Part shown: in pieces, positions 1-64,000 of the stretch
How positions within the stretch are numbered: position 1 is the stretch's first letter
Layout of the letters: the number at the start of each line of letters is the position of its first letter
DNA from: Corynespora cassiicola
Taxonomy: Eukaryota > Ascomycota > Dothideomycetes > Pleosporales > Corynesporascaceae
Length of the DNA stretch: 64,000 nucleotides
Direction of reading: 5' to 3'
NCBI GenBank assembly: GCA_022059125.1
Contig: JAEUWY010000005.1
Location: forward strand, 124,001 to 188,000
Made by a program: the position numbers and the translations under genes
The notes under the pieces: model-generated
Seen by the model: only the letters and a program-made list of their open reading frames with translations
Databases searched by the model: none
What the model was told of the DNA's origin: nothing

Positions 1-175
1 CTACTAAAAGATTAGGTAAGAAGAATTTCAGAACAAATAATTTGTTCAGAAGTTCCTAGTTAAATAAAAAGAATACTTTAATTCAGAAAATACTTAAAAA
101 CTAAAAAAAAATCTATAAAACTATCAGCAACTGCTAAAAAAATACTAAAAAAAATATATTATCTACTACTACACG
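1..175 (+). mobile_element. Tail of a second chromovirus copy at the window edge
   Basis: This stretch aligns by eye with 2635-2770. Both share a GTTAAATAAA segment, then related A-rich text, then an AGCAACT block and a final CTACTACTACAC block, with mostly A/G and C/T differences. In the internal copy the same text follows the integrase and encodes the decayed chromodomain region. It is therefore probably the 3' end of the coding part of another copy of that element, most of which would lie outside the window. Confidence 0.45.
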
Positions 176-959
176 GGGTTAGGATAAAAGAACTTACCTA
201 TAAAGAAAAAGTTTATTTTCTAAAAGTAATTAAGAATTTAAAAAGTCTGAAACTATATCCGCAGCAGTATATAAAAAAAAAAAAAACAGCAGAATTAATA
301 AAGTCTATAGTAGTTTATATTTTAGAAGAAAAAGTAACTATTGCGTCTGCGGCAGAATAGTCGCTAAATTTAGCAGTTACTAACTTTTTCTCTTACGCTA
401 TTTTAGAAGCTAAATATAAAGTTTTTTTTTTAGCACGCTTTTTAGTCTGCTTAAAAATTTTTTTATTACGTAGTAAACAAGCGATTATTTATATAAGTAA
501 CTTTTTATCGTCGTTTACTTTTTTTTAGTATTTATTATAAGTCCGGTTAAGAAAAGACTATAATATGTCTACGTACGGATAACCTAGGCGGGTACACTTA
601 GAACACTTTAAAAAAGAATTTAGCATAATATAATAATTAATACTTTTAAAAGAATAATAGATATAAGAGTTATCTGCTAAAACGTTAGCATAATAAATTT
701 CAGCACTAAAATAAATACAACGTTAAGTAGAAAATATAATAACTTACTTTAAACCGCACGAGCGGGGTAAACTCTAGTTATATACTAAAAAGTAGAGTAG
801 TTATGTAATTTAAGGACAAAATACTAAAAGAGAAAAATAATATTATAAGCACTTAGCTAAGCGCCGAATAAAAAAAGCTAAACTAACTAAAAAATAAAGG
901 TATAGAGTTTTAAAAATAATATGTAACGTATTACGTAACAGTTTAGTAATAAGTAAAAA

Positions 960-1276
960 TACGTAAAATACTTAGTAGTAAGCGCTTAGAAATAAGCACG
1001 TTTAACTATAAGTATATAGAGCGTTTAGTAGTAAGCACTAAGACATATATATATAGTTCGCATAATTATACTTTATAATTATATTTACTTTATTAGTAAA
1101 TCTATTATTTAGAATTAACTATTAACTTATTGTACTCTATTGCTAATACGGAGACCCGTACAGTATATCGCAGATTATTTTACTTACGTGACTCTACTAG
1201 TACTTATTTCTAAAAATTAATTTAAGCAGCTACTTGCTTTCTAGCCTCGCTTATAGCCTATAGCACAGCCTTAATA
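960..1276. repeat. Dispersed repeat copy 1 (possible LTR)
   Basis: The core at 1041-1276 is a 236-bp unit that recurs at 3611-3846 and 3921-4156 with no insertions or deletions. It starts with an ATATATATATAG TATA-like tract and ends with the CACAGCCTTAATA region. Upstream similarity from about 960 is weaker and includes a small length difference. It flanks the integrase relic on the left, so it is a candidate LTR, although no clean TG...CA ends survive. Confidence 0.55.
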
Positions 1277-1649
1277 ACTAGGTAAAAAAAATAAAAAAGT
1301 AGACGCTTTAAGTCGAAAAATAGATATTATAAAAACTAAGTTAATAAATAAAACTGCTATTTTTAAATAAATACTAAACAGCACTTTAGAACTAGCACAC
1401 AGCATTAATCTTATTATAACAGTATACTAATAAATACTAGAAAAACTTTATTAAACTATTATTTAATAGTATTATAAAAATCTGTTATACAGATATCTAG
1501 ATATTAAATAAATAATTAAACTAATATAATAAACGTATAATATCTCTGGATTAAAAAACAAAGTAATAAAGTTTATTAAGAAATATATAATATACTAGAA
1601 GAATAAATATAGTACACACGCTTAATATAGAGAACTATAAACTATAAAA

Positions 1650-2760
1650 ATACTAAATAAACTTTAAATAGATATTGCTATAGACTTTATTACAGAACTA
1701 CTAACGTTTTATAATCTAGTTTTTAAAGTACTTTATAATACTATTTTAGTAGTTATAGATAGATTTATAAAATACGCAGAAATAATTCTATTTAAAAATA
1801 ACTATACTATATTAAAATTAGTATAGGTTATTTTAAATCGCGTAGTTAGATATTATAAATTACTTTAATTAATTATTAGTAACAGAGACAAACTTTTTAT
1901 ATTAAACTATTAAACAATATTAATATTAGCTATTAAAATTAAAAAAAAATTATTAATAGTATACTATTTACAGACAGACAGTTAAACAGAAAAAATAAAC
2001 TAAACTATAAAAATATATCTACAGATATATAGTAACTAAAAACAAAATAACTAAATATTACTACTACTTATAGTATAACTTATATTTAATAACAAAGAAT
2101 TAGTAATAATAAAGTAATTTTTTTATTACGTATTACACGGGACACACCTAAATCTTCTATTACTAAAAATTAAAAAAAAACAAATTAAGCTAGTTATAAG
2201 TTAAGTAATAAATAAATTAGAAAAACTATAAAAACTTTATAAATAATTAAAAAAAAATATTAAAACAGTATAACGCAAGACTATTTTTATATTAACTAGA
2301 AATAAAAAATAGTATTTTAGCTAAAAAAAAAAATAGAGTATATTTTTTTACAAAAAACTTTTAAATAATATAACTAAGTTAAAAATTAAATCACATTAAA
2401 GTTGGACTATTTTTAATTCTAGAATAAAAGAAACTAGTTAACTATAGACTTTAACTTCTTACTAATACTAGAATACATCTAGTATTTTATATATTACTAT
2501 TAGAATCTGCTAATACTAAAATATTAGTTTAAAAATACTTCTAGTACAGAATAGAAAAAAAAGTTAAATTTAAAGTAGAAGCGCTAGTAGACTACTATAA
2601 AATAAAATAAAATAAATTTTATAATAACTACTTCGCACAGAAATAGTTAGTTAAATAAAAAAAATATTTAAAGTTAAAAAATACTTAGAAACTAGAACAG
2701 AACTTAAAAAACTGTTAGCAACTACTTAAAAAAAGCTAAAAATAAAATTACTTCTACTAC
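1650..2760 (+). mobile_element. Ty3/gypsy chromovirus relic: integrase core plus chromodomain region
   Basis: From about 1670, one frame reads through as a recognisable retroviral-type integrase core: DIAIDFITEL, then ILVVIDRFIKYAE, then further on the SNRDKLF and YLQTDS segments. These match the conserved integrase blocks of fungal Ty3/gypsy elements (MDFI..LP, VVVDRFTK, SDRD..F, YHPQTDGQTER). Downstream text near 2400-2600 resembles the KVGPF and FHVSLLEP segments and a decayed chromodomain, typical of chromoviruses. Many in-frame stops replace Trp and Gln codons, as RIP would produce. The gag and reverse transcriptase parts were not recognised. The element is dead. Confidence 0.6.
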
Positions 2761-3536
2761 TACACAGAAGTAATTAAAAAAAATATATTTAAAAAAAAGT
2801 AATATATTATATATAACTAAATACTTAAAGATTAGTAGATAACACAGATACTTCCTAAAAGTTATTAAAAAAACTTTTAATAGCGCTTTAAGTGCTTAAA
2901 AAAAAATTAAAAGTAAAACTTTTAAAAGAACCGTTAAAAATAAAAACTTTAAATAATATTTTACGTTTCTGCTACTCTTACTTTTTTAGATTTTATTTTT
3001 TTACTAATATAGTTTTTTCTGCACAATAATTAAGCAAGTCTATCTATTAATAAAGCTGTTTTTTTTTTAGCTTTTACTACTTATAAGTTTTCTAAAACTT
3101 TTTTATACGTTTTTATAGCCGTATTCTACGCTTTATATAACTTTTTTATCTATTATTATAATTTTTTTTTTTTTAGTAAAATATTAAAATTTAGACTAAG
3201 TAACGCGAATATTGCACCGCTGCCCGTAATATAAATACTTACTATACTTTTTAAAGTAAATATATATTTTATATATTTATTTATACTTTACGTAAGTTAA
3301 ATATTTTTAAACTTTAACTTTTTTTATAGCTTTAATAAAATTAGCTAAGTAATAACAGCAGACAGTACTAGAGACTGTTAGTATTTTAAATATTATTATA
3401 AAAATAGATAGTAATAAAAAAAACCCGCGTATTATATATTAGCTTAAAAAACTAAGCTAAATTAGAAAAGAGATAGTATTATAAGCTACAAACGTAAGCT
3501 AATAATAGAGCCAATAAAGTCGCACCGCTATAGCTA

Positions 3537-3846
3537 GTTATATAATATACTTAGTTAATTAGTCTGCTTAGCAGTATTAAGTAACTAAACAGTACTAAGT
3601 AAAAAGTTTTAGGCATATATATATAGTCTGTATAATTATACTTTATAATTATATTTACTTTATTAGCAAATCTATTATTTAAAATTAACTATTAATTTAT
3701 TATACTCTATTACTAATACAGAAATCTATATAGTATATCGCACATCGTTTTACTTACGTAACTCTACTAGTATTTATTTTTAAAAATTAACTTAAGCAGC
3801 TACTTGCTTTTTAGTCTTACTTATAGCTTATAACACAGCCTTAACA
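3537..3846. repeat. Dispersed repeat copy 2 (possible LTR), first of a tandem pair
   Basis: This 310-bp unit is followed immediately by a second unit at exactly 310-bp offset. The pair shares the text GTTA..TAATATACTTAGTTAATTAG at the start and the 236-bp core at the end. Differences are nearly all C/T and G/A. Lying to the right of the integrase relic, it would fit the 3' LTR of that element. Confidence 0.55.
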
Positions 3847-4156
3847 GTTACGTAATATACTTAGTTAATTAGTTTATTTAGCAGTACTAAGCAGCTGAGC
3901 AGTACTAAGTAAAAAACCTTAAATATATATATATAGTTCGTATAATTATACTTTATAATTATATTTACTTTATTAGCAAATTTATTATTTAAAATTAACT
4001 ATTAACTTATTATGCTCTATTGCTAACACAGAAACCTGTACAGTATATTACACATTATTTTACTTATATAACTCTACTAGTATTTATTTCTGAGAATTAA
4101 CCTAAGCAGCTACTTGCTTTCTAGCCTCGCTTATAGCCTATAGCACAGCTTTAATA
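3847..4156. repeat. Dispersed repeat copy 3 (possible LTR), second of a tandem pair
   Basis: This is the second 310-bp unit, in direct head-to-tail orientation with the preceding one. It is less mutated than copy 2: it retains GCTGAGC, CCTGTACAG and TAGCCTCGC where copy 2 has A/T-shifted versions. It could be a solo LTR or the result of an LTR-LTR recombination. Confidence 0.55.
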
Positions 4157-4633
4157 AATATTTAGTATAAGCGTAAATTTTTATAAATTTAGCTTAAAAA
4201 TATAAATAATAACTATTTTTTTTTAACTTTAGTTAGCTATTTTAAGTTAAATTAGTAATTATATTACGCAGATTATTTAGTATATTAATTATTTAATATA
4301 GTATAAAAAATACTATACGCAGAAGCAGCGCGTTAAATACTTTAAATAAAATTATTTTAAATAGCTAAAAAAGTAAAAATTACTTAAAGTCTTTTTATAG
4401 GCTAATTAGATATTTTTTTATTATAGTATAATAGATGTAGGTGGCTCGCGTTAGGGCTGTCAGGGGGGCTGTCTGACTCGCTTGTCTGTCCGACTCGCTT
4501 ATTCTTTACGTTAACAGGATTCCACATGATTTAGTTCTAAACACAAATTTTTCCCCACAAGGGTCAACCTAACCTGCGCCCACTTCGATTAACAAGATTA
4601 TCCTTGCGATACTTGCTCATAGACGTTAGACTT

Positions 4634-6358
4634 TCACATCTCATATTGCTGGAATAAGTGCTGTGCCACGTTATATTCCTTCTGGATGATATGTTGCCGG
4701 CCTTCTCGTATCGTGATGCTGCACTGGAATGGTTTCGCGCAGTGCAAGAATCCCTCGGTATATCCTGACCTGGGATTCACGTCGACTGGAAAATCGGGAA
4801 TTTCCCCAAAATCAAAGGCCCAGAGCAGTTTCACAATTCCAACAAAGAGATTTCGCTCAGCGACATGTATCCCTGGACAAATTCTTCGCCCTGCTCCATA
4901 CCCGTAATGATCTCTTGAAGTGTAGTCTGAGGATACCGCGTATTCAGACGCAAGTTTTGTGCGCCCGGCGAATCGTTCGGGGTCAAATTCCGAGGGCGGC
5001 AATCGCTTCTCATCCGCAGCAGCGTTGTGCAATCCCCAAACGTTGATGATGACGATGCTCCCCTTGGGAATAAAGTATCCGTCAATAGTATCATCTACCG
5101 CGGTCAGCATACTTCGCTGCATTTCTTGATAATCGCTTACCCGCCGACGTTGCGTGCGGGACACTTAGTGGGGTCACTGGTCGCCATCGCATGGTCTCCT
5201 TTACTATCTGCGCGATGTAGGGAAGTTGCGCATAGTCACTCCATGTGGGGGGACGATGTCCGAGGGTTGCATCGATGATTTGGTGCGCTTTCTTTTGCAC
5301 CATGGGGTACTTGACCATGGCGTGGATAAAGGCCAGGATCATGGACGAGGTGGTGTCGCTCCCGCCTTCCATGACGGTGCCCCCGAAAAAGTCGAGTTCC
5401 TTCCTCCCAAACTTCATGCGGGGCTCCTGGTCGAGCACGTGATCCAAGAGACACCCTGCATTGATGCCCTTTGAGCGCCGGTCGATGACCCGTTGGCTTA
5501 GCTTTGCGTATAAACCCTCCATTCCCTTTCCAACTGCCGTCGCTCTTGTCTTCCAGTTCCCAAAGACCTTTTCTGGCACATGCTTTAGCCAAGGTATGAT
5601 GTCAACCGGCGGCGTTGCGCCCGTTTCCATTACAGCGCTCCATCTTTCCATTATGTCATACAACTCCAGCATGTGGTTCACCTCGGTGTTTCTAGTGCGT
5701 ATCCCATAGATTAAGCTCATGATGATACTATTGCTGAATCGCTTTGGGTGCAAGTTCAATTGTGCAGGCTCATTCATGAAATCGTAAACCATTTGCGTTG
5801 CTTCTGCCTCGATCAGCTTGACATGCTCTCGCTCGACGCGACTTTCATTGAAATGTTGCGCAATGAGCTTCCGCGCGCGACGCCATTTTTCCGAGTACGG
5901 CATCAGAAGCACATGGTGGCCACTGGTAATAAGATCATGGCCGACATAAGACGGCGCGCGGTCGTTGTACGTAGGGCCTCGTTTGTCCAGCAGCTCTTTG
6001 ATCAGACGCGGATCTGTGAGGACAATTACAGTTCCTGTACCAATCATGAGAGAAAAAATACCGCCATATTCTCTGGCCCATTCCGCGAACTGATAGTGGG
6101 GGCTGGATTTGGGGATCTGATGAATGTTTCCAATGATCGGAATTGTGGGCGGCCCTGGTACGACGGATTAAACTGAGCCATATTGGCCTGCAGGGGCATA
6201 GGGGTACCTGGAGGTAGCGCCTTTGAGCGGCGACCACTACGAAGCACCAAAAGCAACAGAATCAGCGCTGCGATGAGAAAGATGAGAGTAGCAAATGCCA
6301 TTCCAGGGATGTGCCTGTGTGTTCCTTGGGACCAGTTTGTGTCAGCAATGATTTCCAA
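4634..6358 (-). CDS. Cytochrome P450 monooxygenase (541 aa, 3 exons)
   Basis: Exons are 6358-6208, 6154-5141 and 5094-4634, with introns of 53 and 46 bp. The joins restore the proline hinge (LPPGPPTIPIIGN) and the strand before the ExxR-meander region (SADDTIDGYF). An N-terminal membrane anchor lies at residues 20-40, so the enzyme should sit on the endoplasmic reticulum. The I-helix motif GGSDTT is at 314-319, the ExxR motif ETMR at 370-373, and the heme loop HYGYGAGRRICPG at 451-463 with Cys461 as iron ligand. All core motifs are present, so it looks functional. The style resembles fungal clan members that act on secondary metabolites; the substrate is unknown. It is the gene nearest the RIP block and the first of the proposed RiPP cluster. 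Met20 is an alternative start just before the anchor. Confidence 0.88.
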
Positions 6359-7745
6359 GAATGTCCTAACTACGTCTTTTATACTTCGGAAGAGGCGGGG
6401 TTGTGTAACAGGAACTCCGTGCGTCTAGCAGGCCGAGATTGGCACCTCCCCAGCAACACAAGACTCACTGGAGCAGGAGAGATATCTTTGATTTCATGTT
6501 CGATTCCTTTTGTGATTGATTTTCTTACATGAGCTAAATACTCTGTGCATCGTCAATTCTGATGCTGTGAGAGAAGCTTGCAGGGCCTCAGCCAATAGGA
6601 CTTGTGCCCGCTCTGTTTCCGAATACCGCTTTTTATAGCCTTTTAAATATATATTAATTATTAGATAATAAAATTTCAGAAAAAAAACTTACTTTAAAAT
6701 TTACTTTTCGAAAGAGCTAGGCTTTAAAGTTTTAATGTATTCCTAAATTTAGTGCTTGCGCTGCTGTTAGAACTCTCTGTACAGGTCAGACGTCATGTAG
6801 ACCGGATGACGTAAATAGTAGAAACACAGAAACACAGAACGCAGAGCTGGTAATTCTTTGTAAGCAGCTATAACAGCAGCGTAAGCTTCTTGCAGCACAT
6901 AAGAAAAGAACTAAAGAAATTAAATTGCGATTAGAGGGCGAGTATATGTAAAGTACAGCTAGAGTGTTAGAGGTAGCTCGGGAGGCTGGAGCGACGCTAG
7001 CTGCAAAACGACCACGCAGTGGCGTACATAAGCGACCAGTTAAAGAAGCGGAAGACGGCGATAAATTCCCTGATTTCAAAAAAAAATTCCCGCAAGAGAG
7101 AAACTAGTTGATACTGTAGCGAGCAGAACTCGGTCAAAGAGGGCGAGGCTCGGTTAGCTGGTGCAAATCCCCATACACTACGTTATACAAGCGTCAGTGC
7201 ATTGGCCATTTGCGAGAGACGGCCCGGACGCCCACCGGGCCGTATTGCTATTGACTAGGGACGACTCATTTTCGTGAAATACCAATCGAGATTCGACAGA
7301 CAGAAATTTTTGCATCACAAAACTATAGATATCTAGCTGTCATCATGCCAGTATGTAAGGCACCGGGGGCATATGCGAGCCTGAAAAAGCCGAGTTTAAA
7401 CGCTCAAAACAAGGGGTAACCCTAGCCGGTAAATACGAAAATGAGTGGAGAATGATTTGATGAAGCTAGCCTCCAGTCTTTTATAAATCGCGCATAAAGG
7501 CTGTGATAAGAAAGCCCACGTGGACAACACCAAACTCAACTACCTTGTCAAAGCCGAGCTATGGGATTTGCGCCATGGAAAAACTCCAAAAAGCCCCTCT
7601 ATCGTGAGTTTGGAGTGATTTCTGTTCGTTTTAAAAACTTCAAGAGTGGAATACTTACGCTATTGTATTGTGCAGAATCGGGTGAATTTGCAGAAATAAA
7701 CAAAGCGTACTTTGAAGATATTGCGACCCAGATGATATTCCAAAT
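6359..7745. other. Intergenic region with transposase relic and hairpin
   Basis: This stretch separates the P450 from the first UstYa-like gene. It holds an AT-rich patch (about 6640-6740), a degenerate transposase fragment (listed separately) and a perfect 9-bp inverted repeat ACGGCCCGG / CCGGGCCGT with a 7-nt loop at 7219-7243. I see no protein-coding gene. A short open frame at 7561-7749 has no recognisable content and probably lies in the 5' leader of the next gene. Confidence 0.6.
6790..7078 (+). mobile_element. Degenerate C-terminal fragment of a Fot1/pogo-type DDE transposase
   Basis: One forward frame reads NTETQNAELVILCKQL, stop, QQRKLLAAHKKRTKEIKLRLEGE and then, after another stop, STARVLEVAREAGATLAAKR. 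The coiled-coil, basic and alanine-rich style is what I associate with the C-termini of fungal Tan1/Fot1 (pogo-like) transposases. Two in-frame TAA codons break it and the catalytic region is missing. Family placement rests on resemblance only; a translated search against pogo-like transposases would settle it. Confidence 0.4.
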
Positions 7746-8726
7746 ATGAAGCTTTTCGGAAATTTCTCAGGAGCTTCGCAACAGGAGTACACATACGGTC
7801 TCCTTGACGACAATGCCAGACAGAGCAAATTTTCCAAAACAATTTCAACGATGGCAGCAACACACCCACTTACATGGCTTTGCCTCAATATCTGTCTGTT
7901 TGTATTATCAATAATCATACTTGTTGTTTCTGCATCCCAATCAGCCTCTTCAAGTCTTGAGAGCACTGCAGAACTATTAAGGCATTATTCAGGCGAATGT
8001 ATGTATAGGATTTCCACCACAGAATGTAACTAACACAATGTAGCGCCGATTTTCGATCGTATCAATATCAACATGATCACCAAAAAAATGAATGCTACGC
8101 TACTCCCTTCGACGACCGATGAAATATTCAGAAGTGAGCCGGATCCAGAAGTTGACGAAGCATGGCGCAGGATATCCAACGAGCGACCCATCGCCATCTC
8201 ACGTGCTGAGGTCATTGCTATGGGAAAGGACCCTAATAAAAGCGTTAAATATCCCGACAGTTTCGAATTAGGCGAGTCATATGCAGCCCGTATTGACGTT
8301 TTTCATCAAATCCATTGCCTAGATGCTCTGCGGCGTGAGGCATACTTCGAACACTATTACGGCGATAAATATTCGGATTTCAATTCAACGACAAAATTAC
8401 ACAAAGCGCACCTCTCGCACTGCATATACTATTTGTTACAGAATATTATGTGCCAGGCAAATGTTGATGTTTATACCCACGTTTGGACGGACACGCTTCT
8501 CCAGCCTTTCCCGGATTTTCAAATCAACCATAAATGCAAGAACTTCGATGCGATACTAGATTGGCAAGAGAAAAATGGAATTGACTTGAAAGAGTTTTAC
8601 AAAATGAGGAAGCCAGATGATTATGGAACTGGGATGGAAATGTCTTCGGAATTCAAGGAGTTGTGGAAAGAATTCGAATTTTACAATCCTGACGCAGATC
8701 ATCACGAAGGGGGTCATATTGGATAA
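7746..8726 (+). CDS. UstYa-like (DUF3328) oxidase, 311 aa, 2 exons
   Basis: Exons are 7746-7998 and 8044-8726 around a 45-bp intron (GTATGT...TAG). Residues about 46-66 form one transmembrane helix, with a short cytosolic head and a long luminal domain. The two hallmark motifs of the family are both intact: HQIHC at 172-176 followed by LDALR, and HLSHC at 207-211 followed by a helix ending in MCQANVDV. UstYa-type proteins are copper-dependent oxidases or cyclases of fungal RiPP pathways (ustiloxin, phomopsin, cyclochlorotine-type, victorin). It is convergent with a second family member 166 bp downstream and about 2.2 kb from a precursor-like gene. Role in peptide oxidation or macrocyclisation is inferred from family and context. 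Confidence 0.88.
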
Positions 8727-8892
8727 GAGGCATCGGATTAGATTACATATATTTCAGACACATATATCTAAATCAACGAAGTTTTGACAAGAATCAGAAA
8801 GAGTATGGACAATGCTTTGAAATTTAGGATTTGTGCACATAATACAACAATTGAGAAATGGCCAGTTAGAATAGATGTAGCATAGCACCCTA

Positions 8893-10041
8893 TCACAGTG
8901 ACTGAGACTTTCCAGCCTGATTTACGCCTTCCAAAGGATGATCTTGCCAATGCTTAAAGAACTTGTTACCGGGGAACATCCAATATAGCCCTTCCATGTT
9001 TTCCTCCGGAGAATGATCAAATCCTGATTCATCAATTATTCTCTGCAATTTTTTATGATCCGAGATCATGAACTCAAACTCAGGTGCTTGATGCTCCCTA
9101 GCCCAGTTTTGAATCTTGGTGAAGTTTCGGCAAGTATGTGTAGTTGCTAAACGAGGGAAAATGCCGCGATTGAAAGGGATGTTGACATGGAATGGCACAG
9201 GCGAAACATCGGCCTGGCACATAAGCGTTTGACGCAGGGAATCGACGCAGTGATCTTTATGAATTTTCAGTATTTAAATTAGATGAAAAGCGTAAAACCT
9301 ACCCCAATGACGAAACGCAAATGAGTTGCGATCAATAGTTCCATTTTTGGTTACCCTCTCCAACATTTGGAAACGTTCTGGGTAAAGCAACTTTCTTAAA
9401 TCGTTTAGACAATGAAGGGAATGCCATACATCCAACTCTACCAAATAATCTTTGGTGCCTGGAATAGCTATAGTCGGGCGTGATAGATGTTTTGCTTCCT
9501 CTTCTGAGATTATTGATATTCCGACTGTTAAAATCAGGTAAGTGGAACAAATATTGAGCGCCCGACGGTGAACTTACAGTCATACAGATCAGACCAGCGC
9601 TTATCTATCTCATCGTCGGGGAATCCCATATATTTTGTTTGGTTTGCCAAAGCGGCCTCAAAGTGTAATTGATGATACTCAACTGCATTGTTGGCAGGCG
9701 CTAAATTCACGTCAGTAAGGCTGGGTCACATTAGAAATGTCAAACGTACACCATACTCCCAATGCAGGGTCTTTGCATTCTTCAGAATAATAAATCTTTA
9801 TCGTCAAAAATGTGACAAGGGACAGTAGGAATATATTGGTTGCAGCGAAAACTCCTAAAAGCCATCTCATTTTGCGATTGTTGGCATTTCGCGTATCTTC
9901 ATTCGAGTGTAGCAATGATTCGTATTCTGCTGTGCCGTCAAGCAAACTGTCTTGACTGTCATTGGCTTGTTGCTTTGCTTCTTGCTCACTTGAAATCTGT
10001 GGTAGCACAGAGAAGAACATAATTTTCTCAATTGTAACCAT
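8893..10041 (-). CDS. UstYa-like (DUF3328) oxidase, 332 aa, 4 exons
   Basis: Exons are 10041-9750, 9700-9578, 9524-9303 and 9254-8893; introns are 49, 53 and 48 bp, all GT...AG. The joins give a continuous family sequence: WSPANNAVEY after the membrane segment, then GFPDDEIDKRW, then VWHSLHC at 171-177, then FRHWDHCVDSLRQ with the second HxxHC motif at 211-215. An acidic cytosolic head of about 60 residues precedes one transmembrane helix. Both motifs are intact, so it should be catalytically competent. It is clearly divergent from its convergent neighbour, not a recent duplicate. It faces the precursor-like gene head-to-head across 850 bp, so the two could share a bidirectional promoter. Confidence 0.86.
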
Positions 10042-10891
10042 TCTTCAGCTATTCAGAGACGAAGGAAACGGAAAAGGATGTGAATTGGGGTGTCAAGTGG
10101 GCATGAGGTAGACTCAATCGATACGAGGCCGGTCGATACCACGAAGCCGTTGAGTACGGGCCGTTTCGAGAAATTGATTGATAAATCCCTCAGATACTAT
10201 GTATCACGTGCTGTAATACTCCTATATCAATGCACAGATATTTTCATAGCACATGATCATTCTTTGATTTCGCTCGTGTAGCTCGAGTAAAGCTTCGGGC
10301 AGACTAGAACTAGCGTCCGAACTGGCAATCTCCGCAAAGCTAACCAGACAAGATTTTTTAGCGGCGGCTTATCTTCAATCTAATAAATACATACATAGCT
10401 TCCCATGCCTATTGCGACAGTAGCTCCTGCTCCATCCGGGAAACAGGAACGCAGTCCGTGGTCTCCGCGGCCTCTGCACAGCGCGTTCTTAATTTTTCCA
10501 GCGACCCGGTTCCACATTAAGATGCTTCCAGTATGTTGTTGGGTCAGATCACACTTCTTTCGGCATTATTGTATAGCCGAAGTATTGCCTAAGGCATTTT
10601 CTCCAATACGAGCAGATTGTTGCCTTCCAGACAAGCATTAGCTTGTCCAAAGCTTATCTATTGCTAGGATCTACGCGTTACAACGCTATGTGATGATGTT
10701 TACGCAATATATTCTTTCTCGGGCGCTGAACAAAGAGGAATAGTTATGCTGGCTTCGTCAACTGATGATAAGAATATGGCCGTAGAGCGTCCGCTGTTAG
10801 ACTATTAAAGGGATTGTGAACCGGAGCCTGAGGGCAATATTTCATCTTTGTACATTCAAACTTTGAATTAACAATCCAAATCTTCGATAAC
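10042..10891. promoter_or_regulatory. Divergent intergenic region between UstYa-like gene and RiPP-precursor candidate
   Basis: These 850 bp lie between the start of the leftward UstYa-like gene and the start of the rightward precursor candidate. I see no coding sequence of interest. The arrangement suits a shared bidirectional promoter, but no operator or TATA element could be assigned with confidence. Confidence 0.35.
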
Positions 10892-11172
10892 ATGAAGTTC
10901 GTTCAAGTCATTATCGCTTTCGCTTCTGCTATAGCTGTAGTTGCGCTTCCTTTAGGTACGTAGTGTCTACTAAGACATGTACTCTGGACAAGTTCTAATT
11001 TTATCTAAGAAGCAAGCTCTACTAAAGCAGTTGAAGCTCCTGAGACAGCTAAGTAAGCTGTTATATGAATTTTGACCTACCGTCTTCTAACATCATCTAA
11101 AGAAGAGGACCTGGGGTTGATGAGGTTTCTGCTGGTCTTTATATCGATTGGGACAGTACTGGAGATAAATAG
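10892..11172 (+). CDS. Candidate RiPP precursor peptide, secreted, single Kex2-released core (58 aa, 3 exons)
   Basis: Exons are 10892-10955, 11010-11052 and 11103-11172, with introns of 54 and 50 bp carrying GTACGT and GTAAGC donors and CTAA-type branch points. The peptide starts with a typical signal sequence (residues 1-18 or so, hydrophobic and Ala-rich), followed by a short Glu/Ala/Thr-rich propeptide, a Lys-Arg pair at 36-37 and a 21-residue tail that contains Tyr49-Ile50-Asp51-Trp52. Signal peptide, propeptide and KR site before a small Tyr-containing peptide is the plan of dikaritin-type precursors. It has one core, not repeats. The neighbouring UstYa-like genes make this reading much stronger. 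Alternatives are a small secreted effector or a pheromone-like peptide. Both introns end in tandem AAG acceptors (see findings). Confidence 0.68.
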
Positions 11173-11587
11173 ATATATCTACAGCAGAAACATATAGTCC
11201 AATATAGGTTAATCTTCATGTTCTTCAAAACTATATTTATAAGCCCACGAGGTTCGAGTGGAACGTGATTATGTTACTACATAGTCAACTGCAACCTCAG
11301 ATTCACACCTCATACTATTAGGGACAGCAAATCATCATCTGAAAATCTATGGCCGGGATATTGCTTCTGAGTTAGAACAGCATAACTTACCATTTCTTTT
11401 TACCACTAAAACTCTCAAGACATCGGAGGGGATGCATCTTACCACTGTTACTCTTTCGATTTCTCCCAGAACTCTCGGGTTGATGTTTTGGGGATTTGGT
11501 TTTGAACTGAACGATGCTTTCTTCGTTGGATCTAACCATCTTCATTAATTATTCTGTGGTCGGTTAATAGAGCGACCATTTCATAAG
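11173..11587. other. Intergenic, nothing recognised
   Basis: This is the sequence between the precursor candidate and the next open frame. I see no open frame of note, repeat or motif. It probably carries the precursor's 3' untranslated region at its left end. Confidence 0.5.
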
Positions 11588-12412
11588 GTGAAGCTCCTGA
11601 TCACGGGTAGCCAGAATGATTTAAAGGCTTTGGAAAGTATCATCCCTGTCGAACTTATGGGAAAACTCACCCCTCTTGGAGATTTTATTGACTGCCTAGC
11701 CGCTTTTATAGCAGAGCACTTGATGGTGATTTCAGATGACTGTTTGCATCTTCAAGGTGGTTTAGACTGTGAAGCTTATGAGGAGCATCGCCGAACAGCC
11801 CAAGCACCTCAGCATAAACATGACGACTCATTTTTGCACAAGCACGAAGAAGACTGTATGTTAGGCTGCGAGATTGAATATGATTGCGACTTCGCTGATA
11901 TAGATGCCAAAGATCAAATATTTGAATGCAGATTGGAACGTGAAGACTATGAAAGCGATATGGAATACGGCTTTGCAAAATCGCAATTGGATCGTATTTT
12001 TTTTCCAACGAATCATGGGAGGATATCAACGAGAGGCGGAAGTCAAGGTCTGGAAGACCCTTGGAGGCCCCTCTAATTCAAACAAATCATACCCATGCGG
12101 CATGGAGTTTCCAAGGTAACGAACATCCCTGCAGACTAGAGGGCTTCGTTTACCGTTATGCCAAAAAGGCCTTAGCGGATATCTGTGAGGATGACGAAGA
12201 TGTATCATATTACCAGAGTGATAATAACTACGCCAATAAGTAGACACGTCGATTTGAAGTCTCTTCGTCAGACGAACTAGTGGGAGAGATGGGCATTGCA
12301 CATCCCAGACACTGGGAACTGGGGAGCAGAGAAGCAGATGAGGTGTGGTATTGGGATACGTATGAGCCTTGGATATACAATTTTGAAGTTTCGAAACAGA
12401 AATTTTAGAGTG
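11588..12412 (+). pseudogene. Unrecognised acidic protein gene, frame-broken
   Basis: I do not recognise this family. An open frame at 11588-12076 encodes an acidic, Cys/His-containing segment. At a run of eight T residues near 11998-12005 the reading shifts: the continuing frame gives SNESWEDINERRKSRS and then runs through 12061-12243, past an in-frame TAG at 12241-12243, to a Trp/Tyr-rich end (EVWYWDTYEPWIY) and a stop at about 12410. The consistent acidic and aromatic composition across the breaks suggests one gene with a frameshift and a nonsense codon. No upstream ATG is evident in the first frame. Unannotated introns or an assembly error in the T run are alternatives. Confidence 0.35.
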
Positions 12413-12499
12413 ATGGATTTGGAGAGTGTATTTCAGGAATTAAAAGGTGCAATAAGGACAGAGAAGATAGACGTTAACGGCAAAGCTTATAGTGTCTAA

Positions 12500-13352
12500 C
12501 AGTACTAAATACTATAGGTTATGCAGATTTGATGACACATGGAGTCTAAACGCCCACTTCCCCTATGTCTCTTGAAATTAAGTGTATATCCTACGCTGAT
12601 AAGGGAGCTTAATTCCATGTGAACATGCACTCTCCTGACCTAGACAGCAGCCTTGGAGTTTGATAACAAAGCAGGCTTTTCCAAACGGTTGGTGGCGTTC
12701 GTCACACGAATCTGTGACCGAATAATGCCAGCCTATTGTGATAACCTCTGAGTCAACGGTGTTTGAGTTCCTTGGATCATGTGGTGACTGATTGGTCGAG
12801 AAAGAAGATGTCGTATCAGGGCTTGGCAGTCAGCTTACGCCGCATGCACGTTCCCCATAGAGTGTTTACTTCTGGCAACATCCTCTCAGATTGACTATAC
12901 ATTTTTCAGTATACTAAACAAATCTCATTGTATGCTTGCCACGACTCTATTCGGAGAACACCTTTACCGGGCTCATATTGCTCGTTAATCCCCTCCTTCA
13001 AAGCAAGTTAAGGACCAGGTTGTCCCAATCGAGGATTCATGCAGGATTCATGTGATGAAATATCAACATACCACTGTGTGATCTTCCCTTGTGTGACACG
13101 GAGCAGTCCGATAGCAGCACGGTAGCTTTTCATTTCTCAACAACCCCAGGCGGTGTGAAACGTGAAGTTACACAACAGCTTCTGCCAACCACCTAATTAC
13201 TAGATGATCTGAGGAAAGCAGACACCTCTTTCTATATCATCTACAATCAAAAAAATCTTTAGCCATTCCGTGTCATCGTGTCATTTTTTGGTTCAGAAAT
13301 ATAATTTCTACTTTTTTTCTTGTCCTTTTACCTTGGGTCCAGCTTATATGTC
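12500..13352. other. Intergenic, nothing recognised
   Basis: I see stops in all frames and no repeat, RNA or transposon signature. The right end should contain the promoter of the following multi-exon gene. Confidence 0.5.
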
Positions 13353-14919
13353 ATGAAATATTTACGTAAGCGGAAAAGCGCACCAAAACAATCTGAAAAT
13401 GCTTAAAAAGCTCTCTACAACCCGCTACGACCAGATGAAAGCCTTCAGCGAGCGAAGGATACGCCCGCAGAACTATTCCTCAACACAATTGGCATTCGAC
13501 CCAACAATCCCGGCTGCGGAAGACATACATTTGATAATGACGAAATAAAGGTTTTGTCTGCAAAGATATATGAGATCGTAGGTAGAGAAACGGACAGAAT
13601 ATCCTACTCCCAGTTCTGCGATGCGCTTGCTCGAGAGCATTATCTCAAGGATGAGGTTGATGATATCCTGCAAGACTTGGGTCCGCTGATCTGGACCATC
13701 AGTCCCGTGTCTCATCACAATCGTATCCAGCCTATTCCATCGTCCATATACCCACGCCTTTTAAATTACTCAAAGAGCTCCGACCGCACAAAGTACGTCC
13801 ATGGCACTCAAACGTCTACCACTTGCTGATGAGTGTAGAATCAAAGTTTTAGTGCGTTGTTTCATCGCAAGAGCAATAAAACGAAAAACGTATGGACAAC
13901 ATCACCTTTCACGAAAGGTAGCAACAGATCGTCATGGGAGGAGCAATAAAAACGCCAATCGACGAGTAGACTACTCTCCTGTTCAGTCTCGAGAGGGTAG
14001 TAACTCTATGCATACATTTAAGTGCAATAAATCAGACTTAGTTGGAGCAATTATTCGTACCACTTTCTACTTAGACGACTTAGACACGTCTGAGGATGAA
14101 TTGGCCGCGACAGCGAAGCCTAAAGTTATGTCGCTAAAGCGATCAGTAGTTCATAATTCGAGCCATTTATCCAAGAAAGAAAGTACACAACAATCTCAAA
14201 GTTCCAGGAGACAAGATAGGGTTTCGAAACTAAAAATCAGGGAAAACAACTCGCCTGACCCGATTTCTTTGGATAGCTTCGGGACGTTTGGGAGAATAGA
14301 GGAAGATGCCAGACTAGCGAACACCGCCAATGACCACGACTCAATGTCTCGCGGAAGCAACATCCGAAAAAGTGAGCTTCCAATGGTCAATACAGAGGCC
14401 AATAAAAGTGCTGAACACTCTATAGGGCGAAAAAAGGGCTGCTCTCCTTCTAAATATATGCTATTGAGAGATAGCTCGTCTCGATCAGGATCCATATCCC
14501 AACCAAACAGGCCCCCAAATCCGATTTTATCTTCTGGAATTGATGTTCCAAATATGGAAAAAGGACTGGATAGTGTTCATATGGTTGAATGTATCGCAGA
14601 GCAGGGATCAAGTGATATAAATTCAACTGAAGCCACGGCTAACGATAATGACGAGGTTCCATGTCCTGAAAAAATTTGCCAAGGCCCCCCACGGACAAGG
14701 ATCTCTCTTTGCTTAGAGCTTTCACGCGAACTCATGATTTCAGTCAAACAGCCATCGCCTTCAATCGAGAGGATTCTCACAGCTACTACATTGGTTGAAT
14801 CTGTATTGTTGGCCCCAATGAGGATACCCGAAAGCTACAAACTGTGGATCGCAATGCATGAGAAGCTTCGAGAATTCCAGAAAAAACATCTCTCCAAGGA
14901 ACTTTCGAGGACGTCATGA
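13353..14919 (+). CDS. Uncharacterised protein, 4 exons (about 469 aa), possible late frameshift
   Basis: I do not recognise the family. Exons fit as 13353-13365, 13411-13792, 13853-13917 and 13970-14919, with introns of 45, 60 and 52 bp (donors GTAAGC, GTACGT, GTAGCA). The N-terminal part is well structured (PLYNPLRPDESL, then a helical IKVLSAKIYEIVGRE segment); the middle is Ser/Arg/Asp-rich and probably disordered; the end is helical. A further frame at 14916-15167, rich in Trp and Leu, looks coding and would follow directly if the A6 run near 14884-14889 differed by one base. If the C-terminal part belongs to the gene, the protein would reach about 550 aa. I cannot say whether the break is real. 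A first exon of 13 nt also leaves the start uncertain. Confidence 0.5.
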
Positions 14920-15167
14920 ATTATATGAAGGTCTCGAGCAAGGTGAACAAGATATGTATACAGTCATGGGTTGCACTCAATGCGTTGCATATCTGGACTG
15001 ATCAAAAGCAACGCAATAGTTCTTGGATCGACGAGTCTTCTCTCAACCGTGAACTAGCACAGTTCTTTTGTGAGCTTCTCCAGGGAATGTACTTTTCTGC
15101 ATCCGACTGGGAACGCCAAATGCAAGAGTATAATTCAGGACTATTGAAGTGGTTTCAATGCGCTTGA
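14916..15167 (+). other. Probable 3' coding continuation of the preceding gene in another frame
   Basis: This 83-codon frame has strongly protein-like composition, with segments such as WVALNALHIWTDQKQR and LAQFFCELLQGMYF. Read upstream it stays open back to about 14865, across the end of the preceding open frame. I found no phase-compatible intron that links them. It is either the frameshifted C-terminus of that gene or an exon whose splice donor I cannot see. Confidence 0.35.
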
Positions 15168-16254
15168 GAGATATGAGGAAATGTAGTAACAGAATAGTTT
15201 GAGATAGAAAGTTATTCACTGGCTGAATAACTTCTGTGTTATTTTTTGTAAAGTAATCCAATTGTCTGCTTCATACTAGTCTATTCAAGAGAGATTTTTT
15301 CACGATTTTGGACCTAGAGTCCTGAAAAACACGAAATATTTCTCACAACAGACCTACGGCTGTCTGAGTGACACAAGAAAGCGAGGGACACAAGAAAGCG
15401 AGGGACACGAGAAGAAGGGACACTTGGTTGCTTCAGGCAGGGCATGTTGGAACGGGTTCATACTAGTCTATGACATCGCATCTTTACTATTCAACATACC
15501 GCGATGCATGCACTTCTACCACTCCGCCGCCTTTTTGGAGTCGAGCAGAGTATCCTCAGCCGTGAACTGGGCCTGATGCCATCGTACTGCGATGTCAAGC
15601 TCAAAAACAGAGTTGATTCGCACTTTGATCTCTGGTTATGCGAAGATTTTCTTGCGGGCTAAGGGGTTGGCTTCGGGCAAACAGGTGTTGCGGGGGACGG
15701 TTGAAGATGTAGGACTGCTTGGGACAGGCGCTGAGGATATCAGCTCATAGGATAGTGGTTTCGACAATGGAGACTATGAACGCAACTAGCTAGTCCTACA
15801 AAGTTGCAGCAATCCTGAGGATGAAGGCATGGAAGAAGTGGGCAAGAAAAAGAGACTTGATTGTGCAGAAATCTGGAGATCGATGAGCTCGCACTACAAG
15901 ATGAGATTGAGTAGATGGAGCTGCCAAAAAAATAGCGCAAAAGCTTGTTCATGATCCTGAATGAAAAAAAGGTAGAAGATTAAGGGACGCGAAGTAGTTG
16001 AATGTAAAGATTTGTGGATTTTGGGCCCACAGGGGACAGTGGGCAAATGCAATGCGCGTCATCCGACCGCGGCTAGGATGGACGTGCAAAGGACCGCACG
16101 GGCCCGGTCGACGCCAGCTTTATTTCGAGCTCACTCCACCGCGAAAACCCGCCCTCCCTCTATTTCCGCCATTGCGCCCGCCTTGCGCCCGCACTACGCC
16201 CAATAGCTCCGAATCGATTGCTGCGATAGCCACTTGATTGATTTCTGCCCGAGG
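15168..16254. other. Intergenic, with a short tandem repeat and a decayed coding-like patch
   Basis: The region contains a 17-bp tandem repeat at 15371-15419 (unit ACACAAGAAAGCGAGGG, about 2.9 copies). A 15-bp direct repeat, TTCATACTAGTCTAT, occurs at 15270-15284 and 15457-15471. The stretch 15470-15960 reads like a decayed gene (broken acidic and Lys-rich frames) but I cannot identify it. The COX19 promoter must lie at the right end. Confidence 0.45.
15371..15419. repeat. 17-bp minisatellite, about 2.9 copies
   Basis: Two perfect copies of ACACAAGAAAGCGAGGG are followed by a degenerate third copy. It lies within the 187-bp interval bounded by the two TTCATACTAGTCTAT direct repeats. Confidence 0.7.
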
Positions 16255-16994
16255 ATGAGTACATTTGGAGGACCTGGCGGTGGCCAAAAGATCACGAAGC
16301 CGACCCCGTACGCCCAAGTCACCATGCGTCCCTTTGTCGAACAAAGACTGAGCTTCAGACCGTAGGCCCGAACGCGGCTCGTTTCCCCTCGATCATGATG
16401 GTGCGGTAGCTGCTTCCGTCCCAATACCGCCTCGCTGACCCATTCCAGGCGAATGCAAGTCCATCATGGCCTCGTACCTCAAGTGCCTGCGATCGCACCG
16501 CGGAACGAACGACTCCGAATGCCGCGAACTATCCAAATCATACCTGACGTGTCGAATGGAGCGGTACGTACTATCTTCTTGATATATCCAAGCAAGGGCA
16601 GCTGGCATCTTGTGATACCGCCCTGTCAAACTGCTTTGAACCAGGTACTGGGGACGCTGCGAAGGGAGGGAGAGTGAAGAGGGATATGCATTCCTTGCCT
16701 CCTGTCAAGATCTGAAACGATGGAGCCGCATATTTGTCTTATCGGATTGCCATCTCCACTTTCTTCTGTCACACTGCCTCGGCCGCTCCCGAACCAGCCC
16801 ATCACTTGCCCAAAATAGCCACCTCGCTGCGACTCTATGACTGTGCTGACCCCTTTTGTCACTGAAGGAACCTCATGGCCCCCGACTCTTTCAAGAATCT
16901 GGGCTTCCCAGATGCCGACGAGAACGCTCCCACTGCAACCCCATCGCAACCGCAACCCATATCCCAATCCCAAGAGAAGCGGCGGACGTCCTAG
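16255..16994 (+). CDS. COX19: Cox19, mitochondrial twin-CX9C copper chaperone (109 aa, 4 exons)
   Basis: Exons are 16255-16307, 16366-16400, 16449-16563 and 16868-16994; introns are 58, 48, 48 and 304 bp in order of the gaps except that only three gaps exist (58, 48 and 304 bp). The joined protein begins MSTFGGPGGGQKITKPTPPE and continues with GSFPLDHDGECK, a signature of the Cox19 family. Twin CX9C motifs are at Cys32/Cys42 and Cys54/Cys64, and the typical RNLMAPDSFKNLGF tail follows. The protein acts in the mitochondrial intermembrane space in copper delivery and assembly of cytochrome c oxidase, imported through the Mia40 disulphide relay. The C-terminus has a Gln/Pro-rich extension of about 25 residues. 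Short exons and a 304-bp last intron make it easy to miss. No link to its neighbours is evident. Confidence 0.93.
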
Positions 16995-19900
16995 CTGAGC
17001 CGACGTGCCATTGGAATGAAGCATGCCACGTCCCGGTCAATGGTTCGGAAGCAACCGAACAACCGAGCGAGCCTCCAGCCAATCTCCACTCTCCCGCCTC
17101 CTGCTTCTTGTAGCGACCGGTATACCTATTTGGGCGGGCTTCGTTGGTACAGGGACGAATAGTTAGGATCAAGAGAGGGTTATCGATTTGACAGGCAGGT
17201 TACATTACATGACTGCCCTGCAGCCTCCTCTCCTGTCTCATTTCAAAACAAGACAGCAGTGAAACAGTGGGGATTCGGAATAGGAAACGCAAAGCGCAGG
17301 GAGGGAGTAAAATATGCCTGATGCGGCCGAGGCTTATGGATTTCGAAGACACAGACAGGAGTGACAAGTTGACAGCTTACCGTGAGGCATGTTATCCATC
17401 GCGCGACGCCTCATGTCGTGATGAGGCAGTGCGGCAGTGCCTGTGGTAGCAAAGAGATAGCCGCAGTACGACAAACTTCCAGTAGAAATTACTAAAACCA
17501 TTCAATATCGATACGAGTCATTGGTCTATGCTGAGCCACATGCCCCCCTCCCCTTCACATGTCCCATTCTCTCCCTTTTGTCACAAACACTGTGGTGTGC
17601 AAACTCGCCGCCACCAAGACTAAGACAGGCATCACCCTCCCCTCTTCTCCCCGCGCCCCCCTCCCTCCGCTACACACGGACACACCACTCACATACCCCG
17701 ATCGACACTGCAGCACGGGTACGAGGTGAGATGTGAGATTGTGGGTGCAACGTCGCACCGGTGGCCACCCAGAGGCGGATTTGCAACCGAGCCAGTCACT
17801 TTTCTTGCCCTCCAAGCAAGTCGCCCATCTGCATGGGGTCACTGGGGTTGTGCCCGCGTGCACCTTTTTATCTCTTCCCCATCTTCTAAAATAAAGGTTG
17901 GGCTGGACCAGCCTGCTACTGCGGGAGGTGCAGCGTTCGGATGATGGGCAAGTGCGCGTTTAGGCGCAGTGACATCGATGTCTCTAGCGTGGATATGGCA
18001 TCGGCCTGGCGTGTATACCACGGGGTGGTGCGAAGGGGCGGATGATGGAGTGCTGGTCGGTGAGGAAAAATGTCCTCCCAGGAGAGGGTGGGTAGGGCAA
18101 GTTGTAGTGGTATACGGTGCAGTCCATTAGCTCAGTCTGCTAGTAAGTGTGTAGGCAGATAGGCAATAGTCTCATCCTCATTAGCCAACAAGCACCCAGC
18201 CAATCATGATGAGGTAATTCAAAGGGAAGAGGAGTGGTGCGAGCGAAGAAGAATAAAGGATGAGACAAACATGCATGATAAAAGTCTCTAGTATAGGAGA
18301 CAGGGTGTTGGGATTATAGACGTCGACCGCTCCGGCCGTGGATTGCCGTTTCGCACGCATGGGATGCGATTGCGTGACGCAGACACAGGAGCTCCAGACG
18401 GCGAGGCTACGTTGTGCGGCAGGTGTCAGGGCCGTGATCTGATGGCAAGTTGTGCACGGCCAAAGGGAGGGCGGTGGAATGGGACACGGAGCTTAGCTTT
18501 GGGCTTGCAACCGTTATATCCAGGTTGCTTCTTCGAACTAACGTCCCCACTAGATGGGTGATGCGACATACTGCGCTCACCATCCTCCCTACGGACAAGT
18601 TTGGCGGTCGGATGGTGCTCGTCTTCTTGGATTCGGGCACTGCACGCGAACTGGCTCGGTGCCTGTTGAGCAGAGCAGGTAGGCACTTGGCCGCAGTGTG
18701 ACTCGATGGACCCCAACCAAAGTCTGTCGGGAAACGATTGCGTAGATGGTACTCCTATCTTGCGCTACAACGAGCGAGCGGGGCTGGGGGAGTTGCTCCG
18801 ATCTTCCGTCTGAGTGTGGTACTTGGGACTATTTATCAGGGCTCCCACACGGCGAAAGCGGAATCTGAATGGACGAAGGAAACCATCAAACAAGCACGCA
18901 AAATCCCTATTCGCAGTCATCTATTTGAGGTTAGAAAAAGGGCTCCAAGTCATACCGTTGATTCCAAGCCTGTACAAGCTGCAGGAATAAAAGAGTCAAA
19001 CACTCCAACTACCACAAGTCAAGCCAAACAATGCCATTTCTCAACTCTGTATCCCCAGCATCTACCTTCCTAATCCCATGACCAAAACGTTCTCTATGCG
19101 TTTCGCCAGCATACCAATGACAGCCTGCATCTAAATGACGCCACTATACGCCCAAGTCTGAAACCTCAAGTCACAGCCCAAGCACAGCATCTGTCAGTAA
19201 CCTCGCCCTCGCCCTAGCCCTCGTCCCCAACCGCCCATCCACCCGCGCCCAAATCCTCCATGCCGGTGCGGCGCACCCATCTTTAAGCCTACGCTAACAA
19301 ATCCAAATCCTCCTCCACCCGTCCGTCGCACCGACGCTAGTCTAGTTCCTCGACTGACTACGCCGCTCGGAAACTCTATGGGAAGCCTCACTCTGCCTCT
19401 TCCGGGAACCTTGCTGCCTACATGCGTGCGCGTATGCATGCAGCAAGCAGGGGCCCATCAGCCAGCCATCCAGAAGGTTAGAAAGCTAATAGTCTAGTGG
19501 GTGAGAGAGAGAGCAGGAGCGACAGAGGAAGGGAAGGAGGCTTTTGTCGTCGCTCGGCACGAGGACCTGCGCCGGGACGCGCCGTGCTCGCCCTCTGCAT
19601 CCTTTTGCACGCCCACGCATGCAGCTGCGCATGCAGCTGCGAGTACGTACATGCGCTTAGTTGGGAGCCAAGGGCTGCTGTCCCGAGCAGCAGATGCACA
19701 TTTAGGCTCAGCGATAATGGGTGGTGTACGTATGCGCGTGTGTGGTACACGAATGGACGATGATGTCAACATGGATCCTGCACACCATACCCCATGCCTA
19801 CCTCCGCGCCTCCGCGCCTCCGCGCGTCCTCTGTACGAAGCCTATTCGGATGGAAAGTAACAGGTGAGAATGCCTCTACGCCTCCTTTTGAACTCATGAC

Positions 19901-21752
19901 GAGAAAAAAAAACTGAATCAACAAAGAGCAGGCAGTGCACAAAAAAAAAAAGGTTTCTCGCTTGCCTGCCTACGAGGCGGACTTGCATGTCTCAAGCACT
20001 GTTTCCACTGTAGGTACCTACATCGATGATAGTGACTCACCACACCTCGCAAGTCCCCTCCCCCCCTCGGAACCACCCGAGAGGCATCCAAAGAGCAAGC
20101 AAGAAAAAAGCACGAATAGAGACATTGCCAGAGGACTAGGCAGGCAATCAATGCTTGCAATCCTCCATCCTCCCGTCCAATGCTGCCCTTCCCACACCGT
20201 CGGGAATAACCAACACTTCACACCCATACCCCCAAGACACACGCCCCCCTCCTTCCCTGACCCCCCTCCCTGCCCCGAGTCCTTTGATATGCCATCTGCC
20301 TCTGCGATAGTCGCAACTTTAGCCCTTTTCATACACCGTACAGTGGCAGTAAAGCCTGCCTGCTTGCCTGCACCAGAACCCTCGGGATCCGACACTTCGA
20401 CTCCCTCTAGACTCGTACTACACAGCCCAGCCCATCCCCCAACCCCAACCCCAGGCAGCGCAATGACCTCCTCTATTGTCATGTCCCCTCCCTCCATCTC
20501 ATCGCTTACAAACCCATCAACAAAGTCCCGCGGGAATAATAAGTGGGCAAAAAAAAAGCACAAGCCAACAAGAAACCAAGACATGGGCGTGTGTGGCGTG
20601 GGGGCGGAGCAAAAGCATGGATTACGAAGAGGGCGCGGAGTGGCGATTGGATGGGAGAGAGGGAGAGGAGTGAGAGGCTACAAGGCTGCCGTTTGGCGTC
20701 CACTTCCCCACTCCCCTCCACCCCCCCTCCAGATGGGCATCGGTAGCTGCCCATCCGCGTAAGCGCTCAGACTCAGACCCCCCGGCTTGAGCCCAAGCCT
20801 GAGGCAACATGTCTTTTTTTCCTCTGCCCCCATTTTCTCGATTTTTGCACATCATCGCCATGGCATCCTGCAACCAAGTCAGCCATGGTCACACACCACT
20901 TCCAGTGCATCATCACTGTCGATCCCATGTGGCACAAGAGGTTCAAAGAATGTTTGTTTCATTGATGCTTTAGGAAAGGCAATCCATATCTGTAATCCAT
21001 CATCATCCCTGATCCTGTCGGTCGAAGGAAAAGGGGAAAAACAAATTCCGAAAACGAAATAACGCAGAGCATCAAGGAAAAGAAAACAAGGAAAACACCA
21101 AGCCATGGCTCTCATCCTCATCTCCCTGGCAACGCCGTGCGTACTCCCCATATGCTGCAGATGGCCATGTAAATGAGAAAGCTAGATTAAAGAACTATAC
21201 TGAGTGGTGTCGCACAAAACATGAAGAGCATCCGATAACGTCCTGACCCATGCAAGATAGCAAACATGTGATGAAAGAGCGAAAAGAGGACCCACAAACG
21301 CTGTACCCGCCATCTAGGGCAAGGCAGATACTCATCCTCGGTGATGGAAAAAAAAAGGGAAAAGACGCGAACCAGAAACCCATGTCTAACTCCGGGCCCG
21401 GGTTGTAGGAGAGACGTAACCGTCTGTCTCGCCCTGAGCCATGCGTGATGAGATACTCCGAGTACGCCAGGGATGTGCAGTGAGGCGGTCGAAAGATATT
21501 ATTCAAGGAGATGGGTATGTTGCGAGTGGAAAGTGCAAACTCCATCCGTCTATCGGCCAGCAATGACGGCGTGTGCTGGACAAACAGGAAGCAGGGCGAT
21601 GCCGGGTGTGGCGCTGTCCCGCACTTCTGCCGTAGCAAATGCACATGCCAATGCAAGAATGTACGTGTATCGTGGTAGTGCCGGGGGTATCATGGGAAGA
21701 AACAGAATGTCGATGCTTGAAAGAGAAGACGAAGGTGTAGAACATGAAGCGT
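16995..21752. other. 4.7-kb gene-free GC-rich stretch
   Basis: No recognisable protein gene is seen. Open frames here are low-complexity shadows rich in Pro, Ser, Arg and Gly, with none of the signals used elsewhere in the window (family motifs, phase-matched introns). Pyrimidine-rich tracts (for example 20220-20280 and 20700-20735) and short A-runs are frequent. The right end should contain the long 3' untranslated region of the bHLH gene. A non-coding RNA is possible but cannot be shown from sequence. Confidence 0.5.
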
Positions 21753-23474
21753 TTAGCCCATGTCCATGCCAAACTCGTCCTCCTCCTTCAGGCTCGTATT
21801 CCAGAACTGCGGGTTGTTGTTCATGTTCGAGTTTGACCCGCTGCCTGTGCTCTGCATGCCAGGGCTAAGGCTCTGTGGCGAGATCTGGGTGAGGGGATCG
21901 CCGGCGACATTGGTATGCTTGGGCACACGCAGGCCAGAGCCAGGGCCACGCGAGTACTTGAAGTTTGGTGCGCCATTCTTTTCAACGGCGTCGCACAGCT
22001 CGGTCCTCATGCGGCGCTCATCCTCAGTCTCGTTCTGCTGGAAGTCCTCTCCCGTAGCCTCCTTGTAACGGTCGGCCAGTTCGTCCATTTCTTGGATCTT
22101 CTTGTACAGCATCCACATGAGATCGCGAGTCCAGCTGACGGCGCCGTTGAGGATGTCACCCTTGTTGGGACCTTTGTCTTTCTCCTCCATGGGCAAGCCT
22201 TGGGTAATGTTGCCAGCGGCTCGTCTGCCGTTGCCACCGGCCAATAGAGAGGTGGCCTGTGGGGGCGACATTCCGCTAGTGGCAATCGAAGGCGAAAGCG
22301 GACCATTGTTGTTAATGTGCTTTCGGACCTTCTCATCCTCGAGGCGATGCTGCGGGACGAGTCGGGAGAGATCGTGGATGCGCTCGTTGATGTTGTCCCT
22401 GCGGCGGCGCTCGACAAGGTTGTGCGACTCGCGACGGCGGCGCTTCTTCGCATCTTGAGTCTGGCCAATGTCGACCTTGGTGGGCAGCGAGGCGTGTTTT
22501 CCAGAGTGGATCACCTCGGAGATCTGCTGGTGGTGCATTGCGGTAGTGTGCGGGGACTGGGTGGGGGAGTCGATCCAAGAGTGGGCGCTGCCTGGGGTGT
22601 TGTCCCATTGGCTGGAAACGCTCTTCTGCTGACGATGATGCATGTTCGTCATGATGGGCTGTGACTGGAAATGTCCCGAGTCAGGTGTGCCGAGGTGTAG
22701 CCCGCCCAGAGCGGGTGTCTTCGGGGACATTGGGCTGCGGGTGTCAGAGCCGGTCCTGGTCATGGCAGCGGGCATCCGCTGGCGCATGGCATTATGTTGC
22801 ATGTTTGCGAATCCCATGCGCTGGGGGCCAGACTGATACTGAGAGAAGTCGAAACCCTGTGGCTGGACAAATGGGCTCTGGATAGGAAGGTCGTCGGGTG
22901 TGTGAGAGTACATCTGGTTGATGTTCTGGTGGTTTCCAGAGGCGTGGTTGTTGTTGTTGTTGGTGGTGGTGGTGGCGTTGCCTTGGAAGAAGTTATCCTG
23001 CTGGTCGACGTTGTTGTGGTTGAAGTTGTCGAATCCCTGCGGCTGATCGAAATTGCCTAGAGAGTCGGCCAACTCATCGTCGGCAATTCCTGCAGCGCCA
23101 TGGATATAGCTGGTGGAGCCGAACTGGTTGTTGATGTTCATGTTGCTGCCCATGGTGAGATCCGTCGGGTTGATTCCTCCGACGTTCTCGTGGGCGGAGC
23201 TGAACTGTTGGTTGTTGAACTGCTGGTTCATGTCAAACCCATTGTGGGTCATGAAACGGTTAGGGTTGAACGACATGTCGTCAACCTCCTCTTTGATGTA
23301 GGGGCTGGGAGAGCCAGTTGCCATATTACCGAAGATATCGGCGTCTAGAGCGTCGTCAGAGTGAGAGTCCAACCGATGGTCCAGCCTCGAGAGGGTCTTC
23401 TGGGGAGAGTAGGAAGATGGGGGAGTGAAAAGGGCGTCCGCTTGGGGGACAGTCAGTATGCCTTCGTAGAGCAT
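21753..23474 (-). CDS. bHLH transcription factor with long interhelix loop (573 aa)
   Basis: The basic region reads KKRRRRESHNLVERRRRDN, with the His, Glu and Arg that contact CACGTG-type E-boxes, at about residues 340-360. Helix 1 (INERIHDLSRLVP) follows. Helix 2 (GDILNGAVSWTRDLMWMLYK) is delayed to about 435-460 by a Ser/Gly/Asn-rich insert of some 50 residues. The first 330 residues are Asn/Gln/Met-rich, like a fungal transactivation domain. It should be a nuclear DNA-binding dimer. The chosen ATG at 23474 begins MLYEGILTVPQAD. The frame is open 44 codons further to 23606, but that part is a translated polypyrimidine leader. No intron is evident in the coding part. It resembles a widespread fungal bHLH family of poorly defined function. 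Confidence 0.88.
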   Translation of the reverse strand: MLYEGILTVPQADALFTPPSSYSPQKTLSRLDHRLDSHSDDALDADIFGNMATGSPSPYIKEEVDDMSFNPNRFMTHNGFDMNQQFNNQQFSSAHENVGGINPTDLTMGSNMNINNQFGSTSYIHGAAGIADDELADSLGNFDQPQGFDNFNHNNVDQQDNFFQGNATTTTNNNNNHASGNHQNINQMYSHTPDDLPIQSPFVQPQGFDFSQYQSGPQRMGFANMQHNAMRQRMPAAMTRTGSDTRSPMSPKTPALGGLHLGTPDSGHFQSQPIMTNMHHRQQKSVSSQWDNTPGSAHSWIDSPTQSPHTTAMHHQQISEVIHSGKHASLPTKVDIGQTQDAKKRRRRESHNLVERRRRDNINERIHDLSRLVPQHRLEDEKVRKHINNNGPLSPSIATSGMSPPQATSLLAGGNGRRAAGNITQGLPMEEKDKGPNKGDILNGAVSWTRDLMWMLYKKIQEMDELADRYKEATGEDFQQNETEDERRMRTELCDAVEKNGAPNFKYSRGPGSGLRVPKHTNVAGDPLTQISPQSLSPGMQSTGSGSNSNMNNNPQFWNTSLKEEDEFGMDMG

Positions 23475-24215
23475 GATGGAAATGACGAATGGGAAAGCGA
23501 GAGTAGGAAATGGGAGGAAAGGGGAGGAGTCAAGAGGGCGGGCAAGATATATGTCGAGCCAAGGGCAGAGAAGCAGGAAAGAAGGTGTATAGAGAGGTGT
23601 TCTCATGACACCTTGGGGGGTGGGATGCTACGAAGAGGCGTACTTACTGGGCGCTGGCATCACTTCACGGTTGCAATACCCCGGAATGTGGATGGGCAAG
23701 GCCGAGGGCCGGTGCTGGTCCCCGGACTCGTAGATCTGAAACGGACTGTCTTGAACGCAAGCGAGTGACTATGGAATGCACTCGCAGGCTTGCAGGATGA
23801 TTGCCGCACGAGACGACCTGTGACCATATAAAGGCCCCGGGCAGCGATTGCTATGCTGGCAGCACAAGGAGGGTGTCAAGCACTCGCTTGATGCGGGCTA
23901 GCAAGCCTCTGTGTGGCAAAAGTGCAGGAGTGTTTGTCTGGAAGACAGAGTTAGAGAGAAGCCAGGCCTCGAGCAGGACGCAGGGAACTCACTGGGGCGG
24001 CGTGTGGAGGGGGGCGCCCTGGCGGATCTCCGCGGGGACTAGGAAGGGCTGGGAAGGGCGGGAGAGAAGAAGCTAGATTGTGGTCAGCGGATTCGGCCAG
24101 AGAGCAGAGCAAAGTAGAGCAGCGCAGCGAGGTGGGAGAGGAGCGGTGCATGGGCAGGCAGTGCAGCGCAGGGCGCAGACGGCAGACGCAGGCCTGGGTG
24201 TGGCGCACAGACATG

Positions 24216-24253
24216 GCGACGGGCGACGGGCGACGGGCGACGGGCGACGGGCG
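24216..24253. repeat. Heptanucleotide microsatellite (GCGACGG)n
   Basis: About 5.4 perfect copies of GCGACGG lie in the bHLH upstream region, followed by a degenerate copy. It produces repeated Arg/Ala/Pro codons in shadow frames. Confidence 0.85.
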
Positions 24254-26036
24254 AGGCGAGCGACGGGCGGACAGCAGGCGGCTGCAGTCTGCACGGCGGC
24301 GTGGTGGAGAAGGGTCGCACGGCGTGCAGAAACAGAGCAACGGGCGGGCAGGGGCTGTCGCACGGGGCTGGGGGAAGATTCGTCTTGGGGGTGTGGGAGG
24401 GCAGAGGAGAGGGACGGTGGGAGGGGAGGGCGGCGGTTGACTCACCTCGATGCAGACGGCACAATCAGGCCGCACGCGCAAAAAGCGGGAAGGCGGGCGC
24501 TCGAGGGAACGGCAGGCGCGACCGTGGCCGTGGACGTGGGTGCGCTGGAGGGCTGCTGCTCGGCGAGGGCAGCAGACTGTCGCGGAGAGCGGTGGTGGCG
24601 ACGGCCGTCGAGGTGGCCGCGGTGGTGGTGGTGGTGGTTGTGGAGAGGAGAGTGGAGAGAGATGGTGGAGGTGGAGGTGGTGTTCGCAGCGTCGGGATGG
24701 GCGGTGGGCGGCGTTCGGTGCCACACGTTTGTCTCTCTTTGAGGGCTCGGCCGGCCGACACGAGGGTGGTGAGGCCGGGGTCGCTGGCGGCAAGACTGGC
24801 AATGAACTGCAGGCGTCGGTGCGACGGCGGGTGCAGGCGCAGAGGGCAGAGCGAGGGCCGGTGATGGTGGTGGTGTTGCTGGCAGTGGCCGTGGCCGTGG
24901 TGCTAGGTGGGCGGGCGTATGGCGGGGAATCTCCGGTGGGATGGGCCGGCGGCGTCTGAATAGGCACAGAGGGCTCAAGGGGTCGCAGATCCGGGGAGAA
25001 CAATGCGCGGCCCAGCTGCAGAAGCAGAGAGGGAGGGGGGCACACAGAGGCTATATCTAGGCGGCCGGTTGGGGAGGGGAGAAGAAATGAGAGGCAGCAG
25101 GAGAAGGCGGTCAGAGGCAGGGCAGCGGCCGAATCGCGGGATGCGTCGCTAGGGTCGTGGCCGCGGCGAATCAGACGGCCGGTCCCAAACGACGTCTACT
25201 CAGCGGGGCGCCGGGGCCGAGCACAAACGGAAACGAAGCAGGCGGGCTTGTCGTGCAGCAGCTGGCGGCCTGCGGTGTCGGCGTGTCGTGCAGAGCGGCG
25301 GCAGAGACCAAGGTGTGGGTGTGGGAGTGGGAGCGGTGCAGGCTTGGTGTTGATATGGCTGGGTAGGCGCAGTTTCGAGTAGAAGACATGCAGTGCAGCG
25401 CGGCGCAGGACAGCAGGACAGCAGGACAGCAAGTGAGCAGATGGCAGCGGTCCGGAGAGAAGCGGGATGGGCCAGTATTATTATATTCCTTCTGCTGGCG
25501 CGGCTCCCTCTCGCCTTACCTACTGGCTGCGTGGCTCATCCGGCGCATCGATGCCATGTCCGCCTCGCACCCATGCTCGACGGCTTAGATGGCAAACCCG
25601 CAGGTGGTCATTTGCGGCCGCCGTGTGTGAGTGTGGGAGCCAAAGCGGAAGACGACCTTCGCAGGTCTCAGATACTGCTCCCCGGCTACGCGTGAGGCCA
25701 AATGTGACTCACGCGCCCTGCCCGGCCGGTGCCCTTCACAGCGGCCGCTACGCCGCTACCACGCTTGGCCGCTCCGAGTGTGTGTGCAGGCCCGGGGGTG
25801 GGCTGCGAGCAGCGCCCTCAGGGTAGAGGCCGGCCGTGGCAGCGCGAGAGGCATGCCTGCGGGCCTGCATCGAGTAGCTGAGAATCCGATGCGGCGGACG
25901 CGGCGGACGCGCTAGCACCAGGGGATCGCTGAGCCATGACACGGCCAGCACCCATCAACTCGCCTCCCAGTGCTACCCTGCCCTGCCCTGCCCGGCCAGC
26001 AGTCGATACCGTCTTCCGTCTTCGCAGGAGCCTAGA

Positions 26037-26076
26037 CTGCACTGCACTGCATTGCACTGCACTGCACTGCGCTGCG
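26037..26076. repeat. Pentanucleotide microsatellite (ACTGC)n
   Basis: About eight units of ACTGC occur with two degenerate copies (ATTGC, GCTGC), upstream of SFT2. Confidence 0.85.
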
Positions 26077-26910
26077 CTGACCTCCACCACCACTGCCGTC
26101 GCCGCCGTCCTGGTCGCCGTCGTCATCGCGCGCGCGCACTCCTCAGAACGCGTCGTAAACGTGGTAACAACCCTCTCGCCTCGCCGCGTCCACCCACCAC
26201 TACCACCTGCCTGCCCATCCTCTCTACTACTACTACCACCACCACGCCCACCACTGCTCCACTGCACTCCACCCCACTGCTCCCTGCTGCTCCCACCACC
26301 ACCACCTCCTCCTCCCGCAGCCGTTGCCCGCCAATCACTGCCGCCTCGGGCTAACCCCCCCAGCACCTCCCCCCGGTGAGCGCCATCGCGCGCTCCAGCG
26401 GCCTGCCTGCAACACGGCAGCCCTCATCACAAGCCTCGCCCATCCGACGCCCTCTGAGACGCTGTCTGACATCTGTCATTGGCCCTCGCCGCCCACAAAC
26501 TGTAGTCGACGCCGCGGAGATCATCTGCACGAAATCCTCCGTCCCGTTGTTGCGTTGCGGCCTGCCACCAACCGACCTCCCTCTTGGTCGACCTTCTTGC
26601 TGCCTCGTCCGCCGCCAGCCAGGACGCCCGCCTAGTGCCAGAGGACCTGCCAGGGTGGGGCTCGACGGAAGCTACCCTAGCGCCCTTCCACGACCGGATA
26701 TCTTTGTGTCGCCTGCTGCGGCTCCTTGAAAAGCTTCTCTGGTACCCTACACCCTCCCCTCCGTCCGCCGTCCTGCTCCACGGCCGCCCCGCAGCCAGCT
26801 CTCTCCCCTCCTGCACCTCCCGCGTGGCCTTTCCCTGATTTGTTTCCCTGCTTGACTTCCCTGATTTTCCTGCCTGCCCGCCCGGCCGCGTACCCGTTTG
26901 TCACTTTGCC

Positions 26911-28707
26911 ATGGCGTCCGCCTCGTTCCGGGACTCGATGAACTCGCTGGGGTGGGCCAGGAGAGACTCCGACGTTCCCGTGAACACCGCGCCGCCCACC
27001 TTCATGGGCAGGCTCCAAAACCTGAATCCCTTCGGCGATGGTGGCTATGTCAGGCTGCCGACCACTGAGAACCCCGGCGCACCTCTGCCGGCGCCCACCC
27101 GCAGGGAGGAGGAGGAAGGGTGGTTTGCGCGTAAGTCTCATTTTCCTTCTTCTTCGCAGTGGCGAATTTCCCAAATGCCCTGCCGTCCCCATGGATTCCC
27201 ATGAGGACCCTTTGGACCCTTCAAAAGCAATCCTCCCGCACCCCTCTGCACCCCTGGACATCACAATGCTGCGATCGAGATCTCTTTTATGCTTTTAAAC
27301 ATCGCTACGAGTCACTGGCAAGCCTCGTGATGGCTTCCAAAGACACTGCGCGGGGCTAGTCTTAGATGCACTGCCAGACGTCGACATGTCCTTCTAGGTG
27401 ACTTCTGCGCGCCTTCCCCGATGCAGCCCGCTGTTATCGTGCCCCAGGATCTGTTATGCCCTTCGTTTGACTCCCAAGGCATCATCTGGTCTTTCACCGC
27501 AGCGATCGGCCAAATAATGGTGACAGGAGGGAGTTCCTGCGTAAATCGCCTTGGTTGCATGAGGCGTGCATATCCGTTCACCGCTCACGTCCACTCTTAT
27601 CGCTCTCATTGCTAACCCACTCGTCCAGTGAGTCGCTGGGACAGAATGCTCGTATGGGGCGGGCTGCTCCTGGCATCCGCCGTCATGTTTGCCGTGTGCA
27701 TCGGCCTCATGTTTACGCCCGTTTTCATCGTCCGCCCCCGCAAATTCGCCGTATTGTAAGTTGAGCCATCCCTCTCTCCCCCCCCCCCCCCCCCTTCGTC
27801 TCTATCTACCAGAAACCGCCTGGCCCTGCCCCGAAGCTAGGGGAGTCATTTGCAGCGGCGAGGCCGTGGCACATACCGCTTCCGTCGTCCTGGCGGAGAG
27901 GCGAACATCATGCACCCCCCAGCAGGGATGCTGCCATACCCGCTGCGGCCCTTGATGCCTCCACCGACCGAACGCGGCGATCGCCTCTGGCGAATCCAAG
28001 GCGGCGTTGGCTGGTGTGCCACCTATGACCTCTCGAGCCACCAAACCATCGGCCTTAGTCCCGTTCCATCGATCATGCGGTCTAGCTCCGGGGCGCTGCA
28101 GAGGGCTCTACCTAATTCCGACCTCTTCTTCGGCCCAATTCCCACCCATCACTTGAGGGACGAAACGCTAACGACCTCTTGCCAGATGGAGTATGGGGAG
28201 CCTCTTGTTTTTACTGGCCTGGGCCGTGTTGATGGGCCCGGTGCAATATGGTAAGATGTCTCGACCTCGCCGTCATCGCACGCCCGTCTCGACGAGGTGC
28301 TTACTCTCTGCTCTCCAGTGCAACATCTCATCAGTGGTCCTCGGCTCCCCTTCAGTGCAGCGTATCTGGGATCCTTGGCCCTCACGCTCTACTTCAGCAT
28401 CGTAAGTCGTCGTCTACTCTATGCCCCTGATCCCTGCATGCATCGACCGTGGATGCACATCCCGCGTGAACCCTGTCGAACTTTCCCATTTCCCACCCCA
28501 CGCATGGGCTTATCGATTGTCGGATGCTGATGGTTGGTCCGCGTGATGTAGGGCCTTCAAAGCACATTCCTCACCCTCATCGCGGTCATTGTCCAGCTGG
28601 TAGCGCTGGTGAGCTTCAGCGTGAGTTACGCGCCCATGGGCTCCACCGGCCTTCGTTTTGCTGCACGCTTCGGCGGAAACCGCGTCGCAGCATGGATGAA
28701 CGACTGA
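26911..28707 (+). CDS. SFT2: SFT2-family Golgi vesicle-transport membrane protein (216 aa, 5 exons)
   Basis: Exons are 26911-27130, 27629-27755, 28186-28250, 28319-28401 and 28552-28707; all borders are GT...AG and the phases agree. The joined protein has a soluble N-terminal head of about 73 residues, then LSRWDRMLVWGGLLL and four transmembrane segments, with FTPVFIVRPRKFAVLWSMGS between the first two and a short tail ending in GLRFAARFGGNRVAAW. This order is typical of SFT2/Got1-type tetraspan proteins, which assist vesicle fusion at the cis-Golgi. The first two introns (498 and 430 bp) are long for this genome, and the second contains a run of at least 15 C residues. The start ATG has a good fungal context (TTTGCCATGG). 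Confidence 0.92.
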
Positions 28708-31700
28708 GGCCGTGCCTTGTACGTATATTACTCGTAAGTTGTGGCTTGGAACACGAACATGTATGCTTAGGTCGAGGACGCGCCGCGCGTCAAACAAACA
28801 AAGTCGTATTGCTTCAACGAGAACAAGAAGGAAAAAAACAGGACTCTATCGCTGGGCAGCCAATATGGGCAGTCTAGTAATCATCACGTCACATCGTCAC
28901 GCACGCCATCTCTTTCCATGCTGCGGCATCTAGTGATGTGATTGATCGGTGGCCATCTCCAACGCCCATGCAGCGTAGCAGAGGGGAGCCACACCCCGAG
29001 GGCGTCAGGCCTTCAGGTAGACGTCTAGCGCGCAGTCTCTCTGAGATTATTAACCACACCCAGCAGCGTTATAATCCCGAGCTGGATCGCGTCGCTAGCA
29101 ACAGTCCATCCGACGCTTCTTGCGACAGGCGACGCCCGTGACTAAGTTTGGCGCAGAGAAGCCATCAGTAGTGTCTTACCCCAGCTTGGCGCGCCCCTTC
29201 GGGCCAACTCGTGGAGATCTCCCAGTTTCCCTGGCCTGTGGCTGCTCCGATTCGCCCCGCGCGAGGGTCGGATAGCCTGCTGCCACGGCGGAGCGAGATG
29301 GGTAGTCAAGACGCGGTGTGCGAGCCATGTTGCCTCACCGATCGCGCAGGGACACTCTTTCTTCACACCGTCCAGTGTAGCCTTGGGGGCTTTGGGCTTC
29401 GCGGCGCTACGGCTCTCAACGGCTCTAGCAGTTTGGGGGGGAGGGGGAGGAGGGGGAGGAGGGGGGGGAGGGGAGGAAGAGGGTCTGCGGCAGGGTAAAT
29501 GCAGGGCCCTCAGGGTATTGTTCAAAGTCCATGACATCAAACGCGGAAGCCGGAGATGGGGCAAGGCGACTATTGCGAGGATCGGTATCATGAGCCGGCC
29601 CATGATGGCTGCACTCGCGATCAGCCGTTCAAGTTTCGATTAAGCGCTTGGGAACAGGGAGGGGTTCGAGGCATGGGGCCTCATGATCTAGCTCGCCCGA
29701 AGGAGTATACACTACATTTTAGCAAAGATGGTGTTGAGCGAAGCAGGGCAGGGCAGGACAGGGGGGGGGGAACCGAGGCAGGGGTGGGTAATGGTGGTGG
29801 TGGTAGTAGTGGTGGTGGTGGTGGTGGTGGGTGCGCGCGTACTGTATGGGATGAGAGAGGGGGGGGGGCAAGGTTGGACCTCTGGGCGTCGGGCGGGCGT
29901 GCTGGTCGCTTTGTTAACAAATTGCATTTCCCCGCATCTCTCGCCAGAGGCGCAGGTCGGGCAGGGTTGCAGGGCTTACGACGCCACAACGTGTGCGAGG
30001 GGAGCGCAGTGGGAAAAGCGCAGCCACCGATACGTCCCATTCCGTCCTGTCATGATGTATGGCGGGCCCAGACTTGGGGAGGGTTTTTCCCTTCCAGAGT
30101 CAAGGCGTACACCACCATCGCAAGTGCATTCCATCGTGGCCGTATCCACCCACCCTACTTGTTGTTTTTATTTTATTCTTCTTTCTATTTTTTGCTTAAT
30201 CTCGCCCGCTCCTTTGCTCCGAGCGAGGCGATAAGAGGCGCCGCTCGGGACACAAGTCCGACGACGATGACGGGGGGCTAGGTACTGCTACTATTGTATG
30301 CGCAGTCGTCACATATTACGTGCTGATGCGCCTTTTCGGCGCTGCTACCGCTGCTGCGCTGCGCTTCCCGCGCCCTGCGCAAGCTCCGATGCAGACAGCG
30401 GCAAAACCTTAAATATACATGGCAAAAGAGAGAAGGGCAAATAAAAAGGTCTAGTGGAAGGAGTGGGCTCTAGCAGGGTCATGGACGGTGCGAAAGCGAG
30501 AGGACAATGTTTACAAAACGAAAAAACGCAATCAGGGAATATACTTGGATGCGCTAGGCTCCGAGAGGAAGCGTCGAGATATTGGATTTCGGTCTTGGTC
30601 ACTGCCGAAAACGAGGGAGTGTGGATGGATACGCCCAGGCGTGCCGATTGCCTATTGCCTTGTTTGTCGTCGCTGCTGCTGGTGCTTGCTGGTGGTGGTT
30701 AGGAAAATCTCACCTGCAGGAATAAGGGGGGATGGAGGGGCCTGGGGCCTGGGGTCTTCATCTGCTTCTTGCTTTCGCCAGCTCTCATCAGGGTTTGGAT
30801 GGGGTTGGGTGCAGAGAAGGCCTGGCTGGCTGGCTGGGCTGCGGCTGGGCTGGGCTGGTATCGGAGGGCGCCTTGTGGCAGCCCGCCTTTTTGTTTGGCG
30901 GACGCCGTGTCCGGTAGGCGAGGTCCGCATGTTGGGGTTTCTCTCGTCTGGCGCTTCAGTTGTCACGGGCAGTAGCGCTGAGATGGGGTTGGACGGGTGT
31001 GTTTGTGTCGATGTGGTAGGGCTGAAAGGTCGTCCCAGAGTGCGGCGTTTTTTTTTTTTGGCGTTAGGCGTGCGAGCCGTTGGTGAGGCTAGAGGCGATC
31101 GGTGTTGCTGGGAGGGAACCTTGGAATGCGATGAATGGATCCGCCGTCTATTGGGTGCTCCGGCATCGTGGTGCGGTTCGAGAGAGGGTGATGCTGGGCC
31201 AGATGCAATCTGACGGAGATCAGCAGTGCAGCAGGGCAGCAGGGCAGCAGGGCAGCACAGAGTACCAGCATAGCAGGTCGAGTCTATATCACAGCTCGGA
31301 TATATGGAAGAGCGAGGGGGCTCGTGGGAATGCAGCTGACGCCACGAGGGATCGAAAGGCCAGGCAGGCCATTTGGGCGGTGATGGAGGGCATGGCCCAT
31401 CAGCAGAGAGCAGAGAGCAGAGAGCAGAGCGCAGAGCGCAGAGCGCAGAGCGCATGCTGCCCGCCGCGGCTTACGCATTTCTTAGAAAGGCATTCATCAT
31501 GGACAACCCCACGTGGAACGTGCCCGGCCCGACGTGTCGTCCGACGACGGGGGCGAATGGGAAGCGCCGAAGCTCCGCTGGGCCCCCGAGCTGCCCCTCC
31601 CGATGCTCCCGGTGCTGCCCGGCAGTTGGGGTACCTGCAACTGCCACCTCCACGCCGCCTCGAGCGTCGTCGAGCTTGACGTCGGTCGCATGTACCATTG

Positions 31701-32185
31701 GGTCCTCCTGGACCCATCAGTCCCACTGTCGACGCTGTGAGAATCCTCGACATGCCCTCGTCTCCCCGCTGATGGCAGCAAAACACAAGCCCAAGCCAGG
31801 ATGAGTTGGAGAAGGCCCTCCATCGTCACCCTCATCCCCGAGGGCGCTCCCTCACGCATTGGGTATTCCGGATGCTGCCGTGCAACGCGATCCTGCAACC
31901 AAGAAGATGGGGTAAATTGATCGTGGAGTAAACGCACAAGCAAGTGGTGAGACTGCCCCACCGTGTACCCTCGTTGGAAACCCTGCCGCATGTGGGGTCA
32001 AGCCGAGCTTCCCATTTTGAACACCTAAAAACTCAGTCTCTATCTCATCGCCCACCAGTCACCTTCCCATTGTGCTTTGTTGACGCGTGAGCAATATCAG
32101 TCTTTGATTACGACCGCTTACCCCGGGTCTGGATTCCAACTCTGCGCCATACAGCTCTCTTCCGGAACTTTCCGCATCTTTCAAC
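28708..32185. other. 3.5-kb intergenic stretch, GC-rich, with simple repeats
   Basis: No gene is recognised between SFT2 and the dioxygenase gene. The frame at 28938-29141 contains one protein-like segment (ARSLSEIINHTQQRYNPEL), and 31513-31740 another (VSSDDGGEWEAPKLRWAPEL), but neither extends by splicing to anything I know. Poly-G tracts at 29437-29475 and 29761-29770, a GGT tract near 29790-29830 and a purine repeat at 31404-31454 are present. A 5' leader for the next gene must lie at the right end. Confidence 0.45.
31404..31454. repeat. Heptamer repeat, AGAGAGC grading into AGAGCGC
   Basis: About seven tandem 7-bp units occur. The first three read AGAGAGC or close to it and the last four AGAGCGC, so the array has two homogenised halves. 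An octamer array GCAGCAGG lies just upstream near 31225-31255. Confidence 0.8.
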
Positions 32186-35104
32186 ATGCCCTCCCAACTC
32201 GACGATCCAACCGAATACCAGAAAATATTTCATTGGGCCGAGACGCAAAAAGACGGCGCAATTCCTTCGTTTGGAACCCGAAAGAATGATCCCTATGAGG
32301 TGAGCTGACGTCCATGCCCGCTACCGCAAGAATCCCCGTCGTGCTGACGCCCGCCTTCAGTACCAGTCAGGTTTCGACAACTCATTCGAGTCAGAAGCAG
32401 TCCCGGGTCAGTGGAAGCTCGAGTCCATGGCTTGCGAGTTTAATCTGACCGCAGTCTCTCCACTGCAATAGGCACCATACCCAAAGGACAGAATAGTCCG
32501 CGCTGCGTGAGATTCGGCCTCTACGCTGAGCAAATTACTGCCTCCGCCTTTGTCGCTCCCAGGCACCTCAATAAGAAGGCTTGGCTGTACCGAGCCAGGC
32601 CCGCGGTTGCTCACCAGGGATTTGTAAGATGAAAGTTTTCTCTATCCCACTGTCTCAGCCCTATCTACAGGCACAGCATGTGGCGAAGGCGATGGATGAT
32701 GGCTCCCGAATAGGAAATGTGGGCGTGTCATCCGTAGCCTCTTGGTTAGATGGAGTACGGCACTTTGCGCATCCGAGACCGACCCCCCAGCGGAGGGCGC
32801 CGGAGTGCGTCCAGAGAGGCAAAATCATGGCGTTTGTCGAAGATATTTGGCAAGCCAGCTTACGCGCGCCTACCTGGAACCATCTGACCAACGTCCCTTC
32901 TCTTCTTTACGTTTTTGGTCAACTTTTTCGTCATAAGCTGACGCAAACAAACGCTGCGTAGACGGCCCTTCCGGACAACAACGATACCGAATCTAACTTC
33001 CTGACCCTCAACCCAAAAGTCCACGTCTCACCCACACAGCTTGCTTGGCTGCCCTTCGACATCCCGACCGATGGCGACGTCGACTTCATCTCCGGGCTCA
33101 AGACCATCGCCGGGTCGGGTGACCCGACCCTGCGCGAAGGATTGGCCGTACACACGTATCTGGCTAATAAGAGCATGGAGAGGAGGGCCGCGGTTAACTC
33201 GGATGGGGACTTCCTGATTGTGCCGCAGCAAGGTGCTCTGGTTAGTGATTATTCTTCCCAGCATTACCATTCTGTTGCTTTTTTTTTGTAGACAGGGGAC
33301 CCAAGGGGGTGTTTGGTCCCAGGAAACATGGAGTGGGAAGTCGATGCTGATTTCTTAAATTAGGACATCCAAACAGAGTTTGGCTCCCTTTTTGTCCAGC
33401 CTGGCGAGATTGTGGTGATCCAGCGCGGCCAGAGGTTCAAGGTCGGACTGCCCGACGGTGCTACGAGAGGATACATTTTGGGTACGTACATTTGGCACAG
33501 TGTTCTACTTTTAGAGGCCGGCCATGTGCCATGTCCTCGAAATTGAAAAAGTGGCACAGTGTCATTCAAGGCGCAGAATCTGGAAGTAAGCTCTGACACT
33601 GCGCAGAAATTTGGGGCTCCAACTTCCAACTCCCTGAACTTGGCCCTCTGGGTGCAAATGGACTTGCCAACTCTCGGGACTTTTTGCATCCCGTGGCCAA
33701 ATACGAGATCGAGCTGGCCCCATGGGAGATTGTCTACAAGCTTGGAGGCAAGTTTTTCAAGAGCACGCAGAACCATTCTCCGTTCGACGTGGTAGCAGTA
33801 AGTAAATTGTGCCCGATCGAGATCTCCACAGCAATACTGACCTCCATGTCTCAGTGGCATGGCAACTATGTACCCTACAAGTACGACCTGACCAAGTTTG
33901 TAAACGTCGGGTCCATCTCGGTCGACCACATCGATCCGAGTATCTTTTGCGTCTTGACAGCCCCGTCACGAGACCCAAGTGCGCCACTCGCAGACTTCCT
34001 TATCTTTTCGCCGAGATGGGACGTAGCATCTCACACGTGAGTCTATTTCCACCCCTTTACTATTGAAGTATCCACCATCTACAGCTGCTGATACCCTGTT
34101 TCAGATACCGGCCCCCCTATGTAGGTACCCACCTCTTCACAGCTTGTCAAAAACGTGCGTGGACATGACATCCATGGAACCACGAGCGAGACATTTGAAT
34201 AGTGCTAGTGGCACTAGTATCCAGCTACGATCTACGATGCGAGCAAGACGTGCATGTGTGGCTAATGTGAGGCTAGTATCACCGGAATGCGGCATCGGAG
34301 CTCATGGGCCTGATTTACGGCCAATATGGCGGCCGTTCGGACGAATTTCAACCTGGCGGTGTGAGTTTCAAGCCCCCCCTTCTTCCCACCCTGCATCGAG
34401 TAGTAGACTCAACAGACCGAGCGCGACGCTGACCAAGATGCAACACGCAGGTGAGCTTTGAAACCGGCTTCACACCCCACGGTGTCGCGTACGAGGAGTT
34501 CAAGGCAGCAAGCGCAGACGTGCCTCCTGAGATGCGTATCAGCAAAGACGCCATCGCCTTCATGATGGAGTCGTCACGCCAGTTCACCATCACGGACTGG
34601 GCCTGGAACAGCAACAAGAAGCACGAACACGAGCCCAAGATGTGGTGAGTAGCAACTTTCCTTTTCTCTCCATCTGCCTCAGCTACCGCGCCGCACCGTA
34701 CCCACACTACCCACATCCGCCCCTCCCTGACCGAGCTCCTACTCCTGATCCCTCCCGTCCCGTTCGCGCACGCCGAGAATCAAGCCCATCCCTACAACCA
34801 TGAACCATGCCATGCATACAGCTGCATGTCTGATACACATATGTACCCAAATTCCACCGACACCGACATCGTACCTGCCTCCCCATACTCGCCCCTTCAC
34901 TCATGCCCGCGCCGCAGCGGCGATGATATCATTGCGGCGGTGAGGGCGAAACATTTGCACGGCGACATCTGCACAGAACAGCGCTAATGACTCCGCGTCG
35001 TCGCCAGGGACAACCTCGTCGACAATTTCAGCAAGCACAAGGACGAGGTGGAGCGGATTCTCGCCCAGGGCGTCAAGCAGCTTGGTCTGAAGAATGGCAA
35101 CTAG
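32186..35104 (+). CDS. hmgA: Homogentisate 1,2-dioxygenase (490 aa, 11 exons)
   Basis: Exons are 32186-32299, 32361-32406, 32472-32623, 32962-33240, 33364-33481, 33607-33797, 33855-34036, 34105-34120, 34277-34360, 34451-34644 and 35008-35104. All phases agree and the total is 1473 nt. The protein contains [61 protein letters not shown] and [19 protein letters not shown]. The iron ligands fit as His368, Glu374 and His404, with the spacing (6 and 36) known for the family. The enzyme opens the homogentisate ring in tyrosine and phenylalanine breakdown and limits pyomelanin formation. The N-terminus is about 35 residues longer than the animal enzyme. A 16-nt micro-exon (exon 8) is striking. The usual partners fumarylacetoacetase and maleylacetoacetate isomerase are not nearby. 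Confidence 0.93.
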
Positions 35105-36888
35105 GCGTTTCCCTGCCTCTTGGTCTCTCTCTCTCTCTCTCTCTTCTGGTAGGACTCGGCGTTACTCGACGTAGTATCCGAATGACAGACAAGTCGCAAG
35201 TCGCGTCCAAGTTGTACCTAGGTGATGTGCCGTGAGCGGCGGCGGCGGCGGCGGCAGGGAGGGTGTGCGGGCAGTTAGTCTACTAGTAGTGGAGAATGGC
35301 ATGCGCGTGAGGCGCGCCTCGCCTCGTTGCAAAGAGCATCACCCACCCGATCCCCCCTGTCCCGGCCCGCCTAGTGCTAGAATAGTGGAGCGCTCGGTTC
35401 GGGTAACTTTCTCTGTTTCCTGTCTTGATTTACCCTTCCTTTTCGCAAATCATCCTCTCTCTGGTGTATGCCCTCCCCCCCTCCCTTCCATTTGCAAACG
35501 TCTAGTCCTACTTTTGTGGTGTCCAACGGTCGCGCGTGGTGTTTTAGATCGTGGCAGGTTGGCGGGAAAACCAGTTGGAAAGTGCAGCTAGCTAGCTAGC
35601 TAGCTAGTGTGAGGTATGCAGTCAGGTAGACGGGGAAAACGCCAAGATGCAGTAAAGAGAAGATTAAACGGCCTTCGTGCTGTGCTCCCCGTTTTCTCCC
35701 GTGTGCGCTCGCTGCCACCATGTCTCAGACGAGTCGGCCATACTATGCATGTTCATCCGACCATCAGTCCAGACGAGAGGAGCGTTTCGGCGCAAATCCC
35801 AATCCCCATGTCGGTTTTTTTTACTGCGAATATCGGCCCCAACTTTCCGTGTTGCAGACCCCCTCCTCCCCTCCGTCCGAGTATCTAGATAAATAGTCTA
35901 CTCACGATCGGTGGGAAAAAAAAAACGGTTGTTGCGAAAGAAAGCCGGAGCAGCTTGGCGCCCGGTGACGATGCCCTGACGTTGGTGTTGCGGGGTAGGC
36001 GAAACCAAGCCAAACTGCCCGCACACCCACTCATCCACCCGCTCGTTCACCGATCGCTGGGGAGCGTTGCGCCACGGCACGCCCGCTGCCATGCTGGCTA
36101 CAGAGTACTCTGGACTAGGTACCTGCCAACCAGCATGCGCCGTGGTGCCCGTGCTACTTCACCGCCACGGATCGTCGGCCTGGATGCGGCATGGTGCTGC
36201 TGCTGCTGCCACCCCCTTGAGCCGAGGCTCGCGGTAGAGCGCGATGGCAGGGGAAAAAAGAAAATAGTAGGGTGATGGACGGGGGTTGGGGGCTGGAGGC
36301 AAGGGGGGTGTGGTCACGCGCTGGATTGGTAGACTGTGAAAACTTGGGCTTGGGCTATCTAGAGGTAGGCGGTGTAGGAGTTGTTGAGGTTGGATGGGCG
36401 TGTCTTGGATTCTTGGATCAAGGGTGAGAAAAGGGGATGGTTTATCTGTCTTAGTGGTATGTTGAGATGAGCGCAAACTTGCACGCGGACACACGGATGG
36501 TAGAAAGTTAAACGGGTGATGTTCGGAGTATGGCAGATTCGAAATAGAATTCGAGTGAGTTCGTAACAGCGATCTCGCTGTTCCTTTTGGGTATCAGAAT
36601 CATGACTTTTGATATTACTGCTTGAAGGATGAAGTATTCCTCGAGGAAGCTAGCAGCTCACAAAAGACTAGGCCAAACAAATTAAACGTTAAAGAAAATA
36701 TGTCTCGAGTAACATTGTATGTATCGTCATCTGAATTACAAGGAGAAGCTGGCGTGTGGACCTATCCCTTGATAAGAAACCAAGATTCAGACTCTACCTC
36801 TCCTTGACCGAGAATTCTATGGCAAATATCCAGGTGCAAAACTGACTCGAACAAAGCTTTCATAGTATCAAAGACACATATTCTTATT
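35105..36888. other. Intergenic, simple repeats only
   Basis: It contains a CT-dinucleotide run near 35126-35143, GGC repeats at 35236-35254 and a GCTA tetramer run at 35586-35607. No coding signal was recognised. GC content falls after about 36480 as the fusion gene is approached. Confidence 0.55.
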
Positions 36889-39800
36889 CTAAGCACCGCC
36901 AAATATCAATAGGCTTTGAATATGCAATCTTTCGTATCCCCGTTTGCGTAGCATCAGCCGACCACGGTGGACTGGAAACTCTCCTACTACCATAATTTCG
37001 ACGTTTTCTTTATCAATGCCAGCTTTACCTAGAAGCTTCAGCACTGCACAAAGTGTCTCTCCCGTGGCAAGCACGTCGTCGATGAACACCACCGATGCGC
37101 CTGCGGACAGCACACTCTGTTCCATCTCCATCCGCTTCTCGGGGCTATGCGATGTCAAAGATGACACGTGTGACGGAGACTTGGTTACAGAGATAGTGGG
37201 CGGCGGCAATTTGCCTGCCTCGCGAACCAGAACCAGTGGAACATGTACCTTTGCAGCCAGCGCAGATGCAAATATGTAGCCGCCGGCTTCGCAGCATACG
37301 ATCGCATTAACCTTGGTCCAGTCGCGGGGATAATGAGATTTCAGCAGAGATGTACACAGTGCTAGTCCTCCTGGTTGCTGGGCTATGCCCAACACGTGGC
37401 GAAATTCGATGCCAGGGCGTGGAAAGTTGGGCACTAGACTTACCATCTCCGCGAGTCTTTCAACGTCTGGGTGAATGTATTTTACCAATTTTTCTTCAAC
37501 AAATTTCGTCACCATGTCGAGTCCGTTTACACTATTGTCGAATATGAGACATGGGCGATAGCCCAAAGCCGACGTCTTGTGTTCGCTGTCCAGTGTCTCC
37601 GCACTTTGAGAAAATCCCATGCGGTTTAGTCTTGTGTTCGGATTAGTCTGGACATAAACTTCGATAAGTCTGATTTCTGGCACTAAATGCGACAGCGATG
37701 CGACTGGAGCTTCTTCTCGCATTCCGGTGATAAACAACACGTCCACGTCGTGAGATTCATTCACAACACTCGTAAAATGCTCTTCTGGTAGGTTTGGTCG
37801 ATTCTTCACTTGTTCGTGAAAGAATTCCGTCAGTGTTGCCCTATGATACTCTTTGTACGCACGATCACGAAGCAGGCGATCAATGTCAGCACCAGTAGTC
37901 GCTGCATATTCTTGCTTTGTCTTATCGCTGATGCTGGCGACGCGAACTTTGAGGTTACTACTGGTATACTTGGGGATGGTAGAGGCCCAGATTTCGGCAC
38001 AATAGTCCTTTCCCGCGCCACTTTCGCCCGTAATGAGGAGAACAAGCTTTTGTTTGGAGTTTGGGGATGGCAGCCGAAGCGGACACGCATATGCCAATAA
38101 GTTGAATGGATCCAATTCAAGTTTGAGGCAGCATAGACGTCGATGATTTATCCCAAAGGCGTGTGTCGCCAACCCGGCGTCTCTGGGATCAGGCCCAAGG
38201 TCAGCACTGTACACTCCGCTACTAACGGGCAGCAACTCTGCAGCGGTTCTGTAAACCCAATCTACTGCACGTCTTTCGATTGCGGTTCCATCCTCTTCGC
38301 GAGGCCAGACACCAGTTATGACACAGGCGAAATCCCAATCTCGACAACCGAAAGCTGTGTCGGCCCGAACGTTTCGTACAGCTCCACCACCATGCAGTAA
38401 ATGAAGATAGCAGAGATGAGTAGGTCGTGACTTTATTGCCTTTATGAGACGAAGAGCGACTTCTTCTTCACCGACACGGTTTAGGAATAAACATCGTTTG
38501 AATGACGATGTCTTGCCGCCACCGTGCCCGCCATGCATCGTAGACACGTACATCTCGGCATCGAAAAGTTCCTCACAATTTATTGGGCCTGACCATTTTA
38601 CTTCGCCCCAATTTGGAATTGAGTTGGCAACAGAGAGAACTGGAGATTTGAGGTCCGAAGTCGAGGATTCGAACACAGTCACACCCATGTGCAATTTTTC
38701 CGCATCGCAATACAGATATGCATCAGCAGACGAACATGACGGATCTTTCTCTGATGCTAGTATCGTAAAATTGGCAATTTTTCGTTGTGCTTCAGAATCA
38801 TTGTCAAGTGGTAGAACCCAGTTTCCGACCGAAAAAGTGGGGGCTGGGAAGGTCTTGAATGTCACACTGACTATGATCCCGAAATTGGTTCCTGCACCCT
38901 TGATGGTCCAAAGGATTTCGGCCTCATTTTTGGGCCTGACTGAATCGGGAGGCACATGCCCATCGGGTACAAGACCGACGCAAAGGATCTGGCCAAAATC
39001 GACGCTGACCATAACGGCACCTACGATAGCGTCGCAAGCCATGCCGTGCAGTCTAGACAAATGTCCAATACCACCTTGCAGCCATAAACCTGCGCCCACA
39101 CTTGGGCGAGCCCCAAGAGGTACGGTCAGGCCGGCCACCATGGTCTTGGAGATGATTTCGCCTGTTTTGCATCCTGCGCCAACGACAGCCAAGGGATAAG
39201 GATGAGCGCTCGGATCTCCTTCGCACTGCTTTTCTGACACAATAGAAATGCTGTTAAATGCACTCATATCGACGGCAACGATGTTATTCCAGTGGCACTG
39301 ACCACTGTGTCCTCCTCCAACGACCGTCAGATTAGTGCCATGTTTTAGGGCCCAATGGACAATGTTTTGGATATGATGAACTTTTGTTGGTCTCAAGATG
39401 GACGCCGGGCGACGAAGACGGGCTTCTCTGTTTTTAACAATCGAATCTTTGACGAATGGTACTTGCGCCATAATCTCTGGTAATGATATCGCATGGTGAT
39501 TAAAGACCATCATGGCCTCGGGCGCTCTGAATGTAAGAGTCTCTGCATGTTCTTTTTCTTGACGGCCTAGAGAACGGCATATCTTGCGCCACTGAGCTCG
39601 TACAATCTTGTCCATGTCCGGGTACTGATAGGTGATACCAGCAATGAATGCAGAAAAATAGTCTAGGTTGGTATCGTTGTCTTTCACACTGATGACACCG
39701 TCAGGAAATGGGGCATATTGATGGCACACCAACCCATCGAAATATAGCGGCTCATCTCGATGAAAGACAACTACCATCCCACTTTGTGGCTTCTCGACCA

Positions 39801-40359
39801 AAAGTTCTAGCGTCTCCTCTATCACTTTCTGCTTGTGATCCATGCCATACATGCTATGGCAGAGTAGAATGAGGTCGAACTTTTCCGCAAGCCTCGAATC
39901 GGTCCCGAGATGTTGACTTCTCATTCGTTGCAAACCAAATGGGTCTTTAAAAATCTTCGGCTGCTTTTTTAGACCAGGGAATGGTGATTGTGTATGCTGA
40001 CTAGAGCTTTCGATGCCAATGCATTTTTCGAGCTGTTCACAAAATAGACTGTTCGGCTCAAATGCGGTATACTTTCTGATCTTTTCCCTGCAATGGCCAG
40101 GAAGATATCCTAATACGCTCTTTGGGCCGGGTCCTATTTCTAACACAGATATTTGGGCACGAGATTTGAAGTCGAAATGAAAGAGCTTTTCAAGTTGTGG
40201 GATGATGAAATTCTGGTACGTTTGCCATCCAGAATCCTGCACCAAAATTTCGAAACCAGCGCTGTATTGTGATTCCGACAATGTTTGAGTCAAATTCGAA
40301 GTTGCGACCTTTTGGACTGCTTGTCTCAGGGTGCGCTTCAACATATTGAGGTCAGTCAT
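36889..40359 (-). CDS. Four-domain fusion: methyltransferase / FAD oxidoreductase / PMK-like kinase / APRT-like phosphoribosyltransferase (1156 aa)
   Basis: This is one uninterrupted frame with no intron. Residues 1-290 look like a class I SAM methyltransferase (motif I VLEIGPGPKS at 72-81). Residues 315-760 are a berberine-bridge/VAO-type FAD oxidoreductase: GGGHSG at 348-353 with His351 as probable FAD attachment, then GLWLQGGIGHLSRLHG. Residues 768-950 resemble animal-type phosphomevalonate kinase: P-loop GESGAGKD at 778-785, KQEYA, YKEYHR. Residues 965-1150 are adenine-phosphoribosyltransferase-like: FPRPGIEFR near the start and the PRPP loop VVFIDDVLATGET at 1090-1102. All key loops are present, so it may be active. 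The pathway is unknown; a modified nucleotide or a secondary metabolite is possible. The flanks are AT-rich, unlike the neighbouring core genes. Confidence 0.85.
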   Translation of the reverse strand: MTDLNMLKRTLRQAVQKVATSNLTQTLSESQYSAGFEILVQDSGWQTYQNFIIPQLEKLFHFDFKSRAQISVLEIGPGPKSVLGYLPGHCREKIRKYTAFEPNSLFCEQLEKCIGIESSSQHTQSPFPGLKKQPKIFKDPFGLQRMRSQHLGTDSRLAEKFDLILLCHSMYGMDHKQKVIEETLELLVEKPQSGMVVVFHRDEPLYFDGLVCHQYAPFPDGVISVKDNDTNLDYFSAFIAGITYQYPDMDKIVRAQWRKICRSLGRQEKEHAETLTFRAPEAMMVFNHHAISLPEIMAQVPFVKDSIVKNREARLRRPASILRPTKVHHIQNIVHWALKHGTNLTVVGGGHSGQCHWNNIVAVDMSAFNSISIVSEKQCEGDPSAHPYPLAVVGAGCKTGEIISKTMVAGLTVPLGARPSVGAGLWLQGGIGHLSRLHGMACDAIVGAVMVSVDFGQILCVGLVPDGHVPPDSVRPKNEAEILWTIKGAGTNFGIIVSVTFKTFPAPTFSVGNWVLPLDNDSEAQRKIANFTILASEKDPSCSSADAYLYCDAEKLHMGVTVFESSTSDLKSPVLSVANSIPNWGEVKWSGPINCEELFDAEMYVSTMHGGHGGGKTSSFKRCLFLNRVGEEEVALRLIKAIKSRPTHLCYLHLLHGGGAVRNVRADTAFGCRDWDFACVITGVWPREEDGTAIERRAVDWVYRTAAELLPVSSGVYSADLGPDPRDAGLATHAFGINHRRLCCLKLELDPFNLLAYACPLRLPSPNSKQKLVLLITGESGAGKDYCAEIWASTIPKYTSSNLKVRVASISDKTKQEYAATTGADIDRLLRDRAYKEYHRATLTEFFHEQVKNRPNLPEEHFTSVVNESHDVDVLFITGMREEAPVASLSHLVPEIRLIEVYVQTNPNTRLNRMGFSQSAETLDSEHKTSALGYRPCLIFDNSVNGLDMVTKFVEEKLVKYIHPDVERLAEMVSLVPNFPRPGIEFRHVLGIAQQPGGLALCTSLLKSHYPRDWTKVNAIVCCEAGGYIFASALAAKVHVPLVLVREAGKLPPPTISVTKSPSHVSSLTSHSPEKRMEMEQSVLSAGASVVFIDDVLATGETLCAVLKLLGKAGIDKENVEIMVVGEFPVHRGRLMLRKRGYERLHIQSLLIFGGA

Positions 40360-41490
40360 TTTGAATGTATGTTCGTAACGTTCTGGAGTTGATGAAAAGT
40401 AAGCTTGGTGGGGTTAACAGTCCTAGGTGGGGTACCTTGAATCGCAGTAGATATACCAATGAAAGAGCCTTGTTTGCGCATGGTCGCACAGCATGTGCAC
40501 TAACGTTTTCCCCCAAAAGCTGATTGTTTGCTGTAAGCAGCGTTGTGCACAAAAGGATCGCAACAGGCTATATCTGTCTCTGCTTATTGGGTCTGACAAC
40601 ACGATGATTGGTTGTGCTCCATTCGCTTGATCATCGAACATATGCAGTTAATTTATTTTCATTAAAAATGACCTCAAAGTACAGGAGACGGATTGCAGGT
40701 TACGATCAAGTGGACGCATGCACATAAAAAAATGAACACACGTTCATCCAAGCAAGACAAGCAAAGTTGATTGTCTAAAATCTATCTGCTTCAGCGTAAC
40801 ATGGCAACCCATCATTAAAGTCACTACTATCCTGGATAATGTTCTCGGTTAACTTTGGGAAGGCTAGAATGTCGCTAGTAGGGAGCTATACCATCTCAAT
40901 GTCTGTGAAAACGCGCAAGGATGTCGTCAAGATTTTGACTTGACCTTGCAGCTGCTGGAGCCTGAAATTCGTGAACACGCTCTATAACTCTGATATCAGA
41001 CACAGCTGCATCAAGTTCTTCTTTCGGATCGGAGAAATTGGTGATGGAGGTGACAGAGCATCAAGCAGCTAGAGTAAAAATATGCCAGCCATCGGAGCTG
41101 GAGAGGGGATTGTAGATGTAGCTAGACTCATTTCATCACCGCTATCTACACGGTGAATCTTTAGCTTATACATTTTTAGAACAAGCAACTGTCGTTACAA
41201 TCATTACAGTATATTCAAGAACTTTTCACTTTATAAATGATTAAATACCTTTCGTATGTTTATAAATTCTCATCGCACTTGTACAAGCTTCTAGTTGGCC
41301 GTGTTTGGAACAAAACACAATGATAGCAGTGCATAAAAATCAGGCGGACTTAACTTATAGGAGACGATCAAAAGAGGTGTCAAAAAATTGCTCACCAAAC
41401 ATCTCATAGGCCTAATATATACATGGCCATTCATCTTTCAAAATAAATATATACAGCGAAATGCCTCCGAAGTGTCTCTCAACTCTTCGA
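40360..41490. other. Intergenic, AT-leaning, nothing recognised
   Basis: This is the upstream region of the fusion gene and the downstream region of the lyase gene. It is lower in GC than core intergenic DNA in this window. Short leftward frames at 40352-40641 lack recognisable content and probably lie in the leader of the fusion gene. I found no repeats or RNA genes. Confidence 0.5.
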
Positions 41491-43306
41491 CTAAGCGGCA
41501 ATCATCTCCACAGCATCAACCGCAATACCAGGGCTCAAGTAACCCGTCGCCGTCTTGCCACTAATCACGGTAATCTTCAATATCTGCCACTCGCTTGTGC
41601 TCTGCGTCCACGCACTAGCCGGTACAGTCCACTCATACACCCAATTATTCCCGCGGTACGTCCCCACGGTCAAACTCCTCGTATCGCCCTGCGACTTCTG
41701 CGCGGGCGGCGTCCCTGCCCATGAATTCACGCTGATGGTGGGCCGCCCGCCAGCAAGGCCCTGCGTCACGCCTATGCGGATCTTGAACGATTGGCCGAGC
41801 TGCGCGGCCGAGAGGCGAAAGTAGACGAGGTGGTCGTTGTTGATGTCCTTCCATATGTAGCCGGGGAAGCTGTTTGCACCTGAGGTGCCGACGATGAAGT
41901 TGCTCGCGTCCCACTTTGCGAGGCGCGAGTCCGAGGGGTGCATGTACGTGGGCTTCATGGGCTTGTCTTCGAAGTTGAGCAAGCCGGCGGGCGTGCCGTC
42001 CCAGCTGCCGATGCGCCATATGGCGGTTGTATCCTGGGGATCGGCACAGGTGATTGTGTTTTTGGTTGCGGTGCCACCGGCCGTGATGGTCACCTCAGAG
42101 GTGTGGACTTCGAGTTCCTAGAGGAATGACAATCAGCATTCATCGTTGTGGCTAAGAGATGCGGTAACGTGAACTTGCTTACCTGCTTGTACACAGTAAG
42201 GGTATAGGTGCCAGGAAGCACACCATCGATCCTCCATGAACCAGTTCCAGCAATGGTCCAGTACTGCGCCTGATCATTCTTCAAACCGACGACATATTGG
42301 AATCCACTCTTGACGTTGGCAAGCCCAACACCTGCGACAGCGCCACGCCTGCTCGCAGGCACCCAGCCATCAATCTCAAGGGTATCGAACCAGCTCCAGT
42401 CGGCCCTGCGGGCAAATAGGTTAGCGTTGGGAGCCGCTCCGCCGTCGGTAAAATGCAAGACCGAAGGACCCTGGAGGCCAAGCCGCATCACATCGGTATG
42501 ACCTGACCCATGTTAATATCGATAAAACCCCCCCAATAAACAAAAAAAGCCCTAACGATAAAGTCTAAACTCGAAAAAGGGCCGTGAAATGGGAACAATG
42601 CAAACTCACCCATGTTGTAGTGGTAAATGTCGTATAGATCCGGCCCTCCCGAACCACCTCGCCTGATCAAGCTCCTGAAGAACGGACCTCCGGATGCCTT
42701 CTCGTGGTTGCTGCGAATCAGGTACATTCCCACGTTCGCATTTGTATAGCCGACATAGTCGTAGTCGATAGTGCGGCCGTACTTGTAGCCCGAGTAGTGC
42801 TTAGACCAAGTCTGGCCATTGACGCCATTGATGTCGCCCGACTCGATGGCTGGCGCGCCGTCGGGAATCCAGTCCGTGTCCGTGTTTCGGTCGTTTGTGA
42901 AGATGTTGGGCGGGATGCGCACAATGTAGCGGGAGACGGTGACGCTGGTGTCGGCCTTGTTCATGAAGATGTAGACGTTTGCGTTGCCGTACCGGAAGAC
43001 GAGGTCGTGCTTCAGGGTGCCGTACTTGATGTTCACCTTGATGACGGGGGGCGAGCTGTACTGCTTGATGGTGACAGTCGATGCGCCGAGGCCGGACTCG
43101 ACGTGTGAGTTCTTGCCGGCCTGTCCGTTGTATTCCACGCCCCGGTATTTGATCGAGGTCATATCACCGTTGGTCTTGCTGACCTTGACGATGAGGTTGG
43201 CGTTGGTGTCGATGACATAGTTGCTGCCATCATCAGTGTAGCCCCATGCTGCCAGGGCGCCAGAAGGCAATAGCAGGAGCGCGTGAAGAGCAGCGAACAA
43301 CCGCAT
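41491..43306 (-). CDS. Secreted rhamnogalacturonan lyase, PL4 family (547 aa, 3 exons)
   Basis: Exons are 43306-42610, 42502-42183 and 42117-41491; introns are 107 and 65 bp. A signal peptide spans residues 1-19 (ends SGALA before AWGYTDD). The large beta-sandwich catalytic domain occupies roughly the first 250 residues, including YNGQAGKNSHVESG and GPFFRSLIRRGG. A fibronectin-III-like segment (VLPGTYTLTVYKQ) and a C-terminal jelly-roll carbohydrate-binding-like domain (IWRIGSWDGTP, YIWKDINNDH, LRLSAAQLG-like) follow. This is the three-domain plan of polysaccharide lyase family 4, which cuts rhamnogalacturonan I of pectin by beta-elimination. It indicates plant-material degradation. The length matches the family and no break is seen. 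Confidence 0.9.
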
Positions 43307-44281
43307 CTTGACTGGAGGTAGCGGTCAGATGACCAAAGAAGCGGACAACAACGAGGATTTTGAGTGTAGATGCAGCAGATCAGACAAGCCTACAAGGAAA
43401 CGATATTCGCATCGAGGGAAATCGAGTATTTATCCTCGATCTCTCCCTTTCCCATCGTACTCCTTACCGGCTCCTGTTTGCCGACGCCATACCGTAGTGC
43501 GAGCACGACAACGGTTCTATGATACCACATCTGCGGCATGTACCGATGGCCAGTCCAAGCTTTCCTATACTCGGCGGTGCTCCGAACCGTTGGTTCTTTT
43601 AGCGTACGTTCTGTATAGTGTGGCATGGATGCATTTGCGCGACCATCAATCAACTCTCGGACCCTTTTATTTCAAGTTACCGGTTGTGGCAAGTGGAGCA
43701 ATATCCTGTGGAGCCGCTATTGGTGGACTTGAGTCGTGATGTTTCGAAACGGGCATGTGGAGATGGAAGGGCCGCGGAGGAATTCTTGGGTCTCCCCTGG
43801 ATATACTCCGAGATCCCATGCCCACGTGCGACTACTGTCGGTTCGCTAGCCTTTCGTCCGTAAAAGACTTTCAAGACTTCACCCCCAAGATCGCGGCGTA
43901 GGGCTTTTTTCTCAACTCTAAAATGGGCGGACTTGAGCCCCTTCAGCCTCGCTCCTTCGCTCTTGGCGCCCGAGGCTGTGCGAACTTGAAACTTCGCGAA
44001 CAACACCAAATGAGGAAATCATGGCAATCCTGACATTTCCCATTGGTCGGGTTTCGCAGAGTGGGGACTTAGGGATCCAGTGACTCAGCCTTGCGGCGAT
44101 GTGCTCTAGGGATAAAGCAATGAGCGACGTGATGCTCGCAGGGTAGGAGCTGGACGGGATACGATGTGTGTTGGAAGGGTTGAATCTTCGACGTAGTTCT
44201 CTTAAACGCACATCTGTCTCTTCTTTCCTCAGAATTATTTGATTTCCTTCAACAGCTCGAATCATATCCTCTACACACGAC
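43307..44281. other. Intergenic between lyase and membrane-protein genes
   Basis: This is the promoter region of the leftward lyase gene. A leftward frame at 43918-44283 begins MSCVEDMIRAVEGNQIILRK and looks protein-like for about 40 residues, but the rest does not, and it overlaps the probable leader of the next gene. I do not call it as a gene. Confidence 0.45.
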
Positions 44282-44956
44282 ATGTCCTTCCTCGCCCGCT
44301 ATACGTGCCCCAAGCCTCCGCACTAGGTAGGCACCCAGCGATGGGGCAACCTCACCCTTCTTCCCATAACCTTTTTGGTTCTGGTGATTTGGATACTTCT
44401 CATATCTGACCACATCTACACTCGCATTCTTTGGGACTCTTATGAGAAAGATAACAAGGGCAAAGAAAGTCCCCCCATAAGCTGGGGTATAGAGGGTACT
44501 GGACTGTAAGTAATCACCCGTACGACCAAAACCTCTCTCGAAAAAAAGGCAGCAGGCCGAAACTCACAGATAAAACACAGCCCACTCTTTTTCGCCCGTA
44601 GCTTTGCCCTCCTCGCCGAAGTCATCCATCTGCCCCTACACCATTACTTTGTGCTCACGGGCCGATTGCACCCCGTCAACATTCTGCTCAATACTTTGGT
44701 CTTCAGCATAATTTGGTTAGGATCGGCCGTTCTTGCTGTCACGTACGTCAAAGACGACGTGTGGCCCTACTTTGATCATTCTGCATTTGCTTATGACGAG
44801 CTTGTCATTACCGGGGTGGTTCTTCAGTGGTTCGTTGTGGTTTTGTATATTGTATATGCAGCGTTTTCTTGTATCGCAGTGCATCGATGGAGAAAGCGGG
44901 CAGCAAAAGCCACTGAAAATGCGGCCAAGCTAGATTCGCTGTCGACTAGAGAGTAG
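44282..44956 (+). CDS. Four-helix integral membrane protein, unknown function, with an in-frame TAG near the start
   Basis: The main exons are 44327-44505 and 44581-44956 around a 75-bp intron (GTAAGT...CAG). The product has four hydrophobic segments: LLPITFLVLVIWILLI, then a stretch beginning LFFARSFALLAEVI, then LLNTLVFSIIWLGSAVLAV, then GVVLQWFVVVLYIVYAAF, and a basic tail. A cytosolic or luminal link contains YTRILWDSYEKDNKG. The only upstream in-frame ATG is at 44282, but codon 15 is TAG (44324-44326). Either translation begins in an upstream exon spliced to the TAG|G acceptor at 44327, or a CAG codon has mutated. I do not recognise the family. Confidence 0.55.
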
Positions 44957-45243
44957 CCCTCAGCTGAAAACGGGCTCATCTGTGATTACAGTCACCGCTA
45001 CCATTAATGTTTAATGCCACGTCGTTCTTGAAACATTTGTGTTGAATTGAGGATGAATTGATATATGTACAGGTTCCAATTTTTAGCTCCTTGGGCTGTG
45101 GTTCGTTGATCTCTTGATAAAAATAATAATCTAATCTCATGTCAAAGACATAAATACTGCAGCAACAAACAATGACACGCTATGCTGAGCCCCAAGCCAG
45201 ACCGACAAACCGGGAAAGGAAAGAAAACAAGGCGGAGAGGCGA

Positions 45244-47177
45244 CTACAAAGCTGCTCGCTCCTCACCCAGCTTCTTTCCTGTGAGTACGCTGAAATATTG
45301 GTTCAGAGCCTCGCACGTGCCCTTGCCCTCTGCGAGCTTCACAACAGCGCCGACGTATCCGTCTGGCCGGACGACCACGATGCCGCCCGTCTCCTCGTCC
45401 AAGCCCATCTTGGCATGAGCCGCAGCCTGAGCATTGGGAACCCGCTGATCCCAAATATCATCGGCGTAGACGTGGTCGGCGTATCGTGCAAGCACCTCCG
45501 GGAGCATCTCGCTGATGGATATCTTGGCTCGCGGCGAGTTGAAAACTGTGCACACAGACAAGAAGCGGTTGTGAGGGTTGTGTCGCTCATGGTAGCGATC
45601 TGTCTCCTTGTCATCGTAGTTGAATGCGCTGTAAAAGGAGGATGGGTTCGAAATGTGCGTGGCCAAATCCTTGAGGGCAGTTGCCGACTTGTCGGGCTTG
45701 CCGGCAAAGACGAATAACCTGTAGGATCCGTTCAGAGGAATCTCTTGCTCGAGATGCACAACGTTGGCGTCAACGACCCTGGTAACCGTTGCGGGTGTGA
45801 GAATACGTCCCGTGCGAAGGCTGGTGCCCTTTTGGTACTGGAGGAACAGTGGATGTTGGGCAGGGTGCTCCGGTCCCCAATTGATCGTGTTGGGATTGTA
45901 TGCAACACCATATCCGGAAGTGAACTCGCAAGAAGCCTTAAAAGTCTTGATGAAATCGTTCTCTGCGGGCTCATCACTTGCTGCACCTGCGACTTCTCCT
46001 GCCGACGGGATACGAGCCGAGAAGAGCTTGGCGTATCTGTTGTCGAAGTCAAGAAGGTTCTCCGCAATGAGCTTACGCTCCGACTCATATGTCGACAGAA
46101 TTGAGCGAGGGCTGAAGCCAGATTCGACGTGGTGAATTTTCCAGGCTAGGTTGACAGCATCAAGGAACGCAGTGTTCATGCCCTGGCCCGCCTTGGGAGA
46201 GTGCGTGTGGCAGACATCACCACCCATAAAGACACGCTCATCGAGAGTGTAGCGCTCTGCGATACCCTGTCCGATGGGGTAAACCGAGTACCATTCGACG
46301 CGGTCCCAAGAGATTTCGTATGGCTTGAGAATGTCCTTGGCGCGGCGCTGGACCTCTTCCGCTGTAGCAGTCTTGCGCGGGTGCCAATCGGGATCCGTTG
46401 AAGAAGCAATCTGGATGTACAGACGAACCATGTTATCTTCGCGGGGAATAACCATGATTGAGCCGGCATCAGAGTGGATTGTGCATTTCATCTGGAAAGG
46501 TTAGGGGAAATCGGCAAATTTAATGGAAATGTACCGACCTTGATGTCGGGAAAGTTGGTGCGAACAACACCATCCATCACACCCCACACATGCGCAATGG
46601 GATCTTTGTGATGGATCTTGACTCCCAACTTATCCCTCACGAAGCTCCTCGCGCCCTCGCCACTGAACAAGTACTTGGCGCGTACAGTCTCGGTGTGGGT
46701 ACCGTCCACGTGCGCCAAGCTCACCTGCACCGGGTAGACGGGATCCTTGCCATCATTCTCAAACCCGGTAATCGTCCACGGGCGTTGAATGTGGCCACCG
46801 TTCTTCTCAATGTCGTCGATGAAGACGCGCTCAATCAGGCCCTGGTGCAGGAGTGTCGTGAACGGGTACCTGGCGTCGATGAACTTGGGGCACGAGGCCC
46901 ACGTGCCCGTGCGGTGGATTCCCTTCGAGTTTGGGTCCCAAAAAGCAACTTCGTACACCTTGGCGGGATCGTAGGCCATGACCTTGCGCTTGAGGCCCAT
47001 GTTGCGAAGCAGGTCCAGCGACCGGGGCTGAATGCCATCTGCGCGTCCCGTAGGGGTGGGCTCTGGACGGTTGTCGATGTGTTTTATCCGGTAACCCCAT
47101 CGCGCCAGGCATGTCGAGAGGGTCAGGCCAACCGGCCCCGCGCCAATTATTACGATGTCGTATTTCTGCTCAGCCAT
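45244..47177 (-). CDS. FAD-dependent aromatic hydroxylase, phenol 2-monooxygenase family (628 aa, 2 exons)
   Basis: Exons are 47177-46539 and 46491-45244 with a 47-bp intron; the join gives [15 protein letters not shown]. The N-terminal Rossmann motif is [14 protein letters not shown] (residues about 8-21). The second FAD motif is [19 protein letters not shown]. The C-terminal third ([10 protein letters not shown] onward) is the thioredoxin-like dimerisation domain typical of phenol hydroxylases. The enzyme is a cytosolic NADPH-dependent monooxygenase that ortho-hydroxylates phenolic rings. The natural substrate is not deducible. It is divergent from a P450 starting 1.2 kb away, with a possible small gene between, so joint action on an aromatic compound is possible but unproven. 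Confidence 0.9.
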
Positions 47178-47560
47178 GTCGAGCTGGATAAAGATTCAAG
47201 AGAAGGGGGGATAAATGAAACGGTATCACGGCACAGCGCAATGTAGATTTGGAGGAGGCTGAATGGACGGACGGGGTTGAATTAATACATGGAGGGTGGA
47301 GAACGGACGACGGACGCGAAGAACCATGATTAGAAGCCGCTTGTGGCCGGCAGTAATGTCGGGTTTGTTCTGTGGTCCGCAAAGAACAATAAGGCGCCGA
47401 GAGGGCATGCCGTCAGGGCTCAGGCGCGGGGGCTCATGGCGGAAGAGCATATCGGCAATGGAGGAGCCAAGCCGCGTTGCCTGTTACGGTAAGTGCCCGA
47501 TGGGGAGGGTCACGTGTGTGGCTCGGCGGGCTCGGGTGCTGTCACCTCTCCACGATCCGG
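47178..47560. promoter_or_regulatory. Upstream region of the aromatic hydroxylase gene
   Basis: These 383 bp contain the promoter of the leftward hydroxylase gene. No distinct motif could be assigned beyond a GGTCACGTG E-box-like site near 47509-47517. Nothing else is seen. Confidence 0.3.
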
Positions 47561-48131
47561 TCAAGAGCCCCCCACACCCAACGAGATTACTCCGAGATAG
47601 CTATTCCCGTGTCCCACTGCCTTGAGATGTCGTCCTGTCATGCTTTTATATGCCACGGCATTGGCGGGTGTGCCTCGGCCGAGCCATAGGCCTCGCCATT
47701 GTCGCTGTCCGAGAATATCTTGCATTCGCTCTCGTAGTCGCACGAGCTGACGACACGTCGTCTCAACAACCTCTGGCTGGAAGGCCACGCGAACGATTGG
47801 CGCGACGACCCGTACGAGGTAATAAAGGCAGTACTTGGATGTTCCCTAAAAGGGTATCACGGCAATCAATTGCCCCCAGCACGTCCGGGCCATGGGACTG
47901 GCGAGAGTCGATCTCGTGCGCAAGCTGACGCTTCAACACACCTCTTAGCGCATGGTAGAGATTACAAACTTTCTCTGAAGACCTGTTCGGATTGGTGTCC
48001 TTGCTAAGCACTACCAAGCCTGGTTGAGGCGCATTAGACAGCACCCTGAAGACGCCAGCGCCCTGGTTCAACCCAATTGCAGGCCACATAGGGCGACGCC
48101 AATTCGTCACGGCGTCGATCTCCCATGTCAT
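47561..48131 (-). CDS. Hypothetical protein (about 170 aa, 2 exons)
   Basis: Exons fit as 48131-47835 and 47776-47561 with a 58-bp intron (GTACTG...CAG). The first exon has plausible protein composition (WPAIGLNQGAGVFRVLSN, SEKVCNLYHALRGVLKRQL). The second starts PEVVETTCRQLVRLRERMQD, which is helical. I do not recognise the family; no motif, signal peptide or membrane helix is clear. It sits between the divergent hydroxylase and P450 genes. It could be a genuine small gene, the remnant of a larger one, or chance reading frames. Confidence 0.3.
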
Positions 48132-48406
48132 GGTCTGGGGTAGAGGCCCTAGCTCTTAGTTGTGATTTTAGCATGGGTCTGGTGCATCGTCACACCTTAT
48201 TCGCTCCTCGCCCCAAGCTTCATCATCGTGAGAGGGAGGACCGCAAGTATGGGAAGCCCTATGTTCGGTCTCGCGTCAGCACATAGCCGTGCGAGAGTGC
48301 TGATATTAAAGACGGGAAGATTTGAGCAGAAGGTCTACATCAAGTCTCCATTTTGCATCTAACAGTTACCTCTAGTTGTGCTGCAACAACCATTTCTGCC
48401 ATAACC

Positions 48407-50243
48407 ATGTCTTCCACTAGCATTCCCGTGGCACTACACACTGTCTTGCATGAATATCTATACTTGATCCCTCTTATCATTCCCACAATCTACATTGTAT
48501 ATCAACGCCGCTTCTCCCCTTTAGCCCAATTTCCCGGCCCCTTCCTCGCTTCACTGACCAAACTATGGCTCGTCTACAAGATCCGCCAAGGCCAATATCA
48601 CCGCCTAATTCAAACCCTCCACGCCCAATACGGTCCCGTAGTACGCATCGGGCCGGACGAGCTCAGCATCGCCGACCCAGAAGCCGTCAAGCAGATATAC
48701 AGCGGCGGGTCCCGGTTCCAAAAGTCGTACTGGTACTCTGTCATCCAGGGAAAGAGGAAGTTCGACCTGTTTGCCGGCAGAGACGAGAAGATTCACGGAC
48801 ATCATCGCAAGATGGTGGCGCGGGCGTTTGCTCTGGACACTCTGCGGGACCTGGAGCCGTATGTGGACAAGTGTATTGGGGTTTTGATGGAGAAGGTTGA
48901 CGGCATGGCCGGGTCGAGCATCGATATGGGAAAGTGGGTGCAGTTGTTTGCGTTTGGTGAGCCATTCTTATTTCTTCCAACGTAGAGATGAACCATCTCA
49001 CCTTTCTCGATTTCTCATCCCATGCTCATCCATACACCCAACCAAAACGACAATCCCCCATTGCTGACCTTTGCCCTCAGATGTGATTGGCGAAATAACA
49101 TGGTCCACCTCTTTCTCCTACCTCCTCAACGGCACGTCCTCGGGAACCTTCGCCACAATCCGCTCCATAGCCTCGTGCGGCGCCTGGCTCGGCCACATCC
49201 CCCTCCTCTACACACTGCACGAGTTCCTCAAGCCCCTGATAGGCACCCACCTCGCCATCGCCGCCCGCCACGGCTCCCTCCGCGCCTTCGCCCTTCGCGA
49301 GACGCAGGCCTGCGCCCGCAACCCAGACGCAAGGCCCGACATGGTGTCCCGCATGCTAGCCACGCATGCGCAGCGGCCCGACGAGTTCAGCTACGACGAT
49401 GTGGTCAGCCAGGCCACGTCCAACATCAACGCTGGGAGCGACACGACGGCCGTGGCGCTGCGGGCGGTGCTGTTCCAGTTGCTGACGCACGGCGCTGCCA
49501 TGGAGCGGCTGGTCTGCGAGATTGATGCCGCGAGGGCGGACGGCAGGCTTGAGGATCCGCCCAGCTACGACCAGGCGGCCAGGTTGGAGTACCTGCAGGC
49601 GGTCCTGTATGAGGGGCTGAGGGTGTGTCCGTCCGTTGGGTTGAATCTGCCGCGTGTGGTGCCCGAGGGGGGCATGAGGGTTAGGGGCAAGTATGTGCCG
49701 GCGGGGTATGTGGTTGGAGCGAACGCGTGGGCGGTACATTTGGATGAGGGAGTTTATGGGGAGGATGCGGGGGAGTTTCGGCCGGAGAGATGGATCGAGG
49801 GCAAGAGCGAGGGGGTGAAGGGGGAGATGAGTGAGTGTTCTTTTGGCTCTTCCGTCTGCTTCTCTTCCTGTGCCGCCTTGTCGTCTGACCACGCATACTG
49901 ACCTCTTCGAACACAGTGCGCAACTTCCTCACGTTTGGTGGCGGCTCGCGTGCCTGTCTCGGCCGCAACATTGCATGGATGGAAATGTCAAAGCTCATCC
50001 CAGCGCTCTTGATGCGATATGACATTGAGCTCGTTGACCCCTCACTGTGGCGCGAGACATGCTTGTTCGTTAACCCATCTTTTCTTCATCATCCTCTCCT
50101 GCCGTCTCTTTCCATCCCGTCAAAGCCATAGCGGTATGCGATGGGTTAGAATCACCAGCTAACATTTGACATTCAGACTCTTCGTGCATCAGACAGGTCT
50201 GCATGTTCGCATGAAGCCTCGCAAAAACCTTGGCGCCGCATGA
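48407..50243 (+). CDS. Cytochrome P450, pisatin-demethylase-like (504 aa, 4 exons)
   Basis: Exons are 48407-48956, 49081-49830, 49917-50064 and 50177-50243. The N-terminal anchor is at about residues 12-32, followed by FPGPFLASLTKLW, characteristic of the fungal CYP57/pisatin-demethylase style. The I-helix AGSDTT is at 301-306, the ExxR motif EGLR at 361-364, and the heme loop FGGGSRACLG at 440-449 with Cys447 as iron ligand. It should be an ER-bound monooxygenase; the family includes enzymes that detoxify plant phenolics, but the substrate is not deducible. The last donor (GTTCGT, phase 2) is the least certain join. The stop lies 14 bp before a MITE, so that element is probably transcribed in the 3' untranslated region. 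Confidence 0.85.
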
Positions 50244-50257
50244 GCGAGTCAGTTATA

Positions 50258-50388
50258 CAGTCCTCCCCCCTCAGTTCGGATGTCTAGCGCGATACACCTT
50301 TTTCCAATCGGGAGAGTTGATTGTGGAGCCGACAGAGCAGCAAACGGCCGGTATAGAACGCTAGACATCTAAACTGGGGACAAGACTG
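50258..50388. mobile_element. 131-bp MITE with CAGTC termini (Tc1/mariner-like)
   Basis: The left end reads CAGTCCTCC...CAGTTCGGATGTCTAGCG and the right end is its reverse complement with a few changes, giving terminal inverted repeats of about 32 bp. The inner 17 bp match except for CG versus TA at two adjacent positions. The left end is preceded by TA; the right end is followed by CA. TA target duplication and CAGT ends are typical of Tc1/mariner-Fot1-type elements. At 131 bp it is non-autonomous. Confidence 0.6.
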
Positions 50389-51126
50389 CAATAATGCCAA
50401 TATGTGATGTGCAGCATGATAAACGGCCACTCCATCTCTTCCTCTTCTCTTCACACCTTCATGGCGGCAAAATCCAAGGCAATGCAACCCACAAACAAAA
50501 AGGACAAATGTGCCATCAAGTTCTCATTTTTGGTACTTCTGCAACTCTTTGAATATTCATTTATTCATCTTCTACTCACCAATTAAGCTCTTTATTATAG
50601 ATGCCGTTTCAGTGGCAACCGGACTAACATTGAATTGGAGAGTGACGCGTGAGAGTCCTTCCTTCTACAAAACGAGCCCAAGTCTCGGTAGAGTCAAAGC
50701 TCCCCTCGGGATAGAACCCTTCCTTTCCACCCCACACAAATACTTTGACACTCTGGTGATCTTACTTGACATGGAGGACTAATACTTTATGTGAAGATGG
50801 AGTTAGATGGAGTTTCCATGGACTCTGGAACCAGTCGTTGGGGCTGTCTCTAGACATTCCCTCGACAGTCTTGCCATAGAATCCAATCCTTGAAGGTTCA
50901 CAACTAGTGCTAAAAGATGCTCCGATAATGTGTATATTGCATAAGGGGAATCTTTAGAATTTGCGTGCATGTGATTAGAAAATTTAGTCCTGTTAAAAGT
51001 TTAGTATAGAGCATAAGTAGAATAGTTAATAAACTTACCCTTGTATCATCGCTTAAAGCGGTGGCCCTTACTGATACAGTAGGCAGGAAACATCTAGAGT
51101 GATGCGTATATTGACTGATAGTTGCA
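50389..51126. other. Intergenic, nothing recognised
   Basis: This lies between the MITE and the 3' end of the next leftward gene. GC content is moderate to low. No open frame with recognisable content or repeat is seen. Confidence 0.5.
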
Positions 51127-52101
51127 TTAACCAAAGAAGATTGGGTTGGTAACCCGAAAATCAGGGGGACTGGCCCACTGATAGTTGGTGTGGGGGAGGG
51201 TTATTAGCATGATATTCCGTTCCCTTTCGTAGCGAATCACTGGTTTTGGTGGGTCGTTGTTCATCAGCGATTGGGAGGGGATACTTGTCGTGCCGCGTAG
51301 AGGAGGGCCACGGCAGGTAGCAGGCTGAGGGTTAATTGGTGCGCGCTGAAGGTTATTCAGTTTTCCATCATTAGCATCACATCGGTTTAGACCCACCTGT
51401 TGTGGGTCCACTTGGGTTTCCTCGTTTTCATCTTCGTCTTTCGAGTCAGAGACTACGTATCCTTCGGGGAATCTGTGTCGTGGTTGCTCATCGCTTGGGA
51501 CATGGATAGAATGGTTGAGGTCCACGTTATTACTAGAGCGGTCGGTAGGTGGCGGCACGGGCTGTGGGGAAGGGCGCGGAGGAAGTTCCATTTTCTGAAT
51601 GGCATCGAGGGCATCTTGATTGAGGTCGGTATGCCATCTCAGATGTTGGTAGTTGAGGTTCAAGTCCTGTTGCTTCTTCAGAATGGCTGGAGGTGGGTGG
51701 GAGGCGTCGAGGGAGGTTGGAGAGGTGGCCGTTTGTTGTCCCCCAGCGGGGTCACATGAGAGCATTGAGGGTCGCGCATTCCGTTTCCAGCTGGTTGAGG
51801 CATCGGCGGTGGGACAAGCAGTTGAGTGGGGAAGGAGGTGCGGAAAGTCGTGCCTTCCTCTCAGAGTTTGTTGGTGCAGGATGATACGATGCGACGGTGC
51901 CTGCACAAGCCTCTCTCACTCAAGCTGGAATCTCTGGTTATGCTTGCAGATACCTCTGTAAACAGCCAGACAAGGAGTGGGGATCGTTGGCGTGGACCTG
52001 TCCATGCCTCCGTGAACTGACTCCACCTTCATGGCCAAAAGAACGAAGACAATGCAACTACCGAGCAGAAAGCACAAGTGCGCAGCTTCCAAATACGTCA
52101 T
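51127..52101 (-). CDS. Hypothetical membrane-anchored Pro/Asp-rich protein
   Basis: I do not recognise the family. A start at 52101 gives MTYLEAAHLCFLLGSCIVFV, an evident signal anchor. The same frame is interrupted by a TGA at 51913-51915 and then continues open from 51906 to the stop at 51127 with Pro, Asn, Asp and Gln-rich content (DSKDEDENEETQVDPQQ, NPQPATCRGPPLRG). Both parts share one frame, so a small intron of length divisible by three over the TGA is likely; I could not choose its borders. The product would be an extracellular or luminal disordered protein with one N-terminal helix. It lies head-to-tail downstream of the TBC gene. Confidence 0.45.
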
Positions 52102-52647
52102 GATTTCTATCAGCCCAACATCTACAACACCCTCGCTCCTCACTCCCGCACTCATCCATCTCCAAGCCACACAATCGCCCAGGAATTCAAAGATGAATCA
52201 TGCACACTCGCACTGCCCCTCTTGTAATCCCAAGGAACGGAAAAGGGAAAGGAAGGGTATCAATCGATCAGCCCCGACAGCAGCGAAAAAAAAAAAGTCT
52301 TCCATCACTCTTCCGCACTCACTCAGCACACCACTCATCTATCCCATCTCATCAAGACGCAGACTCGAGAGAAACAAGAAGCAGAAAACGAAAAAAAGGC
52401 TCAGTCTCTGGGAAGGGGGTATTTGTATTCCGATGATGAAGATGCCAGATGCGCCACTAATGCAGTGTGAGAGGGAAAGAAGACATAGGGAACAAGGAAT
52501 GAAATGCCGTCTAAGTTGGGGACAAGGAATGTCGGGATTGCATTGGTCTGTAGGTGGGTATCGCGAGCCGAATAGGGAAGGAACCGAAATGTTATCAAGT
52601 GTTGGAAAAGTGAAATAAAAAAGGACATGTTTTCTCGTTCGAAAAAA
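52102..52647. other. Intergenic between hypothetical gene and TBC gene
   Basis: This holds the promoter of the leftward hypothetical gene and the 3' end of the TBC gene. A-runs (52285-52297, 52391-52397) and no coding signal are seen. Confidence 0.5.
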
Positions 52648-55600
52648 TCAGGCGCGCCATAGAGACTCTTCCTCAATGGGCATGGGCGTCCGCGTCGACA
52701 GGCTCTCGAGGCTCTGGTTTAGGAGCTCGGCCTCCTCTTCCTCTTCGCTTCGCTGAGATGCGTGGGACATTGGGGTCCTCATCGGGCTCGTTCGCAGCGA
52801 GAGGTCGGCGTCTAGGCTCGCGGAAATGGACGGCGCTTTGCTGGATTCGCTCTCTTGGGGTGGCGTCTCCTCGGTGATGGCACTAGCTCGCTTTTTGGCG
52901 CGTTCCTGGCGAGCTTCTTCGCGTTGACGCATGACCTCCTGCTCGTAGGCCACAGCTCGTGCACGGCGCTCCTCGACATCCTTGCGCTTGACCACCTTGT
53001 TGAGCGCGTCGCTGGCTTGAATAAGGCCATCAATACTGATGGCGTGGTTCGTCATCTGGTGGTTGATGTAGTGATATACGCCAGCAGGCGTGTCACATTG
53101 CAGCAGCGCCTTTTCGTTCAACTTGAGCAACGCGAGAGCGATTTGAAACAAGAAAGTAGAACCATCGTGCATGCACAAGACGACGTCCCACACACGGTAC
53201 AAGGCCTCGGCAGATAGACAGTCTGTAAACACGGAGAGGAACCACTGGAAGGTGAGCGCTTCGAGCTCAATCTCGAGCATCTCGAGATGGTTGGACAACT
53301 TGGGCAACAGCTCGACAACATATTCCCGGAGGACCGACTGATCGGCACGAGACGTAAGCAAGTGCTGGTCATAGTAGTTTTGGGGGAGTATGTTTTCAAT
53401 CATGGTGGCCAGAACCCAGAACGCATCCTCGGCGGTCGGCATGATGAGCAGCAGGCATGCGGTGATGAGATTCATGCCCTGGCAGTACCCGACCTCTGGA
53501 TTGCGGCGAGAGTAGGCAAGCAGAACCTCGTTCAACTTGTGGACACCAGGACCCTTGCGGAAGAAGATGTTGTCCGTGAGCGTGCGAGTGATGTCCATCT
53601 GGATTTGGGCCACGATGCTTGGGTTGTCCTCGCCGTTACTGACGATGTCCTCGTAGTATCCCGGGATGCGCAGAGCAGAAGCTCCGCTGCATTCTGCCCA
53701 AATTTTGGCCCGATAGGCGACCGGAATACCACCGAGCACGAGCCGACGAAACTCTTGCCATTTGGCGCGCCCGACTTTGCCCTTGTTGCCCAATCCTGCG
53801 ATGCCAATGATTTCTCCGTCTGCCAGAAGAGTCTCTGGCATGGCGTGTCCTTTGGCACGGCCCTCGCTCGCACTCACAGCATCTCCCTCGCGTTTCCGTT
53901 CGGCGCGCACTTTGCGAAGGAACTCGTTCCACTTGACCGTCTTGTCGCGTTGCAGGTTGTCATGAAGATCAGTTAATTGCTCCAACAGCACCCTGACAGG
54001 GTCAGACTGTTGAGGGTGAGGGCTGACAGGCGTCGTCGGCCCCAGAGAAGGCGACGAAATGGCGAATTCGGCATTGCCTGAGACGATGCGAGAAGGAGAC
54101 GGCTCAGGATTGACGCTCGTGACTGGGAGAGATCCACGCTTGGCCATGGAAATCTGGCTCAGTTTGGGTCCAGAAAGTTCGGCTTCAGGCGACTCGACCG
54201 ATGTGATGGGAGCTGCCGAAGGCGTATGTGAGAGAAGTTCGGTCGGGTGCGTCGCAAGCTTGAGATAATCGGCCCAAGTCTTTGTTGACTGGCCAGGAGC
54301 TTGCTCCCCTGAGCTTCCGCTGCGCTGGGAGGGGGGCCGCGAAGTCTCATTAGCATCTGAATGAGGCGGCTTGACGTCGTCCGAGTCTTCATGCATGCCC
54401 AATGCGCTGAGGACCGATCTGCCATCTCCCAGAGATTCAATGTTGCTGTTTCTTTTTTGCTTGGCCAAAGCTGCAGCAGCCTCACTCTGCCGTTTCTTCC
54501 GCCGTTGATCATAGATGAAACCAAACCTGTCCGTCAGGTATTCGTTGCTCGTGGCAAATCTGTTGTGGTGCTGCACAAGTGTCGGCGGTCGGGAATCTTC
54601 TGGCAAGATTCTGTCCATCTCAACCGGTCCGAGATTGCTCATTCCGCGTTCTGGAGGGTGAGGGCTGGGTGCTGAAGGTGCTGCCTTGGGTGCCTCCGAA
54701 GATATGCTTTTGATGGTACCATTGGGCCCCAGGGTTCGTCCAGCCCGCTTTTGCGCATTCACCAAGGCACTTTTGGCTGACTGAGTTGTCCTGGTGGAGT
54801 CCATGGATGCGGTTCGATCGGCGGGGTCGGACGGTATGCTCTTGCGGCCGCGGGTAGAGTTTGCCTTGTCAGCATTGCCACGCTGGCTGTTGCCCGCCAC
54901 CATCTTCAGGGTCCAGTTCACGAATGACGTGGACGAACGGCGGGAGGATGATGTTGACTGAACCTGATCCTCGCTCTGGAGCCTACGCAAGGTGGGAATG
55001 GCGCCGCCGGCCTCTGGGGGCACGAACAGTTCGCTGCTGATGGGCTTGCGCGTCTGCTTCGCCCCGCTCGAGGCCCTGGATCGGGTCTGCCCAGAAATGC
55101 TCTCCGCATCTCGATCCACGAAGCTGGCCACAGAGGGCGCTCGGCTGCTCTTCCTGCTCGCTCCGTTCCAAATGTAGCTCTTCCAGTTGCTGCGTCCAGT
55201 TTCGCGGGGGACGTCGAGGGTAGACTTGACGGACAAATCGTCGGCGTCGGGTGCCGCGCTGGCAGACTCGAAGCCCAGGGCGTCCGGGTAATCAGCGACT
55301 TCGTCTTCCATGGCGCGTGCAAGTCTCAGGTCAATGGGATCCTCTGGGTGCATTCCGGGCAGTTCATTGTCGCTGCCCCTCTTCCTGCCTCTGAATCCAT
55401 TGGGACCTTCACTCTGGTCTCGGGTCCTCTCCAGTTCGCGCAGCCTAGTCTCAATGTCCATGTTGGACACCTCGCATTCCTGCAACATCTTCCTCAGGAT
55501 GCGCTCGCGCTCCTCTGCTTTTCTCCGCAGGGCCGTGATTTGCGCGTCGCGCTGGGCCAAGTCACCAGCCAGCTGTTTAACCAGCGTGACGGCGCTCGTG

Positions 55601-56154
55601 TGCGCCAGCAAGTCCTCAATGTTTGCATCGGTGGAATAGTGCAGGTTCCCTGGCACTTTGGCGGGCTCGGGAGGCGTGTCGTCAAAGAGAGCGGAGCGGT
55701 CGCGCGAGGCCGGGTTCGCAGCAACCAGGCTGCCCACGATCTGCTGGGTGGATTTGGTGACCTTCCTGACAGTGGAGCCGGGGGCGGGCGTTCTAGGCTG
55801 CTCTGGGGGCGTCACGGCTTTGACGGTGTCGGGCGAGCTGGTGGGTCCTTTGTTCTCGACGCCCTTGTCGGGGGCGGCGGCGGCCTCTGCTCCTACAGCA
55901 TTGCGGAACCAGCCATTGACGCGCGACTGCACGGGGGACGAGTCTGGGGTGGGCGACAGCGAGGGGAACGAAGTGAGGCTCTTTGTGTCGGTGGCAGGCG
56001 ACGGGGCGCGGCCTAGGGACGTGTTGGAGCTGCGCTTGGAGGGGCGAGCGCGGACAGTGCTGCTCTTGCGGCTAATAGAGGCGTTGGACGTCTGCGAAGC
56101 GGTCGAGGCTGTCCGCACGAGACCAACGGGCGTGGGGTTTTCGGTCGCCGCCAT
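52648..56154 (-). CDS. TBC-domain Rab GTPase-activating protein (1168 aa, intronless)
   Basis: A Ser/Pro-rich disordered N-terminus precedes a coiled coil at about 190-247 (LAGDLAQRDAQITALRRKAE). A long disordered middle follows. The TBC domain spans about 795-1035: WQEFRRLVLGGIPVAYRAKI, the arginine-finger segment IQMDITRTL near 855, the glutamine-finger segment YCQGMN near 890, and FQWFLSVFTDCL. These dual catalytic fingers stimulate GTP hydrolysis by Rab proteins in vesicle traffic. A Glu/Arg-rich helix and an acidic tail end the protein. Both catalytic residues are present. The specific Rab partner is not deducible. The long single exon contrasts with the spliced genes nearby. Confidence 0.9.
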   Translation of the reverse strand: MAATENPTPVGLVRTASTASQTSNASISRKSSTVRARPSKRSSNTSLGRAPSPATDTKSLTSFPSLSPTPDSSPVQSRVNGWFRNAVGAEAAAAPDKGVENKGPTSSPDTVKAVTPPEQPRTPAPGSTVRKVTKSTQQIVGSLVAANPASRDRSALFDDTPPEPAKVPGNLHYSTDANIEDLLAHTSAVTLVKQLAGDLAQRDAQITALRRKAEERERILRKMLQECEVSNMDIETRLRELERTRDQSEGPNGFRGRKRGSDNELPGMHPEDPIDLRLARAMEDEVADYPDALGFESASAAPDADDLSVKSTLDVPRETGRSNWKSYIWNGASRKSSRAPSVASFVDRDAESISGQTRSRASSGAKQTRKPISSELFVPPEAGGAIPTLRRLQSEDQVQSTSSSRRSSTSFVNWTLKMVAGNSQRGNADKANSTRGRKSIPSDPADRTASMDSTRTTQSAKSALVNAQKRAGRTLGPNGTIKSISSEAPKAAPSAPSPHPPERGMSNLGPVEMDRILPEDSRPPTLVQHHNRFATSNEYLTDRFGFIYDQRRKKRQSEAAAALAKQKRNSNIESLGDGRSVLSALGMHEDSDDVKPPHSDANETSRPPSQRSGSSGEQAPGQSTKTWADYLKLATHPTELLSHTPSAAPITSVESPEAELSGPKLSQISMAKRGSLPVTSVNPEPSPSRIVSGNAEFAISSPSLGPTTPVSPHPQQSDPVRVLLEQLTDLHDNLQRDKTVKWNEFLRKVRAERKREGDAVSASEGRAKGHAMPETLLADGEIIGIAGLGNKGKVGRAKWQEFRRLVLGGIPVAYRAKIWAECSGASALRIPGYYEDIVSNGEDNPSIVAQIQMDITRTLTDNIFFRKGPGVHKLNEVLLAYSRRNPEVGYCQGMNLITACLLLIMPTAEDAFWVLATMIENILPQNYYDQHLLTSRADQSVLREYVVELLPKLSNHLEMLEIELEALTFQWFLSVFTDCLSAEALYRVWDVVLCMHDGSTFLFQIALALLKLNEKALLQCDTPAGVYHYINHQMTNHAISIDGLIQASDALNKVVKRKDVEERRARAVAYEQEVMRQREEARQERAKKRASAITEETPPQESESSKAPSISASLDADLSLRTSPMRTPMSHASQRSEEEEEAELLNQSLESLSTRTPMPIEEESLWRA

Positions 56155-56746
56155 GTCAGTGGCACCTAATGGCGGGCGCGCGCATGCGCAGGGCGGCGGG
56201 GGACGAGGCTATAGCTTATATACGGCGGGCGAGCGAGCAGTGGAGGGCGCTGTGGTGGTGGTTGCTGTGGGAGCGGTGGTCGTGGTGCTGATGGCGATGG
56301 TGTACATGTGGGACTGGATGATGCGTCATGAGCAACAAGGGTGCTGGAGTAAGCGGTGCGATGGGCTTCGGACGGCTTCTGGCGCAGTGTGATACGGCAC
56401 CGGACGGGAGTGGGAAAGGGACGTGGGCGAGAAGCGGGAAGAAAAAAAGGGCGCGGGCAGGCAAGCAGCGGGCAGCAAGGGGCGAGGGGGAAGCGTCTTG
56501 GGCGTGAATGTCGTCGAAACGGCGTGGGATTGTTGTGCGGGCCGTAGGGCAGTCAAGCCTCGCCTGCTCGCCATCTCTCCTGTAATCATCCATCGGGCGC
56601 TAGCGGGGCCCGGCCGCTGCATCCCTGCCGGCTCTCGTCACCGCGCCCCCAGCCCATGGCTGTTCCATGCCCCGAGACACGCAGCAACTCCAACACCACC
56701 AACAGCACGCCCGGATGAGGCCAAGCCCACCGTTGCTGCGGCCGCC
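56155..56746. promoter_or_regulatory. Divergent promoter region between TBC and SPRTN genes
   Basis: These 592 bp separate two head-to-head genes and must contain both promoters. A frame open from 56423 into the SPRTN gene is in phase with it, but its content is Gly/Arg/Ala-rich leader-like sequence. Nothing else is recognised. Confidence 0.5.
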
Positions 56747-57945
56747 ATGCCCCCCACCGACGAGGACGCGGCCACGGCGGCCATTGCTGCCCTAGAGACC
56801 CTGTCCCGTGACCAGCGCGTTGCCCTGGACGCCATCCACGCTATCCTGCGCGACGGCCAGCCGTTTGTCGACATCCATGACCTGTTTGGGCACTACAATG
56901 TGCTCTACTTCCGGGGCCTCTTGGTCCCGCGCGTCGACGTGTCGTGGTCGCCGCGGTTGACTCTGTACGTACCCAGCGTACCCAGGGACCCAGGTACCCA
57001 GGTCGCGCTGCAGACTGCGACGGGCGTCCGTCTCACGTAGCATCAGAGCGAGCCCACATCCGACCCTTCTGGACCGCCATGCCCTTTGACACGCAAGGCT
57101 GCTGAAACGGCCACTGACCTTCTGACAGCTGCGCCGGCATCTGCGAGCTCTCCAAGGACCCGTCCACTGCGAATTTCACCCGCATCCGCCTCAAGCTGAG
57201 CGCGCCGCTGCTGCAGTACCGCCCGCGCTCCGACACCATCAACACGCTGCTCCACGAGGCCATCCACGCCTACTTCTTCGTCACCACCTCCTGGCAGCAC
57301 TCGCGCGGCGACGACGGCACCGGCCACGGCGTTGGCTTCCAGCTGCTCGCCGACGCAATCAACAACCACGGCCACTACGACATCACCGTCTTCCACACCT
57401 TCCACGATGAGGTCGACAGCTACCGGACCCACGTCTGGCAGTGCAACGGGCCTTGCAAGACCCGGCCCCCCTATTTCGGCCTGGTCAAGAGGAGCATGAA
57501 CAGGCCGCCGGGCAAGAGCGACACTTGGTGGGCCAGCCACGAAACAGATTGCGGTGGAACCTACACCAAGATCCAGGAGCCAGCGCCCACCAAGAAGCAG
57601 CTCGAGTCGATGAGCAAGAAGGAGCGCGCCGGCCGTCAGAAGAACAAAATCGACGGCTGGGTCAAGAGAGAGGCCAGCGGAGACGCCGCGGAGGGTAAAA
57701 CCACCGCCAAGCCGATTGACCCAGATGGTGCTGGGCAGTTGGCCTCCGCGAGGCAGCCAGGCAGTGCACTCAAGACGGAAGATGTGGCACCCTCAGGCCA
57801 GAAACGGCCGATGGCAGAGGGCCCAGAAGGTGGGGGTGAGGTGTCTCCAGCAGCAAAGAAAACGCTCGTCGAGTGTCCAATATGCGCAGCGAAGGTGATT
57901 GATTCTGAAATAAATACCCACCTAGATACCGTTCACGATTTGTAG
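56747..57945 (+). CDS. SPRTN/Spartan-type DNA-protein crosslink metalloprotease (344 aa, 2 exons)
   Basis: Exons are 56747-56964 and 57129-57945 around a 164-bp intron; the join gives SPRLTLCAGICEL. The SprT domain has the zinc protease motif HEAIH at 115-119, GHGVGFQ supplying the third zinc histidine, FHDEVDSYRTHVWQCNGPC and YFGLVKRSMNRPPGKSDTWW. The Cys-containing CNGPC and CGGTY segments form a zinc ribbon. A Lys-rich linker leads to a C-terminal UBZ4-type finger with Cys322, Cys325 and His337 visible. The protein cleaves DNA-crosslinked proteins during replication, recruited by ubiquitinated PCNA. The ATG at 56747 was chosen because the family begins just before the helical segment DLFGHYNVLYF. 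All catalytic residues are present. Confidence 0.92.
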
Positions 57946-58152
57946 TCGCTTTCTGTAGATGTCACACATGCTCTCCAACAAATATTGACGTGAAATGATT
58001 GGCCCTTTTTTTTAAGTTTGATGGACTCCAAGTCCCCCATATTCAATACATCCATGCCTATGATACATTCAAGAATATACACTGCTCCTTTGCAGTAGTC
58101 CTCCATTTCCGCCTCGGGGCTCTCCACCCAACGCATCAGCGGGCGGTCCGAC

Positions 58153-58910
58153 CTAGACCTTGACCAAAAACGGACCCTCATCGCCCTTCACTATCTTCGC
58201 CGTCCTCGTGCGCTCCCACCTCTCAACCGGCTCCAAATGCTGAATTTCCTCTTCCTCGGTATCCTTCACCTTCTCCTCCTTGCCCGCCTCCGGCTCAGGC
58301 GCCTTCTTCCTCAGCAGCGCCTTGGCCTGCTCCCTCAGGTTCGCCGCCTCCTCCCTGCGCTCACCAGGCCTCTTGCCTTTCAGCATCTCCCTAACCATGC
58401 GATCCTGGTACTCCTTCTCCTGGTGTCCCCACGGCGCCATGTCCTTGGGCAGCTCGGGCCACACAAACGGCTTCTCCATCTCCACCGTCATGTACTTCTT
58501 CGCGTCGGGCCGGTACAGGAGGCGCCTACCGGGCTCGCTGCGGACAGGCTGTTGCCGCACAGCCGACCGCACGTTGAACACCTTGACGTTGTACGCGTGG
58601 TAGAGGTAGTCGCGCAGGTCGAATTTGGAGAAGTTGAGCGGCACCTCGAAGCGGGCGTGGTAGGGGGAGAGGTTGGGCGTGCGCATGAGGGCAATTGTGA
58701 ATTTGGGGCTTTTTTTTGCGGAGCGCAGGTCAGCGATTGTTTCTTCATTCGTCTTCTTGTTCTTCTCTTTTGATTGTTTGGCCTGGATCCTTTTTGCTTG
58801 CGTAGGAGGCTTTGGGGCAGAGGGTCTCAGGGGGCGTCTCACAGGTATATGGCTTTGCTGCCAAATGCGACTATCTTCTTCGTCACGGATGGGATCTCCG
58901 AGGCGGCCAT
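58153..58910 (-). CDS. MRP20: Mitochondrial ribosomal protein uL23m (207 aa, 2 exons)
   Basis: Exons are 58910-58843 and 58708-58153 with a 134-bp intron (GTGAGA...AAAG). Exon 1 starts MAASEIPSVTKKIVAFGSKA, and the join gives IYLPKFTIALMRTPNLSPYH, the typical start of fungal mitochondrial L23. The core continues LRDYLYHAYNVKVFNVRSAV, the segment near the polypeptide exit tunnel. A Lys/Glu-rich C-terminal extension follows. Reading the exon 2 frame upstream without splicing gives an alternative N-terminus that begins with GTG and is Lys-rich; I reject it as intron. The gene is convergent with the SPRTN gene (207 bp between stops). The gene symbol follows the yeast orthologue. Confidence 0.87.
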
Positions 58911-59676
58911 TGTTGAGCGAGAGGGGACGGTGCGCCGTCCAATTCCCGAGGAAGTATCACGATGTTGACAGTGGCGGGAATGTAAAGGAGAATCGGGGGG
59001 GTCAAACGGGTGGATGGCGCATCAGTCTGTAGGTTTGGGTGCAGGATGGCTTCGTGGTCGTTGGTCGCAACTTCTCTGAAAATGACCCAAATGGTCCGTG
59101 CGTGCATCTCCGCGGCGTCACGTGAGGATCTCATACCTACCTACCTACCTACCTACCTAGATACCTTAGGTACTTCCCGGCCTCGAGCATATGATAACCT
59201 TCTCACCAATATTGTAACCTCATCTTCTGCTACTCTTTTGGCCATACTTCCACAGACTTCCCAGTGTCGGCGTTTGATTCTAGCACCATCGCTAGTCTTG
59301 CTTTGTGCAAACACATGTCACTACAACAGCCTAATACATCCCTGTCAAATATGCCATCACAGCCTCCACGGCTCACCGTTAGCACTGTTGGGACCCTTAT
59401 ATCCCTCGTTTAATATAGTCAATATCTGTAAGTACAAAAACAATAATTGCTGATGAATTTTTAAAAGCATTGTGCAGACCTGTAAATTAATTTGACGGGG
59501 ATTCGATGTAGCACAGCGGCCTTGGTCAAGTAATCATTACTTTATTTACCAGATACTAGGCGATACTGTGGAGATTTATTGGTAGCAAGTCTCTTATTCA
59601 AGCAGTTGTAATCAATAAATCCTTGCCCTAATCCTTAGACAGTATCACTAAATTAGTGCTCGCTCTAAGTAGAAGC
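58911..59676. other. Intergenic, with a TACC microsatellite
   Basis: This contains the promoter of the ribosomal-protein gene and a run of about six TACC units at 59134-59159. After about 59430 the sequence becomes AT-richer, marking the change to an accessory segment. No gene is seen; a 147-codon forward frame at 59010 has no coding character. Confidence 0.55.
59134..59159. repeat. Tetranucleotide microsatellite (TACC)n
   Basis: About six copies of TACC lie in the intergenic region near the ribosomal-protein promoter. Confidence 0.9.
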
Positions 59677-61014
59677 ATGGAAGCTGAAACAAATAGACCA
59701 TCCCCCATCACCGTTCAATCCCGCTGTAAGTGGACGTCTGACCCATTCAGTCCTCCAGTCAAGTGGATAACTGACCCGGACAAGGCTATTTTAGAGAAAC
59801 TCGCACGTCGAGAGCTCAAGGTTTCAGACGATAGTCTAGTTCAAATCGAACTCCTAGGTGAAGATGTCTTTAACAAGGTTTACACAATTCACTATGGAGA
59901 CAAATCAGATATGGTGATGCGGGTTTCCGCACCTGTCCTGCCAGGATTCAAGACTTTGAGCGAGCAGACTACTATCAGCTACGTTCACCAGTGCACGGAC
60001 TATCCAATCCCAAAAACCTTAGCATATGATGCTTCAAGTGAGAATGAGCTAGGATTTTAGTGGACTATCATGGAGCGTATTCCAGGAATGGGAATGGATA
60101 TGATGAAATGGATCACAATGACTTGGGTGCAGAAAGAGTTGTTGGTGCGGAAGATTGTTCCTTACACTGTACAGATGTTCCAAACACGCTTCAGACATAT
60201 TGGAGATCTTTACCACCCTGACGGTCTATATAGGCTCAACACAAAACAAGATCTAGATATCAAAACTGTTTCGGGCCCAAATGGAATGAATGATCAGGAG
60301 TATTACTTGAGCAATATTGTCTCCTCCAACTTCTTCCGTAATGATCGTCTCAAGCAAGACGTGCCTCGAGGCCCGTTTGATAACAGCCAGGACTGGATAA
60401 AAGCGCTCTTGGATCTCGAGTGGACTGAGACCCAAGAGATCCTAACAAGAACCTTCGAATATGAGGATGATTTGGAATCTTTTCAGGACCGGGCAGCTAT
60501 CATCGAGCGACTCCTCAAACTTTTACCCAAGATCTTCATCAAAGATGAAGATGAAGAGTTTACCCTCTTTCACTCCGACCTTTCCTTCTCTAATGTCATG
60601 ATCAGTGAGAGGAATGAGCTTGCAGGTATAATAGTTTGGGAGTGCATCCAAACAGCCCCATTTTGGATGGCTTGTGACACTCCCAAGTTTTTAGAGAATT
60701 CAGATCAAACTGATTATCCTAGAGATGAAGCACTCCAGCAAGATTTTGATCTGGATGATGATCAGATAGATTTGGATGCATTTATGGCTTATGAGCAATA
60801 CCAACTCAGGCAATTGTTCTACGCTGAAATGAATCGTCTTTGCCCTGAATGGGTCCAAGAGCACGAGAAGGGAGTTAAGAAACGAGATTTTGTCCTCGCC
60901 ATCATGTTTATTGAATCGCATAGACGTTTTATTCAGAGATGGCTAGATCGGATTGAGAGTGGACCCAAACCTGTGAGCCTACGAGACGACGTGTTCCAGA
61001 ACCCGTTTTCGTAA
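59677..61014 (+). pseudogene. APH-like phosphotransferase pseudogene (in-frame TAG, lost catalytic Asp)
   Basis: The frame starting at 59677 (MEAETNRPSPITVQS) runs to a TAG at 60058-60060 and continues in the same frame with WTIMERIPGMGMDMMKW to the stop at 61014. The text on both sides belongs to one fungal APH/choline-kinase-like protein. The catalytic loop HSDLSFSNVM is present. However, the metal-binding Asp of the usual DWE motif is Val (codon at 60634-60636, IIVWECIQ). A premature stop and a missing Asp together argue for loss of function. The downstream paralogue keeps DWK at this place, so this copy's change is derived. Readthrough or a start at the second part (Met at 60070) would still lack the N-lobe or the Asp. 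Confidence 0.72.
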
Positions 61015-61352
61015 AGGCCTTCTGATCACGTCTTCGCTATTATTCTTCCTTGCTGCTATCCTGTGTGGAGGAAGTGTCACACTCACAGATTACTTGACTT
61101 TAAGAATACATTTTCGAATGAAGCAGAACTAGTTGTATAACTTTCCTGTTTTAGGTGCAGAGTGTATAGAAAGTAGCAGTAAGTCTGTTGATGCTACAAT
61201 ATAACCCATAGAAATCGATTGGAACAAAAGCTGCTGCTAAAAATTTATCTATTAATGAACTAGGAGAATTTTGTTAGGTTTTCGTTAAGTTGTAACAACT
61301 ACTTTACAATATTATATACGTTTCTATACAGATTTTGAAAAACCTTAAACTA
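61015..61352. other. Spacer between the two APH-like pseudogenes
   Basis: This is AT-rich, with no open frame or repeat seen. It would contain the promoter of the second copy. Confidence 0.5.
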
Positions 61353-62706
61353 ATGTCTAGCCAGACCGATCTTTCTTTAACAACCAGCAACCTGCCCCCC
61401 ACCCCCCACCAAACAGGCTGTCTGATTTTAAAGTATTCCAGTGAAGATTTTTCCACTTCAAGTCGCAAAGCCATAGCTTGCATGAGTGCCGCCCTAGAAA
61501 CTGAAGGAGTCTCTAGTCCCATTATCGATCAGCCCGGCCTCGTCCGGGATTTGGAGAAGACCACTTTTTCCCTCCGATCATTATGGACCATCAATCCAGA
61601 TGTCGAAATGATACGCAAGATTGTACGGTCCAAGCTGGGTATCCAGAAAGAGGAGGTCTGTGATATAGAGTTTCTGGCTATTCACACCGTTGGAGAGCAT
61701 ACAATTATTTCCGTTTCACGCATAATAAAATACAATTCCATCTTTAACAACACCCTTGGATTCGAGTGGATGCTGATGAAATATGTGACGGGGAAGTCAT
61801 TCGAAACGTGGTGGCATGAGATAAGCTGACTAAAAAAAGGAAATGCTGGTACGCAACATCATCTCCTGGTCATCTCAACTGTTCCGGAAACAACTCGACC
61901 AAATCGGCAGTATGTATACGTCTTCTTATATTTCACAATTGCCAAAATTTCACCGATCTACACTGGTTCCAATTCTGGGATCACTTCTGAATCTTGGAGA
62001 AGTGGTTTCCCTGCCATTCCTCGTCGGAAATCATCTTGCCCAGCCTGTTTCACGAGTTCAATCCAAGTCCAGTCGAGGGTGGTTGAGAGAACGGTTGCAG
62101 TTGAACATTATTGATACAAACTCTGCAGTTGGACATGCAGATGATCATGTCTGGGCTGTTGCAAGTTGTGTCAAAGATAGTGCAACCAGGCTTTCTGAAC
62201 TTCTACCCAAGGTCTTTCCAGAAACTAAGAAGATGTCCGTACTCCACAGCCATGATCTTAGCATTTCAAATATCCTCATTAATTCCGAGGGTGATGTTGC
62301 CGGAGTTCTCGACTGGAAATGTATTCACACGGCACCTCTCTGGTTTGCCTGCCAAGTGCCCGAATTTCTGTGCAGCAGAAATCGTGATGCGCTGCCTTTG
62401 AAATCTTTCTATGTGTACCAAGATGACAATATGGCGGAGGGGTTGAACGATTTATATTGGGAGCATCTGGAAGAGTACCAGAAGACGTGTCTGAGGGTAT
62501 TTTTCTTCGAAGAGATGGGTCGTGTTCTTTCCGAATGTGTGGAAATTTATCATTCCAGCAAGTTGAAGGTAAATTTTGAACTGGCAATACAGGTCGTCGA
62601 CAGTGAATTTGTTTACAAGGGGAGACCTTGGGTTGGATCGAAGAAGTGGGGCAAGGTAAGACACCGCGAGACCTGTAGGTGTGTCGTGGTGGCAGGTATC
62701 TTGTGA
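61353..62706 (+). pseudogene. Second APH-like phosphotransferase pseudogene (deletion, TGA, frameshift)
   Basis: From 61353 the frame gives an APH-like N-lobe that runs into RIIKYNSIFNNTLGFEW without the usual intervening strands, implying an internal deletion of roughly 40 residues. A TGA at 61827-61829 stands where relatives have Trp. The frame then shifts around a run of seven A residues (61832-61838) and continues at 61843 as MLVRNIISWSSQLFRKQLDQ to the stop at 62706. The catalytic loop HSHDLSISNILI and GVLDWKCIHTAPLW are intact here, unlike in the upstream copy. Three lesions make it a pseudogene. The two copies are diverged tandem paralogues. Confidence 0.7.
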
Positions 62707-64000
62707 TGACACTATATTTGCCATCTTAGCAAACGATAGGATAGAAAAATGTACATAACTCAGTATCGAAATACGGACTTCCCCCCGGCTCACACCTTTC
62801 GACCATTACACAGCAGCTACCTGATGTTCTGTCGGCTCTACAACTAACTCTCCCAATTTTAAAAAGCTATGTAGCGCTAGATATTTTACCTAGAGCGAGG
62901 ACTGTAAGAAGACGCGTCTCTACAGCTCTCTATATATTCGCTTACGTTCCCCTCTGGTGAAAAAAGGTACTCTGACAAAGGATCACAAGTCGACTACGAG
63001 ATGGAGAAAGCCTTGCAGGAGGATCTGATGCCGGGCAAGCTCGCCGAAAGAGTCTTTTTAGTGCCAAATATCGCTGGAAGAATTAAAATTTTGTCCGTGT
63101 ACAAGCTCTTAGCCGAAATTTGGATGAACTGTCAGGATGGAGGCGGTGACGGACAACTGGGATGAGCATGCCAAAATGTTGGTGGCCTTGGGTCAAAATC
63201 CCTGACGCTAAGCCTAGAAGAAAACGGCCCCAACTCGACACCCATCCTCCCATCACAGACGAATGGAGTTCACTACCTATGCGCGTCTAAATTCCTCGTT
63301 GGCAGAGTTTGGTGAGGGGGAATTGGGGCTTAAAAATGGCCAGGGATAAAAATAGGACCAAGCATCCCTATTCGGTGATTTTATGACCTGGTCGACATAA
63401 CGTGAGCGACACAGGTAGCCGCAGGGCTGCATGCAGGTAGACATCATCAACCGTTGTCAGGCCTTCTCACTTCAACACCACGATGGTTGGTCATTGTATG
63501 GTCCGCGTCAGAATGTTGCTGTAATCACGCGCATAGCATGCGGCCCCCGCCTCCCGTCTCACTGCATCGAAGACGCCCGCGATATCCGTTCATGACAATG
63601 TCCACAACCATGTAGACTTTGGTTGGAACATACGACGCTCACGTCTCGAGGCCCCACGCATCACGACTGCCTCACCAAAGCGACTTCGGCGAGGACTGGA
63701 CGCCTCGTCCGAACGCTCTGCATAAGTGCGTTGTCCAACGAGATGGGCCTCGAGCCGAGCACAGCCCCAGGTGCGGCGCCCTCGCCTCCAGATCATTCCA
63801 CTCATTTCGTCTTGTTAGCGCAGGTGGCGAAGCGACAGAGCGGAGATATCTTGGATACCAGCACGATCCTTCAGATCCACACTCGCGCAAGGATCGCCAT
63901 CTTCTTCGCAAGTGGGCATGTAGACTTGTAGCGAAACCAAGAGAAGGGAGTTTGTTGTCGCACTCTCAACCTATCGTGTATTCGCTGGTTTTCTTTTCCT
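62707..64000. other. Right end of window, nothing assigned
   Basis: A 54-codon forward frame at 63001-63165 (MEKALQEDLMPGKLAERVFL...) looks weakly protein-like but is too short to call. Between 63540 and 63930 several overlapping Arg/Ser-rich frames occur on both strands, none recognisable. A gene extending beyond the window cannot be excluded. Confidence 0.4.

What the first reader, a model, noticed from the sequence alone, without database searches (positions are those of the whole stretch)
4634..11172. Candidate undescribed fungal RiPP (dikaritin-like) cluster: P450, two UstYa-like oxidases and a Kex2-type precursor
The sequence directly shows two intact DUF3328/UstYa-like genes with both HxxHC motifs, a complete P450, and a 58-aa spliced peptide with signal sequence, one Lys-Arg site and a Tyr/Trp-containing 21-residue tail. 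In known dikaritin pathways, secreted Kex2-processed precursors are cyclised by paired UstYa-type proteins. The YIDW-containing tail does not match the cores I know (ustiloxin, phomopsin, asperipin, victorin types), so the product could be new. The cluster abuts a RIP-degraded repeat block, a common setting for accessory metabolite loci.
Basis: partly seen in the sequence, partly recalled or inferred. Interest (0 to 1): 0.92.

Follow-up and report, generated by a model that had tools for sequence, protein, structure and literature searches.

The report
Single-core fungal peptide gene cluster
A fungus carries near a chromosome end a small gene cluster that probably makes a cross-linked peptide from a tiny gene-encoded precursor; it resembles known fungal cyclic-peptide pathways but seems to use one peptide copy instead of many repeats.

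Summary
At the stated coordinates are an intact P450, two intact UstYa/DUF3328 proteins with both HxxHC motifs, and a 58-aa, two-intron secreted peptide model with one Lys-Arg site, beside a RIP-mutated block about 130 kb from a telomere. A strict scan finds no other such model outside coding genes in 64 kb; shuffled DNA yields an equally strong one in 18 of 1500 copies, a looser one in 131. Main support is internal: 4 of 9 other UstYa loci read with 13-25 kb hold multi-core Kex2 precursors, 2 hold single-KR candidates, 3 none. No ketoacyl-synthase or condensation-domain match lies within 237 kb. Best reading: a minimal dikaritin-like RiPP cluster with a single-core precursor. It fails the repeat criterion and lacks the tyrosinase and S41 peptidase of related clusters. 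Such clusters are common in ascomycetes: a variant of a known kind, moderate interest; 0.92 is too high.

The parts
4634..6301 (-). Cytochrome P450, 522 aa, N-terminal membrane anchor, heme motif YGYGAGRRICPG; introns 6155-6207 and 5095-5140
   Evidence: spliced model; Pfam p450 E 1.5e-74; best-scoring paralog in the genome 34% identical
7746..8726 (+). UstYa-1 (DUF3328), 311 aa, one N-terminal TM-like segment, HQIHC + HLSHC; intron 7999-8043
   Evidence: Pfam UstYa E 7.4e-60; motifs and hydrophobic segment
8893..10041 (-). UstYa-2 (DUF3328), 332 aa, one N-terminal TM-like segment, HSLHC + HWDHC; introns 9701-9749, 9525-9577, 9255-9302; tail to tail with UstYa-1
   Evidence: Pfam UstYa E 2.3e-55; about 30% identical to UstYa-1 over residues 121-269
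10892..11172 (+). Candidate single-core RiPP precursor, 58 aa: signal peptide (about residues 1-20, inferred), spacer, K36-R37, 21-residue tail GPGVDEVSAGLYIDWDSTGDK; introns 10956-11009 and 11053-11102
   Evidence: no second copy found in the genome
11100..11105 (+). Tandem acceptor AAGAAG at the end of intron 2: the upstream site keeps Lys-Arg, the site 3 nt downstream removes the Arg and with it the Kex2 site
   Evidence: 57-aa variant
1..4430 (.). RIP-mutated AT-rich repeat block (continues through the 10 kb fetched to the left), ending about 200 bp from the P450 stop codon
   Evidence: GC and dinucleotide indices

Best explanation
A minimal dikaritin-like RiPP cluster with a single-core precursor. 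The 58-aa peptide enters the ER, is cut by the one Kex2-type protease found in this genome after K36-R37, and releases a 21-residue acidic tail. The two UstYa proteins, membrane-anchored copper oxidases facing the lumen, oxidise that tail, most likely cross-linking Tyr (or Trp) of the YIDW stretch to a neighbouring side chain. The P450 hydroxylates or further couples the product, and general peptidases trim the flanks. Shown here: intact enzymes with complete metal motifs, an open two-intron secreted KR-containing model beside them, one Kex2-type gene, no ketoacyl-synthase or condensation domain nearby. Inferred: that the peptide is expressed, that it is the substrate, the chemistry, and the order of steps.
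For: Intact UstYa pair and P450. The peptide is the only such model outside coding genes in 64 kb, with introns like those of its neighbours. In the same genome, 4 of 9 other UstYa loci with 13-25 kb fetched hold multi-core KR precursors (C1:1334812, C1:1379678, C15:1972051, C20:44004), and 2 more hold single-KR candidates (C7:205189, C5:3374854). The two best-scoring matches of UstYa-1 outside this cluster, at C1:1335785 and C15:1973477, lie beside such precursors. Nearest ketoacyl-synthase match on the contig about 237 kb away, nearest condensation-domain match about 1.9 Mb. One proprotein-convertase P-domain gene in the genome. DUF3328 as binuclear copper enzymes: PMC12435403 (abstract, part 1 of 2 of the main section, and passages). 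Tyr is enriched in Kex2 repeats beside DUF3328 genes: 65.6% versus 38.2% (PMC7329392).
Against: No transcript, no relatives, no conservation test. Chance models of equal signal-peptide strength appear in 18 of 1500 shuffled copies, looser ones with a Tyr/Trp tail in 131 of 1500, with criteria set after the fact. In real DNA at other loci 11 of 15 start codons found by the scan I judged by eye not to be precursors. 3 of 9 other UstYa loci show no such peptide. The precursor has one core, not the repeats of known dikaritin precursors. Tyr is mid-tail, not next to the KR site. No transporter, peptidase or methyltransferase was recognised among the neighbouring ORFs scanned. No shared promoter signal: 2 shared 11-mers, equalled or exceeded by 84 of 400 random pairs. 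A single-sequence fold of the UstYa-1 luminal part failed (pLDDT 36.6), so the metal-site geometry is not shown.
Confidence: 0.6

Rival explanations
1. The enzymes are a real UstYa/P450 set but act on another substrate: an unrecognised precursor elsewhere, one destroyed in the neighbouring RIP block, or a small molecule. The 58-aa peptide is then a chance gene model.
For: UstYa proteins also serve NRPS and polyketide pathways (PMC12048977, one section read; PMC12435403). 3 of 9 other UstYa loci read with 13-25 kb show no secreted KR peptide that I accept, and the 3 loci read with 3-4 kb show none. Chance models occur in 131 of 1500 shuffles under loose terms. The RIP block ends about 200 bp from the P450 stop codon.
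Against: No ketoacyl-synthase match within about 237 kb and no condensation-domain match within about 1.9 Mb on the contig; no alternative secreted KR peptide outside coding genes in the 64 kb. Other enzyme classes that could make a substrate were not searched by family.
Confidence: 0.22
2. The peptide gene is real but encodes an ordinary small secreted or signalling peptide that merely lies next to the enzymes.
For: Signal peptide plus dibasic site is common among fungal secreted proteins (general knowledge), and 6120 of 7878 Kex2-processed repeat proteins have no DUF3328 gene among their 15 closest genes (PMC7329392).
Against: It shares an 850-bp divergent intergenic region with UstYa-2; adjacency of UstYa and KR peptides recurs in this genome; the tail holds aromatic residues of the kind that UstYa-type pathways cross-link.
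Confidence: 0.12
3. A decaying dikaritin cluster: a once repetitive precursor contracted to one core beside a RIP-mutated region and now makes little or nothing.
For: Ustiloxin output rises quadratically with repeat number (PMC10512285, passages), so one core should yield little; no tyrosinase or S41 peptidase is near; RIP block adjacent.
Against: All four frames are open and 7 of the 8 introns are canonical; no leftover core copies near the gene, only one 15-nt repeat in 10000-12500; the cluster itself carries no RIP signature (TpA/ApT 0.5-0.96 over 5001-11000).
Confidence: 0.06

Closest known systems
Asperipin-2a cluster (aprA, aprY, aprT, aprR)
   Same: Small four-gene cluster, UstYa-family oxidase, no tyrosinase among the four genes named (PMC6514808, passages)
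   Different: Here two UstYa proteins and a P450, no recognised transporter or reductase, and one core in place of repeats
Ustiloxin cluster (UstA, UstYa/UstYb, UstQ and others)
   Same: Two UstYa homologs and a secreted precursor with KR sites; the pathway figure names a P450 (PMC6514808, passages)
   Different: No tyrosinase near; no methyltransferase, FMO or PLP enzyme recognised in the ORFs scanned at 4.6-16 kb; the precursor is not 16-fold repeated; Ile follows Tyr at position 2, not 3
Phomopsin cluster
   Same: UstYa-family proteins acting on a ribosomal precursor
   Different: Five DUF3328 proteins there (PMC7329392) against two here; no tyrosinase or S41 peptidase near
UstYa + repeat-precursor loci elsewhere in the same genome (C1:1.335 Mb, C1:1.378 Mb, C15:1.972 Mb, C20:42 kb)
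   Same: UstYa genes within about 2 kb of a KR-containing precursor; the C1:1.33 Mb locus has a similar UstYa pair pointing at each other
   Different: Those precursors have about 4 to 10 cores; the C20 locus also has a tyrosinase
Cyclochlorotine DUF3328 enzymes (CctR and others)
   Same: Membrane anchor and HxxHC(x)nHxxHC motif (PMC12435403)
   Different: They act on a non-ribosomal peptide; no NRPS condensation domain is near this cluster

Membership tests
UstYa/DUF3328 oxidase | Pfam PF11807 match over nearly the whole domain | tested here: met
   203 and 188.3 bits against a cut-off of 25, profile 13-220 and 9-220 of 220
UstYa/DUF3328 oxidase | HxxHC(x)nHxxHC metal motif behind one N-terminal membrane anchor | tested here: met
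   Both motifs and an N-terminal hydrophobic segment in each protein
UstYa/DUF3328 oxidase | Binuclear copper site and oxidase activity | not testable with these tools
   Shown for CctR in PMC12435403; the fold attempted here was unusable
Cytochrome P450 | p450 domain with intact ExxR and heme-Cys motifs | tested here: met
   Pfam 251.9 bits, profile 1-439 of 462; ETMR and YGYGAGRRICPG seen by eye in the model
Dikaritin precursor (Kex2-processed repeat protein) | Signal peptide | tested here: met
   Hydrophobicity and cleavage proxy only, 2.83 on my scale; no SignalP run
Dikaritin precursor (Kex2-processed repeat protein) | Kex2 site(s), and a Kex2-type protease in the genome | tested here: met
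   One KR at residues 36-37; one P_proprotein match, C8:1853620
Dikaritin precursor (Kex2-processed repeat protein) | At least 3 tandem repeats of 8 aa or more between Kex2 sites (PMC7329392) | tested here: not met
   One core only; no leftover repeats at 10000-12500
Dikaritin cluster | UstYa gene(s) close to the precursor gene | tested here: met
   850 bp between the start codons' sides of UstYa-2 and the precursor
Dikaritin cluster | Cyclised peptide product | not testable with these tools
   No metabolite data
Ustiloxin/phomopsin subtype | Tyrosinase in the cluster | tested here: not met
   Nearest PF00264 match on the contig about 3.5 Mb away
Ustiloxin/phomopsin subtype | S41 peptidase in the cluster (named as conserved in phomopsin-like clusters, PMC6514808) | tested here: not met
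   8 PF03572 matches in the genome, the only one on this contig about 5.3 Mb away
Ustiloxin/phomopsin subtype | Methyltransferase in the cluster | tested here: inconclusive
   None recognised by Pfam in the ORFs given; no family search of the genome was made

The most novel reading that the evidence does not exclude
A single-core branch of UstYa-made fungal RiPPs exists and is overlooked because the large survey of PMC7329392 demands repeats and annotated genes. Here a 58-aa, two-intron precursor gives one 21-residue tail in which the UstYa pair, possibly with the P450, links Tyr and Trp of YIDW into a small cyclophane. A tandem AAGAAG acceptor could switch the Kex2 site on and off by splicing. 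Single-KR candidates beside UstYa genes at C7:205189 and C5:3374854 would be further members in the same genome.
Probability: 0.22. Interest if true: 0.6.

Novelty: new variant of a known kind. Interest (0 to 1): 0.38.

Why it matters
The large genome survey of fungal repeat precursors starts from annotated proteins with 3 or more repeats (PMC7329392); a 58-aa, two-intron, single-core gene escapes both filters. If this locus is real, the number of UstYa-made peptides is underestimated, and UstYa loci that seem to lack a precursor, such as the lichen clusters of PMC12048977 where a single core was only suggested, may have one. It would also offer a very small system, two UstYa proteins, one P450 and one substrate sequence, for asking which residues UstYa enzymes join.

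Tried and rejected
Shared promoter motif: two 11-mers occur once in each of the two intergenic regions and nowhere else in the window, but 84 of 400 composition-matched random pairs share as many or more, so rejected. Structure of UstYa-1: single-sequence fold of its second exon, mean pLDDT 36.6, not used. PDB sequence search for UstYa-1: nothing below E 0.5. Repeated-element origin of the 6600-7260 spacer: only itself found in the genome. Leftover extra cores near the precursor: none. RNA families in 1-20000: none at gathering threshold. Literature search for the tail motif: one hit, a conotoxin paper, judged irrelevant from its title and abstract in the listing. The literature search on the word UstYa alone returned mostly unrelated papers and added nothing. 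A link to PKS/NRPS tailoring was considered and made less likely by distance.
Full report
WHAT IS THERE. The window is C5:124001-188000 of an unnamed 44.35-Mb genome in 23 contigs; contig C5 begins with telomere repeats, so the cluster (C5:128634-135172) lies about 130 kb from a chromosome end. I rebuilt the four genes from the DNA. Order: P450 (-), UstYa-1 (+), UstYa-2 (-), peptide (+). The two UstYa genes point at each other with 166 bp between them; UstYa-2 and the peptide are divergent across 850 bp; P450 and UstYa-1 are divergent across 1444 bp.

THE ENZYMES. Pfam gives UstYa at E 7.4e-60 and 2.3e-55 and p450 at 1.5e-74. Each UstYa protein has an N-terminal hydrophobic segment and two HxxHC motifs. 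They match each other at about 30% identity and are not recent duplicates of any other UstYa gene found: the best-scoring match of UstYa-1 elsewhere is 24% identical, of UstYa-2 elsewhere 27% (E 2.3e-11). The P450's best-scoring paralog is 34% identical. No solved structure matches UstYa-1 (best E 0.56). The copper chemistry is taken from PMC12435403 (abstract, part 1 of 2 of its main section, and passages), which worked on CctR, not on these proteins.

THE PEPTIDE. Exon 1 encodes a hydrophobic N-terminus, exon 2 a spacer, and exon 3 starts inside the Lys codon of the KR site and encodes the whole 21-residue tail. Introns of 54 and 50 nt have the donor and branch patterns of the neighbouring genes (the first P450 intron is the one exception among the six enzyme introns). 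Without splicing the reading stops after 23 residues. Intron 2 ends in a tandem acceptor, AAGAAG; use of the second site removes the Arg and hence the Kex2 site (57-aa variant). The peptide has no Pfam family and no second copy was found in the genome (the three hits are its own exons).

IS IT MORE THAN CHANCE? With criteria fixed after seeing the candidate (signal-peptide proxy, strict introns, KR, 40-130 aa), the 64-kb window gives 4 start codons: this one, and three nested in coding ORFs, two in the 36.9-40.4 kb ORF and one in the P450. Markov-shuffled copies of 4434-16000 gave some model in 261 of 1500, one with a Tyr/Trp tail of at least 6 residues in 131 of 1500, and one that also had a signal-peptide score of at least 2.8 in 18 of 1500; an earlier run of 120 copies gave similar rates per copy (0.13, 0.10, 0.017). 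Real DNA is noisier than shuffled DNA: the 20 stretches gave 16 models at 15 start codons in 187,912 bases. I took 4 of those 15 as precursors and the other 11 as pieces of longer genes or weak, by eye; none of the 15 reaches 2.8, against 2.83 here. So the model is better than most chance models but not proven by itself.

THE GENOME AS ITS OWN CONTROL. One search lists 26 UstYa stretches, which I group into 15 loci including this one. For 9 of the other 14 I had 13-25 kb each (20 kb for seven, 25 kb for the first C1 locus, 12.9 kb for C15, cut by the contig end), for 3 only 3-4 kb, for 2 none. Among the 9, four have a repeat protein with Kex2 sites: C1:1334812 (four cores), C15:1972051 (four), C20:44004 (ten), and C1:1379678 (about six or more; here I joined signal exon and repeat ORF by eye, and the strict scan did not recover it). 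Two have a secreted single-KR ORF: C7:205189 and C5:3374854. Three have none that I accept (C4:1510 kb, C2:2692 kb, C7:268 kb). The 3 short ones gave none. The C20 locus also holds a tyrosinase about 0.5 kb from its UstYa match, which makes it a classical ustiloxin-like set and a fair yardstick for what this cluster lacks.

WHAT IS MISSING. No tyrosinase match within about 3.5 Mb on the contig; S41 peptidase matches number 8, the only one on this contig about 5.3 Mb away; nearest ketoacyl-synthase match about 237 kb and nearest condensation-domain match about 1.9 Mb away on C5. These searches score exons in six frames and only the best candidates. Methyltransferases and transporters were not searched by family; none was recognised among the ORFs scanned. 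ORFs given from 11.3 to 15.6 kb (eight) have no Pfam family above cut-off, so the right border of the cluster is not certain. One proprotein-convertase match is present.

THE SETTING. Window 1 to about 4430 and the 10 kb to its left have GC 0.16-0.29 and TpA/ApT of 1.47-1.81 in whole-kilobase bins up to 4000, the mark of RIP; over 5001-11000 the ratio is 0.5-0.96. The remnants read like a Ty3/gypsy element by eye. The P450 stop codon lies about 200 bp from this block, so any gene that once stood to the left would be lost.

HOW IT PROBABLY WORKS. Secretion, one Kex2 cut, copper-dependent oxidation of the tail by the UstYa pair, P450 tailoring, trimming by general peptidases. The likely site is the YIDW stretch, which holds the only aromatic residues after the cut. 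Tyr-linked rings are known from ustiloxin, phomopsin and asperipin-2a (PMC7329392); here Ile is second after Tyr rather than third, and Trp is fourth, so the ring would differ. The chemistry is inference.

KNOWN OR NEW. PMC7329392 (abstract, two sections and passages) counted 7878 repeat precursors in 1345 of 1461 strains, 22% beside DUF3328 genes, with a rule of at least three repeats. PMC10512285 (passages) defines dikaritins as made from repeat precursors and UstYa homologs, and reports that repeat number drives yield. PMC12048977 (abstract and one section) suggests a single core for lichen clusters without naming one. PMC9632046 (passages) searched one Venturia genome allowing one or more repeats and found nine clusters. 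PMC6514808, PMC9233826 and PMC7099791 were read as passages. In the literature searches run here I saw no described single-core UstYa product, but I read only listings apart from the papers named, and most subscription papers are not in that library. Hence: works like a dikaritin cluster, does not meet the repeat criterion, best filed as a variant.

VERDICT. Observation confirmed as sequence, interpretation partly supported, precursor likely but unproven. Interest 0.38: such clusters are common, but the single core and the in-genome comparison make a cheap, clear test possible.

Noticed in passing
L032 (C20:42001-52000) 2004-2627, with UstYa at C20:41900 and tyrosinase at C20:40814: A classical ustiloxin-like set in the same genome: tyrosinase, UstYa and a 207-aa secreted precursor with ten near-identical cores.
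   Followed up: partly
L015 (C1:1331501-1341500) 3312 minus strand, and L020 (C15:1971001-1973912) 1051 minus strand: Two further secreted repeat precursors with four cores each, next to UstYa genes; the C15 one has no Tyr or Trp in its cores, only Phe.
   Followed up: partly
L024 (C1:1378001-1388000) from 1678: Gly-rich repeat protein with His-His and KR/RR sites beside a UstYa gene, resembling the di-histidine precursors mentioned in PMC7329392.
   Followed up: no
L026 (C7:203501-213500) 1689 plus strand; L030 (C5:3373001-3383000) 1854 plus strand: Two single-KR secreted ORFs next to UstYa genes, possible further single-core precursors.
   Followed up: partly
window 36892-40413, minus strand: One 1174-aa open frame joins FAD_binding_4, phosphomevalonate-kinase and phosphoribosyltransferase Pfam domains, an odd combination.
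   Followed up: no
C1:3554575, C2:2190800 and C2:4064556: Telomere-repeat arrays or single matches well inside contigs (capped list); fused chromosome ends or assembly joins are possible.
   Followed up: no
C6:231150-232087 and C20:2747812-2748749: Ketoacyl-synthase exons with identical scores at two places in opposite orientation, one 231 kb into C6, one within 10 kb of the end of C20: a duplicated segment or an assembly duplicate. C1:3595633 and C14:72516 show the same for a P450 exon.
   Followed up: no
window 45244-49901: A phenol-hydroxylase-type FAD monooxygenase and a second P450 lie side by side, with a rhamnogalacturonan lyase at 41.5-43.3 kb; no link to the RiPP cluster seen.
   Followed up: no
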